This document shows positions 1 through 64,000 of a DNA stretch of 64,000 bases, piece by piece. Each line of letters opens with the position of its first letter. The stretch's first letter is position 1. The notes under the pieces were generated by a model. It was not told where the DNA came from. It saw nothing but the letters and a program-made list of their open reading frames with translations, and searched no databases. This DNA comes from Siphonodentalium dalli (Eukaryota > Mollusca > Scaphopoda > Gadilida > Siphonodentaliidae), in contig CP136061.1 in the NCBI GenBank assembly GCA_032622095.1, positions 195,346,935 through 195,410,934 of the forward strand. The letters are read 5' to 3'. The position numbers and the translations under genes are program-made.

Positions 1-28
1 GGGCACATATGAAGGCCTGAATACAGAT

Positions 29-221
29 TTAACCCTTTCTATACTAAATACTCATTGATGAGTAGTTATCCATTAGAAAATGAATAGTTTTCTTTCTGCA
101 ATTTCTATTGTCTGTCATCTACTCATATTCCCTGAACACCACTCCAACTGAATAATAGACCATTCTAATGTATACCTTATGACTGATTTGGGAGAATCCA
201 TTTAGTATAGAAAGGATTAAC
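29..221. mobile_element. Family D fold-back MITE, TTAA-flanked
   Basis: The ends are TTAACCCTTTCTATACTAA and TTTAGTATAGAAAGGATTAA: inverted, CCC-starting and TTAA-flanked, which is the piggyBac pattern. Inside is a short segment (TGAACACC, CCATTCTAATGTATACC) shared with the other D copies. There is no coding capacity. Confidence 0.75.
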
Positions 222-522
222 TACTGTTCTGATCTGTGTGGGGTACATTCAGGGGCAGAGAACCTGCAGGTGCTTCAGCCCCCTTGCCCTCAACTGACCC
301 CTGTACAAATGCATCTATTGAGAAAAGGCCCTATTTATTAGAGGTTGTACTCACTTTGCCCTGCAGTGCCTCGCCACTCCGTACGTTTCCTCATAACCAA
401 TTCCCTTTAGGATAAGGTCTGAATTTTCTTAATCTATTTCTATCTTATTCAACAGTATGAAAATGTATTTATTATCTATTTATTTATGGGTTGTTAACAA
501 TATGATATCATTTACTCTGCAG

Positions 523-555
523 GGTGAAGCACAGAAAATAGAAAGGCTGATGGAG
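523..555 (+). CDS. IQSEC: IQSEC micro-exon (Sec7 segment [11 protein letters not shown])
   Basis: A 33-nt exon, phase 0 at both ends, preceded by TTTACTCTGCAG and followed by GTATGT. It encodes [11 protein letters not shown], which in IQSEC Sec7 domains directly precedes the A-F-S-x-R-Y-C segment found at the start of the next exon. A fold-back MITE begins only 22 bp after its donor site. Confidence 0.9.
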
Positions 556-3500
556 GTATGTTATTTGCTTCATATATAGTAATGCCCTAAATAATCGACT
601 CCTTAACCACAGCAGAATTATAGGTAATTTATCAGGATTTAGTCGGAAATATGGCTTGTTGCCAATCAACAAGCCATATTTCCGACTAAATCCTGAAAAA
701 TTACCCCTAATTCTGCTGTGGTTAAGGAGTCGATTATTTAGGGCATTGCTGTATCTAATTTATTCTGAACAGTACAAGCCTGAGTTTATAGTTCCTGACA
801 TTTGCAGAATGAGGTCTCAAGAGGGTGAATTTAGTGATGCTACCCCGCACATCAGGCTAGCATCACCAAAATCACCCTGTGGGGACCTCATTCTGCTTAA
901 GCCTCATCTTCTGGGAAGTATCTATAGTCTCAGATTAACATTGTTCTCAGTTACTTTTGCCTTCTGGGAAGTTTTATATCCCCTAATTTGCAGAAGATAA
1001 AATGCATAATCGAGGTGACTAATGGTGGAATTTCAACCGGGGAACTTCAATCTTAACCTACATCTCCAAAGCAGTTGACGCCTAAGCAGAATGAGGGCCC
1101 CAGAGAGTGAATTTGGTGATGCTAGCCTGCTGTGCAGGATAGCATCACTAAATTCACCCTCTGGGGACCTCATTCTGCAAATGACAGGCACTCTAAACTC
1201 AAGACTTGCATATACTGTATGCACCCTTTAGTAAGCCCATCCTGAGGATAAGCCCAGTCTGTTTTTTTTCTCCCAAAAAAATCATGGGGTGGTCCTCGAA
1301 AATAAGTCCCAACTCCATTTTTAGAACTTAAGAGGATGAGTATACATTGCTGTCAGGTTAATTCTGAATGAAGATAACAAAAATTCATGCTCAATAATAG
1401 CATTACTCCAGGTAATTTCCTTTGCAAATTCATTAATACTACCTGCTCCATTGTGTTTCACAAAATGCTGTATTACATTCTATAAGATGATCTTTATGTC
1501 TTATTTTAAACATAATCTAGCACAATAAAACACAAAATAAATTATTTTCATGAAATATAATAATATACATCATGATTCATAATAAAACACGACATTAGAT
1601 TAGCACTATGAATGCAAACAGATTTTGCATGTGGGGGTCCTCAAAGGTAAGGCCAGTCTTAATTTTTTTTTCTAAAAAAAAATCATCCCCCCCCCCCCCG
1701 GGCTTACTGGTGGGTGTTATCCTTAGGAAATCAAATGCATTTGTTTATAATAAAAAGCACAGGTATTTGGCCAAAAAAGAAGGAAAAAAATTAATAAAAA
1801 TATCAGATTTTTATTAAATAAAAAAAAAAAAAAAAATGGCCTAATACCTGTGATAAAAAGTGGTATATAATCAAAATAATTTTCTGTCATGCAAATCACT
1901 CATTTGGTGGGGTGGTCATTGGATTCTATATGTAATGGGATTTTTTTTCCCAGTGATTTTTAACTATCTTTCCTCCACACCGTATAAAACTGTAAGTGTC
2001 GTGCTATGTCCAAAATGCAGTCCAAGAGCTGAATCGTCAATGAATCCTAAACCTATATCACTTTTTGTTGACAGGCGTTTTCTGAGAGATACTGCCTCTG
2101 CAATCCCGACCAAATAAAGAACTTCAAGAATCCTGACACTGTATTCCTGCTAGCCTTCGCTATAATAATGCTGAACACTGACTTACACAATTCCAATATT
2201 AAACCTGAGCGCAAAATGAAGCTAGAGGACTTTATCAAAAATCTCAGAGGTGAGAAAAAATCTGTCTTAACTCTTCAGTGCCAAGTCCGATTTTTGTATC
2301 AACCCATATTTCCTTGATAATTTTTCAAATTTATTGATTATAATAATGTGATACATTGATGGAAAGAGCTCTTTCCATCAATGTATCACATTATTATAAT
2401 CAATAAATTTGAAAAATGATCAAGGAAATATGGGTTGATACAAAAATCGGACTTGGCACTGAAAGGGTTAACATTCCGTCATGTGTCGTGGTACTTTACT
2501 AGGGTACTCTTCATTCTTATCCCAGGTATGATCTTTATATGCATGATCGGTTAATGATGAAAATAGTGGTCGCACTATACCCTAAATGACCTGGCATTGT
2601 ATCAATATCATATTTGTATATACAATCACATGATTCAGTTTCAACAATGACGATTCAATGAAAGTCGCTGATATAACAATAGCTTAATCGAGTAAAGGTT
2701 TATTCAAGTGGAAACGAGCAGGAAAGTTTGTCAAAACAATAGGATTATGACGAAGTGTTGACTCTTTATCATCGTTTCGCATGTGAGTCTCAATACAAAC
2801 TTAATCAAGCCTGCAAATTGTGTGTCTGTCATTTTCAGAATGAGGTCCCCAGAGGTTGAATTTAGTGATGCTATCCTGCACAGATAAATGTTTATCAGTT
2901 TGCTGTACTGTTGGTTCCCTATTAAACCACAGCAGGTGTGAACATATGAATGGTTGGTAATTGAATGTTTTATCCAATTCTCAGGATAAATGTGCCACTG
3001 TAAGACTGATACCTATGATGATTTTTTTTTTTAAGTTTTACAAGTTTTACATATTAATTATATGTGCAACTTTATTTTTACTTAATATTCATGAATAAAA
3101 GTGAAATTTAAATTAATATCTTATACAAATTATTTTCAATACTAATAAATATTTGACAAAATATACTCTGAAAAATAACAATCTTTTTGTCTGTTTATTT
3201 TATTTCACTGGGAGGCAAAGCATATTTCTTATTGGTCAAATGAGCAATAGAGTAGTCAGAACAAAGGTTGTCATCACTTTATGATTTATGTGCTATGTAC
3301 CTCACAAAATGAACTAATGTCCGGCTTGGGTTTGCACTTTTGGTGACTGTGATCTGGGACAGTCTGGACAGACGACCTCGGACACTAAATCATGGAATGC
3401 CAATAACATCGGCAGGCAATCTGTCTATCCGCTCATGGGGAGACGGCTTCCATTACCAGATTCAATCAGAACAAAGTATCCATCACTGAACCAGAACCTG

Positions 3501-6085
3501 TATCTATTGACATAGAGTAAAAGTTATTCCCTCTGGCCGCTTCCTCCAATTAAAGACAATATTCCTTGTTCCAGACCCGCAGTTATACAACAGGAGAATA
3601 CAAATCTAATTTACTATCACATTTCACTTTGTTGCACTGAAAAAATATTGAAAACCAAATAGGACATACAAGCTAGATTTATAAATACAAAAGCGGTTCA
3701 ATTTGATACTGAAAACTTTACAAAATAATATAGCAGTCCCTCTAAAACTTCAAAACTATATGAAATAAATGGATAGAAAATTAAATATAAAACAATACAA
3801 AAGTGGTATCTTTCAGATGGTACTTCTTCGTCCAGATATGTTATTTCACACACTAGTATTTTAACCCTGTCAATACTAAATACTCATTGTTGAGTACAGT
3901 AATGCCCTAAGTAATAGACTCTTTAACTACAGCAGAATTATGGGTAACTTTTCAGGATTTAGTCGGAAATATGGCTTGTTGCCATTCATCGGAAAGCTCT
4001 CCCCGAGAGCTTTCCGATGAATGGCAACAAGCCATATTTCCGACTAAATCCTGAAAAGTTACCCATAATTCTGCTGTAGTTAAAGAGTCGATTACTTAGG
4101 GCATTACTGTACTAGTAGTTGAACAAACAAACTTATTATCTGAATATTTCCCTCCAATAAATAGGACTCCTTCTGTACTTATAGTATCTGTCATCTGCTT
4201 CTTTTTCCTGAACATCCCTCCATATGGATAATAGACACTTCCATTGTACATGTATACATGTACTTCTATGACTGAGAATCCATTTTAATAGTATAGAAAG
4301 GGTTAACTTCATAAAATAACATCAGTTCTTCAAAAAACAAAGAAACCTTAATGACAAACAGTCTGCTTATTTTTCCTGAAAACCCCTTCTAATGAGTAAT
4401 TGACCATTCTAGTGGATACTTTTATCATTGATCGGAGAATCCATTTAGTATAGAAAGCGTTAATGAAAGCCAAAATGATTTTGTAAAAAAAATGGCCTCG
4501 AACCTCGCAGTACATCTTTTTACATGTACACTAACCTTTGGGACTCAGACTCAAATATGTTGAAACATACAACTGATGTTTAAACAAATATTGTTTGGGT
4601 TAATTTAATACCAGATTTAATCTAGTATAAATGTACTAAGTAAATCTGTCTGTCTGTCTGTAGATATTACAGTGTAGGAACCAATTCTGGTTGTAGACAC
4701 ATTGGTCCAGGTGCTACCACGGCCGAGTAACTTTATAACCTGTGGTGACTCCAGTAGCGTTCTTTAACGTGCATACACCGAGGCGTGTACACGGGTCAGC
4801 CATTAATGTCCGCAGAAATATGGCTTGTTGCCATTCATCGGAAAGCTCTCACTGAGAGCTTTTCGATGAATGGCAACAAGACATATTTCCGACTAAATCC
4901 TGAAAAATTACCCATAATTCTGCTGTGGTTAAGGAGTCTATTACTTAGGGCATTACTGTAATTTCCCACTTTCAGTCAAATTTAGACTGAAATGGCATTT
5001 TAGTTACTACCGTAGGTCGTTGCTGATCAAGCCTGAGTTTAGTGTGCCTGTCATTTGCAGAATGAGGTCCCCAGAGGGTGAATATAGTGATGCTATCCTG
5101 CATAGCGGGCATCACTAAATTCACCCTCTGAGGACCTTATTCTGCTTAGGCCTCTTCTTGGGGAAAAGTTTCTTTATTATCAAATTTCTATAGAAACTTC
5201 TTCAGAGATTCTAATTTCTTTTTAAGTTTAGTTTCTCTATATCCCCAAATTGGCAGACGACACATTGCATAATCGAGGTTCCCAATGGGTGTACATCAAA
5301 ATATTCACCATTTGGAAACTTCAATCTGAGTCTCCCATATCGGATGAGTCCTAAGCTGTACCCTCTCCCCAGAGGGTGAATTTGGTGATGCTAGCCTGCT
5401 GTGCAGGGTAGCATCACTAAATTCACCCTTTGGGGACCTCATTCTGCAAATGACAGGCACACTAAACTAAGGCTTGTTGCTGATTGGATTTGTAGTTCAA
5501 GGAAGTGCAGTCAGAAGTTATAATTCAGATCCCTTCCCCCCATAGAATACCCTCTAGTCATGTATCTGGTCATTCTCTAATCAGTCATTGCCTAGAGATG
5601 TGTAGGGTGTATATCGGGCCCCATTAATTGGCCCTTACCATGCAATGAATAGGAAGTAAGGTTCATTAAAAAGTGATGTATATCTCCTGGCAGTAACATT
5701 TCCTGATGATCAGTGATATTCTAACCCGGAATTCAGATATCTAGACTGGGTGTAATTGTCGCATATAATTATAGGCCTAGTTCTGCCAATATTGGCTCAT
5801 TTTCATTAGTTGGTCAGAGAGTAGTTTGCATCATTAACCATACTGACAAATGTGTCATCACATGGTTAACCACATGGATCCTGCTGCCCCACAAATGGAC
5901 GGCACCGGATTCCTGCGATCCTAGAACTTTATTATCATCATGGTTAGAGCTGTTGTATTATAGTTCACACTGGCCCTATTGTGAAGTCACTATAGTGCAG
6001 CAACCCACAATGACATCTATGGTGCAACCATTCATGTCTGACACAACCAATTATTTTATAGATTTAATATGATTACATGTATGTA

Positions 6086-6123
<38 letters not shown>

Positions 6124-9100
6124 ACAAAATCACTATAATATTAGATTTGAAGTAATATTTACTTCACTTATATTATAATCTATTTAATTTTTGAGCTGCC
6201 ATTTCAAACAAATTAAAACTTCAAAACAAAAAAATTTAATATTTTGAGATATAATTATAGAAAAATGTGTTTATCAAGAGATTTGGAACCTTGAAGATAT
6301 ATTAAATTGCTTGCGCACACTCTGTTTGCAGAGTTGTCATATCGCGGTTGATACAGCCATTACTTTCCCACAGCACGCGCACTTGTTTCGATGAATTTTT
6401 CATGTTGGCATGGATACATCCATTAGTTTCCCACACATGTAAACGAATATACCCAAAAATAATATCTAGCATCTTTCAAGGACTCTCCTAATTATTCCCG
6501 ATTACACTTAAGACTACAGTAATGTCCTAAATAATCGACCTCTTAAACCACAGCCGAATTCTGGGAATTTTTTCAGGATTTAGACGGAAGTATGGCTTGT
6601 TGTCATTCATTGGAAATCTCTCGGGCAGAGCTTTCTGATGAATGGCAAGAGGCCATGTTTCTGACTGAACCCTGAAAAATATCCCATAATTCTGCTGTGG
6701 TTAAAGGGTCATATACTTCGGGAATTACTGTATTATATGACGATGAAATTTGCACCTGAGCTACATGTACCTGAGTTCTTACCAAGCCTAGAGATGTTCT
6801 GAGATGGCTGAAGTCCCTTGCAATAGATGTTGAGTACTTTTGCTGATGCACTGTGTAATAATAAAGATTCAATCTTGAGGCACATTTTGGAGATTAACCC
6901 CCCTAGTGTTTACGGCAGCACAATGCTGTGATCAAAGGGAACACTTAGTGCATTTATTGATAAATAATGTGTCAGTGATGTAGCCAATCAGTGCCCATGT
7001 TTCTAATAGTGTTGGTTGTGTATTGTGATTATTTGGTTGTGTGCATTAAATCACACATGCATTATATGCATTACTTTTGGTTATTTAGCACACCTGGATA
7101 TCTGGCTAGTTTGAGTTCAATGTTCTTTTAATACTTCGCTCAATTTGACCCATTATTAGGTGTTTATACCTTTCCTTTTTTGTCCATTATCTATTGGTCT
7201 GTTCTTCTATTTTCTTCAAAGGTCGTCTCAAACATAATCATGTTTAAATTTGTTACTTGTGTGATTGGGTTTCAAAAAATAAATTTTCAACCTGTTACAT
7301 TCAAAACCTTTTTGGAGTATATGAACCTCTTTGATAGCTATGAACGGCACGGAACACCATTGGTAGCTAGTAGTAATAATTTTAAAGGCATGTCTATAAA
7401 ATAACTTGGGATTTCTCAGACTATTTCCTGATGTATATATATTTTAATTTTGGTTCGGTGACTAATTATTTTGATCCAACGTTAATGTTTTCAGAAGGTT
7501 TATTTCTGTTGGAGACGAAATGTTTTGATAAGAATAGTAGCAGGCTTGCACATGGTGAAGGGGGAGATAAAGGCTATAAACATTAAAGTAATGATGTTTT
7601 GTTTCCATAGTCCTATCTACCTTGGAACTATATTATATGATACCCACCAAGGATTAAGGTGTCTGTAACTATGGTAACCAATGTTTGGCTCCAGGGAGTG
7701 GCATTTGGTGCAGAATTATTCTTGGCAACTTCCTTCTGGTTTGTTCAGATGTTCCATCATAATGATAATTCTATCTATAGCATAAGAAGATAACATGTGT
7801 ACAGTAATGCCCTAAATAATCGACTCCTTAACCACATCATAATTATCTGTAATTTTTCAGGATTTAGTCGGAAATATGGCTTGTTGCCATTCACCAGAAA
7901 GCTCTCAGTAAGAGCTTTCCGATGAATGGCAACAAGCCATATTTCCGACTAAATCCTGAAAAGTTACCTATAATTCTGCTGTGGTTAAGGAGTTGATTAT
8001 TTAGAGCATTACTACTAGTATTGTTCATTGCTGGCCTGAAAATATGGTGCTGGATATTTGCACAATGAAATCCCAAGAGGGTGAATTTAGTGACGTTACC
8101 CTGCACAATGGGCTAGCATCACCTAATTCATTCTCCGGGGGACCTCATTCTACTATGGGAGACATAGACTCAGATTTAAATTCTCAGATTGTGAATATGA
8201 TGATGTGCACCAATTTAATAGGCACCTCGATTATGCATTGTGTCCTCTGCTAATTTTGGGATATAGAGAAACTAATTTGATAATAAAGATACTTTCCAGA
8301 GAAGATGAGGCCTAAGCAGAATGAGGTCCCCAAAGGAAAAATTTAGTGATGCTAGTCCGCTGTGCTGTGTAGCGTCACTAAATTCAACCTCTGGGGACAT
8401 CATTCTGCAAATGTTCAGGCCTGGTTCATAGCTCCAATTAGACAATTTCGGCGATAGCTAGATCACTAACGAAATATTCCACAGCCAAAGACAGGGGTGA
8501 TTGAGCAGGGGCGCATGCAGGTATTCCATCTCCCCTTGTCCTCAATGACGAGTAGGTGAGCCTTAAGAAATGTTCACATAATAAGTTCAACAAAAAAAGA
8601 ACTTATTTTCTGAATATTTCCAACAAAAAATATGATTAGTTGTATTATTTTTCATCATACTGTTGTCTGCTGAACACCCCTCCAAATGAGTAAATAGACC
8701 TTCCAATATTAATTTTTATTATTGGGTGGGAGAATCCATCTGCTACAGAAAGGGTTATAGTTGCATGTAGTCTTCATGCCTCTAATTTACTAATTCAATA
8801 CCAATGACTACTGTATCAGCCATAATGGAATTTGGTTCACACAAGCACTCACATTTACACCTTCATTAGAAGTAACCCTTTTATACTAAATGGGTTCTGC
8901 CTGACCCTTTCAGTGCCAAGTCCGATTTTTGTATCAACCCCTATTTCCTTGATCATTTTTCAAATTTATTAATTATAATAATGTGATACATTGATGGAAA
9001 GAGCTCTTATTATAATCAATAAATTTGAAAAATGATCAAGGAAATATGGGTTGATACAAAAATCGGACTTGGCACTTAAAGGGTTAAGTTTATATAATTA

Positions 9101-12100
9101 TGCACTGGTGTTAACTATTATTCATTTGGAGAGGTGTTCAGAAAAAATGATCAGACGGCATACATGTACAAACAAAAAGATAATACAAATTTAGAAGGAT
9201 TAATATTCATTGGTACGAAATGTTCTGTTCAGATAAATAGTTCAACACTGGTCGTTTGTTGAACTTACTATCTGATCAACTCATGAGTATTCAGTATAGA
9301 AAGAATTAACAAACTCTAAGTTAAGGAATTCAATGACAGAAACAATTTGGCCTCATTTACAAACTTGTTTCATCATCAGATTCTCAAAATGGCTTGTGTT
9401 TATAGTTAATCAAATATTTTGTTCTATTCTATAGGGATAGATGCTGGCACTGACGTTGACAGGGACGCACTCCTGGGAATATATGAAAGAGTGAAAGCTC
9501 AACAATTTAACTCCGGTGTAGATCATGTGACTCAAGTTAGCAAAGTAGAGCACACTATCGTCGGAAAGCGTCCTGTAAGTATATGATTTCCTTTCATAAC
9601 ATTCACATTCAAAAGCTGTTTGTATTATACTTGAACATTAGTTCAGGATTTTTTTTTTTTTCAAACTTAAAAAAAATAATAATAATTCATACACTGCTCT
9701 CTCTTCGACATTTCAATCATCATAACTATGTACATGTAGTACCATAAATGTTTCAGAGTGAAGAAGGCTCTAGCTTTTTTAGATTGCCAACAGGTGCAAT
9801 TTTTACGACACCGCTTATTAAAAAATTTGAACTAGCACCAATGAAATTACCTCTAATTTATCGAAAAATATAAGAAACAAAACACGTATTTTCCGCGCTA
9901 TATCGACAAATTTGTTTGGAAATCTTCCTCGTATGTTTGTTTTGAGATACCTCTTAACAAATTATGTATACATAATTTCGGGGGTTCGAACGAACCATAT
10001 CCGTAAGTTGTTCCTAACTCACCCTCTGGTGGACCTCATTCTGCAAATGTCCAGCACCATTTTTGAGGCCGGAATGCATCACCTTCATTAGTTCACTCGA
10101 TGACGTGCATCAAGAATATTCATGCAGACATCACTTTTATTTAGCAATGGAGAGTACTGCGAGTCGGTGATTCCCAATAAATCAATTGTGTAGTAATACC
10201 TCTATGAGCTCGATCACCAGCATTTATTGATTGCTATTTATTTAGCATGCAACCAGTGTGATAATCAGTCTGATTATATGGATTCCTAGATCTGCATGCG
10301 AAACAGATGTCATTATTTGCTAAAGATGATTGAGGTAGTCAACACATTCAGATTATTCTAAATTACAGATATCTGATCAAACTATTGGAAAATATTTCTG
10401 TGGATAGCGCAAAAATCTACGATCATTAAGATTGAAACAATTTGAGCAATAAAAGTCTAGCTTAACCATTTCAGTGTCAAGCTCTTAGAGCTCTTTCCAT
10501 CAATGTATCACATTATTATAATCAATAAATTTGAAAAATGATCAAGGAAATATGGGTTGATACAAAAATCGGACTTGGCACTGAAAGGGTTAAAGGGGTA
10601 CTGCACTAAATCCAGCCATTTATGGGACCATCTCCTTTTATACTCAATAGAATATATGCAACAAATGAATGAATTTGAGCCAAAATACACTCATGCGGTC
10701 TACGAATGATGCAAACAGCATGGTAATTGTAATGAAAATGAATAAATGGCTGGAGTCATAAATTCATTCATTTGCATATATTCTGTTGAGTACAAAAGGA
10801 GATGGTCCCATAAATGGCCGGATTTAGTGTACAGTACCCCTTTAATTTAATCCTTGCTATAATGAATGGATTCTCCCATTCAGCTATAAAAGTATACATT
10901 GGAATGGTCCATTATCATTTGGAGGGATGATCAGGTAATAAAATCAGACAATAGACAGACAAAAAGATAACACAAGTGCAGAAGGATTCATATTCATTGG
11001 TGGGAAATGTTCAGATAATAAGGGAACTACTCGTCAATGAGTTTTTAGTCTAGAAAGTGAGTTTGTAAATGATTTTTAAACTTGGTCATGCCATCATCTG
11101 CCAATATGTACTCATGTTGATATGATGCTCAGAAGAACAATTGCAGGTTCACAGAATATGTTATAGAGTAATGCCCAAAGTATATGACCCTTTAACCACA
11201 GCAGAATTATGGGAAATGTTTCAGGATTTAGTCAGAAATATGGCTTGCTGCCATTCTTGGGTTTCCGATGAATGGCAGAAAGCCATATTTCTGAGTAAAT
11301 CCTGAAAAATTTCCCGTAATTCTTCTGTAGTTTAGGGGTGGATTATTTAGGACATTTAATACTGTAGATGAATGTGACAACATATAATATCAGTCAAAAT
11401 TAAGAAACGAAGCATTTTCACCCATACAGGAAAGCTTATATTAATGTAACTAAAATATGGTGCATCAAAATTTTGGACACCAGAATATGATAAAATCAGT
11501 TGAAATATCCTTTGATATCACCCAATCACATATACGTAGGAATCATAGGAATTTAAGTGAATTCTGAGTTTGGATATTTTGAATAAAAATTTATAATTTC
11601 CCTCCAAAAATTGTCTACCCATATTGCCATTTCTTCCTTTTGACATCCATTCTGTTCATAAAACAGACTAATCGCCTAAATATCTAGTATGTATTTTATT
11701 TTAGAAACTAGCGCTGCCGCACAGACGACTGGTGTGTTACTGTCGACTCTACGAAGTACACGATCCGAACAAAAAGGAAAAGATTGGATTACATCAGCGA
11801 GAAGTCTTCCTATTCAATGATCTCCTACTGGTAATAATATCTTGTCATATTTTTGATGGTATATTTATGATTTTCATCAATTTGTGTCCATTCTGCAATT
11901 CAAGTGTTTTTGGGATTAGGAAAATTAGTCGTGTTTGTATGGATAGATTCATGTTCATGACAATGCATTTATACAATACTGTAAAAGGTTGCTTCTGGAA
12001 AGTGACAATGTGAATTGCAGAGACATAACTTTCTGAATATTGAAGGACTACAGTAATGCCCTAAATAATCGACTCCTTAACCACAGCAGAATTATGGGTA

Positions 12101-15100
12101 ATTTTTCATGATTTAGTCGGAAATATGGCTTGTTGCCATTCATCTGAAAGCTCTCACTGAGAGCTTTCTGATGAATGGCAACAAGTCGATTTTTTGGGGC
12201 ATTACTGTATGTGCAGTTTATCATCACATTGGCCTTGGTTTGTGATACTCTTCTGTATTAGGCCGCATAAATTTTATTAGTTGGTTTATGAACATCATGG
12301 AATCTCCAAATTGAGGAGGGACAAATTTTTTTAACTCATCCATGATTGGAGCTTCCTGAAATTTTGTAAAAACCCAGTGCCAATGCTTAAGAGAATACAT
12401 TGGCCTAACAATCTTTTCCTTGACCTTGTAAACCAGAGCATTCTCTTATATATGTGGGGCTCCCAATGGGAAGCTCGCATATGTGAGAGAATGCACTGGC
12501 AGGATCTTATTGCTGCACCAGTCCAGCTCCCATCATGAAAAGGATCTGCTTTCCTTGAAAACTTTTTTAATCTTACCAGACAAGATAGATGCTTGAAGCT
12601 TCCAAAGGGTATATTATAAGTTATATTTGGCATATAGATTTAACACCTGGATGTTGATATTGAACTCCGAGGCGGAGCTGAAGAATTCAATAAGAGGCAT
12701 CCTGGTATTAAATCTCCAGGTACCCCATGATTGCCAGATATAATGATTTTGTCCCCAATAGCAATACGGCCTCAATTTAAGTGTGGTTTTCGTAGGTTCT
12801 CACATTAATTCACAACAATAAGAATAATTCAGTAGCCGACCTATGGATCCAGCTTCGGTGACCTCAAAATCATCTGGTGGAAATTGCCAGTTCAGGGTTA
12901 ATGCATATACCCCTGATGTTTCACATGCTCAATACGCCCGATGTTTCGCACACATTCTCTTCAACCCCGCTGCCAAGGGTGATGGGGTGACATTTATTAT
13001 TAACTTATTTTGAGTATATTGAATGATGAGACACCGTCCCTGACTGTCTGTCAAATGTGGAAATGTTTTTATTCAATTGATTGAATTTCAAATTGATGTC
13101 TCAATATTGTTATATACATTGTCTTCTACGCTCCAACATTGTCTTCTACGTTACAACATTGTCTATGATTCCTCCCTCTATAAGATATCCACTTGATTTC
13201 ACTGACATCTGCATGAATAGGTGTAATGAGATTGCGTATATTCTGTCAAGTGGCTCCTAAGTCTATTGGCACTGAGCATAGTCAATGGGAGAATCGATTA
13301 TCTCGCACAAGCATGAGATCCCAAATATTCTCAAAGACCAATAACTTAGTAAGAAAGCATTGATTTCTCCCAGCAGTGTCTCAGATTATTCTCTTCACAA
13401 TACTGCACAGTAAATAAACTGACAGTGACCATACATTGATCGTAGATTTTACACAAACTTCATTGCTTTCCTATGATTTAATTATTGGTCATTAGCAACG
13501 CGTAATAGCACCCAGTATTAGCCATTTATTGCTCAGCGGTTATAGAAATGTCCTCATGGTTGTTTTTTATCAGGTATTTTTCAGCTACGTCAGCTTATTT
13601 TGATTGAATGTCTCCCAAAGTTATATCTGTCGGGGCTGCAATAGAAATCCATATGGAATATTTTATATAAAATTGTCTCATGGTTTTTTCCTTGCTTAAC
13701 CCTTTGGCAAGTAGAACGACATATTATATCGTGCCGTACGGTTCGCGAGTGGAACGACATATATGTCGTTTCCGGAAGTGTCATTTTTAATCATCTGATT
13801 TATAAATGAATTGGATAGGAGATATTTTGATTAATATAATGTCCCATTATGCAACAGATTATGATAGCACACGTAAACAGAAAATAGACATAAATTAAAA
13901 TGAATTATTGGACCCTTTTGACAGAGCTTTCTAATAATTATTGCTATGATATTGACATTAAATTCACACACGATGTCATGTATATGACATTATAAATACT
14001 CTCCAAAGGGTTAAAGGCCCACTTAATTTTCGAACACCCAGATCACATTATATATCACAAAATATGTGCTATATTATATACCATTTGAAAGTAATAGCTC
14101 CAAAGCATTGTATTATCAACTTATCCAGTGTAATAAACTGTGAACATGTTGTTTTGGTTGAGGTACTGACAAGCCTAAGTATTAATACCATGTTCTATAA
14201 CTATAAAATTAACTGTAGAATGACACTCTACCTCTGAATATAACACCACTCAATATAATAAAATGAAGCTGAGTAGTCTAAGGTAAAGTTATTCCATCTC
14301 AATAGCTTATAAGCTACAACTTGTTAAAGCTGCACATCGTGTCTGTTAATGGAACATTTTCAAGATTATAATGTTTTGTAATCTACATGATGTCGGAATA
14401 TTGTCCCTTGATTCCAGATTGATTGGCAGTTTATGGCAATGATTCTTTTGTCATTATAAACTATTCCATTTGTCATCTTCAGGTTACAAAGATATTCAGC
14501 AAGAAGAAAACTGGAATAACATACACATTCAAGCAATCATTCTCCCTCTATGGCATGCAGGTCTTTCTCTTTGAAACACAAAGTAAGTTACTTATTTATT
14601 TCTATTTTTAGAGATGTTTTATGTCTCCCGGACCACAATTTATATTACAGCAGCATAATTTTTATAAATCCTTATTTCAAGACTACAAATCTATTTTAAG
14701 AAATACAGATTAAACTGAAGATGGGGTATATTATTTGTCTACTAAGGCATAATAAAGTGGTTTATTTTTATCATAATTCATGATAAATCTCTTTGCTGAT
14801 CTGTTATTCGATTTGATTGAGGGTGCTAATAGAGTGCTCTCTCTTGGTATGCTCCAAAAGTTTTTCGCACAGATTTTTGATAAAAAAAATAGCCCCTAGA
14901 ACAGTCCAATGAATGTCATAAGAAATTATAAATAAATTTGGTATTAATTTATAGAAATGAAATCGTTATCGCTATTGTTTTATTAGTTTTAAAATTGTTG
15001 CCTGTGACATCTCTGGGAGCACATTGATACCTTTCCATATGCAGATGAAATCTATTTCCAAAATATGTACAGATCAGTTATCCATGTATGTTGCTATTCG

Positions 15101-18100
15101 GGGACATTCTCTCTGAAATGTGAACATTGACCAATCCAGGAGATGTAAAACACAGTCGTAAGAGCAACCCTATTTTATCCCAACGGTTAACTAGGCACGT
15201 GACTGCAAACAACATTTTTCTGCGAACATGTTTGATTTGATAGAGAGATCTTTCATCTGCATAGATCACTGTGCCATAACACATGTCATTTCACAAAGTA
15301 ATCTATACACTATTGTTGATGAATTTAGATGAAATGAGCGCATAAAAATGAAGTAGTAGAATTTTGTCAAGAATATTATAAGTGTTTGAATTGATTGGAA
15401 TAATTCCCAAGCACGCTGAGTTTGACGTCACCTGATGCCGAATCCTTAGATCGGCTACTAAATTATTCTTATTGGTGTGAATTAATCCGAGAACCTATGA
15501 AAAACATTTAATTTAAGGAGACATGGTTGTTATGTGTTTCAATATAGACATCCAGGTAAGAAATCTCCATGTACCCCCGATGTTGCTAAAGATAACTGGT
15601 ATTATTCATATATGGCAGATAATGTGGTAAAAAAAATTAGACATACATATTTATTACCACTACACTTATTGTTCTAAATTGGTATGCTTTATTGCTAGAC
15701 ATGATTTAACATATTACATGCAAAAACATATATACATATATACAAATGTGGATTAGGATGCCCACAATGGGAGACAGGCACAAGCCATTGGACTGGCAAC
15801 TCTATATGCCACCAAGTCCTTTGATGTGGACCAAACATGCATTGGCACTATATGGCTATTTTTTGCATATTTAAAAGGGCACCGTGAACAGTGCACACCC
15901 ACATCGAGAAAGCAGTGGCTAGATAAATGTATCCCCTGTGTGAGACAATTAGGACAATTAAATAGATAGCTAAAAACGCATTCCAGTGTTTGTCTTTCAC
16001 TCTAACCCTTTGGTATAAATATACGTGTCGGACTTGTATTCACTGTAAACACATCGATATGGGTTCGCAGCGCGTCGCCGCTCATGAGTCTCCACATAGC
16101 AGTGGCTTGGCCGCTTTGAACGACGTGCAATTGTCGGATTGCTCGCTGTCTCGAAACCCATGCCAAGCTGTGACCCTTGAGCAAGGTCGCTTGTACTGTG
16201 TTGGCTTCGCATCACTCATGCGTTAAAAGAGTACCAGTCAGCTTGTCATACTGATGAGTATCGGAGCATGTTCTGATCAAACTAGAGCAGCGCTTGCAAT
16301 GGCTGCAGTCGGTTCATTGGTTGGCTTGTACAAATGACTGGGGTAATATTGTACCAAGCGTGTTGGAGCAAGTAATTGGTTAATCGCTATATAAAACTGG
16401 TCATTATTATTATTATTTATTATTATTATCTTCTGTTTACAAATGTACAAATGACTGGGGTAATATTGTACCAAGCATGTTAGAGCAAGTAATTGGTTAG
16501 TCGCTATATAAAACTGGTCATTATTATTTATTATTATTATCTTCTGTTTACAGACTATCAATTTGGAGTGAAATTAACAAACAACATTGATGGCAAAACA
16601 TTGATCATGTTCAATTCTCGGAATGATCACGATCGACAGAAGTTCGTTGAAGACTTGAAGGAAGCCATCCTCGAGGTATTTTAACGTTGTGCAAATTATT
16701 TTAAATGTCTCAATATCAAGTGATAAGTTCACTGCGGGAGGTGTCTCTTAATTCCATGTGACAGTCACACCTCTGGTTTAGGTTAATTTGGTGTCTTGTG
16801 ATGTGTTTAACAACCATTAGTGAATCCTCTTCTTATATAAGCTCAGGCCATTTTTTTTTTTTTACAATCATTTTATTTCCTCTGAGTCTAATTTTAGTAC
16901 CGAAATAATATACGATTTATAGTTTTATCATTTTCAAATAAAACTATTTCTGATTGGCTGTAATTGGGATGAACCTCCCAGGAATTCCCTTGTACACCAA
17001 TCAGAAGAAGCTTTTTCTGAATAATTGTAGCACTAGCATACTTTGCTGATATTTTAACATACTCCCTGAAGGCCTTCTTTCTATTACAGACTCATTTCAC
17101 CATATTTATTAGATTAAATTAAAGATTATTTCTGTTTATCTTCATACCTGATCTTTTGATAAAATGAAAAAAAAATTAAATCAAAAACCTATTTTATTTC
17201 TTATCCCCCCCCCCCCTCTATCTTCTAATTAATTATCTGTAAAACAACAAATAAAAAAGTGGCCTTAATAAGAGTTCTTAGCCCATCATATCTGATTTTT
17301 TTTCTTCAGACAAATGGAATGGAACAACTGAGAATTGAGGATGAACTGAAACGCCATGGTGTCAAGCATAACACGATCGACAAACATTTCTGCAATGATG
17401 ACTCTCGTATAATGATGTACGAGCTTCAAAAACCAGCTGACCCAGCGGTAAATAGACTTTCCGCACCTGAGTGTAGTGGCATGAAGAAGTTACATGTATC
17501 CAACTCAATGTCTGATCTCTGTACAGGTATGCATGTGCTTTGGTTATATTTTTATTTTGCCAATGCTTTTCTCATGTTAATTTAGCAGTTATATAATTAA
17601 GAAATAGCTTTGTTTTGAATAAGTTGATGCAGTTATAACAGAGAAGTTTGAAGACAAATTCTATAATCCATGTAGAACAGTATAGTAAATTTGTCTTCAA
17701 ACTCTCTTGAATCAGATTAAAATATACAGAAATGCCCGAAGTATATGATCCTTTAGTCAGAAATATTGCTTGTTGACATTCATTGGAAAGCTCTCGCCCA
17801 GAGCTTTCCGATGAATGGCAGCAAGCCATATTTCCGACTAAATCCTGAAAAATTTACCATAATTCTGCTGTGGTTTAGGGGTCAATTATTTAGGACATTA
17901 CTGTACTGAATTCATTATTTCACATATTTCTTGCTCTTTCCGACTTCTTGTAAATATTTCTAAAACCATTTTTAGTTGCTTTTAACATAATTGCAAAATT
18001 CTGAGAATTGATTGAGAGAATCAGTTATTCAGTTATCAATCCCACGTGGGCGTAAATACTGAGGATGTTACCTAGGCTTCATACTTTAAAGGGACCCAAG

Positions 18101-21100
18101 GCACTCGCAGTGGGTAAATTACCGTAAATGTGCAAAAAATATAAAAGTCTGTAAAAAACATCTCTAAAGAAGAACATGGGGAAATACCGTAGATACATTT
18201 ATTCTTATATTCATTAGTGATAGTTCTCCATTAACAAAATTTCATGTGATGAAACCATTGTTATGTAAACAATACTGTTAAAGTGATTTATAAACAAACA
18301 TCCCTAATCATGTAGCAAGTTCAAATATTTTAAATATTTTTCAATGGTTTTAACTTTTTCAATGTTTACCATAAAGTTTTGATTAAACTCGGTATCTTAT
18401 TGGACTTTTATCGGTGTTTCCACTATAACAGCCATATTCGCATAACAATGGTTTTGACATGTGAAATCTCATTATTGGAGAATTATCAATTAAAAAAAAT
18501 AAGAATAGAGTCAGTCTTTCATGTACTTGTTGATGATAGTTGTTGAATAAACTTTATTGTCCACGTTTACCCTCTGTAAATGCCTTGAGTCCTATTAAGT
18601 TTGTGCTGCATTCTTTGAAATTAAAACAAGTACGAATCAAAATATCTAGGCATAGCATGATGGAAGCATTGGTATTTTTACCTTTATTTCATTTCTAATT
18701 GTTGTGACAATACTGATGTTGGAACCTGATGCCATACATTATGTTAGTACCAGTCTCAAACAAGATTTATTCACATATATCATATTAAAGTTCTCATTGT
18801 ATGTCCAGGATTTACTCACAGATCTTTCATTTTCAAAATCAGAAGGCCCCGGATCCAGCTTGGGAAATGTTTTGAGGCCCAGGACATCCAGCTTGGGAAA
18901 TGTTTTGAGGCCCGGGACTTGCCTTGAGGTGTCAAATTGGGAGAAGTCAGTTTTCCCTGTTTGTTTAGTAGGGAGAAGTGGGCTGTGATATGCTTTAATC
19001 TCTGATCCAGTGTACATAAATGGATATTGAGAAATATAAATGGAGATAGTATACAAAAGATAGATAGTGAAACATGGAATATGCATCCGGGAGAAGTATA
19101 TAACAATGGCTGAAGTTCAATTTACACCCAACAACACCGTCATAATCATTCTTTAAAGGCCCACTTAATTTTTTAATCACCAGATCACATTATATACAGT
19201 AATGCTCTAAGTAATCGACTTCTTAACCACAGCAGAATTATGGGTAACTTTTCAGGATTTAGTCGGAAATATGGCTTGTTGCCATTCATCGGAAAGCTCT
19301 CCCCGAGAGCTTTCCGATGAATGGCAACAAGCCATATTTCCGACTAAATCCTGAAAAGTTACCCATAATTCTGCTGTGGTTAAGAAGTCGATTACTTAGA
19401 GCATTACTGTACAACGTATTCCATATTATATACCTTTTAAAAGAGGAAGCTCCAAAACATTGTATTGTCAACTTATGCGGTCGATTAAACTGTGAACATG
19501 TTGTTTTTGTCAAGGTACCGTCCTGTGTTCTGTGCTTAATCTTTTATCCGCTAATCACGATTATAGTTGTCCAGTTACCATAGCGTGTCAATAAATATTT
19601 TTATATTCCACCAAACTACACAACATCTGGTCTGTACTTCCATTCAATTTTTCTCAATGGAAGGGGAATAACTCCATCTCTTAATTGTGATTTATGCTGC
19701 ATTCAGAGGTAAATAATGGGCGATGTCTTGGGATGAATCTGAGAATCTCTATCGCTTGATGGACACTACTAGACCACAGCTATTCTGTAGTTTGGTCGAA
19801 TATATAAATATGTTGGTCCCTATTCCAAATGGTATATAATATGGAATATGTTTGTCTTTTTGTGATCTGGGCATTTGAAAATTAAGTGGCTTCAATGACT
19901 GGAGCTTCCTTAAATTTTGCGAAAACCCTGTGCGAATGCATTCTCTTATATATGCAAGTCTCCCATAAGGAACTTCGCATATATAATTGATAATACATTG
20001 GCCTAATAATATTTACTATGACCTTGTAATCCAGTGCATTATCTTACCGGTATATGAGAGCTCCCTATGGGAGACTCACATATATAAGAGAATGCACTGG
20101 CACAGGATCTTTATTGCTGCACCAGCACAGCTCCTCTCGTGAAAGGGTTAAAGGTCACATTAATTGAGGTAGATAGTGTGGAAAATTTGCTGACCCCAAA
20201 TGTCTCTTTGAAAATTCCTTTAGTAACTGACAGCTGTAAGAGTGAGAATAGAGGCTTATGGTATCCCCCCACCCCCCAGAATATTATTCAAGACCAACTT
20301 TTACTTTCAATAAAAGGCTATGTTTGTAGAAAAATATGTAGAAGCGAGTGCAGAATTTCATGCAATACTAAAGCTACGCCATAGAAGAGGGCTGGACGTA
20401 CTACAGTTAAGCTTGCTGGCATCAGAGTTCACATCTAAATATCTCACACATTTAATATACTATTCACTTTACTGTGCATCTTATGATTTTCCTTTAAATT
20501 TTTTATGAGCTTTGTTTTTCCATATTAATATGCTGTATTAACCTAGCATGCAGGATGGTAGCTAGAATGTCTTTGTTGGTGGTGTAACCATCAAATTTCC
20601 AAATCCACTGCCTCCCAAACAAATTTCATCATTTTATATTTTTGCAAAATATTGACTAAAATTCAGATAAGTTGGAAGTTTATATGAAAATTGTATATAA
20701 ATGAATTGTTATGCAAATAGAGACAATTTTGCCAACAACATTTTAGTATATATTTAAGAAATAACTCTTGTTTCGATTAAGGTTATGTAGTAATAACCAA
20801 AAAGTTTGAAGATAAATTCTATAATGTGCATAGCGCAGTTATAGAAAATTTATCTTCAAACTTATCGGTTGAGAAAACATTGAGACTATTTCCGTTGAAA
20901 AAGACACGTTAAGTTGAAAGAGACAGCTGTCGCACAAAACTGGTACTCTTCGAGTGATGAAATCGCATCAGCGATTCAGCGTTTTTGATTGGCTATTCGC
21001 AACTTATCACGCGCCGGGCAGCTGTATAGTTGCACGTGGGATTGATATATTCGACTGCAGTGACACAAACCTGTGTTTTAATTTCAGTGTTCACTTCTTT

Positions 21101-24100
21101 GCAATGTTCAAAGTTGATATGTCTGGTTACATGTGCACTGAATATCAGCATCTAGTATGGTTATTGTCAATACAGTCATACCCGAAAAAATGATGCAGCA
21201 CCGACATTTCATGTTAAATCGTAGGACTCGGTATCGAATAGTTTCCAGGTACATTTTTTAGGCACACAGTATAGCCGTTGTCACTCGACGCTGCTGTCAT
21301 TTCTGTAGCGGGGAAAGTAATCAAGAAATTTAGGTTATCGAGAAATAACTTTAATAGATAAATGTGTGGCAACCAATGGTTTTACAGTATTATGTGGATT
21401 GACAATTATACATTGATAAACTTTCGACCAAAGAATCTGTAATTCCCAACTTTGGAATAAGTTGTGGGAGTAACATCCCTGTCATTCCTCTTCATCTCCA
21501 AATTTCACGGAATTGAAAACTTCGCCGAAAATCAAGGAGGGTAGGGGTGCAGTTGGAAATGTGGTAGGTACACCCTCCTTATGACACTTCTTTATAGCTA
21601 CATCCCTGTTCCCACCCACATATGCTCCTATAATTTATATTTACCTTTGTTGTCAATTATTTTTAGAGTTGTGTATCGATCTTTCGTAGCACGTGACTGA
21701 TATCCACTGTAAAATTCTCTGTTTGTATCTTGTATGCACTCCTCATAAAGTATTTGCATTTTTAAGGGCACTCAAGGCCTTCAAAGTGTGTTTGTGCAAA
21801 ATAACATAAAAGTCTTCAAAAACAGCTATCATCAACGATTACATGAAAAAAATTATTGACTTTTTTCTTATTTTTCATTATTAGTAACTCACCAATAACG
21901 AGATTTTGCATATCAGAACCATTGTTATATAAACATTACTGTTACAGTGGCATTAACGATCAGAGTCCAATTAGATAATAAAGTTCAGTCGAAACATGAC
22001 GGTAACCATTGGAAAATGTCAAAACATTGAAAAATATTTTGAAAATCATATTTAGAATCAAATATTTGAACTTACTACATGATTAGCGATGTTTGTTGAC
22101 AAATCATTGTAACGGTTTTGTTTACATAACAATGCTTTCAACACAAGAAATTACATTATTGGAGAAATATCAATAATGAATATAAGAACAAAGTTTATCT
22201 ATTTCTGCTTGTTCATGATGTTTTACAGACTTCTATATTTTGTTTGCACATTCACCCACTACGAGAGCCTTGTGTCCCTTTATATTTGAATGCTTCAATT
22301 TTGTCTTTGTTTCTCTTGTGTGAACTACATGTACATCTTGAAAGTTTTCTTTCGCTACTATAATTATACAAGTCCCAAAACCGGTTATGAAACGGCATAT
22401 CGACAAAAAATGCACTTTCCCAATGAGCCACCAAACTTGTACATTTATTCCATATAATATTCGACTATAATTCATGCTCGCTAGTAAATGTTTTATGATT
22501 GCATAATATTTTGGAAGATAAAAGGTATACAAATGGTACACTAAATGTTTTTTTTGGAAACCTCAGAAACTTCTAAGGCCATAACCAATATATTCAAAAG
22601 TATTATCGCCTCTATCAAAATTTGGAATGGTCTGTATCTCCTATTAGTAATATTATAAAAGCATATCATATCACACATACCAATCAACATATCTCATCAA
22701 TTATATTCCACCCCTGGTTAAGTGGTCCTGCTGAATTGCTTTGATGGTGGTAGAGCAAAGTGATGCTGTTAAGAAAGAGCACCATTATTTTTTCTAAAGT
22801 TGTCATTTTTGCGATGTTTGGCTAATCTGAGCGATTTGAGCAAAAGCCAGTGTATATCAGGGGGGGGGGGGGGGGGGGGGTTGGAAAAAAAATTCAGGCA
22901 CGTATGGCATTTGTTCCCTTTTGATCATTTTTTGTACACACCCACCCCCACCACCAAATTATTTTCCGTTTTCGGCAGTTTTTTCCGACCATTTTTTTTA
23001 CACCCACCCCCCCTTTTAACACTAAAACAGAGATTTGCGGGGGGAAATTCACTGTAAACAGCTGTATATGAATTTCTGTGCATACTATTTATCATGGATG
23101 TTAACATGGACATGTAAATAGGAATGAGTAATTTTGAGGTCATTCGGCCAAAAAAAACATGGCTGCCAGCGGCCATCTTGGATTTCAAAATTTGCAACAA
23201 AATACAACACGATAACTGCCTGCAGTCAGTTTACAGTTAGAATTACATTATTTCTCTCATTCAAAGTGGGTGTGAAGCCCAACTCATTGCCAAAACACTA
23301 AAAAACAAGCAGGAATTTTTTTTTTTAGTTGCGGAAAAAATTGCTTGTTGGTGGCTTTGACCACCCACCCACCCCGGAATTTTTTTTTTCACCACCCCCC
23401 CCCCCCCCCCTCCTGTGTATATATGAAACATTCAAGAAAATATTTTGGCACTGGTATTCAAAAATTTACAGAAACAGCCGTCTCAACCATGGTTGGTTTG
23501 CAACAACCAATGCAGATATCGAAATACTTCACAATATATATGCTTTTGACCGTTTTATTTTCTACACATAGTGGCTTTCTTTGATTTGTTCAGACCAGCC
23601 AAACACCTAAAAAATGACCGACTTTAAAATAAATAATGTAAATCAGGTACTGTTTCTTAACAGCATTGCTTTGTCCTGTCAGGTTCATAGCAATTCATCA
23701 GGACCAGTTAACCAGGGGTTTATTCTTGCTGCTCAGTCAGCAGCCAGGTCCAGCAAAAGTGTAGAGGTAACTCTATAAGTGGCATATTTGGGGAAGATAA
23801 ATCACAGTAAGATAAATATAGTAATTGATAACAATTGAATGATTTAATAGTGTCAGAATTTTAACACTGGTTTAACATCTGCTATAGAGATCTGATGGTA
23901 ACATCCTTACTTCCTTTGAAGCATCAATCATCCCATGTTACAATTAGAACATAACCATATCCCCCCCCATCCTGACGTAAGTTCTATTGAGATAGAGCTA
24001 GAAACGTTATACAGTGGGTACAATCAATTATTTGCTTTAATTCATTTCAATACACATGTTTCAGGTCCTTTATATGCAAAACTATATATACTGAGTCCGT

Positions 24101-26679
24101 CTTCTTTGAATTCAGTATCCTGTTATTAAAATGGGTGTTTCCAGCTTGTAAATGAGATTAAACCGGTCTCTTTGCAAAGCCAATTATAATCTTATAATAT
24201 ATTCATAACTCATTATACTCATCGCAATCGAGGGATATTATCTTTGAGTTTTAATCACCCAATGATATTTATTACAGATTATATGTTCACATCATGATGT
24301 TTTTTTTATAACTGCTGCTAAATACAGTAATGCCCTAAATAATCGACTCCTTAACCACAGCAGAATTGTGGGTAATTTTTCAGGATTTAGTCGGAAATAT
24401 GGCTTATTGCCATTCATCGGAAAGCTCTCACTGAGTAATGACCTAAATAATCAACTCCTTAACCACAGCAGAATTATGGGTAATTTTTCAGGATTTAGTC
24501 AGAAATATGGCTTGTTGCCATTCATCGGAAAGCTCTCAGTGAGAGCTTTCCGATGAATGGCAACAAGCCATATTTCCGACTAAATCCTGAAAAAATTACC
24601 CATAATTCTGCTGTGGTTAAGTGGTCAATTACTTTGGGCATTACTGTACTCGTCTTTATGACTTATTTTCTATCTCCAGTGCAATAATATTACTCATTTT
24701 CATGCACCTCCACCCACATGGAAAACTGTTGAGTTTGGACAAATGGCATATGAATTATTTTCAGCTAGCAAAAAACATATTCACTCACCCCCCACTCATG
24801 GGGCATGCAAGCCAAGGTTACCTTGTTGGGATTGGAGTTTCATAAATGGCAACATTTATTTTCAGCTACCAGAAACCCTGATTAAGTCTTCTCGGTCTAT
24901 AACAGCTTAGGATATCGATTGGGTTGATGCTGTTTTGGACGAGTCCTGTTCCATTGATCTTCTGTAACAGACTTTATGCCCAGAATTGTTGGGCGGGAGT
25001 TATCTTGCTTGTATGTCTTCGGATTAAATCTAATAGTCTTCTTTAACCCTTTACCCAACAAAATGGCCAAAAAAGCCCAAAATAAAGCTTCAACAGCCTA
25101 AAATACCCTGTGCCAATGCATTCTCTTATATATGCGAGTCGACCATAGGTCACCTCGCATATATAAGAGAATGCATTGGCCTAACAATTTTTTTTCATTT
25201 TTTTTTAAATAAATGTTTCTTACAATTTTTAGGACATAAAATAAAAAACATCCATTACCCTGCAGGGAGCCCCACACATATATAAAAGCATATAGAAGAG
25301 TGTCGTCTGCTCATGTTTGTCTGGGGCTCTGTATGGGTGAAATTATAAAATTGTTAAAGAATACAAGAAAAAATTATTAAAATTGTAAAAAAATTGTTAG
25401 GCCAATGCATTCTTTTATATATACGAGGCGACCTATGGTCGACTCGCATATATAAGAGAATGCATTGGCACAGGGCTGTTCTGTTGGGTGAAGGGTTAAC
25501 AGACTTTACTCCCAGAATCGTGGGTGGGAGTTATCTTGATTGTATGTCTTCGGATTAGATGAGATAGACACAGATGGCCACAGCCTTTACCATGCATGAT
25601 ATCATAGTATATTCACTCTGGTTTGTTATTGATTTCAGAACAAAGTATGAGGAGGGGAAGCAGCGGTGGATCTCTTGATAGTGGAGTGGTAAGTTCCCTT
25701 CTTTCTCAACTACAGTGATGCCCAAAGTAATTGACCACTTAACCACAGCAGAATTATGGGTAATTTTTCAGGATTTAGTCGGAAATATGGCTTGTTGCCA
25801 TTCATCGGAAAGCTCTCCCCGAGAGCTTTCTGATGAATGGCAACAAGCCATATTTCCGACTAAATCCTGAAAAATTACCCATAATTCTGCTGTGGTTAAG
25901 TGGTCAATTACTTTGGGCATTACTGTATGCCAACTGGAGGATTGTAGCATTCTACTATCGCTAAAAATATCAAACGAATCATCTGCACTATACTCTTTTA
26001 TAAACATTTACATCTCGATTCAGGACACAACTATCGGCTATTAACTAACGCAAACACTTTCGAGAGTCACCTTATTCAATTAATATATAAGATTGATGGT
26101 ATGGGTTGTCAATTTAGGTATAATATTTGTAAAATAACTACTTTGAGCAAGAGTATTCTCCATTTGTAATTGATCACCCTACTGGAATGTTTCACATCAC
26201 TTTAACCATTCCATGACTTCCTGAAATTTTGTGAAAACCCTGTGCCAAGACATTCTCTTATATGTGCAAGTTTCCCATCGGGAGCCTTGCATATATAAGA
26301 GAATGCAATAACCTAACAATATTTACCTTGATATTGTAAGCCAGTGGATTCTCTTATATATTTGTGAGGCTCCCAATGGGAGACTCGCATATATAAGAGA
26401 ATGCACTGACACAGGGTCTTTAATTCTGCACCACCGAAGCTCCCATCATGAAAGGGTTAATTGTTGAATAATATGTCAATATAATCATGTATTTACCAAT
26501 TGCTCTTTCAGGCATCAGGAAGTGCAGGTAGTGCCAATAGTAGGGAGGACCCATTCAGCTATTCTAGCTACCACATGGGACACTCATACTCGACAAGTCG
26601 TCTGGTCTCGTCCAGTACCCAGTTCACGCCACAGGCTGTGCAGCTTGCGAAGAAGTTACCCGAGGGGACGGAGGTCTAA
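523..26679 (+). CDS. IQSEC: IQSEC-family Arf guanine-nucleotide exchange factor, 3' half (nine exons)
   Basis: Exons: 523-555, 2075-2249, 9435-9574, 11705-11830, 14483-14582, 16554-16675, 17310-17526, 25639-25688 and 26512-26679. All have AG/GT borders and compatible phases, and together give 376 codons plus TAA. The product is the C-terminal part of an IQSEC/BRAG protein, which loads GTP on Arf6-class GTPases at membranes and synapses. Visible parts are the end of the Sec7 domain ([16 protein letters not shown] is the conserved Sec7 motif), the linker, an IQSEC-type PH domain ([38 protein letters not shown]), a helical segment, and a Ser-rich tail with the family-like [12 protein letters not shown]. 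The protein ends in -TEV, a class I PDZ ligand; vertebrate IQSEC2 ends -STVV. The IQ motif, first half of Sec7 and promoter lie left of the window. The tail is far shorter than in vertebrates. An AATAAA at 27427-27432 could end the transcript, but this is weak. Confidence 0.93.
578..753. mobile_element. Family A fold-back MITE
   Basis: Family A is an almost complete palindrome of about 215 bp. Its ends are TA-CAGTAATGCCCTAAATAA and the inverse ending GGCATTACTG-TA, with a TA duplication as in Tc1/mariner/pogo elements. Each arm carries CCACAGCAGAATTATGGG and TTTAGTCGGAAATATGGC. This copy lacks the centre. It sits 22 bp behind the IQSEC micro-exon. Confidence 0.85.
775..1210. mobile_element. 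Family B inverted-repeat element
   Basis: Family B has two end blocks, each a hairpin built from CAGAATGAGGTCCCCAGAGG and its inverse, around a ~250-bp middle. The ends read AAGCCTGAGTTTA and TAAACTCAAG(A)CTTG. No ORF of note. This is a full-length but diverged copy. Confidence 0.75.
1225..1740. repeat. Low-complexity repeat with AAGCCC motifs and a C13 run
   Basis: Two related stretches (1238-1310 and 1629-1735) share GATAAGCCCAGTCT/GTAAGGCCAGTCTT, A/T tracts and GGTCCTC. C13 lies at 1687-1699. It is probably a decayed MITE of the GGGGCTTAT type; the ends are unclear. Confidence 0.4.
2075..2249 (+). CDS. IQSEC: IQSEC exon, Sec7 core
   Basis: A 175-nt exon after TTTTTGTTGACAG, ending before GTGAGA; it starts in phase 0 and leaves one base of a split Gly codon. 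It runs from [13 protein letters not shown] to [11 protein letters not shown] and includes NTDLHN, the conserved Sec7 motif that contacts Arf. Confidence 0.95.
2266..2471. mobile_element. Family C fold-back MITE, TTAA-flanked
   Basis: A near-perfect 200-bp palindrome with ends TTAACTCTTCAGTGCC and GGCACTGAAAGGGTTAA and centre GAAAGAGCTCTTTC. TTAA at both ends suggests piggyBac-type mobilisation. It lies 17 bp after the IQSEC exon at 2249. Confidence 0.85.
2807..2886. mobile_element. Family B fragment
   Basis: One end block only: CAAGCCTG, then CAGAATGAGGTCCCCAGAGG and TTTAGTGATGCTATCCTGCA, ending abruptly. Confidence 0.65.
3861..4305. mobile_element. Family D MITE interrupted by a family A MITE
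   Basis: The ends are TTAACCCTGTCAATACTAAA and TAGTATAGAAAGGGTTAA. The family A copy at 3895-4111 splits it at a TA. This nested pair shows that A moved after D. Confidence 0.8.
3895..4111. mobile_element. Family A MITE, full length, nested in family D
   Basis: A complete copy whose arms pair almost base for base; the centre is AGCTCTCCCCGAGAGCT. TA on both sides is the duplicated target. It closely resembles the copy at 19195-19411. Confidence 0.9.
4353..4463. mobile_element. Family D fragment
   Basis: It carries the internal CCTGAAAACCCCTTC segment and the right end CCATTTAGTATAGAAAGCGTTAA. The left half is missing. Confidence 0.6.
4814..4960. mobile_element. Family A MITE, left end missing
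   Basis: It starts within AGAAATATGGCTTGTTGCC and keeps the centre and the whole right arm to GGGCATTACTGTA. Confidence 0.8.
5029..5478. mobile_element. Family B element, full length
   Basis: The best full copy of B. The ends are AAGCCTGAGTTTAGTGTGCC and GGCACACTAAACTAAGGCTT. Both end hairpins are present, and the middle includes GACGACACATTGCATAATCG. Confidence 0.8.
5490..6086. other. Intron DNA, no feature seen
   Basis: No exon with IQSEC similarity and no copy of the local repeat families was recognised. Confidence 0.5.
6087..6122. repeat. Homopolymer (G)36
   Basis: Thirty-six consecutive G on the + strand inside a 7.2-kb IQSEC intron. It could form G-quadruplex structure and its true length is uncertain in any assembly. 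Confidence 0.95.
6515..6732. mobile_element. Family A MITE, diverged
   Basis: The ends are TACAGTAATGTCC and GGAATTACTGTA; the arms are visibly more mutated than in the other copies. Confidence 0.8.
6733..7799. other. Intron DNA, no feature seen
   Basis: A/T-rich intron sequence. A 74-codon ORF at 7180-7404 has no recognisable similarity and is probably chance. Confidence 0.5.
7800..8013. mobile_element. Family A MITE
   Basis: Both arms and the centre AGCTCTCAGTAAGAGCT are present. The right end is changed to GAGCATTACTACT, so the flanking TA is not clean. Confidence 0.8.
8034..8424. mobile_element. Family B element, shortened and diverged
   Basis: Both end hairpins (AATGAAATCCCAAGAGG and GTCCCCAAAGG variants) and the GATTATGCATTGTGTCC middle are present. 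Confidence 0.7.
8577..8757. mobile_element. Family D fragment
   Basis: It shares TCTGAATATTTCC, GAACACCCCTCCAA and the right end GAATCCATCTGCTACAGAAAG with D. The left terminus is lost. Confidence 0.6.
8904..9087. mobile_element. Family C MITE
   Basis: A palindrome from CCCTTTCAGTGCC to GGCACTTAAAGGGTTAA. About 20 bp are missing at the centre compared with the copy at 2266. Confidence 0.8.
9088..9310. mobile_element. Family D MITE, opposite orientation
   Basis: The D internal block GGAGAGGTGTTCAG is inverted relative to 29-221. The right end TATTCAGTATAGAAAGAATTAA is TTAA-flanked. It directly abuts the C copy. Confidence 0.65.
9435..9574 (+). CDS. IQSEC: IQSEC exon, end of Sec7 and linker to PH
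   Basis: A 140-nt exon between TTCTATAG and GTAAGT. It completes the Gly split from the previous exon and reads [20 protein letters not shown], ending [10 protein letters not shown], the Sec7-PH linker of the family. The intron before it is 7.2 kb and full of MITEs. Confidence 0.94.
9575..10461. other. Intron DNA with a B fragment
   Basis: At 10014-10062 a piece of the family B end (CACCCTCTGGTGGACCTCATTCTGCAAATG, interrupted) is visible. The rest shows nothing recognisable. Confidence 0.5.
10462..10593. mobile_element. Family C MITE, left arm shortened
   Basis: It starts TTAACCATTTCAGTG and then jumps to the central GAGCTCTTTCC; the right arm is complete to GGCACTGAAAGGGTTAA. It shares TTAA 10590-10593 with the next element. 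Confidence 0.8.
10590..10845. mobile_element. Family G inverted-repeat element, TTAA-flanked
   Basis: The ends are TTAAAGGGGTACTGCACTAA and the inverse TTAGTGTACAGTACCCCTTTAA. The arms share TTTATGGGACCATCTCCTTT. A second copy with the same termini lies at 62779-63369. Confidence 0.8.
10847..11058. mobile_element. Family D MITE, opposite orientation
   Basis: It starts TTAATCCTTGCTATAATG, has GGATTCTCCCATTCAGCTAT, and ends near GAGTTTTTAGTCTAGAAAG. It completes a C-G-D run of three abutting elements. Confidence 0.65.
11165..11366. mobile_element. Family A MITE, diverged
   Basis: The ends are GAGTAATGCCCAAAG and GGACATTTAATACTGTA; a few bases are lost at the centre. Confidence 0.75.
11705..11830 (+). 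CDS. IQSEC: IQSEC exon, first PH-domain strands
   Basis: A 126-nt exon, phase 0 to 0, between TTTTATTTTAG and GTAATA. It encodes [15 protein letters not shown] and [13 protein letters not shown], the IQSEC PH-domain start. The join [11 protein letters not shown] lacks a short insert remembered from vertebrate IQSEC1/2; no exon for it was seen in the 2.1-kb intron. Confidence 0.94.
12049..12209. mobile_element. Family A MITE, right arm deleted
   Basis: The left arm and centre are complete. The right arm jumps from GGCAACAAG straight to the terminal GGGGCATTACTGTA. Confidence 0.85.
12331..12545. mobile_element. Family E element, diverged
   Basis: Family E starts near TTAAC-CATCCATGA-TGGAGC, ends CTCCCATCATGAAAGGGTTAA, and holds two hairpins built on GCATTCTCTTATATATGCGAG. 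This copy has decayed hairpins and no clean right TTAA. Confidence 0.65.
12776..12875 (+). repeat. Dispersed ~100-bp repeat, inverted with respect to 15425-15520
   Basis: TAGGTTCTC and ATTAATTCACA, then CAATAAGAATAATT and AGTAGCCGA, recur on the other strand at 15425-15520. Confidence 0.6.
12876..13695. other. Intron DNA, no gene seen
   Basis: It contains one small direct repeat (CAACATTGTCTTCTACG, near 13135) and nothing else recognisable. Confidence 0.5.
13696..14014. mobile_element. TTAA-flanked inverted-repeat element
   Basis: The ends are TTAACCCTTTGG and CCAAAGGGTTAA. The interior carries repeated GACATATNAT-type motifs (ACGACATATATGTCGT palindrome). It shares TTAA 14011-14014 with the family F element that follows. 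Confidence 0.7.
14011..14320. mobile_element. Family F element, left part
   Basis: It starts TTAAAGGCCCACTTAATTTT like the complete copy at 35214-35695 and shares ATTATATACCATTTGAAAG. The right end is not clear. Confidence 0.6.
14483..14582 (+). CDS. IQSEC: IQSEC exon, PH-domain core
   Basis: A 100-nt exon between CATCTTCAG and GTAAGT. It encodes [16 protein letters not shown] and [16 protein letters not shown]; the Lys-rich loop KIFSKKK is the likely phosphoinositide-facing loop of the PH domain. It ends with one base of a split Asn codon. Confidence 0.94.
14583..15424. other. Intron DNA, no feature seen
   Basis: A/T-rich; a 68-codon reverse ORF at 15078-15284 has no recognisable similarity. 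Confidence 0.5.
15425..15520 (-). repeat. Dispersed ~100-bp repeat, partner of 12776-12875
   Basis: The reverse complement aligns along its length with 12776-12875 (TAGGTTCTC, ATTAATTCACA, AATAAGAATAATTTAGTAGCC). Confidence 0.6.
16050..16440 (+). mobile_element. SINE-like element
   Basis: It contains GACCCTTGAGCAAGGTCGCTT, a block typical of invertebrate and fish SINEs, and ends ATCGCTATATAAAACTGG then CATTATTATT triplets, a typical SINE/LINE tail. A tRNA-like head was not confirmed. Confidence 0.6.
16327..16552 (+). repeat. 117-bp-period tandem duplication reaching a splice acceptor
   Basis: The unit from TGTACAAATGACTGGGG to CTTCTGTTTACA occurs at 16327 and 16444. The second unit runs into the acceptor CAG of the exon at 16554. 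The first ends ACAAATG, so it offers the same pyrimidine tract without the AG. Confidence 0.9.
16554..16675 (+). CDS. IQSEC: IQSEC exon, end of PH domain
   Basis: A 122-nt exon after CTTCTGTTTACAG, with donor GTATTT. It encodes [19 protein letters not shown] and RKF-type helix residues ([15 protein letters not shown]), the C-terminal PH helix. The bases just before its acceptor belong to a 117-bp-period tandem duplication. Confidence 0.93.
17310..17526 (+). CDS. IQSEC: IQSEC exon, post-PH helical and Ser-rich segment
   Basis: A 217-nt exon after TTTTTTTTCTTCAG, with donor GTATGC; phase 0 in, one base out. It begins [17 protein letters not shown], like the helical stretch after the IQSEC PH domain, and ends [10 protein letters not shown]. 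Its exit phase fits only the exon at 25639 among the candidates seen. Confidence 0.9.
17643..17702. repeat. Hairpin repeat, related to 20805-20866
   Basis: AGTTTGAAGACAAATTCTATA pairs with its inverse near 17688-17702. The same hairpin and upstream bases recur at 20752-20866. Confidence 0.7.
17725..17905. mobile_element. Family A MITE, left arm shortened
   Basis: The ends are TACAGAAATGCCCG and GGACATTACTGTA; about 40 bp of the left arm are missing. Confidence 0.8.
18088..18595. mobile_element. Family L inverted-repeat element
   Basis: The ends are AAAGGGACCCAAGGCACTC and the inverse ending TGCCTTGAGTCCTATTAAG. Internal arms repeat GTTATGTAAACAATACTG and its inverse form. A second diverged copy is at 21761-22283. 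Confidence 0.65.
18853..18920 (+). repeat. Short tandem duplication (33-bp unit)
   Basis: ATCCAGCTTGGGAAATGTTT then TGAGGCCC is present twice in a row with one or two changes. Confidence 0.85.
19152..19890. mobile_element. Family F element split by a family A MITE
   Basis: It starts TTTAAAGGCCCACTTAATTT and ends GAAAATTAAGTGG. The A copy at 19195-19411 interrupts CACATTATATA|..|TATTCCATATTATATA at a TA. Confidence 0.7.
19195..19411. mobile_element. Family A MITE, full length, nested in family F
   Basis: A perfect or near-perfect 217-bp palindrome with TA on both sides. It is among the youngest-looking copies. Confidence 0.9.
19891..20152. mobile_element. Family E element
   Basis: It has TGACTGGAGCTTCC, both hairpins based on TTCTCTTATATATGC, and ends CTCGTGAAAGGGTTAA. 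Confidence 0.75.
20153..20751. other. Intron DNA, no gene seen
   Basis: ORFs at 20139-20384 and 20320-20508 show no recognisable similarity and overlap in different frames. Confidence 0.45.
20805..20866. repeat. Hairpin repeat, related to 17643-17702
   Basis: AGTTTGAAGATAAATTCTATA pairs with its inverse at 20848-20866; the flanking bases also match the other copy. Confidence 0.7.
20870..21760. other. Intron DNA, no feature seen
   Basis: No exon similar to IQSEC and no local repeat family was recognised. Confidence 0.5.
21761..22283. mobile_element. Family L inverted-repeat element
   Basis: The ends are TTTAAGGGCACTCAAGGCC and GAGCCTTGTGTCCCTTTA. It shares internal blocks such as TATAAACATTACTGTTACAG with 18088-18595. 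Confidence 0.65.
22860..23412. repeat. Poly-G / poly-C bounded low-complexity region
   Basis: G21 at 22860-22880 at one end and a long C run at about 23394-23410 at the other, with repeated CACCCACCCC and T tracts between. Similar sequence recurs at 31290-31430 and 32640-32720. Confidence 0.6.
24323..24649. mobile_element. Family A MITE with a duplicated left arm
   Basis: Two left arms in tandem (24323-24435 and 24436-24540) are followed by a single right arm ending GGGCATTACTGTA. It may be one copy inserted into another at the centre. Confidence 0.85.
25043..25499. mobile_element. Family E-like element with clean TTAA termini
   Basis: The ends are TTAACCCTTTACCCAACA and the inverse TGTTGGGTGAAGGGTTAA. 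Inside are two hairpins based on GCATTCTCTTATATATGCGAG, plus A/T-rich DNA. It is the most complete E-type copy. Confidence 0.85.
25639..25688 (+). CDS. IQSEC: IQSEC small exon ([14 protein letters not shown])
   Basis: A 50-nt exon after TTGATTTCAG, with donor GTAAGT. The phase supplied by 17526 gives [17 protein letters not shown], resembling the RRSS-x-GSLDS segment of other IQSEC proteins and a plausible basophilic phosphorylation site. The other two frames hit stops. A family A MITE starts 22 bp after the donor. Confidence 0.88.
25711..25927. mobile_element. Family A MITE, full length
   Basis: It starts TACAGTGATGCCCAAAG and ends CTTTGGGCATTACTGTA. It lies 22 bp behind the donor of the 50-nt IQSEC exon. 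Confidence 0.9.
26202..26460. mobile_element. Family E element
   Basis: The ends are TTAACCATTCCATGAC and CTCCCATCATGAAAGGGTTAA; both hairpins are present. It ends 51 bp before the last IQSEC exon. Confidence 0.8.
26512..26679 (+). CDS. IQSEC: IQSEC terminal exon with PDZ-ligand C-terminus
   Basis: This exon follows TTGCTCTTTCAG and runs 55 codons to TAA at 26677-26679. The Ser/Tyr-rich tail includes [20 protein letters not shown] and ends KLPEGTEV. The last three residues TEV fit S/T-x-V, the class I PDZ-binding pattern. It stays in phase with the preceding exon. Confidence 0.9.
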   Translation, partial: ASGSAGSANSREDPFSYSSYHMGHSYSTSRLVSSSTQFTPQAVQLAKKLPEGTEV

Positions 26680-26867
26680 CGTGAGGTCACATGACCTAAC
26701 ACTTCTAGTGCTCATCATGCTCGTGAAGATTATGTGTATATATATCAACATTCACAATAGTTGATCTTGCCATTTCTTATGATCATAATAATCACGGTGT
26801 TATAAAGCAGAATGTCTCATTATCCGAGAATGCTTTGAAGCGAAACAATGACCATATTGGTCACTCA

Positions 26868-27130
26868 TTTACCCATCCATGACTGGAGCTTCCTGAAATT
26901 TTGTGAAAACCCTGTGCCAATGCATTCTCTTATATATGCGAGTCTCCCATAGGGAGCCTTAAATATATAAGAGAATGAATTGGCGTAACCATATTTACCT
27001 TGCCCTTGTAAGCCAGTGCATTCTCTTATATATGCGAAGCTACCTATGGCGGACTTGCATATATAAGAGAATGCACTAGCACATGATCTTTAATGATGCA
27101 CCAGCGCAGCTCCTGTCATGAAATGGTTAA
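26868..27130. mobile_element. Family E element
   Basis: It starts TTTACCCATCCATGACTGG and ends CTCCTGTCATGAAATGGTTAA; both hairpins are present, the second less perfect. Confidence 0.75.
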
Positions 27131-27470
27131 ATTGCTTTCCCTGTTTGAAAGTCAGAAATGATCAAAATTAGAATTATACATCATTGGATAAGTTATTTAA
27201 ATTCCATATGGCATCACATTCTACCTTAAATACAATTATATCGCCATTAAAAATGAATTCAGGGTTCTAGACCACCATTTACAATACCATAAAAATATCA
27301 TTTAACAATGATCTTTGCTCCGTTTTGTTGAAAACCAAATATGATATATAAACTATATCTGTAAATACCAAAGCATAGCATTTTGTTATTGTTATTGTTG
27401 TCCCTCGAAAAATCGAAGCTATGGGAAATAAATCGTCTATAAAAAATCAATATCACACGAAATGGCATCT

Positions 27471-27567
27471 TACAGTAATGCTCTAAATAATCAACTCCTT
27501 ATCCACAGCAGAATTACCCATAATTATGATGTGGTTAAGTAGACGATTATTTAGGGCATTACTGTAC
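27471..27567. mobile_element. Family A MITE, short internal-deletion form
   Basis: Both TA-flanked termini remain (TACAGTAATGCTC, GGGCATTACTGTA) but the arms stop at CAGAATTACCCATAATT, giving about 96 bp. Confidence 0.85.
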
Positions 27568-27828
27568 ATCATTCCAGCCATGCTATTTTATACACCAGAG
27601 TCAAATTAAAAAGTTAAATTAGTTTTCTAAATTTAGCCTGGAACCCTGAATATACCTATCTTTAAATGTACATATCAAATTCAAGCATCTTTTTCACCCT
27701 GTATTTACTACGAAACTCAGCTAATGTAGTTATTTCACGCTTCAGAAGAAATATTCCATAATCCAATGTTTGTGGGCACTTCGTCAAATCCTGTTGTTGT
27801 TATGCATTTGAATTATGTACATTTGAGC

Positions 27829-28120
27829 AAGCCTTGAAATAGTGTGCCTGTCATTTGCAGAATGAGGTTCCCAGAGGGTGAATTTGGTGATGCTAGCCTG
27901 CATTCCCAGAGGGTGAATTTAGTGATGCTACCCCACATAGCGGGCTAGCATTACCAAATTCACCCTCTGGGAACCTCATTCTGCTGAGGTGTAAGCAGAA
28001 TGAGGTCCCCAGAGGGTGAATTTGGTGATGCTAGCCCGCTATGCGGGGTAGCATCACTAAATTCACCCTCTGGGGACCTCATGCTGCAAATGACAGGCAC
28101 ACTATTTCAAGGCTTGCATT
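27829..28120. mobile_element. Family B element, rearranged
   Basis: Both outer ends are present (CAAGCCTTGAAATAGTGTGCC and its inverse). Several end hairpins stand in a row, and the usual middle is lost. Confidence 0.7.
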
Positions 28121-28200
28121 TGAGGCTGTGTGTAATTTAATCAGAAGTAATTTATTTCTGGATAATGATTGGTTGAGTGAGTTATATGTGATGCTGTACA

Positions 28201-28313
28201 TACTTTAATGCCCTAATTATCAACTTCTTAACCACAGCAGAATTATGGGTAACTTTTCAGGATTTAGTCGGAAATATAGCTTGTTGCCATTCATCGGAAA
28301 GCACTCAGTGAGT
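28201..28313. mobile_element. Family A left half-copy
   Basis: It begins TTTAATGCCCTAATTATC and stops after the centre GAAAGCACTCAGTGAG; the right arm is absent. Confidence 0.75.
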
Positions 28314-28383
28314 TGAATTTATTATCTTAATATTTCCTAAGGGAACTACTCATCAGTGAGTATTTAATATAGAAAGGCGCTAA
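28314..28383. mobile_element. Family D fragment
   Basis: It contains CTACTCATCAGTGAGTATTT and TAATATAGAAAGG. It adjoins the A half-copy. Confidence 0.5.
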
Positions 28384-28878
28384 GCAACAGCCTTTCCATT
28401 CTGCACTGGCACTTTAACCAAATTAAATACAGAACACAGCATATGAATCAACCCACATCTCATTTCCATATAGGATTGCCATATTTGACATGTTTTTGTG
28501 TTACTTATTGATATTTATCTCCATAATGTTTAAAGATGTGGTTTCTCTTTCCAGCCAGTTTATATCAATATTCATGAAAATTGAAAAAAAACAGTTGCTC
28601 AAAAGTGATTAAAATGAGAGATTTAAAAAAAAACCACATAAATCACCGAAGGACAGCCTTATGTTAAATTAGTGGTACAGTAACAATTATTATCCCATTG
28701 TAATATTTGGCATGCAAAAAAAAAAAATGAAACAAATTCAAAATCAAGTGACAGCAGCTTTGTTGAATTGTGTAGTGAACTCAGTATTATTATTTTGTTG
28801 TTTTGTATTTATCAAGGAAGACAGACCACATCTCTCGGCATCTGCCATCAACCCACATCTTTTCATATACGATTGCCA
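28384..28878. other. Intergenic DNA, no feature seen
   Basis: Two short overlapping ORFs near 28712-28992 partly read into the MITE that follows and are not credible genes. Confidence 0.5.
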
Positions 28879-29095
28879 TACAGTAATGCCCTAAATAATT
28901 CACTCCTTAACCACATCAGAATTATGGGTAATTTTTCAGGAGTTAGTCGGAAATATGGCTTGTTGCCATTCATCGGAAAGCTCTCACTGTGAGCTTTCCA
29001 ATGAATGGCAACAAGCCATATTTCTGACTAAATTCTGAAAAATTACTCATAATTCTGCTGTAGTTACGGAGTCGATTATTTATGGCATTACTGTA
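28879..29095. mobile_element. Family A MITE, full length
   Basis: The ends are TACAGTAATGCCC and TGGCATTACTGTA; the arms carry a few mismatches. Confidence 0.85.
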
Positions 29096-29367
29096 TCTCA
29101 CATGTTTTTGTGTTACTTGTTGACATTTCCTCTTCATATTGTTAAATGTGAAAGGACTGTTGTATACTTGTTTATGAAACAGATTGTACATAGGTAATAT
29201 ATACATATATCTGGTCTAACCTCAGACCAGCTGGTAGGAAAAATTTACAGAAAATAAATTATCATAATTTAATCACCTCTTTGTTTGACTCTCCCATTAG
29301 TTCCTGAATGTTCTGTCCCGTTCAGATCTGACATGATCATCTATATGGATGGATGCAGGGCTACAAT

Positions 29368-29682
29368 GAAGCCTGATTATAGTGTGTCTATCATTCTGAT
29401 TAGGCCTCATCTTCTCTGGAAAGTTTCTTTATCAAATTTTTATAGAAACTTCTTCACTTAAGATTCTATTTCATTTTTAGTTTTGTTTCTCTATATCCCC
29501 AAATTGGCAGACGACACATTGCATAATCGAGGTTCCCAATGGGTCTACATCACAATATTCACCATTTGGGAACTTCAGTCTGAGTCTATGTCTTGCATAA
29601 CAAATGAGGCCATGCAAAATGAGGTTTCCAGAGGGTGAATTTAGTGAAGCTAGCCCACAGGCACACTAAACTCAGACTTGAC
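29368..29682. mobile_element. Family B element, ends shortened
   Basis: The middle (GACGACACATTGCATAATCG, CACCATTTGGGAACTTCAG) is well kept; the end hairpins are partly deleted. Confidence 0.7.
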
Positions 29683-29735
29683 TACTGTAAAAGACATCAG
29701 GAAGAAAACACTAACGTTTATTTTTAAGAGCATTA

Positions 29736-29957
29736 TACAGTAATGCCTTAAATAATCGACAACTTAACCACAGCAGAATTATGGGTAATTTTTCAGGATT
29801 TAGTTGGAGATATGGCTCAGTGAGATTTAGTTGGAAATATGTCTCAGTGAGAGCTTTCCGATGAATGGCAACAAGCCATATTTCCAACAAAATCCTGAAA
29901 AAATTACCCATAATTCTGCTGTGGTTAAGGAGTCGATTATTTAGGACATTACTGTAT
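29736..29957. mobile_element. Family A MITE with disturbed centre
   Basis: The ends are TACAGTAATGCC and GGACATTACTGTA. The middle has a short duplication around GATTTAGTTGGA. Confidence 0.8.
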
Positions 29958-30081
29958 GCAGACAATAGTCAAAGAAACACTGATGTTAATTTGTAAGATA
30001 ATTATAACAAGACAACACTCCGAGAAACAATAAGGACTCATTCTACATCAATTAAAGATGCATAACCTGAATTAATGCTTG

Positions 30082-30834
30082 CAAATTACTATTGCTTTGG
30101 CTTCGGGGGGGGGGGTGTCATAAATATTTGATTCGAGTCTAGGAACCCACCCATCAAAGCTCAGAGTGATCAGGTATCGATTTTTTAAATATTATTTTTC
30201 ACCTCCTGTACTTTTTAGTGGCCTGGCAAAAAGTCGAAGAAAAGACGGTCTTGGACCAAACTGCAGATGAAGATAGATAACTCTAAAATAAAGTGGCTTT
30301 TTTGACAAACTGGCAAAATTTTGTTGAACATAATGTTGATAAATAACGTTACGGGCAATTTTATATTATAGTTGACTGCTTGGCATTATTTTTGGGCAAA
30401 TTAATCCATTCTTATAACTGAAGCGGCATTTCAAAAAAGTTGTTGTTGTTGTTGGAATCTGATGATATGGGGACCATCAAATCGGATTGAGTGATTAGAT
30501 ATCGATTTTTGAAATCTATTAATTTTCGGATCTGTTGCCCACAAGTTGGCTGAACACGTGATCAAAACGGACAAATTGCGGGTGTAAGATGGATAACTCT
30601 AAAATCAAGTGGTTATTATTGTTAATACTAAGCACTTGATTACCCTTCAAAGCTCAGAGTGATCAGATATCAATTTTTGAAATGTGTTAATTTTCGGAGA
30701 TGTGGGCCACTTCCACGTCTCAAACGGAAAGATTACGTACAAATTGCGGGTGTAAGATGGATAACTCTAAAATCAAGGTTCCTCGACTCGAATCAAATAT
30801 TTTTTGCCCCCGAAGCCAAAGAAATAGTAATTTA
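30082..30834. mobile_element. Family I inverted-repeat element
   Basis: The ends AAATTACTATTGCTTTGGCT and the inverse GAAATAGTAATTT continue as CAAATATTTTTTGCCCCCGAAGCC-type arms (interrupted). Internal blocks AAAGCTCAGAGTGATCAG repeat within it. A partial copy is at 34081-34490. Confidence 0.7.
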
Positions 30835-31281
30835 GGAGTGCTTAATCGGATTGAGTACCTTTGATATCCCAAACAATAACTCAACTGGAAAAATGTAGCA
30901 ATCAACTAAGATTATCGAAAATTACAACCACATTGATAGTATCCTTTCCGAGAACACAACGTGGTATTGCACACAAATGTAAATATTTACTTCTCTCTTC
31001 GGGATGAATTATTGGCCATAAACACCACGGCAATGATTTCGCTAACAATAGTCACATAATGTACTTCGTTTATAACAATGCCGCTATTTTTCTGTCTATT
31101 TTGTTATCAACTGTAAGAAAAAATAACTTATTTTGGTATGATTCTGTGTTATTCTGTTCTGAGCACCTCAGCGGAGTGTTTAAATCATTATAACCTCTCG
31201 GGCCATGGCCAGAATGCCCATTGAATTCGCTTGATTTGAACTTTTTCATCTGTTGGCTCAAACTTTCCAACTTAACACAGT

Positions 31282-31440
31282 CCAAGCAGGGGGGGGGGGG
31301 CATAAAAAAGTTGCGAGATGTGGGGGTGTTTTTTTTACATTGCCATATATTTACACCCACCCACCTTTTCTTGCATTTTTTTTTCATCAAATTTTAGACA
31401 CCCACCCCAAAACCCCAAAGCTTTGTTGGTCCCCTCTGTA
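31282..31440. repeat. G12 run with C/T-rich low-complexity DNA
   Basis: G12 near 31290-31301, then CACCCACCCACC and T tracts, the same style as 22860-23412. Confidence 0.6.
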
Positions 31441-31449
31441 AAAACGACC

Positions 31450-32620
31450 AACCGCTCTATATTGGTCCCTTCTTTGAAAGACCAAATTAAATGTTACTTC
31501 CTGTTTACAAACATGTGCAAGACAAATATTTTCTTGGCTGATAATTATGCGATAATCAGCAGTAATCAGCGATAATCTCAACTAAATTGAACTCTAAGCA
31601 ATCAACAAAGGTAGAATATGATGTGATTATATTGGTAAATTTATAACCCAGCCTATTCATCTGTGAGTAGATGAAAAATATGTTGAATCCCCTGGAATGA
31701 CAACAAAAAATAACTAGGGCCGGTGTCGGGGCCTATAATAGAATGAAAAATTACACAAAATTAAATTTATCTTTTTTTAAGACATCAACCAGCATCAACT
31801 AGTAGGCCTAGAGCCTATAGTAATACCAAAAAGGAAAATGTGCATATGAACCAGTGTACGAATTAGCTTTTATGTATGCCTGCATGACCACCGACCCGAC
31901 GTCGCATTACGACTTGGGACTAGGCCTAAAATAATGTTTAACCCTTTGAGTTTGAACGCGGATGGTCAATTTAGTGCCAAATCCATATACACGGATGTGC
32001 ACTTTAGTAACATGTGACCGTGGAGACGAGGTCACAGTAAGTGTAACGTCATTGTGTTGGTGTAGGGAAGATAACTCCAATTTGGTCTTCTGTTTACAGT
32101 ATACCGGCTGTACTCTTGATTTACTATTATATGTCTACCTGTGTCTACTATATATTATTAACTATACATTATTCTGATACATTATGAGAATAATCAATTT
32201 TAGTATACAAACACTGATACAAATACTTATTTCATACATTACACTCATGCATCAACTAACTGTATGTGTAAAGAGACTGTCATGAAGTACAAGAATTATT
32301 GTAATATTCTGTCATGAGTTGTTAGCTGATATTGTCAGACTGCATTAAGTTCACCCTACCCTAGAGCTATCTGAAGTATTTTTTTATTGAACTACACCGT
32401 GAACTAGACAATTTTCAATATAAAAACTGCCAAGCAAGCTGAAACAGACACAATAAAAAAAAATTGTGCGCAAAAAAAATCAATGAAAATTTTGGAACTT
32501 ATATCAACTTATGGGGGTAATTATAACAATATTGAATGTATTAGTGCTTCTCATATTGCAACAAGCCACAACATATAAACAAATATGTTTAAAACAGTTG
32601 AAAATATGTCAATGAAAAAA
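31450..32620. other. Intergenic DNA, no gene seen
   Basis: No ORF with recognisable similarity and no local repeat family. A/T-rich with ordinary composition. Confidence 0.5.
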
Positions 32621-32639
32621 AAAGTGGTCAAAAACTGTT

Positions 32640-32720
32640 TCCGGCCTCGGGTGCCCACCCACCCCCCCCCCCCCCTCACCTCATGTCTCGTTAAAAAAAT
32701 TCCCCCCCCCCCCCCCCCGG
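32640..32720. repeat. Two poly-C runs
   Basis: Long C runs near 32659-32675 and 32702-32718, separated by CTCACCTCATGTCTCG. Length is likely unstable. Confidence 0.85.
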
Positions 32721-32923
32721 TCCAAGATGACATTTCAGTAACCAATTTTGACTAAAAGGTCAACTGCAAAAGTAGGGTAATATTTAACTCTGTCTGAAAA
32801 CTTCATACTTTGACACTAAATATTGGCTGGATAACTGAACTACATGTATCAGGGTAATCTCAAGACATTTTTCTGTTTGAAATTTCCAGTTTAAAGATGC
32901 ATAATCCGATTAAGCGCCCCTAT

Positions 32924-34080
32924 CTCATATATATTTTGAAGACCTCTTGTTTGTCTGTCTGTCTGTCATTTATACAAATCTACGATTCTCGACCGATCGG
33001 GACGAAACTTGGTATGTGTGTGTAGTTTGACCAGGCGGTCGACGTTGTCGTATTGGCGAGCCCGTGCGGCGCCCGCTTCGCGCATGCGCAGACGAGATCT
33101 CGGAAACGGGTGGAGCTATCGACTTGAAATTTGCTATGTGAATGTATCTTGCCCCGGATACGAATTTTATCAGGTCGCCGAGCCCGTGCGACGCCAGCTT
33201 CGCGGATGCGCAGACGATATCTCGGAAACGGGTGGAGCTATCGACTTGAAATTTGGTATGTGAATGTATCTTGCCCCGTACACTGCCGTACACAAATTTT
33301 ATCGGGTAGCCGAGCCCATGCGACGCCAGCTTCGCGCATGCGCAGACGAGATCTCGGAAACGGGTGGAGCTATCGACTTGAAATTTGCTATGTGAATGTA
33401 TCTTGCCCCGGATACAAATTTTATCGGGTCGCCGAGCCCGTGCGACGCAGCTTCGCGCATGCGCAGACCAGATCTCGGAAACGGGTGGAGCTATCGACTT
33501 GAAATTTGGTTTTTGAATAGCCCGGACAACGTTGGGCTCATCGGCTAGTCTCATATATATTTTGAAGACCTCTGTTTGTCTGTCTGTCTGTATGTCTGTC
33601 ATTTATACAAATCTACGATTCTCGACCGATCGGGACGAAACTTGGTATGTGTGTGTAGTTTGACTAGGCGGTCGTCGTTGTCGTATTGGCGAGCCCGTGC
33701 GGCGCCCGCTTCACGCATGCGCAGACGAGATCTCGGAAACGGGTGGAGCTATCGACTTGAAATTTGGTATGTGAATGTATCTTGCCCCGGATACGAATGT
33801 TATCGGGTCGCCGAGCCCGTGCGACGCCAGCTTCGAGCATGCGCAGACGAGATCTCGGAAACGGGTGGAGCTATCAACTTGAAATTTGGTATGTGAATGT
33901 ATCTTGCCCCGTACACTGCCGTACACTGCCCCGGATACGAATTTTATCGGGTCGCCGAGCCCATGCGACGCCAGCTTCACGCATGCGCAGACCAGATCTC
34001 GGAAACGGGTAGAGCTATCGACTTGTTTTAAAAAAAATTGTTTTTTGAATAGCCCGGACAACGTCGGGCTCATCGGCTAG
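32924..34080 (+). repeat. GC-rich minisatellite in two blocks
   Basis: Block 1 (32924-33549) and block 2 (33550-34080) both start CTCATATATATTTTGAAGAC plus TGTC repeats and end AGCCCGGACAACGT..GGGCTCATCGGCTAG. Within each, a ~125-bp unit recurs three or four times (GCGCATGCGCAGAC, ATCTCGGAAACGGGTGGAGC, CTTGCCCCG). ORFs on both strands arise from the repeat and are not genes. Confidence 0.9.
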
Positions 34081-34490
34081 TTACTATTTATTTGGATTCG
34101 GGGTAAAAAATATTTGATTCAAGTCAAGAAACCCACCTATCAAAGCTCAGAGTTATTAGATATCGATATTTGACATCTATTAGTTTTCTCCATCGAGAAT
34201 TATTAGTGGCCCAGTAAACAGTCAACGAGGCGACGGTCTCGGACCACATTGCGGATGAAGATGGATTACTCTAAAATCAAGAGGCTTTCTGTTGGTAATA
34301 AGGGCAAATTTCGTCGAACATAATGTTGATAAATAAAACATTTCAGGCAATTTTATACTATAGTTGACAGTGGTTAGCATTATTTTTGGGCAATTAATCA
34401 TTCTGATAACTGAAGCCGCATTTCTAAAAATGTTGTTGGAATCTGGTTATATGGGGACCATCGAATCTGATTGAGTACCTTTAATTATGT
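34081..34490. mobile_element. Family I element, truncated
   Basis: It begins TTACTATTTATTTGGATTCG directly after the minisatellite and matches the left part of 30082-30834 (AAATATTTGATTC, AAAGCTCAGAGTTATTAG). Confidence 0.65.
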
Positions 34491-35213
34491 TGATTCAGAC
34501 ATGAAATTTCCAACTGTTGAAAGTTATGACCACCCCTGTTTATGAGCAGATGGGAGGTGGTGACCTGATGTTCTGGTCACCGTGTCCTGGACTGCCAAAC
34601 TTATCAAACTGAATGACACCAGCCAGGTCGGCAGATTCATTACACAGACAGTTTTTCAACATCGGTCATTAATTATACTCATGAACATTCCAAATACTTA
34701 AGGCAAGGGTGCAGACAAGAGAACACAGACAGGACAGAACATTGTGATCAACTTGAATGTAAATACATGCATTTGTGTAGGGGGCACTGGGGCTGCCCCC
34801 CCCCCCCCCGCACCCTCTTGCAACACTGACAAATGAAGAACATGATCAAGGCTATAATTAAAGGGGCATATAAACACCCAATTTAGCATTTGTTGAAAAC
34901 CTAGTAATTATTCACTTTAAATTATTGGATGTTCCAGGACCAATATAGATCAGCTAAATGCATGAAATAATTATGTATGGACTACATGTCAAATATATAT
35001 TTCAGAGTCTTATAGAAGTAACAGAAATTATCGATTCAATTGGAGAAAAAAGGACATTTTTTCTGAAGTGAGTGACAATATAAAAAAGTTTCGCCTGCTA
35101 CTGTAAAATCCATGAACACTTGGATGTATATAGGTAATCAATGTTCACATTTCGAGGTCGATTTTTTAAAACAATTTAAAAAAAGTTTTAATGAAATATT
35201 GTCAACCTTTACA
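34491..35213. other. Intergenic DNA with a C run
   Basis: A C run lies near 34796-34809; no gene or known local repeat was seen otherwise. Confidence 0.5.
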
Positions 35214-35695
35214 TTAAAGGCCCACTTAATTTTCGAACCCCCAGATGACATATATAAAATATATGCCATATTATATACCATTTGAAAGATGAAGCTCCAA
35301 AACATTGTATTATCAACTTATCCAGTGTAATAAACGGAACATGTTTTGTTAAGTTACCAACTTGTTTTTGTCACCTAGATTGTAGTAAAAAGTGTAATAT
35401 TTTCCAATGGAGGGGAGCAACTCTATGTCTGAAAGATAGAGTTATTCCCCTTCCATTGAAAATTCATATTTAGTTTGAATTTTGTTGCATTCTGGGAGCC
35501 AAAACGGGGGTAACCATTCTATGATTTCAGCTGTTTTCTATTTCTCTATGGGCATCTTCTGAGACACAGATGTTTCAAATGGTGATGAATTATAGTATTT
35601 GTTAAGCATATTTTATGGCATTTATTGTTATTAAAACCGAAAATCAAGTCACTACAAACAATAATCGGTGACTCGAAAATTAAGTGGGCCTTTAA
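35214..35695. mobile_element. Family F element, complete, TTAA-flanked
   Basis: The ends are TTAAAGGCCCACTTAATTTT and the inverse AAAATTAAGTGGGCCTTTAA; total 482 bp. No transposase ORF. Confidence 0.85.
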
Positions 35696-36293
35696 TGACC
35701 GTTCGTGCGGAAACATCTAGTCTTTTCAGAGTCTGTCAACTGAGTTTGACTAATTCGGCCATAATTAGTGTGTGTAATTGTCGACTTATTTTGACCCCTA
35801 GAACACGACATTTAGTAATTACGAGGTTTAATTTCAGGCTTGAATGTTGTATTACGTTTTAACTTGAACTAATTGAAGCCATGCACTTGTTTTCTGTATT
35901 TTCTCTAACATAATGTACAACCATAGAGTTGAAACCCGAGGTCATCAAATGACACTCGGGTGTATGTATTACTATAATTTCACCAGCGTAACAAACGCAA
36001 TGTCACGAACGCGCACTTTCAACAGTACCATACATCATAATCGGTGGCATTTGCGGTAACACTGGGAATTCTTCGCCAGTTGTTTGCAGTCGGATATTTC
36101 CCCGGGTCACCATGATCGGTAGATATATATGGTACTAAATGATGCCTATATGTCTATAAACAGTGACGGTTTATGACTCATTTATAATACGATATTACTG
36201 GCTACGATTGGTGAACGACGGACCCCCTAAAAACCAGTGGCGATTTTTGTTGAGAAATCTCTTGGAAGGATTTAGTATTTTCCGCGCGTTTCC
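35696..36293 (+). other. Upstream region of the UROC1-like gene
   Basis: This stretch must hold the 5' UTR and promoter of the gene starting at 36294. No convincing TATA box or initiator was picked out. Confidence 0.45.
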
Positions 36294-36419
36294 ATGGCAT
36301 CAATGAAGGAGATATGCGAGGGGATTGTGACCGACCCGTTGCCTCCGCGACGCCCGCGCGACGAAACAGTGCCACACGCACCTATCAGGAACCCGGGTCT
36401 GACCCCGGACGAAGAACGG
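36294..36419 (+). CDS. UROC1: Urocanate hydratase (UROC1-like), first coding exon
   Basis: ATG at 36294 opens 42 codons ending at a GTAAGT donor (36420). The peptide starts MASMKEICEGIVTDPLPPR and contains VPHAPIRNPGLTPDEER, closely matching the animal urocanase N-terminus (VPHAPVR-x-P-x-L-S-P). Urocanase hydrates urocanate to imidazolone propionate in histidine breakdown, in the cytosol with tightly bound NAD+. This exon holds only the N-terminal lead-in. The catalytic exons were not found to the right, so the first intron is either over 27 kb or the gene is broken. A 60-100-codon ORF on the opposite strand is a shadow. The composition is GC-richer than its surroundings. Confidence 0.82.
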
Positions 36420-37919
36420 GTAAGTGAAATAAAAGTATACATGCGCCTTACTATTTTTATTAGTGGGGGTGAGATAATTTGACCCCAACCTCCTCTCAAA
36501 AAATTATGTAAGTTAATAAAATAAATGGAGGGGTGATGGGTCCACAAAAATGGGGAAAATGGATTATGTCTCTTGTCTGAAATCTGTTTACGACCCTACC
36601 CCTTCCACCGCATTCATAAATTATAAGCGGTTATCCACTTCCCACAAACGCTCTTTACTTGACAACAATTACACTTTTAATTAATGTTCCATGTCGAAGA
36701 AAGAGATGTGTTTTTCTATATAAGATGATGTATTCTATAACTTCAACGAGTCGTCCGAGCCATATAGGGTTCGTGCAGGTGTGTGTATAGTATAATAACA
36801 AATAGATCATATAGGCCTACCGGTAGGCCTATACCTATCGAGCTGTTTTCATCACCACGCAACATTCTAAACGCGACATGAAACGCGATACATTACCAAC
36901 TAGGTTTAATCTGAATCCAGAAGATAGCCAGTCTAGCTTTAATTCAGTACTGTAAAGATATTAAAATTTATTTCTGAAGCTATAGAAAATATGTCATGTG
37001 GTCAAATGCGCCATTCAGACTACGGGAGATAACTGTATTTAAATTTAAATCATTTCTTTTCTGAGCGTTACACTCTTGAATTTGTCAGTTTTCTTTGTGA
37101 TTGTTCAAGAATAAACTAATACAGTTGGCTACTTCATGCCTGGGTTAATCAACAATTTTCTTAATTGCCAAAATCTTTCTACAATTTTACTTTGGCTAAC
37201 ATATTTCCCTCTCATACTTACACACCACTAACTTAACGGTTATTTCGGATACTTGTGGAACCAATATACTTTACTCGTGGATACTAATCCAACAATCGCT
37301 ACGGATAGCTGGGGTCACGGGCTTCCATTTCGGGAGTGCCCCTAACAGGGTTGGATCTGGTTTCTGTGACCACCGTGATTCTCATGCTAGTGGTAATTTT
37401 TAGAGCCGCTGGTGCGGCTATACATTATGTTTTGAAGCGTGTTATTCGATTATCATCAACTCATTCCTTGTAGTAATTCATTTCGGCCAATTTGGGTGGT
37501 TTTTCATCTGATGTGTGTGTCGGAATAAATGAGGTGGGGAATTTCTGTAAATGTTAGCCCAAACTACATTTCCAAGTAACGATGGTTTTGTTGTTTATTT
37601 TGAGGAATCATACCACATCAGATGAATTCAGCCCAAATATATTAACAGTTGTCATGTAAAACATTTGCAGTAGGTTAGCGTTATTTGGTATTTGCGGATG
37701 TCGTTTAACATGGGGAAAATAGACTACTACGCTTGAACGGGCATGTGCATTTGTCGTTTTTTAATGTATAGCAACTTGATAATCAATAACAGAGGCCTTC
37801 TCTGTCAAATACAGTCGCTCTATTTACGATATTAATTGGGGAACTTTCTAAATTAAACTACGCACAAACGGATACCTGCTGATAATCAAGGAAGCTTGCT
37901 CACGATTATAAAAGATGCC
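36420..37919 (+). other. Putative first intron of UROC1, no second exon seen
   Basis: Scanned for the expected continuation (LALRNALRYFP-like) without success. No local repeat family recognised here. Confidence 0.45.
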
Positions 37920-37924
37920 GGAAA

Positions 37925-38395
37925 CCTGGGCCAGCTCGGGACACACTATACAGCGTATGCCGAGGCCGAGACCGGCTCGGAATAAAAGGTGTATATATGG
38001 CGTTTGGTCCGTTGTTTCTCAATGAATATTATTGAAATATGTCCGGGCTGGGACATGGAATACAGTAACGTTTGATTTGTTTTTTAAATTCACAAATTTG
38101 TTGATTTTATTCAACTTTTTCGTTCTGAAACACACTATAAAGTGTATGCGGCCGGCTCCAAAATAAAAGGTGTAAGCGGACTTGATGTCGCATTATCTTC
38201 TTTGTTTATAAATGGACATGACTGAAATTTAGTACACATGTACGGGTTATGACATGGAAAACATTAACGTTTGAATTGTTATTAAATTTACAAATTTGTT
38301 GATTTTATTCAACTTTTCGTTCTTTCATTCTATAAAGTGTAAGCGGCCGGCTCCATTTAAAAGGTGTAAGCGGCCTATGTGCTTAGTGTTATAGG
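37925..38395 (+). repeat. Tandem repeat of about 195 bp, three diverged units
   Basis: Each unit carries CACTATA-AGTGTATGC then GGCCGGCTC and AATAAAAGGTGTA; units 2 and 3 also share TTGTTGATTTTATTCAACTT. Unit cores start near 37942, 38128 and 38327. Confidence 0.75.
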
Positions 38396-38835
38396 CAATC
38401 GGATTAACTAATTGGCGACTCTAAACTATTGTGTTTTGGGGTATTTGGGTTTTTTTGTGAAATAATAATTTAGAAAGTGAATACATTTATTTTAAGTGAT
38501 AACTTTATTTAATCATAATAAACACATAAAATATAATAACAAACATGAGACATACATGATTTATAAACTGTTAACAAAAGATATCAAACTCAATACATGG
38601 CAAAGATGACTCGGTGAAGTTTATAAAGTGCACATAAAAATATTAAGGAAAGAATCTTTTTAAGGAAGCTGATAAAATTAAATTTTAATTAAATTTAAAT
38701 TTAAAAGTGGTAATTATTAATTTACTGTTTTAAATATAAAAATATTATTGAAATTATTATGTCAATTTTGTTAATTAATTATTAATTTACTTTTTTTAAA
38801 TATAAACTTTATTATTCATATATATTGTTGTCACC

Positions 38836-39165
38836 GATTTAAGTTGTCTTTTGTCTATAAAAATAAAATATTCTGTCGATATATAGTTTCATCATTGTGC
38901 AGTCGAAACATCCACAGCAGTCTTACAAAAATCAACTTTTCTGGTTTTGCATTTTTTATGTATAGAATGCAGCAAAAAGGGAGATAGCTTGCCAAATGTC
39001 ATTAAAACATCGATAAATCTGGTGTATAGATCGAAATTGGGTACAAATTTCGGGATTGAAAAAAGACCACACAATGATGAAACTCTCAAAGTTATCGGGG
39101 CGGAAATGCCCTTAACAACAATTTTTTCAATCCCATCATTTTATATACAAAAGACAACCTAAATC
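38836..39165. mobile_element. Inverted-repeat element (MITE-like)
   Basis: GATTTAAGTTGTCTTTTGT at 38836-38854 pairs with ACAAAAGACAACCTAAATC at 39147-39165 (18 of 19). Nothing coding between. Confidence 0.6.
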
Positions 39166-39172
39166 TGTTGAA

Positions 39173-40194
39173 CAAGGAGAGGTGTTAACAATTAAAGTGC
39201 AAGATAACTAGTTGTGACTGGTATGCAAAAATTAGGCATTTCGATTACACCCTTTTACGACCGGGTAGCATCATGTCGCACGTTCCTAACATGATTTTCA
39301 CGTGCCACAAATGTACATTTTTATATTTCCACTGCCAATATTGCTACTTGTGCTAACAAATATTTATTAAAATGGTCAAATGTCACAGTCAATATATGAG
39401 CTGCATTAGATCATCCTACAAATAGTCCTTGAATGTCCAAATGTTTGACAGGTCCGCTTGTTTGTTATCTTAACTTGCATTTCAACTATCATAAGTAACC
39501 ATGAAAAACCCCCACACTCTTTTGTTAATGGTAGTCTTTTATATTTTTAAACTATAGATTAACTATATAGTTTACAATGTGCTAGAATTTATCCAAAATA
39601 CGACAAATTGTATCTTGTTTTAGTGGAAATAAGTCACATGATAGCATGTTCCAGAAAATAACACAATATAACACAGTATAAACAGTATACACCTTATACA
39701 CAATCATACACCTCTACCAGCCTGAGAAAAAAAAATAGAATATCGGAATCTGAGAGGTGCCACCCAGCACCGAACATGAAACTGTAAATTCTATGAATTC
39801 GGTAGGCCATATTGCCGATTTGCTTAGATTAATCGACTGGCGGATTTCAGCGTCGACTTGTTTAATAATCGAGTCGACGCCGATTAGTCAAATAATTGTT
39901 TCAACACTAGTCAGAAACCATATATGCCTTGTGTAACAACAGTGAACTACTTGAAAAGGATCGATTGAACTTGAGAAGGATTGGTTTTGCAACAAATATG
40001 TACTGACAGTATCATTATTATTATGACGTATATAGTTGTCAGCAGCTTTTGAGATAAACTACATGTAGGTCACTGCGGATGGTCAGTTGAGCTCTTGATC
40101 TGCATGGCAGGTGTTACACATGTGGCAATCAAAGAGTAATTACATGGAGTAATAACTGGATTTCCTTATAATCTTATATAGCCATCAACGTTTT
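39173..40194. other. No feature seen
   Basis: No exon, local repeat family or strong structure recognised. Confidence 0.45.
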
Positions 40195-40560
40195 CCGAGT
40201 TTTGATGAAAAACATGGGCGCCAATGACCATCTTCGATTTTATTCTTTCCATGATTCAATAATTTGGTATACCCTACTTGTCCAATCGTTAATAAACTTC
40301 ATATGGATCTTCGGGATAACAACAAGATGGGAGTAGTGTATTTTTTCCGAATTTCGTTAAAAAAAATGCCACTGACAGCGATTTTAGATCAGATCACAGC
40401 ACAGATCACAGTCCACTTCACTCATCCGATCATCTCCAAACTTCATATTTATCTTGATATTGATCTATTAGATGAGAGCTATCAAATATTTTTTGAATTT
40501 CATAGGAAAAAATGGTCGCCAGCGGCCATATTGCATTTACGTTATATGTTATCGCGTCAT
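40195..40560 (+). repeat. Family K repeat, two units
   Basis: A ~160-bp unit with CCAATCGTTAATAAACTTCA, a GATCTT-GGGATAA segment, TCCGAATTTCGTTAAAAAA and GGTCGCCAGCGGCCAT. Related units occur at 41590-41990 and inside both arms of the giant element. Confidence 0.65.
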
Positions 40561-40796
40561 GTCGATATCTAGTATTACTTAGAGATTTCAGCTTTCCAGA
40601 TTCATAATTGCTCCATTGACTGTAACCGATGAAATTACACCCCCTCGTCGGATAGAGTGTCACTGAAACTTTATTTTGTCAGACTGCCTGTAGTCACTGA
40701 TTATATGTGGAAATAATCTGTAATAAGATGTAGCACTGTTTTATTTTATATTTACATGTAGTGCTGTTTTTTATACAACAATTCCATCCAGGCTTC

Positions 40797-40905
40797 TCAA
40801 CGGTACCGTGTCGGTACGCAGTACCGGTATCGCCGGTACTCGGGCATTTTTGCGGTACCGATACTGGTGTGCAGTACCGCCGGTACTCGGTACCGTGGTT
40901 GCATA
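40797..40905 (+). repeat. GGTACCG-rich array
   Basis: GGTACCG, CGGTAC and GTACCG occur about ten times in 100 bp (for example CAACGGTACCGTGTCGGTAC), an overlapping KpnI-site-like array. Confidence 0.75.
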
Positions 40906-41589
40906 TATGCACATTCGTAGATCAGTAGGCTGTTTGGCAAAATACAGTAGTATCAAGTTTCGCTCTTTAAACTACACGCGATGTACATCGATCGTGATTG
41001 TATTCATGGAGCGAGAGGTCGGTCTCCGAAGGGTGCATGGGTCCTGGGTTTTATGTGTCTATTATAACTCTTCAATGGTTAAATTCCAATTTTTTGAAAG
41101 CACGGCATTGTGATATTGTTTTAATCTTGTGATTGGAACTTGGGATTGCAACTTATGTCTTTGCCTTTATTATTGCCCAGTTGTGGCAATTATACACTAA
41201 ACCCAGTTATAATTTCTTATCATTTATTCACCAACAACCCCACCCACAAGTATGGCCCCACACGTTTTGATTAATCACATACACACGTACCCGTTCACAT
41301 GTCGTATCCGTTTTCAAATAAGGTCGACCATTTTGAATTTAAATGGGACCCATGGAACCTTCAGGTATAGAATCAAATTGGGAACGAATATCCACGAACC
41401 GTGCACAATGTAATTTGCTGAATAGACATGATAGTTCATATTTGGTATAGGAACTCGTGGAGAGAAATTGTTGCCTAACTTGACTCATTATTGTATACAT
41501 TTAAAATGGCCGACCGCGTGACTTTGCAAATACATTTATTATGATTGAATATTGTGAAGTGAAAACCACCGATGTGTGTCGCGTTACGG

Positions 41590-41990
41590 AAGTTGATCTT
41601 GAATTTTACTATTTTTATGGCTAAATAATATGGTTGATCCTACAGACGACACCCCTTGTCCGATCGTCACCAGATTCCACAATTATCTTATGGATAACCA
41701 GGATGAGAGTAATCTAATTTTTCCGAATTTCGTTAAAAAACATGACCACAGGCAGCAATTTTGTATCTTACTATTTGCATGACTGAATTCTTTAGCACCT
41801 GTACAGACCACATCCCTCATCTGATAGTCACCAAACATCATATAGATCTTCGGGGTGACCATCAGATGGGAGCTATCGAATGCTTTGAATTTCTTTGGAA
41901 AACATTGTCGCCAGCAGTCATCTTCTATTTTGGTTTTTATATACATGTATATCTCTTCATGCGGATAGCCAGTATTACTTAGGTAGTTCA
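41590..41990 (+). repeat. Family K repeat, two units
   Basis: TTGTCCGATCGTCACCAGAT and TCATCTGATAGTCACCAAAC head two units, each followed by a GATAACC/GGTGACC-AGATG segment and a TTCG/CTTTGGAAAA-CAT end. Confidence 0.65.
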
Positions 41991-42594
41991 ACTTTCCGCA
42001 TTCCTGTCATCATTTGAAATATAAAAATTTACCTGATACATGTAGTCCAATGAAAATTAACAAGCGTCCATAAATTAAATTTACCTATGATCCTATTATT
42101 CCACACAATCACATGCACCCTTCAAAATTTTGTTTCGTCGTATCTATTTTTAATGACCCCTATGGTAATATTGATATAGATACATTTGTCAAACATTTCT
42201 TTGTACAATATACAGGTATATAGTTTGTAACTAAATCTAGAAATATATAATACTAGCTGATGTACTCGACTTCGTTCGGGCTAGTTAGGGATTTCTTTGT
42301 GATCGCCTCCATCTGGGCAGTGCCCGGTATATACAGCGTCTGGGCAAACTATTGTTCAATTGGTCCAGAAACATGCCTATATCAGCACGTTCGAGGATAT
42401 GGTCCCACGTTAAATTGAACCCGTCCATATTGCTCCCGGGATCAAAGTAGTCCTACACACAAAATTTTAGTCGGATCGGTCAAGGTCCAGAAACATGCCT
42501 ATATGAGCGAGGTCAAGTTGACACGTTAAATACCAAATCCGAGTCGATTCGGCCGAGCAGTGTTCGAGTCTATAACACACATATAGATACATGC

Positions 42595-42650
42595 ATTCAC
42601 ACACACATACACCCCCCCCCCCCCACACACACACACACACACATGCATGC
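42595..42650. repeat. CA microsatellite with a C run
   Basis: CACACACATACA, C14 and CACACACACACACACA lie side by side. Confidence 0.85.
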
Positions 42651-42779
42651 AGATATTCCAAAATGTATAATATAGATAGCTACAAGAATTATATGATAAA
42701 TAGTTCACGGGCGACCTGATGCATGCATCTTAGTTTTCTTGTTCACCTTTTGTCACGGACATCAAGATAGCGCCAGCTA

Positions 42780-43230
42780 GGTTACACTGGTGTAAATGTT
42801 TTCCATAGGCACAGTGCTAACATTTTAGCGTATCCTGTTGGCTATATCAATATTGGGTCCAATTTTTTTTTTTAAATCTGAAATATTGACATTTGGGGAA
42901 ACTTTTTACACAAAAAAATCATGTCTGTCTAGCAGGGAATTCCCATTTAAATGTTGTGTTTTCGTAACTAGTGTCAGATCCGCATAAAAAAATACTGTCA
43001 TATTTTAGACCACACCAAAAAATTCAAACTTCACTACAAAGGGTTAATTACTGTGCCAATGGCTATTTTACCTATGGGAAATCATAGGGAAGAGGTGTGA
43101 TGATTTTGTTTATGCAAAAAGCACACAAGGCTATTGACCAATCAGGGCCCAGTGTCTATTTTATTCTCTCCTATATATTCTCCCGCATCCGCTAGATGTC
43201 ACTCGGAACCTTATTTACACCAGTGTAACC
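42780..43230. mobile_element. Inverted-repeat element, 18-bp perfect ends
   Basis: GGTTACACTGGTGTAAAT at 42780-42797 pairs perfectly with ATTTACACCAGTGTAACC at 43213-43230. Both sit in similar flanks (AGCTAG / CGCTAACC). No ORF inside. Confidence 0.65.
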
Positions 43231-43274
43231 GCTAACCAAACTCCATACAGCTCCCTCTACGTTATCACTGCATA

Positions 43275-43351
43275 TCAGCGGAGCGATGGGAGATAACACT
43301 GCCAGCTAACATGCCAAACTCCAGGCAGGTTATCTCCCATCGCTCCGCTGA
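43275..43351. repeat. 23-bp perfect inverted repeat
   Basis: TCAGCGGAGCGATGGGAGAT-AAC (43275-43297) pairs with GTTATCTCCCATCGCTCCGC-TGA (43329-43351), leaving a 31-base loop. Confidence 0.85.
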
Positions 43352-44156
43352 GATACCACTGCCATAATGACATTAATTGGTAAAGAATTCTTACGTGTTT
43401 TTAGTTCTTATGTTTTAGGATTAAAAATGTCTATGTCTGGCTCAGTTCATATTGTTCTTATCAATACCGAAAGAAATACCTAATTGCAAACTTTAAACAA
43501 AATTTGGTAGTCAAAACAAGATAGTAGGTGACTAAATAGTAGTAAATACAGTTCCGCGACGATTTGTAAAAATAGATTTATCGTCTGCAAAGTACACTCA
43601 TTGTGGCCATGGTGGCAGTGATATATCGCAGCGATAGCGTATAGGGCGCTGTATGGAGTTTCCTAACATGCATGCTAAAAATGATTATCGTCTGCATGTC
43701 ATTATGTACATCATGCCATGGATCTATACTATGGATAACGCCCGTAGAGATCATATTCCACCAGTACAAAACCTGGGAACTTTTTGAAGTTTTGATAGTA
43801 GAAAACAATTATGAAATCGAAATTGCATGCTTTTCCGTGATTTTTGTGAACCGATATCGCAATAAACATTGAATTAATTACCCAGTAGAAATTCCATAAG
43901 TGTATTATATAAGCGCCGCAAAGCAAAATCGCTCACAAAGTCACTTAAATCGTGAAATTTCGAGTTGGAACAATCACGTACAGTGTGTGTATTCTTCCTT
44001 TATACTGTTTGTATAATCTCTCCATACAGGAGGCAATAAAGATATATATGGATGGTGGTTGTGACATAAACATTTAAACAAAAAATTTACCATTAGAACT
44101 CCATACCAAGTTAGTGTTTAAGGCCCATTCCTTAACCCCTTAGCCCAAGCTCAATG

Positions 44157-44210
44157 CAGAGTTCAGTCCCCTATATGAAGTCTTACGCTTAGCGAGGGGA
44201 CTGAACTCTG
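44157..44210. repeat. 16-bp stem hairpin
   Basis: CAGAGTTCAGTCCCCT (44157-44172) pairs with AGGGGACTGAACTCTG (44195-44210), loop 22. It lies inside the older interrupted element. Confidence 0.85.
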
Positions 44211-44311
44211 TTTTGCAGCTTAATATTCCCCGTGCTATTTTTCGACTTGATAAGGTTCCCTGTCAAAACTTCAAAACATTTCCCAGGTTTTGTACTGGCG
44301 GAATATGATCT

Positions 44312-44317
44312 CTACGG
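44312..44317 (+). repeat. Left target-site duplication CTACGG
   Basis: CTACGG directly precedes the TGCTGC start of the giant element and is repeated after its GCAGCA end (62242-62247). The older inverted repeat can be followed across the joined site. Confidence 0.8.
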
Positions 44318-44804
44318 TGCTGCATACAGGCCTCTTGGGGGGGTAAAGGTACATTATAGAAGTACATTGGAAGTATGGGTACATATTCTACTGCCCTATT
44401 GTCTTCCGACATCAAAGGAGATCAAAGGAAAGTACCCCGCCCCCGCACCGTATGACGTAACGACGTTGTATGTAAACAAAGATCAAAGTACCACCGCCCC
44501 CGCACCGTATGACGTGGCGACGCGTGGGTGTTTGAGTATACGCGTGTGGGTATTTGTATACGTCACGTTTGTGGGGGGGGGGGGTCCTTCTGTATATGGA
44601 TGTGTACTTCGTGGGTGTGGCTATTTGAGAATGGTCGTATACGCTTTCGGGCCCTTGAGAAAGGTACAATGGGCAATCGTATACTTCCGTCATCGAAGTA
44701 CGTCGTGCAAACTGATCGTCAGGTGCGAACTATATTTGAGGACCTTCATTAACGGGGGAACCTCGCCCCTCAATTATATTCCTAATAAGTGTATTACCGC
44801 ACAT

Positions 44805-45110
44805 TAAAGGTACACACGGTAATCAAAGTGTTATCAATATTAAAGGGACACAATATATTCTGACACTCACAAAGTCAATTTAAAGACACACTCGGATATC
44901 ATTCTGTGTGAATATTAAAGTGACACAATGTGCACACAGTGCGTGAATGTCAAAGGGGAGCACTCTCAGTATAATGTTAAAGCCACACTCGGTACCCATA
45001 AACTAAATATAAAGGCACACTCCACACTCACTGTGTATGAATGTTAAAGTGACACACGACACACAATGTGGATGAATGTTAAAGTTACACACGGCACTCG
45101 CAGTGAAAAA
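44805..45110 (-). repeat. Degenerate tandem array (AATGTTAAAGTGACAC), left arm
   Basis: Five or six units of about 50-60 bp built on GAATGTTAAAGTGACACAC and CACTCACAGTG. The mirror copy is at 61450-61755. Confidence 0.75.
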
Positions 45111-45115
45111 AAAAT

Positions 45116-45410
45116 GTTAAAACTTAAAAAAATTGAAATTTTTCAAAAATGAAAAAAAAAATGAAAAACTTTAAAAACTTCAAATTTTTCAAAAATAAAA
45201 AAAAAATGAAAAACTTTAAAAACTTCAAATTTTTCAAAAATAAAAAAACAATGAAAAACTTTAAAAACTTCAAATTTTTCAAAAATAAAAAAAAAAAAGG
45301 AAAAACTTTAAAAACTTTTCCTAACTGAAAAAAAACATGAAAAACTTCAAAAAACAATATTTTTCCTAAAATTGACAAATAATTTTAAATGTTCAAAAAT
45401 TTCAAAAAAC
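45116..45410 (-). repeat. A/T-rich tandem array, left arm
   Basis: A 55-60-bp unit AAAAACTTTAAAAACTTCAA plus ATTTTTCAAAAATAAAAA repeats about four times. The Phe/Leu-rich ORF read from it is an artefact. Confidence 0.9.
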
Positions 45411-45643
45411 ATTTTAGTGAATAGAGTGGTGAATGAGTGTATAAGACCATCACTTCATAGATTTTCCTAGCTATCCAACTTCAAGCATTTATGAAGTATG
45501 TAGGGACACCGATCATTATACATTTTCACAAACAGAGGCATACTAATCGGTCCAGACTGGCACACTATTCTCTTGAATTCCACATCTGTTAATAATATTT
45601 ATTATAATCTATCTCTTCTGGTGCTCTATATGCTTTCTTTAAT

Positions 45644-46104
45644 CGTTCTGCCTTACAAATCTTTACATATTACATAACAACTCAACTCAATTATTGAATA
45701 CTTCTCACAACTACCCCCTCTCCCAGCATCTCATCCCCCTTTATCTCTCTCTCTTCTCTCTTCTCTCTCACGTCCTCTCTATGTCTCTCGCTCTCTCTCT
45801 GGTGTATCCATGTAAACAAATTCTCAGAAATCGTTTAGCGCCTTGGCCATATATATTTCAACATATCCAATAATACATATGCAGATCGTTCTGCCTTACA
45901 AATCTTTACATATTACGTAACAACTCAACTCAATTATTGAATACTTCTCACAACTACCCCCTCTCCCAGCATCTCATCCCCTTTATCTCTCTCTCGTCCT
46001 CTCTATGTCTCTCTCTCTGATGTATCCCTGTAAACAAATTCTCAGAAATCGTTTAGTGCCTTGGCCATATATATTTCAACATATCCAATAATACATATGC
46101 AGAT
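45644..46104 (-). repeat. Tandem duplication of ~250 bp, left arm
   Basis: CGTTCTGCCTTACAAATC starts units at 45644 and 45897; both end AATACATATGCAGAT. They differ by a ~40-bp loss in a TCTC tract. Confidence 0.9.
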
Positions 46105-46307
46105 TACCTCTAGGAAACAAGAATTTTCTAGAATGTGGAAAAACAATAACAGAGCGTATCTCCTATAATAGAATATTCTCAAAGTCATCACGTGACCTGA
46201 CAGTTGGGCAGTAAACTCATTAGAATCGACAATTTACGCACTGTCTGTCTATCGAAAGCACTTGTATCACATGATCTGCCAGTGCATTTGGAATGTTCGC
46301 CATGCCA

Positions 46308-46565
46308 TCATAATATAAGCTTCAGTTTGAATCGCCCCAGTCCATGGTCCCATAACATGTTCTCATTTGAAGACATTTGAAGAGCGTCTGGTTTAATTTC
46401 ATGGTAAAGTATTGCACAATCATTCACAGAATAGATTAATGGAATCATTCTGCAATTTTCGAAGCTTAACATTCTCCAGCCATTATTTGCTCTGCTGTTT
46501 GAATCCACATTATTAAAAAGATTAAAATCTCTCGCCTGATGCGCTATAACCTTCATCACAAACAC
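46308..46565 (-). CDS. Unknown 80-85-residue ORF, left arm
   Basis: Identical to 59995-60252 on the other strand; see that entry. Kept as a possible gene because it is one of the longer ORFs of the arm, but no family is recognised. Confidence 0.25.
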   Translation of the reverse strand: MFVMKVIAHQARDFNLFNNVDSNSRANNGWRMLSFENCRMIPLIYSVNDCAILYHEIKPDALQMSSNENMLWDHGLGRFKLKLIL

Positions 46566-46865
46566 ATGTCATTAAGTGTGCTGACAGAGGCAACAACGCT
46601 AAGGTCTCGTCTTTCTTCCCTCGCAATATATTAAACCCTCGAGTTATCTACCTTCTTGAATATTCCCCTTTAGTAAAGTAAATGATCTGTATACAGGTAA
46701 TATTACTTTCATGGCGTATGTAACCAAACGAGGCCCATCTCATACTCTAGCAAACATAAAACACATGTGTTGAGAATATCAAGGAGTAGCGGAAGAAAGA
46801 GAGAGGAGCAGAGAGAGAGCCAGACGTAGAGGTGTGTTGTTTTATGTCTATATATTTCATACACA

Positions 46866-46975
46866 TACAGTAATGCCCTAATTAATCGACCCCTTATCCA
46901 CAACAGAATTATTGGTATTTTCAGGATTTAGTCGGAAATATGGCTTGCTGCTATTAATCGGAAAGCTCACTGGGT
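46866..46975 (+). mobile_element. Family A half-copy inside the left arm
   Basis: TACAGTAATGCCCTAATTAA down to the centre GGAAAGCTCACTGGG; the right half is missing. The same host MITE family fills the IQSEC introns, so the giant element has lived in this genome or a close relative. Confidence 0.85.
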
Positions 46976-47694
46976 TATGTGTGTTTTATAACATTGGAGA
47001 CGTTCGTACCGATGTTTGGTGCTGCTAGTAAATAACCAATACTTACTTCAGGTGCAACACCTGAGTCATTGGAATTCAATGCAATCCCTGGGTGAACCCT
47101 AACGGCTCACTCCCCGCTCATTGGACACATGTAATCTTCAACCACGCAATTTTTCTGGAACATGCTACATGTGGAAACATTCTATTTGACTAGTATTGAA
47201 AAATCCTTCATAATTCCACGGGCATCGTATATGGTCCGTTTAAAATACCTGTATGTGGCCCCTTTAATATATGTATCCCGACTAATGGTACACTGTTATT
47301 TCAATGGCAAACTTGATTAAATCATCTCTAACAATCGTTAAGCTTTTTTCTCTAACTACCACTTTACAATATGGTGTATATAATCGAACTATCAGGAATC
47401 AATCAACGCCTTACCCATAGATATTTGAATATACAACTGAACGCATTTTGGGTCACATACATTAAATGTACACATCACTTATGCATTTAAATCTAATTCG
47501 GCCTATCCATCAATACAAACGTTCTTTATTTCCAAAATTGTCTCAATACCCCCTCGTTTTAATATAGATTTTAGCTATATGCTTTAATTCATATAAAATT
47601 GACGCAAATCTATGTTAAACGACAGCAGCATTATAACAGAGTAGCCACTTACCTTCAAGTAAAAAAAAAAGTACCATTGTGTTCTCATTTTCTA

Positions 47695-48120
47695 TCTTAT
47701 CATAATGAAATTTGTCACGTGCGTGCCAGACGTCACTTAGAGGTAAACACCATATTTTGGTTCGAATAATTTCAATAACATGGCCGCCAGCCTATTTTGA
47801 ATTTTAGATATTTAAAAAAATAAAATGTCATGTCAGGCTTATTTTCTCGTCGAACCACGGGGGTTGCTCTCCGTCACTTAGCGGACATCTTCACATATTG
47901 GGGACGAATCGGTTGAGAAATACGGCCTCCAGTGGTCATCTTTTATTTAAGTCATAAATGCACTTCGAATTTTAAAGTGTCATAGTGGGCTCATTTTTCC
48001 ACCAATCGTTATGAAATTTGGCGAGTACGTGCCCGACGTCACTCAGATGTTATCACGAGATTTTAGTTCGAAAAACATGGCCGCTATTTTGTTTTAAGTC
48101 ATAAAACTACAGAAGGAGGT
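47695..48120 (-). repeat. Family K units, left arm
   Basis: Three units, each with ATGAAATTTG-type, GACGTCACT and AACATGGCCGCC-type segments, related to 40195-40560 and 41590-41990. Confidence 0.65.
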
Positions 48121-48345
48121 GTAGAGTTTGGTCGTGGTATTTCTCAAGTCATTCTCATTCTGTAGTGTTATTACAAAATCACAAGATAATCGAGGAAGGT
48201 CATGCCAGAGAATAATTTCGACATGGTTTACTACACGTGGGTCGGCTTTTCCATAGCAGTAAAACTGAACGCATATTTTAAAAATTCACACATTTTATTA
48301 TTTATTAAACACAATCCATTTATTCCATTACATAATAATTACAGT

Positions 48346-48867
48346 TTAAAACGAATCAGGTGTATATATTTTGCATAATTCCGGTGAACAGAAACTACAC
48401 ATTAAAAAGCCAAGCTGATTTTTTTTATGATCCTCTTGCATGTAGCAGGGTACTAAAGTTTGTAGTTCCGGTACAGCCACAGTGACGTCATTAATGGTGG
48501 ACATCAACTGTTCAAATTCTGAGTGGCTAAGAGTTACACCTGTCTTCGTAGGGCAAAGTATCTCACTGTCTTTCGGGTAAAAGAATTTTCTGATGTGTAC
48601 AACACTGTGTTCATGATCATAAGTCACGTGTTCATTATGTCCGATATGTATCCTTTCCAAAGAAGATCTGCTTTGTAAATGTTCATACACTTTCTGCGCG
48701 TTATCAGCTAATTCCAGCCACTGTTGTAATCTCAGGCAGGCGCCGAATTTAGTAGGGAACTTCCCCTCGTTCCATATTCTGATGTCTATATTTTTTATTC
48801 TTTTATATTCACCGACGGTAAGGTATCTATCCCGTCCTAAGTGTTTGGTGAAAATTTTAGAATTCAT
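48346..48867 (-). CDS. Tandem PC4-like protein, left-arm copy
   Basis: 173 codons, the same protein as 57693-58214; domain details are given there. On this strand the CRE (48938-48945) and TATA box (48925-48930) lie just before the ATG, and A/T-rich poly(A) signals follow the stop near 48319-48324. Confidence 0.7.
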   Translation of the reverse strand: MNSKIFTKHLGRDRYLTVGEYKRIKNIDIRIWNEGKFPTKFGACLRLQQWLELADNAQKVYEHLQSRSSLERIHIGHNEHVTYDHEHSVVHIRKFFYPKDSEILCPTKTGVTLSHSEFEQLMSTINDVTVAVPELQTLVPCYMQEDHKKNQLGFLMCSFCSPELCKIYTPDSF

Positions 48868-49193
48868 GGTATCGTTTCGATGAACGCTGAACTGAAAATG
48901 TCGGAGACACGTGGATGTATTACGTTTATACCCTATATGACGTCATTGGGCGGTCCCATCACAACCGTTTCAAAGTATATAATCCAATCAGATTGCCCCC
49001 TGGATTCGCATTAGCCAAATATGGAAGGGCCAATCATGTTTCGATCAGAGGGAACCCTCAGACAGTGGCTCGGAAGTACATTATCTAAATACAGAATAAA
49101 GGGGTTTCGTGGTAAACTGTCTCGGCCTATAGGAAGGGCCGGAAATGACACGCAACTGTGATTCAGGGTATTCACAACACAGGTATGAATCAT

Positions 49194-49502
49194 TTAACCA
49201 AAAGTTTTGGCATAGGCACGCACGCTTCTGCACAAGGGACAAGTCTCAGAACCGAGCGCACACATGCCACACATTGATACGTGTCCACGTGGTAAAAGCA
49301 CACAGTTGTTATTATTCTCTGGACAAATGATACATTTGCATTCTTCAGAAACGTCTACTGTCGTATCAGGCCAGTCATCTTCATAGGAACCAGACAGTCT
49401 CTCATCGTTTATTTCAGTCATTTCTTCGAAATTAACGGTTAGGTCATCTATTGAAAATGTATTCATTTCTTGAACAGAGGCACTATCCACGGGACGTTGC
49501 AA
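49194..49502 (-). CDS. IAP-type RING finger fragment, left-arm copy
   Basis: Mirror of 57058-57366; the first true ATG is complementary to 49466. See the right-arm entry for motifs. Confidence 0.6.
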   Translation of the reverse strand: MQRPVDSASVQEMNTFSIDDLTVNFEEMTEINDERLSGSYEDDWPDTTVDVSEECKCIICPENNNNCVLLPRGHVSMCGMCALGSETCPLCRSVRAYAKTFG

Positions 49503-49720
49503 TGAAAAAATTCCTGGTACATCGGGGATTTTCCATTAAATATCTCGGTCTGTTCCACTGTTTATATCTATCTTCAGGCAGGAAACGTTGCAACTAATTG
49601 AGATAGCTACAATTTGGAAAGAAACGGTAATGTTCATATATAGCTACAATTTGGAAAGAAACGGTAATGTTCAGTTCGAGGATCATCTCTTTTTCCCATT
49701 GCCACAACCTACATCCGCAA

Positions 49721-49984
49721 CTATAACATTTGGTTTACAGCGGTCTTTGTGAAAAAGAAACCAGCTCCAGCTATTTTAGCAGCCTCCACGGGCGAGGTCC
49801 AGTTTTCGAAAGAAGCTAATCTCGAGTGAAAATTTCGATACTCTGGGTATGACGGTTTCCAAGCCACAGTAAGACCATACAAATTTAAAAGTTCTGGTAT
49901 CGTGCTTACACTATTATCGCTCGAATCAGCTGCGTGCGGCGGGATATCCATCACCTGCTGTTTCTCCCCCACCCTGACAAGCAT
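49721..49984 (-). pseudogene. Broken BIR domain, left-arm copy
   Basis: Mirror of 56576-56839 with the same premature stop, so the break predates or was copied between the arms. Confidence 0.6.
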
Positions 49985-51014
49985 TATGAACCTGTAAACG
50001 TTAGTTCAAGCCTTATAACAATGGTAATGTATAGAAACGCGTTCATTGGCCGCTGTATTAACATTATTATTATTGTTTATATATATATACTTGTTTTCTT
50101 TTTACAGATGGAAAATTTCCAGGCTGAACAGTTTCATCGCAATTGATTCGAAAGTAGTGACCTTATGATGGGAATTAATGCGGGAAGACAACGAATGACC
50201 CATTTAAATAGGTCCCTATACAACAGACTGGTTGAGTTGGAACCATAATTTCTAATTTACAAAACCCTCTGTTTATTCGAGGAAATCCGCTAACTCAAAG
50301 GTCCTTGGACATGAGTTTCACTTCATGATGCAACATCACGCCAATATGTGGCTCTAAATTTGCACGTACCTAGTGAGCATTTGATCTCTAATAGCGATCA
50401 GTGAAGTATTTAGTTCTTATCATAATATTTATAACAGCCAATAAAAACCCGTTGCTCGATTTAACTATATAATACACGGACAAACGGAATGAAAACATCT
50501 GTGCACCAACTTGTGCAAAACCAAAGGACCCAGCTGATGTAGACTAGTATATAAATACTTACTTCATGTATTCTTTTCATCAATGATATGCATTTAACAC
50601 CTATAAATATAGTCTGTTATACAGATGAAACATTGTTCACAGTCTCATGCCACGAAAGGCCTACTATGTGAACACATGTGTATATTAATTCCATATTTTC
50701 TTGTCAAAACGCTCTATTATATAACGATGTATTCGTTAAGTTAATCGTTCCTTTATCTTTATTGTTGTTAATTTATAGCATTGTTAGTAGAAATTTAATC
50801 TAAACTCGATGGTTTATTGAACATAATGCGTCAATACTGCTTCATTGGTGGTAACTGAACTTATCACATCATGTATCGCAACTAAAACAAGCGAGACAAC
50901 TCATAAATTTGTAATAGTTCTCATGTCTATGGCGGTTCACACAGTGTACATTTTCATTGTTGTTACCATTTAATGCACACATTACTGATGTATGCATAAG
51001 AACGCGGGTCTACA
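49985..51014 (-). other. Left-arm DNA without recognised gene
   Basis: A/T-rich; ORF 49934-50146 (+) is antisense to the BIR start and unconvincing. Confidence 0.5.
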
Positions 51015-51345
51015 TTGTTGTCAAGTACATATATATTTATATATGTCCATATTTCTTAAAGCAAGTACAGTATCTGTATCTGCTATGACATATAACAAGT
51101 GCCATTTTCACATGTAAATCACGTAGTAAAGCTCTTTAATGTATAGTTAAACAGTTGAGATTTCAGACGCAGGTATATGTCCTTGTGGAATATATACGTG
51201 GTATACGTCCGTATATACACGAAGGTAATGTGTTCTAAGTATGTGATTTATGTATATGTCCATGTTCCTTGAAGCAAATCCGTTACATATAAATACGTTA
51301 TGACGTATATTAAGTGTCATTTTCACTGTTAAATCACGTACAATA
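51015..51345 (-). repeat. Diverged tandem duplication (period ~217 bp), left arm
   Basis: Mirror of 55215-55545. The 73-codon ORF 51147-51368 reads through it. Confidence 0.65.
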
Positions 51346-51399
51346 TTAGCAAACGTGGTATTTCTCACAAAACTATATCGACACGGCCATTTATCAAAC

Positions 51400-52640
51400 G
51401 AAATGACATGTCTGGGATCAAACGTGCTAATCAGGCCTGTGTTTTCGCCAACAAGGGAGTTTGATTCTGGTTGTATATGATGGTTCAGTCATTATATGAT
51501 ACCTAATCGGTTGCACATGGTGCTGTCTAGGGTATATACTGTGCATGTATATTAAATGCTCCATTGATGTTATGAGTATGGCCTCGGTGTCTGATCCATT
51601 GTCCACATGTTTCTTAATTATGCACTCTCTTTACTATGACTAAATTGTATTGTGTACATATCATAACTGGCATTATATGTATTTTGTATCATTTAATGTA
51701 ATAATTATTTTAAAAATACCGTGTATATCACAATACTTTACTATAGCTGATGTGTGTCTAGAAGCTTATTCATGCTATCATCACATACACTTGAATTAGA
51801 TACTAACTATCGAGTTATGATTTTTCCCTGTATTTTCATGCAATATTCGTGAATGGCAACAATCAGCAGTTCTTTTCTGATGAATGTCAAACGAGATTTA
51901 TCACCCCAATGCCCCCTCTAGCTGACATTTCGATAACCTTTATTGAATCTTAAACACTGTAATTTCTCTAATTTCTCCACGTTACTTCTCCTATACACGT
52001 AGTTCGATCAGCTGTCAATGTTATGTCGGGTGTTGCTGTTGTGTTCTTAATGGACCATCTGCTAACTAACGATGCATGTCAAGTATGCATACTATTTGTT
52101 TTAATATGCCTGGTATACATGTATTCTCAGACACTCACTCTCAGGTGTAGCTCTTCGGTAAAACACATAGATATGATATAGCTGTGCGGTAAGGTTCGTC
52201 CATGACATTACTTCATTCCGACATTCTGATACATAGACCAATCACATAAAAGTAATGAATGTACTCCCAATACGTTAGGCATATATTTTAACCTGAGTGA
52301 TGTCACCACAAAACGCAAGGTTCAAAAACTTAAAAAATAGTTAAAAGCACACATTTTTATTTCGAATATCATTATTTATGGTCAATTTCGTGTTATGAAA
52401 TGGGCCATTTTACAAACGCGTAATAGGTGATTAAAAAAACGGCTATTTGATAAAAAATTTAAACGCTATTATCACTATATTTGGAATATAAAAAACGTTG
52501 TATTTGACGAAGTATGACAATGCAAAATGACTACTTTTTTAAACGCGAATTTGAAAACACTAATATCGAAACGAATTTTAAACTAAGTTCGTGTTATGAA
52601 ATGACTCATTTTATAATCGCGGTCTAGTCAAGCGGGAAAC
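51400..52640. other. Left-arm DNA without recognised gene
   Basis: No ORF above chance and no known local repeat. Mirror at about 53920-55160. Confidence 0.5.
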
Positions 52641-53147
52641 TAGTATGTATGTGTAAGTCGACTTAGCGCGGACCTCATTAAAACCCCCTTAAACACCCCC
52701 CTCCCCCCGTCCGGATGAAACCCCGACCAAAAAAAGGGGGAGGGGGAGGGGGGCGCGCCGTTTTTTATGCCAAAAAATATGCCAGATATTTTTCATGCAA
52801 CCAGTTTCATACCAAATCGTTCACCATATTGTTGTAATTGTTGTTGCTGTGGTTGCTTTTTGATGCTGTTTTTGATGTTAGTTTGGTTGTTGCCGTTGTT
52901 TTTCTTATTTTAGTTGCTGTAATGGCAGCGGCACAATTTGGAACATACATTTACACACAGCAACTTGAGGAGGTGGACTACCTTATATCAAAGGTTAAGA
53001 TGAGTTATACACTAATGCTTTGGAACATTGTACTAAAACATTAGGTTTGAGAAGGTGTGTTTATATTCCTGGAGAGAGTCAGAGAAGTATTACTGGACTT
53101 GTCCAAACATGTCACATATAAGTGTTTGCCATTGGTTAATATTAAGA

Positions 53148-53155
53148 TATATAAA
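53148..53155 (+). promoter_or_regulatory. TATA box before the central PC4-like remnant
   Basis: TATATAAA about 130 bp before the ATG at 53281, the same order as in the arm gene. Confidence 0.45.
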
Positions 53156-53280
53156 TGAGGTGCATTTGACATCACAGTCACTGGGGTGAAGGAAAGGGGC
53201 TATCGACCATCCCGGGGGTAGCCACCCCCACACCCCAAATCACATACTCCCCATCACTTGCTGAGAAACCATTGAGAAGC

Positions 53281-53636
53281 ATGGAGCTATATCACCAGAA
53301 GATTGTGAAACCAATGTATGGCCAACAGAGATACATAACAGTTACTGAAGAAAAGGGTGAAAAATAAACATATGGCAATTAGAAGATGGTATTTTGCCAA
53401 TTAAATATGGAATTTCTATGGACAAGGATTTATGGTACAATATGTCTTCATATGGTGATGACATCAACGGAGCGATATTAGAGAAACGTTCGGTAAAATA
53501 GCATATTGGGAGTGACTGGTTTCTGTGCTACTGTAATAAATATTGGACAATACGAATAGGAAAATTCTATAAACATAAGGAGTATCAAGAATCGTACTTC
53601 AAGTGTACAAAATGTTGCGGTTCTATGGTTGAATAA
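53281..53636 (+). pseudogene. PC4-like paralogue, frameshifted
   Basis: ATG at 53281 opens a frame reading MELYHQKIVKPMYGQQRYIT that closes at TAA 53365-53367. From about 53367 the next frame carries an IWQLEDGILPIKYGI segment, to a TAG at 53499-53501. Beyond it is an RIGKFYKHKEY segment up to TAA 53634-53636, overlapping AATAAA. The order matches the 173-aa arm protein: an RY(I/L)TV lead, then (D/E)G-x-(F/L)P-x-K-(F/Y)G, then a second IR-x-KF segment. One frameshift and one in-frame stop break it. Two Cys pairs (CYC, CTKCC) near the end are not in the arm copy at that place. Confidence 0.6.
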
Positions 53637-55214
53637 ATATATAGCTATAATTCAATATCTTAGTCAGTTTTCCATCCATAGTTATGGTTTCAATATCATC
53701 CTGGGTATAGGCAAATATACCATATTTACCATTTTTCATACATATTGTATACAATATTATATTTAGTCACCCTCCTACAGCATATTTTTTGGCATAAAAA
53801 ACGGCGCGCCCCCTCCCCTCCCCCTTTTTTTGGTCGGGGTTTCATCCGGACGGGGGGAGGGGGGTGTTTAAGGGGGTTTTAATGAGGTCCGCGCTAAGTC
53901 GACTTACACATACATACTAGTTTCCCGCTTGACTAGACCGCGATTATAAAATGAGTCATTTCATAACACGAACTTAGTTTAAAATTCGTTTCGATATTAG
54001 TGTTTTCAAATTCGCGTTTAAAAAAGTAGTCATTTTGCATTGTCATACTTCGTCAAATACAACGTTTTTTATATTCCAAATATAGTGATAATAGCGTTTA
54101 AATTTTTTATCAAATAGCCGTTTTTTGAATCACCTATTACGCGTTTGTAAAATGGCCCATTTCATAACACGAAATTGACCATAAATAATGATATTCGAAA
54201 TAAAAATGTGTGCTTTTAACTATTTTTTAAGTTTTTGAACCTTGCGTTTTGTGGTGACATCACTCAGGTTAAAATATATGCCTAACGTATTGGGAGTACA
54301 TTCATTACTTTTATGTGATTGGTCTATGTATCAGAATGTCGGAATGAAGTAATGTCATGGACGAACCTTACCGCACAGCTATATCATATCTATGTGTTTT
54401 ACCGAAGAGCTACACCTGAGAGTGAGTGTCTGAGAATACATGTATACCAGGCATATTAAAACAAATAGTATGCATACTTGACATGCATCGTTAGTTAGCA
54501 GATGGTCCATTAAGAACACAACAGCAACACCCGACATAACATTGACAGCTGATCGAACTACGTGTATAGGAGAAGTAACGTGGAGAAATTAGAGAAATTA
54601 CAGTGTTTAAGATTCAATAAAGGTTATCGAAATGTCAGCTAGAGGGGGCATTGGGGTGATAAATCTCGTTTGACATTCATCAGAAAAGAACTGCTGATTG
54701 TTGCCATTCACGAATATTGCATGAAAATACAGGGAAAAATCATAACTCGATAGTTAGTATCTAATTCAAGTGTATGTGATGATAGCATGAATAAGCTTCT
54801 AGACACACATCAGCTATAGTAAAGTATTGTGATATACACGGTATTTTTAAAATAATTATTACATTAAATGATACAAAATACATATAATGCCAGTTATGAT
54901 ATGTACACAATACAATTTAGTCATAGTAAAGAGAGTGCATAATTAAGAAACATGTGGACAATGGATCAGACACCGAGGCCATACTCCTAACATCAATGGA
55001 GCATTTAATATACATGCACAGTATATACCCTAGACAGCACCATGTGCAACCGATTAGGTATCATATAATGACTGAACCATCATATACAACCAGAATCAAA
55101 CTCCCTTGTTGGCGAAAACACAGGCCTGATTAGCACGTTTGATCCCAGACATGTCATTTCGTTTGATAAATGGCCGTGTCGATATAGTTTTGTGAGAAAT
55201 ACCACGTTTGCTAA

Positions 55215-55545
55215 TATTGTACGTGATTTAACAGTGAAAATGACACTTAATATACGTCATAACGTATTTATATGTAACGGATTTGCTTCAAGGAACATGG
55301 ACATATACATAAATCACATACTTAGAACACATTACCTTCGTGTATATACGGACGTATACCACGTATATATTCCACAAGGACATATACCTGCGTCTGAAAT
55401 CTCAACTGTTTAACTATACATTAAAGAGCTTTACTACGTGATTTACATGTGAAAATGGCACTTGTTATATGTCATAGCAGATACAGATACTGTACTTGCT
55501 TTAAGAAATATGGACATATATAAATATATATGTACTTGACAACAA
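55215..55545 (+). repeat. Diverged tandem duplication (period ~217 bp), right arm
   Basis: TACGTGATTTAACAGTGAAA at 55215 and TACGTGATTTACATGTGAAA at 55432 start units that also share TATGTCATA/TACGTCATAA and GGACATATA-AAAT. Confidence 0.65.
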
Positions 55546-56575
55546 TGTAGACCCGCGTTCTTATGCATACATCAGTAATGTGTGCATTAAATGGTAACAA
55601 CAATGAAAATGTACACTGTGTGAACCGCCATAGACATGAGAACTATTACAAATTTATGAGTTGTCTCGCTTGTTTTAGTTGCGATACATGATGTGATAAG
55701 TTCAGTTACCACCAATGAAGCAGTATTGACGCATTATGTTCAATAAACCATCGAGTTTAGATTAAATTTCTACTAACAATGCTATAAATTAACAACAATA
55801 AAGATAAAGGAACGATTAACTTAACGAATACATCGTTATATAATAGAGCGTTTTGACAAGAAAATATGGAATTAATATACACATGTGTTCACATAGTAGG
55901 CCTTTCGTGGCATGAGACTGTGAACAATGTTTCATCTGTATAACAGACTATATTTATAGGTGTTAAATGCATATCATTGATGAAAAGAATACATGAAGTA
56001 AGTATTTATATACTAGTCTACATCAGCTGGGTCCTTTGGTTTTGCACAAGTTGGTGCACAGATGTTTTCATTCCGTTTGTCCGTGTATTATATAGTTAAA
56101 TCGAGCAACGGGTTTTTATTGGCTGTTATAAATATTATGATAAGAACTAAATACTTCACTGATCGCTATTAGAGATCAAATGCTCACTAGGTACGTGCAA
56201 ATTTAGAGCCACATATTGGCGTGATGTTGCATCATGAAGTGAAACTCATGTCCAAGGACCTTTGAGTTAGCGGATTTCCTCGAATAAACAGAGGGTTTTG
56301 TAAATTAGAAATTATGGTTCCAACTCAACCAGTCTGTTGTATAGGGACCTATTTAAATGGGTCATTCGTTGTCTTCCCGCATTAATTCCCATCATAAGGT
56401 CACTACTTTCGAATCAATTGCGATGAAACTGTTCAGCCTGGAAATTTTCCATCTGTAAAAAGAAAACAAGTATATATATATAAACAATAATAATAATGTT
56501 AATACAGCGGCCAATGAACGCGTTTCTATACATTACCATTGTTATAAGGCTTGAACTAACGTTTACAGGTTCATA
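55546..56575 (+). other. Right-arm DNA without recognised gene
   Basis: Mirror of 49985-51014. TTTACAG at about 56563-56569 could be a splice acceptor into the BIR ORF. Confidence 0.45.
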
Positions 56576-56839
56576 ATGCTTGTCAGGGTGGGGGAGAAAC
56601 AACAGGTGATGGATATCCCGCCGCACGCAGCTGATTCGAGCGATAATAGTGTAAGCACGATACCAGAACTTTTAAATTTGTATGGTCTTACTGTGGCTTG
56701 GAAACCGTCATACCCAGAGTATCGAAATTTTCACTCGAGATTAGCTTCTTTCGAAAACTGGACCTCGCCCGTGGAGGCTGCTAAAATAGCTGGAGCTGGT
56801 TTCTTTTTCACAAAGACCGCTGTAAACCAAATGTTATAG
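56576..56839 (+). pseudogene. Broken BIR (baculoviral IAP repeat) domain
   Basis: An 87-codon ORF whose end, from RNFHSRLASFENW to AAKIAGAGFFFTK (about residues 50-80), is the first half of a BIR domain: Arg55, SF at 58-59, Trp62, then AGAGFFF. The frame stops at residue 87, before the zinc-binding Cys/His part. The Cys/His-coding bases are present just downstream (about 56835-56925), but in other frames. A 33-bp piece of that part is duplicated (56888-56920 and 56925-56957). A RING ORF follows on the same strand at 57058. BIR plus RING is the make-up of IAP proteins, inhibitors of apoptosis, abundant in molluscs and also carried by several large DNA viruses. Unseen splicing could be an alternative to mutation. 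Confidence 0.6.
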
Positions 56840-56887
56840 TTGCGGATGTAGGTTGTGGCAATGGGAAAAAGAGATGATCCTCGAACT

Positions 56888-56957
56888 GAACATTACCGTT
56901 TCTTTCCAAATTGTAGCTATATATGAACATTACCGTTTCTTTCCAAATTGTAGCTAT
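56888..56957 (+). repeat. 33-bp tandem duplication inside the broken BIR region
   Basis: GAACATTACCGTTTCTTTCC plus AAATTGTAGCTAT occurs at 56888-56920 and 56925-56957, with ATAT between. The mirror is at 49603-49672. Confidence 0.95.
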
Positions 56958-57057
56958 CTCAATTAGTTGCAACGTTTCCTGCCTGAAGATAGATATAAAC
57001 AGTGGAACAGACCGAGATATTTAATGGAAAATCCCCGATGTACCAGGAATTTTTTCA

Positions 57058-57366
57058 TTGCAACGTCCCGTGGATAGTGCCTCTGTTCAAGAAATGAATA
57101 CATTTTCAATAGATGACCTAACCGTTAATTTCGAAGAAATGACTGAAATAAACGATGAGAGACTGTCTGGTTCCTATGAAGATGACTGGCCTGATACGAC
57201 AGTAGACGTTTCTGAAGAATGCAAATGTATCATTTGTCCAGAGAATAATAACAACTGTGTGCTTTTACCACGTGGACACGTATCAATGTGTGGCATGTGT
57301 GCGCTCGGTTCTGAGACTTGTCCCTTGTGCAGAAGCGTGCGTGCCTATGCCAAAACTTTTGGTTAA
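57058..57366 (+). CDS. IAP-type RING finger fragment
   Basis: The open frame has its first ATG at 57094; the bases before it (TTG at 57058) could be joined through an AG at 57045-57046. The C-terminal half is a RING of IAP spacing: C57-x2-C60, x11, R72-x-H74, x3, C78-x2-C81, x6, C88-x2-C91. IAP RINGs have Cys where R72 stands (PCGH), so the third zinc ligand is lost, which should weaken E3 ligase function. The first half is acidic. It lies 218 bp after the broken BIR ORF on the same strand and probably came from the same BIR-RING gene. A viral or element-specific variant RING is the other reading. Confidence 0.6.
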   Translation: MQRPVDSASVQEMNTFSIDDLTVNFEEMTEINDERLSGSYEDDWPDTTVDVSEECKCIICPENNNNCVLLPRGHVSMCGMCALGSETCPLCRSVRAYAKTFG

Positions 57367-57614
57367 ATGATTCATACCTGCGTTGTGAATACCCTGAATC
57401 ACAGTTGCGTGTCATTTCCGGCCCTTCCTATAGGCCGAGACAGTTTACCACGAAACCCCTTTATTCTGTATTTAGATAATGTACTTCCGAGCCACTGTCT
57501 GAGGGTTCCCTCTGATCGAAACATGATTGGCCCTTCCATATTTGGCTAATGCGAATCCAGGGGGCAATCTGATTGGATTATATACTTTGAAACGGTTGTG
57601 ATGGGACCGCCCAA

Positions 57615-57622
57615 TGACGTCA
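57615..57622 (+). promoter_or_regulatory. CRE site TGACGTCA with CCAAT box
   Basis: A perfect palindromic CREB/ATF site directly after CCCAAT (57610-57614), 8 bp before the TATA box of the PC4-like gene. The mirror is at 48938-48945. Confidence 0.6.
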
Positions 57623-57629
57623 TATAGGG

Positions 57630-57635
57630 TATAAA
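57630..57635 (+). promoter_or_regulatory. TATA box of the PC4-like gene
   Basis: TATAAA, 63 bp before the ATG, with an initiator-like TTTTCAGTT about 30 bp downstream. The mirror is at 48925-48930. Confidence 0.65.
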
Positions 57636-57692
57636 CGTAATACATCCACGTGTCTCCGACATTTTCAGTTCAGCGTTCATCGAAACGATACC

Positions 57693-58214
57693 ATGAATTC
57701 TAAAATTTTCACCAAACACTTAGGACGGGATAGATACCTTACCGTCGGTGAATATAAAAGAATAAAAAATATAGACATCAGAATATGGAACGAGGGGAAG
57801 TTCCCTACTAAATTCGGCGCCTGCCTGAGATTACAACAGTGGCTGGAATTAGCTGATAACGCGCAGAAAGTGTATGAACATTTACAAAGCAGATCTTCTT
57901 TGGAAAGGATACATATCGGACATAATGAACACGTGACTTATGATCATGAACACAGTGTTGTACACATCAGAAAATTCTTTTACCCGAAAGACAGTGAGAT
58001 ACTTTGCCCTACGAAGACAGGTGTAACTCTTAGCCACTCAGAATTTGAACAGTTGATGTCCACCATTAATGACGTCACTGTGGCTGTACCGGAACTACAA
58101 ACTTTAGTACCCTGCTACATGCAAGAGGATCATAAAAAAAATCAGCTTGGCTTTTTAATGTGTAGTTTCTGTTCACCGGAATTATGCAAAATATATACAC
58201 CTGATTCGTTTTAA
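57693..58214 (+). CDS. Tandem PC4-like protein, right-arm copy
   Basis: A 173-codon intronless gene with ATG at 57693, TATA box 63 bp upstream and AATAAA 22 bp after the stop. The protein appears to hold two PC4/p15-like segments. One has IDIRIW at 27-32, FPTKFG at 37-42 and W50. The other has VVHIRKF at 89-95, PTKTGVTL at 106-113 and FEQL at 118-121. In PC4 proteins the pattern V-x-IR-x-(F/Y)...P-x-KKG-(I/V)-x-L forms the single-stranded DNA-binding sheet. Cys157, Cys160 and Cys165 cluster near the end. Both arm copies are intact and identical in the frame; the centre of the element holds a broken relative. The likely role is ssDNA binding in replication or transcription of the element. The PC4 assignment rests on motif reading only. 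Confidence 0.65.
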   Translation: MNSKIFTKHLGRDRYLTVGEYKRIKNIDIRIWNEGKFPTKFGACLRLQQWLELADNAQKVYEHLQSRSSLERIHIGHNEHVTYDHEHSVVHIRKFFYPKDSEILCPTKTGVTLSHSEFEQLMSTINDVTVAVPELQTLVPCYMQEDHKKNQLGFLMCSFCSPELCKIYTPDSF

Positions 58215-58235
58215 ACTGTAATTATTATGTAATGG

Positions 58236-58241
58236 AATAAA
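58236..58241 (+). terminator. Poly(A) signal of the PC4-like gene
   Basis: AATAAA 22 bp after the stop, followed by AATAAATAATAAAA at about 58254. The mirror on the left arm is at 48319-48324. Confidence 0.6.
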
Positions 58242-58439
58242 TGGATTGTGTTTAATAAATAATAAAATGTGTGAATTTTTAAAATATGCGTTCAGTTTTA
58301 CTGCTATGGAAAAGCCGACCCACGTGTAGTAAACCATGTCGAAATTATTCTCTGGCATGACCTTCCTCGATTATCTTGTGATTTTGTAATAACACTACAG
58401 AATGAGAATGACTTGAGAAATACCACGACCAAACTCTAC

Positions 58440-58865
58440 ACCTCCTTCTGTAGTTTTATGACTTAAAACAAAATAGCGGCCATGTTTTTCGAACTAAAAT
58501 CTCGTGATAACATCTGAGTGACGTCGGGCACGTACTCGCCAAATTTCATAACGATTGGTGGAAAAATGAGCCCACTATGACACTTTAAAATTCGAAGTGC
58601 ATTTATGACTTAAATAAAAGATGACCACTGGAGGCCGTATTTCTCAACCGATTCGTCCCCAATATGTGAAGATGTCCGCTAAGTGACGGAGAGCAACCCC
58701 CGTGGTTCGACGAGAAAATAAGCCTGACATGACATTTTATTTTTTTAAATATCTAAAATTCAAAATAGGCTGGCGGCCATGTTATTGAAATTATTCGAAC
58801 CAAAATATGGTGTTTACCTCTAAGTGACGTCTGGCACGCACGTGACAAATTTCATTATGATAAGA
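58440..58865 (+). repeat. Family K units, right arm
   Basis: Mirror of 47695-48120. Confidence 0.65.
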
Positions 58866-58869
58866 TAGA

Positions 58870-59580
58870 AAATGAGAACACAATGGTACTTTTTTTTTTA
58901 CTTGAAGGTAAGTGGCTACTCTGTTATAATGCTGCTGTCGTTTAACATAGATTTGCGTCAATTTTATATGAATTAAAGCATATAGCTAAAATCTATATTA
59001 AAACGAGGGGGTATTGAGACAATTTTGGAAATAAAGAACGTTTGTATTGATGGATAGGCCGAATTAGATTTAAATGCATAAGTGATGTGTACATTTAATG
59101 TATGTGACCCAAAATGCGTTCAGTTGTATATTCAAATATCTATGGGTAAGGCGTTGATTGATTCCTGATAGTTCGATTATATACACCATATTGTAAAGTG
59201 GTAGTTAGAGAAAAAAGCTTAACGATTGTTAGAGATGATTTAATCAAGTTTGCCATTGAAATAACAGTGTACCATTAGTCGGGATACATATATTAAAGGG
59301 GCCACATACAGGTATTTTAAACGGACCATATACGATGCCCGTGGAATTATGAAGGATTTTTCAATACTAGTCAAATAGAATGTTTCCACATGTAGCATGT
59401 TCCAGAAAAATTGCGTGGTTGAAGATTACATGTGTCCAATGAGCGGGGAGTGAGCCGTTAGGGTTCACCCAGGGATTGCATTGAATTCCAATGACTCAGG
59501 TGTTGCACCTGAAGTAAGTATTGGTTATTTACTAGCAGCACCAAACATCGGTACGAACGTCTCCAATGTTATAAAACACA
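58870..59580 (+). other. Right-arm DNA without recognised gene
   Basis: Mirror of about 46980-47690; no feature seen. Confidence 0.5.
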
Positions 59581-59584
59581 CATA

Positions 59585-59694
59585 ACCCAGTGAGCTTTCC
59601 GATTAATAGCAGCAAGCCATATTTCCGACTAAATCCTGAAAATACCAATAATTCTGTTGTGGATAAGGGGTCGATTAATTAGGGCATTACTGTA
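59585..59694 (-). mobile_element. Family A half-copy inside the right arm
   Basis: Mirror of 46866-46975, same truncation point; the terminus GGCATTACTGTA lies at 59683-59694. Confidence 0.85.
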
Positions 59695-59994
59695 TGTGTA
59701 TGAAATATATAGACATAAAACAACACACCTCTACGTCTGGCTCTCTCTCTGCTCCTCTCTCTTTCTTCCGCTACTCCTTGATATTCTCAACACATGTGTT
59801 TTATGTTTGCTAGAGTATGAGATGGGCCTCGTTTGGTTACATACGCCATGAAAGTAATATTACCTGTATACAGATCATTTACTTTACTAAAGGGGAATAT
59901 TCAAGAAGGTAGATAACTCGAGGGTTTAATATATTGCGAGGGAAGAAAGACGAGACCTTAGCGTTGTTGCCTCTGTCAGCACACTTAATGACAT

Positions 59995-60252
59995 GTGTTT
60001 GTGATGAAGGTTATAGCGCATCAGGCGAGAGATTTTAATCTTTTTAATAATGTGGATTCAAACAGCAGAGCAAATAATGGCTGGAGAATGTTAAGCTTCG
60101 AAAATTGCAGAATGATTCCATTAATCTATTCTGTGAATGATTGTGCAATACTTTACCATGAAATTAAACCAGACGCTCTTCAAATGTCTTCAAATGAGAA
60201 CATGTTATGGGACCATGGACTGGGGCGATTCAAACTGAAGCTTATATTATGA
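59995..60252 (+). CDS. Unknown 80-85-residue ORF, right arm
   Basis: The first ATG is at 60004 (the frame is open from a GTG at 59995). The peptide begins MKVIAHQARDFNLFNNV and ends GRFKLKLIL. No signal peptide, membrane segment or family motif is recognised. It is preserved in both arms, which near-identity alone would explain. Confidence 0.25.
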   Translation: MFVMKVIAHQARDFNLFNNVDSNSRANNGWRMLSFENCRMIPLIYSVNDCAILYHEIKPDALQMSSNENMLWDHGLGRFKLKLIL

Positions 60253-60455
60253 TGGCATGGCGAACATTCCAAATGCACTGGCAGATCATGTGATACAAGT
60301 GCTTTCGATAGACAGACAGTGCGTAAATTGTCGATTCTAATGAGTTTACTGCCCAACTGTCAGGTCACGTGATGACTTTGAGAATATTCTATTATAGGAG
60401 ATACGCTCTGTTATTGTTTTTCCACATTCTAGAAAATTCTTGTTTCCTAGAGGTA

Positions 60456-60916
60456 ATCTGCATATGTATTATTGGATATGTTGAAATATATATGGCCAAG
60501 GCACTAAACGATTTCTGAGAATTTGTTTACAGGGATACATCAGAGAGAGAGACATAGAGAGGACGAGAGAGAGATAAAGGGGATGAGATGCTGGGAGAGG
60601 GGGTAGTTGTGAGAAGTATTCAATAATTGAGTTGAGTTGTTACGTAATATGTAAAGATTTGTAAGGCAGAACGATCTGCATATGTATTATTGGATATGTT
60701 GAAATATATATGGCCAAGGCGCTAAACGATTTCTGAGAATTTGTTTACATGGATACACCAGAGAGAGAGCGAGAGACATAGAGAGGACGTGAGAGAGAAG
60801 AGAGAAGAGAGAGAGATAAAGGGGGATGAGATGCTGGGAGAGGGGGTAGTTGTGAGAAGTATTCAATAATTGAGTTGAGTTGTTATGTAATATGTAAAGA
60901 TTTGTAAGGCAGAACG
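60456..60916 (+). repeat. Tandem duplication of ~250 bp, right arm
   Basis: Mirror of 45644-46104; it includes two GAGAGA-rich tracts of different length. Confidence 0.9.
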
Positions 60917-61149
60917 ATTAAAGAAAGCATATAGAGCACCAGAAGAGATAGATTATAATAAATATTATTAACAGATGTGGAATTCAAGAGAATAGTGTGC
61001 CAGTCTGGACCGATTAGTATGCCTCTGTTTGTGAAAATGTATAATGATCGGTGTCCCTACATACTTCATAAATGCTTGAAGTTGGATAGCTAGGAAAATC
61101 TATGAAGTGATGGTCTTATACACTCATTCACCACTCTATTCACTAAAAT

Positions 61150-61755
61150 GTTTTTTGAAATTTTTGAACATTTAAAATTATTTGTCAATTTTAGGAAAAA
61201 TATTGTTTTTTGAAGTTTTTCATGTTTTTTTTCAGTTAGGAAAAGTTTTTAAAGTTTTTCCTTTTTTTTTTTTATTTTTGAAAAATTTGAAGTTTTTAAA
61301 GTTTTTCATTGTTTTTTTATTTTTGAAAAATTTGAAGTTTTTAAAGTTTTTCATTTTTTTTTTATTTTTGAAAAATTTGAAGTTTTTAAAGTTTTTCATT
61401 TTTTTTTTCATTTTTGAAAAATTTCAATTTTTTTAAGTTTTAACATTTTTTTTTCACTGCGAGTGCCGTGTGTAACTTTAACATTCATCCACATTGTGTG
61501 TCGTGTGTCACTTTAACATTCATACACAGTGAGTGTGGAGTGTGCCTTTATATTTAGTTTATGGGTACCGAGTGTGGCTTTAACATTATACTGAGAGTGC
61601 TCCCCTTTGACATTCACGCACTGTGTGCACATTGTGTCACTTTAATATTCACACAGAATGATATCCGAGTGTGTCTTTAAATTGACTTTGTGAGTGTCAG
61701 AATATATTGTGTCCCTTTAATATTGATAACACTTTGATTACCGTGTGTACCTTTA
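61150..61755 (+). repeat. A/T-rich array and AATGTTAAAG array, right arm
   Basis: 61150-61444 mirrors 45116-45410; 61450-61755 mirrors 44805-45110. Confidence 0.85.
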
Positions 61756-62241
61756 ATGTGCGGTAATACACTTATTAGGAATATAATTGAGGGGCGAGGT
61801 TCCCCCGTTAATGAAGGTCCTCAAATATAGTTCGCACCTGACGATCAGTTTGCACGACGTACTTCGATGACGGAAGTATACGATTGCCCATTGTACCTTT
61901 CTCAAGGGCCCGAAAGCGTATACGACCATTCTCAAATAGCCACACCCACGAAGTACACATCCATATACAGAAGGACCCCCCCCCCCACAAACGTGACGTA
62001 TACAAATACCCACACGCGTATACTCAAACACCCACGCGTCGCCACGTCATACGGTGCGGGGGCGGTGGTACTTTGATCTTTGTTTACATACAACGTCGTT
62101 ACGTCATACGGTGCGGGGGCGGGGTACTTTCCTTTGATCTCCTTTGATGTCGGAAGACAATAGGGCAGTAGAATATGTACCCATACTTCCAATGTACTTC
62201 TATAATGTACCTTTACCCCCCCAAGAGGCCTGTATGCAGCA

Positions 62242-62247
62242 CTACGG
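62242..62247 (+). repeat. Right target-site duplication CTACGG
   Basis: CTACGG follows GCAGCA; it is identical to 44312-44317. The downstream bases GGGTTAGCCAGAGTAGAG continue the inverted match of the older element. Confidence 0.8.
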
Positions 62248-62509
62248 GGGTTAGCCAGAGTAGAGATTCAGGGCATGATCTAGTCGTTATGTCGACGCAT
62301 GTTACGTAATTAATATGTTATTGCTACACTTTCGGGGGAAGTGCACAACTGTTCCAATATAATGGTAGATCCGTAATTCTGTGTCAATATTCGAACCCAT
62401 GTTCAGACTGATACGCTTCCCAACTCTCGGTGAAAGGGTTTCCTAGCTGTTATGTGTACCCATACCATACCATGCATGGTACACAGAATGCCGATGTCCG
62501 GATCAACCA

Positions 62510-62778
62510 CCCGTTGTCCGTCTGTCCGTCCATCGAGTCGTAGACGCATGATATCCGATGCAATATCTCAAGTATGTTTTTTATCCGATCGTGTTCATAT
62601 TTTATGTGCATGCAGGTTTATGTTCACACCCCTCACCTGTATAAGTTTTGGTATCAATCGGTTTATTGGTTTAGAAATTATTAACACTTAATTTCCACCC
62701 ACAAATGGCCATGTGCTATCCAATGCGATAACTCAAGTATTTTTGTCGACCGGTCGTGTTCATATTTTATATGCAGGT
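62510..62778 (+). repeat. Degenerate repeat, unit ~200 bp, left piece
   Basis: TCGTGTTCATATTTTATGTG and TCGTGTTCATATTTTATATG head two units, with ATC-x-ATGC-ATA-CTCAAGTAT before each. The repeat continues after the inserted G element at 63490-63770. Confidence 0.6.
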
Positions 62779-63369
62779 TTAAAGGGGTACTGTACGCCAC
62801 ATGTTGTTGTTGGTTTCTATAGTCTCCGAGTCGGAGAATAAGGTAACAATTTTTCCATTATTTGAAAGTCTGTTGAGTACGAAGTCATGTTACGGATGAC
62901 AAATTTACCGGAATGCAAAAATACAAATTGTCGTTGTCGAGTAATTTTTGTAAAGTTTTCAACCAAATGAATCAAATAAAAGTTATATTATATGCATACT
63001 AGTCCCATATAGTCATTTAAGTTATTGTATCGTTGCTAGTCAGTGAGTGGCTTGAGTGTTCTCCCCGTATCATCATAATATTTTAAGCAATCGTGTGTGC
63101 GATCGGTTTAAAAATCCAGTATCCCTCAATTACTATTTTTGATTACGGTAATTCGTAATTTAATTGACGCCATTTTATGGCTCCAGTCATAAATTCAATT
63201 TATATCAAATTATTAACTTTTAAATTATTAAATTTTAAGATAGCCTATTAACCTGAGCGTTTACAGAATACATCTTCGACTCAAATTACTTATGTTTCTA
63301 TATATTATCGATATTAGATCGTTGTTGTCACCGGAAATTTAATGAAAATGGCGTACAGTACCCCTTTAA
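62779..63369. mobile_element. Family G inverted-repeat element, TTAA-flanked
   Basis: The ends are TTAAAGGGGTACTGTACGCC and GGCGTACAGTACCCCTTTAA; longer than the copy at 10590-10845. No transposase ORF. Confidence 0.8.
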
Positions 63370-63480
63370 GATCAGATAAGATAAGATAATTTATTGCAAT
63401 ACACCAGTGTAGGCAGTTGCAAATAACATAAAGTACAAGTAAATTAAACATAATACATAATTATGTGCATATAACAGTAA
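63370..63480 (-). mobile_element. Retroelement 3' tail (LINE/SINE type), minus strand
   Basis: AGATCAGATAAGATAAGATA then ATTTATTGCAATACACC: read on the minus strand it ends in ATCTTATCTTATC repeats, typical of LINE/SINE tails in invertebrates. Confidence 0.45.
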
Positions 63481-63489
63481 ACAAACATA

Positions 63490-63770
63490 TAACTATATCC
63501 TATGTTTATGACGATACACCTGTATAGTGTTTGGTTTGATTGGTTCATTGGTTTGAAAAGGAATTAACCCTTCCTGTACATTTCATAGTTACTTGCTATC
63601 AGATGAAATAATTCAAAAACTTTTCATATGATCTTCCTCATATTCCTTATTAGGTTTATCTTGGCACATGTATGCACCATTCACCTGTATGGATTTAGGT
63701 ATTAATTTATTGTTGGTTTTGAAAATTAGAATAAATCTTCCCTCCAGGCGCGTGCTATCAATATCAAACT
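63490..63770 (+). repeat. Degenerate repeat, right piece
   Basis: CACCTGTATAGTGTTTGGTT and CACCTGTATGGATTTAGGTA match CACCTGTATAAGTTTTGGTA in the left piece at 62510-62778. Confidence 0.5.
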
Positions 63771-64000
63771 CAAATATTGGCTAGCGATCGAATACGAATT
63801 ATCTGCAATGTGCTGTATTGTTTCAACTGGGCAGACAATAGTAAGTTAACTCTTCCACTGTGAACCATGTGCATTAATGAACAATCTATTAAGCAACCAT
63901 TTAATATTCTTATATAATTAGAAGTGATGTTCTGTTTTGAGAATACCTCTAAAATCACCTGCATCTCAGATATCAGATAGTCCAGGAGATACTGGTCGAT

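Follow-up and report, generated by a model that had tools for sequence, protein, structure and literature searches.

A 17.9-kb palindromic element of Siphonodentalium dalli is probably a snap-back satellite of a Polinton/Maverick

A 17.9-kb palindrome in the genome of the scaphopod Siphonodentalium dalli, here termed type A, is best explained as a non-autonomous snap-back (copy-back) satellite of a Polinton/Maverick, replicated and integrated by the enzymes of a capsid-encoding Polinton of the same genome (type B), its second arm being re-copied from its first. We assign this reading a probability of roughly 0.8. The copy described here lies in a window of 64,000 nucleotides, the whole stretch of DNA that was analysed.

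Results

Comparison of the window with itself by BLASTN paired positions 44317-52782 with 62242-53780 at 99.92% identity over 8466 columns (4 mismatches and 3 gap openings), a match far beyond chance. The left arm of 8.46 kb (44318..52782, + strand) and its reverse complement, the right arm (53780..62241, - strand), enclose a unique centre of 997 bp (52783..53779), a possible fold-back loop, and one inverted repeat makes up 94% of the element. The tips read TGCTGC...GCAGCA, and CTACGG stands on either side as a 6-bp target duplication (44312..44317 and 62242..62247). Arms, centre and flanks are therefore as the original prediction had described them. Its claim that terminal repeats make up nearly the whole element needs refining: the true terminal repeat measures ∼426-431 bp. 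In the window copy the left one (∼426 bp, 44318..44743, + strand) starts with (TGC)2 and matches the left end of a type B Polinton at 96% identity, while the right one (∼426 bp, 61816..62241, - strand), placed by mirror, shows zero substitutions against it. The 8.46-kb arms consist of this terminal repeat and of a Polinton-type genome's left half, which has been duplicated. Rfam gave nothing at gathering scores within the window.

Four of 18 left-end loci proved to be type B, in which the same ∼431-bp end sits on a different element. Type B is a Polinton/Maverick with a family-B polymerase, an rve integrase, a P-loop ATPase and a double-jelly-roll capsid protein, and it further carries PC4, IAP and TBP genes. 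Pfam detected three DNA_pol_B_2 pieces (two above the cut-off), rve (7e-13), TBP (8e-17), BIR plus RING, PC4 and a chromodomain below the cut-off; the Walker motif of the ATPase was read by eye, its Pfam match being weak. The capsid model (pLDDT 90) matches the double-jelly-roll capsids of PBCV-1, Sputnik, iridovirus and mavirus at 7-12% identity, and the protein has relatives at ∼39%, bivalves among them. At 18.4-18.9 kb (n=3 measured), type B supplies the longer relatives with integrase, DNA polymerase B and capsid gene that had been proposed as a search target.

The ends of types A and B were compared in 21 elements, 17 of type A (two placed there by a nearby PC4 gene alone) and 4 of type B. 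No fixed difference separates the types, and 20 of the 28 informative columns are polymorphic in both; at the sequence level the ends therefore form one recombining pool. Fst was -0.02 (P 0.54), and all four combinations occurred in 229 of 378 column pairs. Sharing a terminal repeat with a Polinton of the same genome, type A is not the undescribed free-standing class first proposed, and the Polinton lead given with that proposal is confirmed. Dependence on a partner, also predicted, is probable, type B having both the same ends and a polymerase and integrase.

Further inward, three A1 copies of type A have 819 bp in common with the left end of type B at 95-98% identity and only the ∼431-bp repeat in common with its right end. 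Deeper in the arm they also carry a second copy of the left subterminal block, which is older and has diverged. In the A1 arms, which carry the left-end block of type B and not its right end, a single genome end is duplicated in head-to-head orientation; in the window copy the similarity to type B is confined to the ∼426-bp repeat and the left-specific block is lacking. Identity between the genes of the two types is as low as 52% for PC4 and 28% for IAP, so that type B as sampled, though probably a helper, is not the direct parent of type A. An asymmetric parent with A-type genes was not found in this comparison, outside which stand ten single A-type PC4 matches.

The two arms of an element evolve in concert. 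Over the outer 1880 bp, compared in the six type A elements for which both ends were available, the arms differ by 0, 0, 0, 0, 1 and 7 substitutions, versus 3-21 among five A1 copies and 326-337 between these and the window copy. At C4:223M and C6:192M both ends agree over 1880 bp bar 1 and 7 substitutions, respectively, and some gaps. Left and right terminal repeats are free of substitutions between them in five of six type A elements and differ by 0.46% in the sixth, whereas two type B elements gave 1.6 and 2.6%. Indels do not track this concert cleanly: gap columns number 0-42 within an element versus 12-92 between A1 copies, and of the columns private to one A1 element (gaps and substitutions together), 38 are seen in both arms and 46 in a single arm. 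The contrast is also weaker near the centre, with 0-4 substitutions per ∼700 bp within elements versus 0-33 (median 5) between them.

Chromosomal gene conversion could also make the arms alike, and it belongs to the alternative that survives best: an ordinary fold-back transposon, that is, a Polinton deletion derivative whose arms were inverted once by a chromosomal event, which then spread in trans and whose arms conversion kept alike. We regard this as unlikely. Long-armed examples exist, such as Tetris of Drosophila virilis (available text of PMC4079207), and concert weaker for indels than for substitutions is on its side. So is the centre, which among 12 other copies measures 749 bp in one and 982-1015 bp in the remaining 11, as after a single founding event (of 16 windows, L022, L027 and L034 were left out as type B and L030 because it missed the centre). 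Against it stand the copy-specific substitutions common to both arms, and the copy at C9:175.5M (L033), in which the arm has grown into the former centre with 0 mismatches over 839 bp, a change that is easy by re-copying.

PC4 and IAP are the only recognised genes of type A, and both had been anticipated. The PC4-like gene encodes 173 aa (PF02229) in the left arm (48346..48867, - strand) and has its mirror copy in the right arm (57693..58214, + strand); its protein is 52% identical to that of type B. The frame is open in 13 of 15 copies (L039 is shifted close to the end and L052 has a stop at codon 62). The IAP-like gene (49194..49984, - strand) is split in the window copy into a BIR part (within 49594-49984), slightly under the Pfam cut-off, and a RING part (within 49194-49535), above it, which lie in separate frames; its mirror copy (56576..57366, + strand) is equally broken, and a single open frame occurs in 13 of the 15 copies read. 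The centre holds a weak PC4-like remnant (53364..53570, + strand; 70 aa aligned by tblastn at 23% identity, E 0.004 with a tiny search space) with no Pfam hit. Scans of IMG/VR with the PC4 proteins confirmed no relative.

Variant codons in PC4 were 25 nonsynonymous versus 9 synonymous among 14 frames (window copy and the shifted tail of L039 kept in, L052 left out; mean pairwise pN/pS 0.50), and those in IAP 10 versus 6 among 13 frames (broken frames of the window copy and L051 left out; 0.40). These counts weaken the reading proposed here. A synonymous excess is significant only through the window copy versus the A1 copies (about 9/120 versus 7/474, Fisher p 0.001-0.002), a comparison whose rows share one history and whose frame takes in 25 codons before the first ATG.

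The cargo of type A comprises left-half genes of type B only, PC4 and IAP, and on type B the two have the same order and strand. This agreement argues against the capture of host PC4 and IAP between Polinton ends, which would make type A a cargo element rather than a derivative of a Polinton genome. Both genes exist in hosts too, but the type A PC4 has the C-terminal extension of the type B protein and the same arm contains the older copy of type B left subterminal DNA, so that we consider capture improbable.

Less probable still is that type A forms a new autonomous class and encodes a mobilising enzyme that has escaped recognition. Most of the arm is without a recognised gene, a few short unassigned frames recur in it (14 of 15 copies have one of 69-73 aa and 11 of 15 have one of 91-93 aa), and PC4-like proteins bind single-stranded DNA. 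Against this reading, PC4 and IAP are the sole recognised genes, and type A ends in the terminal repeats of a Polinton that itself encodes an integrase and a polymerase. As predicted, no mobilising enzyme was found in type A, either in Pfam scans or in comparison with type B proteins: in the window element and two other type A left halves there was no match to the six type B polymerase pieces, to its integrase, capsid or ATPase, or to any other tested type B protein except PC4 and IAP.

The outer 383 bp recur in at least 40 places in the same genome, which resolve into 17 pairs in inverted orientation, spaced 17.7-18.9 kb, and 6 matches without a partner (40 scored of 178 candidates), so that other copies with the same termini do exist, as the original prediction required. 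Head-to-head pairs of the PC4 gene number at least 40, and in 38 of these the spacing is 7.9-9.4 kb; they were counted among 94 matches of 81% identity or more, with 150 of 751 candidates scored. Type A copies measure 17.65-18.21 kb (n=14). A perfect 6-bp duplication surrounds 13 of the 14 with both flanks readable, in keeping with the large integrating element that had been proposed; the exception, which weakens the reading, is C8:189.6M, and the duplication at C7:202.5M, one of the 13, fits only when an extra terminal TGC, present at both of its ends, is counted as element. Type B has 6-bp duplications in 3 of 3. Distinct left tips numbered 19, of which 15 belong to type A and 4 to type B, and 17 begin with (TGC)2 and 2 with (TGC)3; type A thus has a short tandem terminal motif of the kind that allows jumping-back.

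Perfect palindromes are a known type of artefact, yet an assembly or library origin (fold-back read, collapsed haplotypes) has a negligible probability given 40 dispersed pairs, the perfect duplications and flanks that differ between copies and between the two sides, a pattern not expected from a fold-back read or an error of assembly. Separately, C3:53.71-53.76M holds a run of direct copies, the one place where such doubt lingers.

Discussion

The shared ends and the enzymes encoded beside them on type B strongly indicate that type A is mobilised in trans by type B. In the mechanism that we propose, the protein-primed polymerase of the Polinton would start at the doubled TGC terminus and copy the satellite; the displaced single strand would fold back and be copied to its end, re-making the second arm from the first; and the Polinton integrase would insert the product with a 6-bp duplication. 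Snap-back copying of this kind is what we infer from the arms, and packaging in the Polinton capsid may follow.

It is conceivable, although we hold it to be on the doubtful side, that type A is a genuine satellite virus. Packaged in the Polinton capsid, it would keep near full genome length as a palindrome and be re-folded in each cycle, its IAP (anti-death) and PC4 genes would be under selection, the left subterminal block would be a candidate packaging signal, and the two elements would form a helper-satellite pair in an animal germline. If type A is a true satellite trading ends with a capsid-bearing partner and reaching near full genome length only through being folded back, it would offer natural evidence for linear, protein-primed replication of Polintons, for recombination of their ends between co-replicating genomes, and perhaps for a limit that packaging sets on genome length. 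The satellite reading also gives annotators an explanation for a class of giant inverted repeats.

Virophages and satellite viruses parasitise the machinery of another DNA virus, as type A would, but type A has no recognisable gene for a capsid or for replication and bears the terminal repeats of its proposed helper. The SYREC palindromes of adenovirus 12 are snap-back or copy-back defective genomes, and adenovirus replication is protein-primed, the same kind as proposed for Polintons. Such genomes resemble type A in having one genome end head to head and in requiring a complete helper; unlike them, type A is integrated in an animal-type genome in dozens of copies with its frames mostly kept. 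A literature search on adenovirus snap-back genomes gave, among the matches listed, no description of such an element. FB and Galileo are fold-back transposons. With these and Tetris (available text of PMC4079207) type A has in common very long inverted arms, a short centre and, probably, mobilisation in trans; it differs in its likely helper, a virus-like, self-replicating Polinton, in its 8.46-kb arms with genes and in its 6-bp duplications. Snap-back defective virus genomes also include the AAV snapback genomes (available text of PMC8235507).

Polintons/Mavericks (polintoviruses, adintovirus-like) are the closest relatives of type A: they have 6-bp duplications, ∼400-bp terminal repeats, a doubled short terminal motif and a length of ∼17 kb (available text of PMC8097293), and the type B Polinton of the same genome has the same terminal sequences as type A. 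Type A differs in that no gene for a polymerase, an integrase, an ATPase or a capsid protein could be recognised in it and in being 94% inverted repeat. According to the same text, Maverick ends are (AGT)2//(ACT)2 and particles were unobserved as of 2021; the motifs it gives, (AGT)2, (AG)3 or (AC)3A, compare with (TGC)2 in type A. Snap-back satellites are known for some viruses. For Polintons, a literature search with subscription journals mostly outside its reach gave, among the matches listed, no description of a palindromic, defective or non-autonomous element of this kind, and the available text of PMC11071296, PMC8905726 and PMC6431247 describes none.

A retrovirus or LTR retrotransposon was also considered and rejected. 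Pfam scans of 13 open frames from the left arm and centre contained no reverse transcriptase, the repeats are inverted, and the TG..CA termini, at first taken for the retroviral end pattern, are better read as the doubled trinucleotide (TGC)2 of a Polinton end.

A mobile palindromic element

The source genome (G000) comprises 2.23 Gb in nine contigs, C1 to C9, with the window at C1:195346935-195410934. The giant inverted arms and 6-bp duplication of the original prediction were confirmed: the left arm (window 44318-52782) is the reverse complement of the right arm (window 53780-62241) at 99.92%, the two are separated by a 997-bp centre, and CTACGG flanks the element on either side. A search for further copies with the same termini, inverted partners and flanking duplications had also been proposed as a check, and such copies exist. 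When the outer 383 bp were compared with the same genome, 40 places were scored among 178 candidates, forming 17 inverted pairs, with spans of 17.7-18.9 kb, and 6 unpaired matches; copy counts are lower bounds. A perfect 6-bp duplication, differing in sequence from copy to copy, was found in 13 of the 14 palindromic (type A) copies with comparable flanks. The type A palindrome is mobile. The sole copy without a duplication, at C8:189.6M (G000:C8:189606961-189624778; left CTCTTT, right AATAAC), was possibly rearranged after insertion, and the copy at C7:202.5M has (TGC)3 at both ends, its duplication TAAAGT being perfect only if the extra unit is assigned to the element.

A protein query with PC4, a cargo gene of the arms, gave 150 scored matches among 751 genome candidates, 94 of them with at least 81% identity. 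By counts worked out from typed coordinates, these represent 40 head-to-head pairs (spacing 7.9-9.4 kb in 38), with 10 genes standing alone and 4 surplus to one cluster. Copies are labelled here by the distance between their PC4 genes: about 9.3 kb in A2, to which the window copy belongs, and about 8.8 kb in the more common A1. At C3:53710008-53758299, six A-type PC4 genes are ordered -,-,+,+,+,+ with a spacing of 9.3-9.6 kb, in direct repeats whose unit is approximately one arm plus the centre (L070, C3:53743030-53743330). Where two of the units meet, the edge of the centre is joined in one case to DNA unmatched in the window, at the place of an element tip; the array therefore resembles a subsequent tandem duplication or a fault of assembly. 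A third PC4 group, 46-50% identical to the window PC4 and mostly with 173-aa frames (C3:117331532-117332029 and C2:57608266-57608763, for example), has dozens of scored copies among many loci, and perhaps many more unscored.

A capsid-encoding Polinton with the same ends

Of 18 left-end loci read, 14 were window-like and four shared with the window only the first ~422-431 bp, plus one short weak block in two of them. These four belong to a single other family, type B, found in either orientation, 18.4-18.9 kb long (n=3, copies with both ends known) and bearing 6-bp duplications in all three copies tested. A search for longer relatives with an integrase, polymerase B or a capsid had been suggested, and type B has all three. 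Its gene content was read from two halves of one copy kept separate. On the minus strand lie PC4 (197 aa) and an IAP that combines BIR and RING. The polymerase has an N-terminal frame (634 aa), behind which three further pieces match DNA_pol_B_2. A P-loop ATPase of 216 aa was recognised by eye from its Walker motif, the Pfam match being weak. Also encoded are a capsid-like protein of 411 aa, a small protein of basic character, an integrase (rve 7e-13, chromodomain sub-threshold) and, beside the integrase, a TBP-like protein (L055:8221-8736, minus strand, PF00352, 7.6e-17). Taken together, this TBP homologue and PC4 suggest a transcription module of viral type.

Sixty relatives of the capsid-like protein were found, among them 'F54H12.2-like' proteins of bivalves. 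Its predicted fold (pLDDT 90) best matches, among solved structures, the double-jelly-roll capsid proteins of PBCV-1, Sputnik, iridovirus and mavirus, and its BFVD matches include adintovirus, MELD virus and virophage capsids. On the strength of this gene set and of the relatives and modelled fold of the capsid-like protein, we call type B a capsid-encoding Polinton; a cursory look found no protease in it. Ranked by E-value, the top viral-structure match is BFVD R9XLG5, an uncharacterised protein from a Cotesia bracovirus, at 26% identity and a TM-score of no more than 0.41. It may be what is left of a Polinton within a segment of this wasp virus.

Shared ends and origin of the palindrome

Each element contributed one terminal repeat to the comparison (17 A and 4 B; two of the A elements were assigned from one end and a nearby PC4 gene alone). 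Mean divergence was 3.7% both within A and between A and B, and 3.6% within B. No difference was fixed; of 28 informative columns, 20 were variable in both types, and Fst was -0.02 (permutation P 0.54). All four combinations occurred in 229 of 378 column pairs, a mosaic pattern. Judged by sequence, A and B ends are one pool.

Inward of the shared ends, A and B DNA aligned in left-end blocks only, in the four A sequences compared. Three A1 copies matched the B left end over ~819 bp at 95-98%, versus the ~431-bp repeat only at the B right end, and an older copy (68-82%) of the B left subterminal block lay further inward in all four A sequences. Most simply, A would derive from an older Polinton's left half and would later have acquired the ends of present-day helpers: in A1 the left-specific block came with them, in the window type nothing beyond the repeat.

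When type B proteins were compared with the window element and the left halves of two other A copies, only PC4 (52% aa) and IAP (28% aa) were matched, in the order and strand of the type B left half; there was no match to any polymerase piece, the ATPase, the capsid, the integrase, TBP or the small proteins. The palindrome falls outside the definition of an autonomous Polinton and shows the three features tested for a non-autonomous derivative. A full-length open PC4 frame was present in 13 of 15 A copies, and BIR and RING lay within one open frame in 13 of 15 (210 codons in L040 and L041, two of these loci, versus 240-243); in the window copy the IAP is divided over different frames. Two short frames that have no known relatives are likewise recurrent, one of 69-73 aa in 14/15 and one of 91-93 aa in 11/15. 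Between the window and A1 copies, PC4 differs at about 9/120 synonymous and 7/474 nonsynonymous sites (Fisher p 0.001-0.002), an excess that suggests past constraint on A-type PC4, although it is a weak signal when all copies are taken together.

Concerted arms and proposed snap-back copying

In the outer 1880 bp, arm-versus-arm substitutions in six elements numbered 0, 0, 0, 0, 1 and 7, whereas the five A1 elements showed 3-21 differences mutually and 326-337 against the window copy. Near the centre the contrast was weaker (0-4 within and 0-33 between elements, median 5, 12 copies). Such likeness within elements, set against divergence between them, suggests that one arm may repeatedly have been re-made from the other. 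When gaps are included, the private A1 columns number 38 in both arms and 46 in a single arm, which shows less concert in length changes. Left and right terminal repeats differed by no substitution in five of six type A elements and 0.46% in the sixth, versus 1.6 and 2.6% in two type B elements. At L033 (G000:C9:175555900-175558400), the arm covers part of what was once centre, and the remaining centre is 749 bp rather than about 1000.

If a displaced strand snapped back and was copied during protein-primed replication, both concerted arms and the L033 shift would result; such snap-back copying probably accounts for the arm concert, the repeat identity and the L033 boundary. The main rival explanation is that gene conversion in the chromosome keeps the arms alike. 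A 37-bp perfect tandem duplication in the BIR part of the IAP gene lies in both arms (window 49603-49673, mirror 56887-56957) and so arose before their last copying.

SYREC are palindromic left-end adenovirus genomes. Among defective particles of AAV, snap-back genomes are reported to form one of the major classes (PMC8235507). No palindromic Polinton was described among the literature matches listed. Maverick ends are reported to carry short repeated motifs, thought to serve jumping-back in protein-primed replication (PMC8097293); of the 19 distinct left tips seen here, 17 have (TGC)2 as this motif and the other two (TGC)3. The same report places intact Mavericks at about 17 kb, within 10%, which its authors read as constrained genome size. 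Palindrome length, 17.65-18.21 kb (n=14), is close to that of type B, the likely helper. Packaging is a possible constraint on it, and the common length could instead be inherited from one founding event.

Other repeats in the window

A dispersed ~225-bp repeat family occurs in both orientations at window 3882-4111, 7796-8023, 19182-19408, 28882-29106 and 29735-29969, with about 80-90% identity among the pairs listed. A self-inverse repeat lies at 10590-10845, and repeated units occupy 32920-34093.
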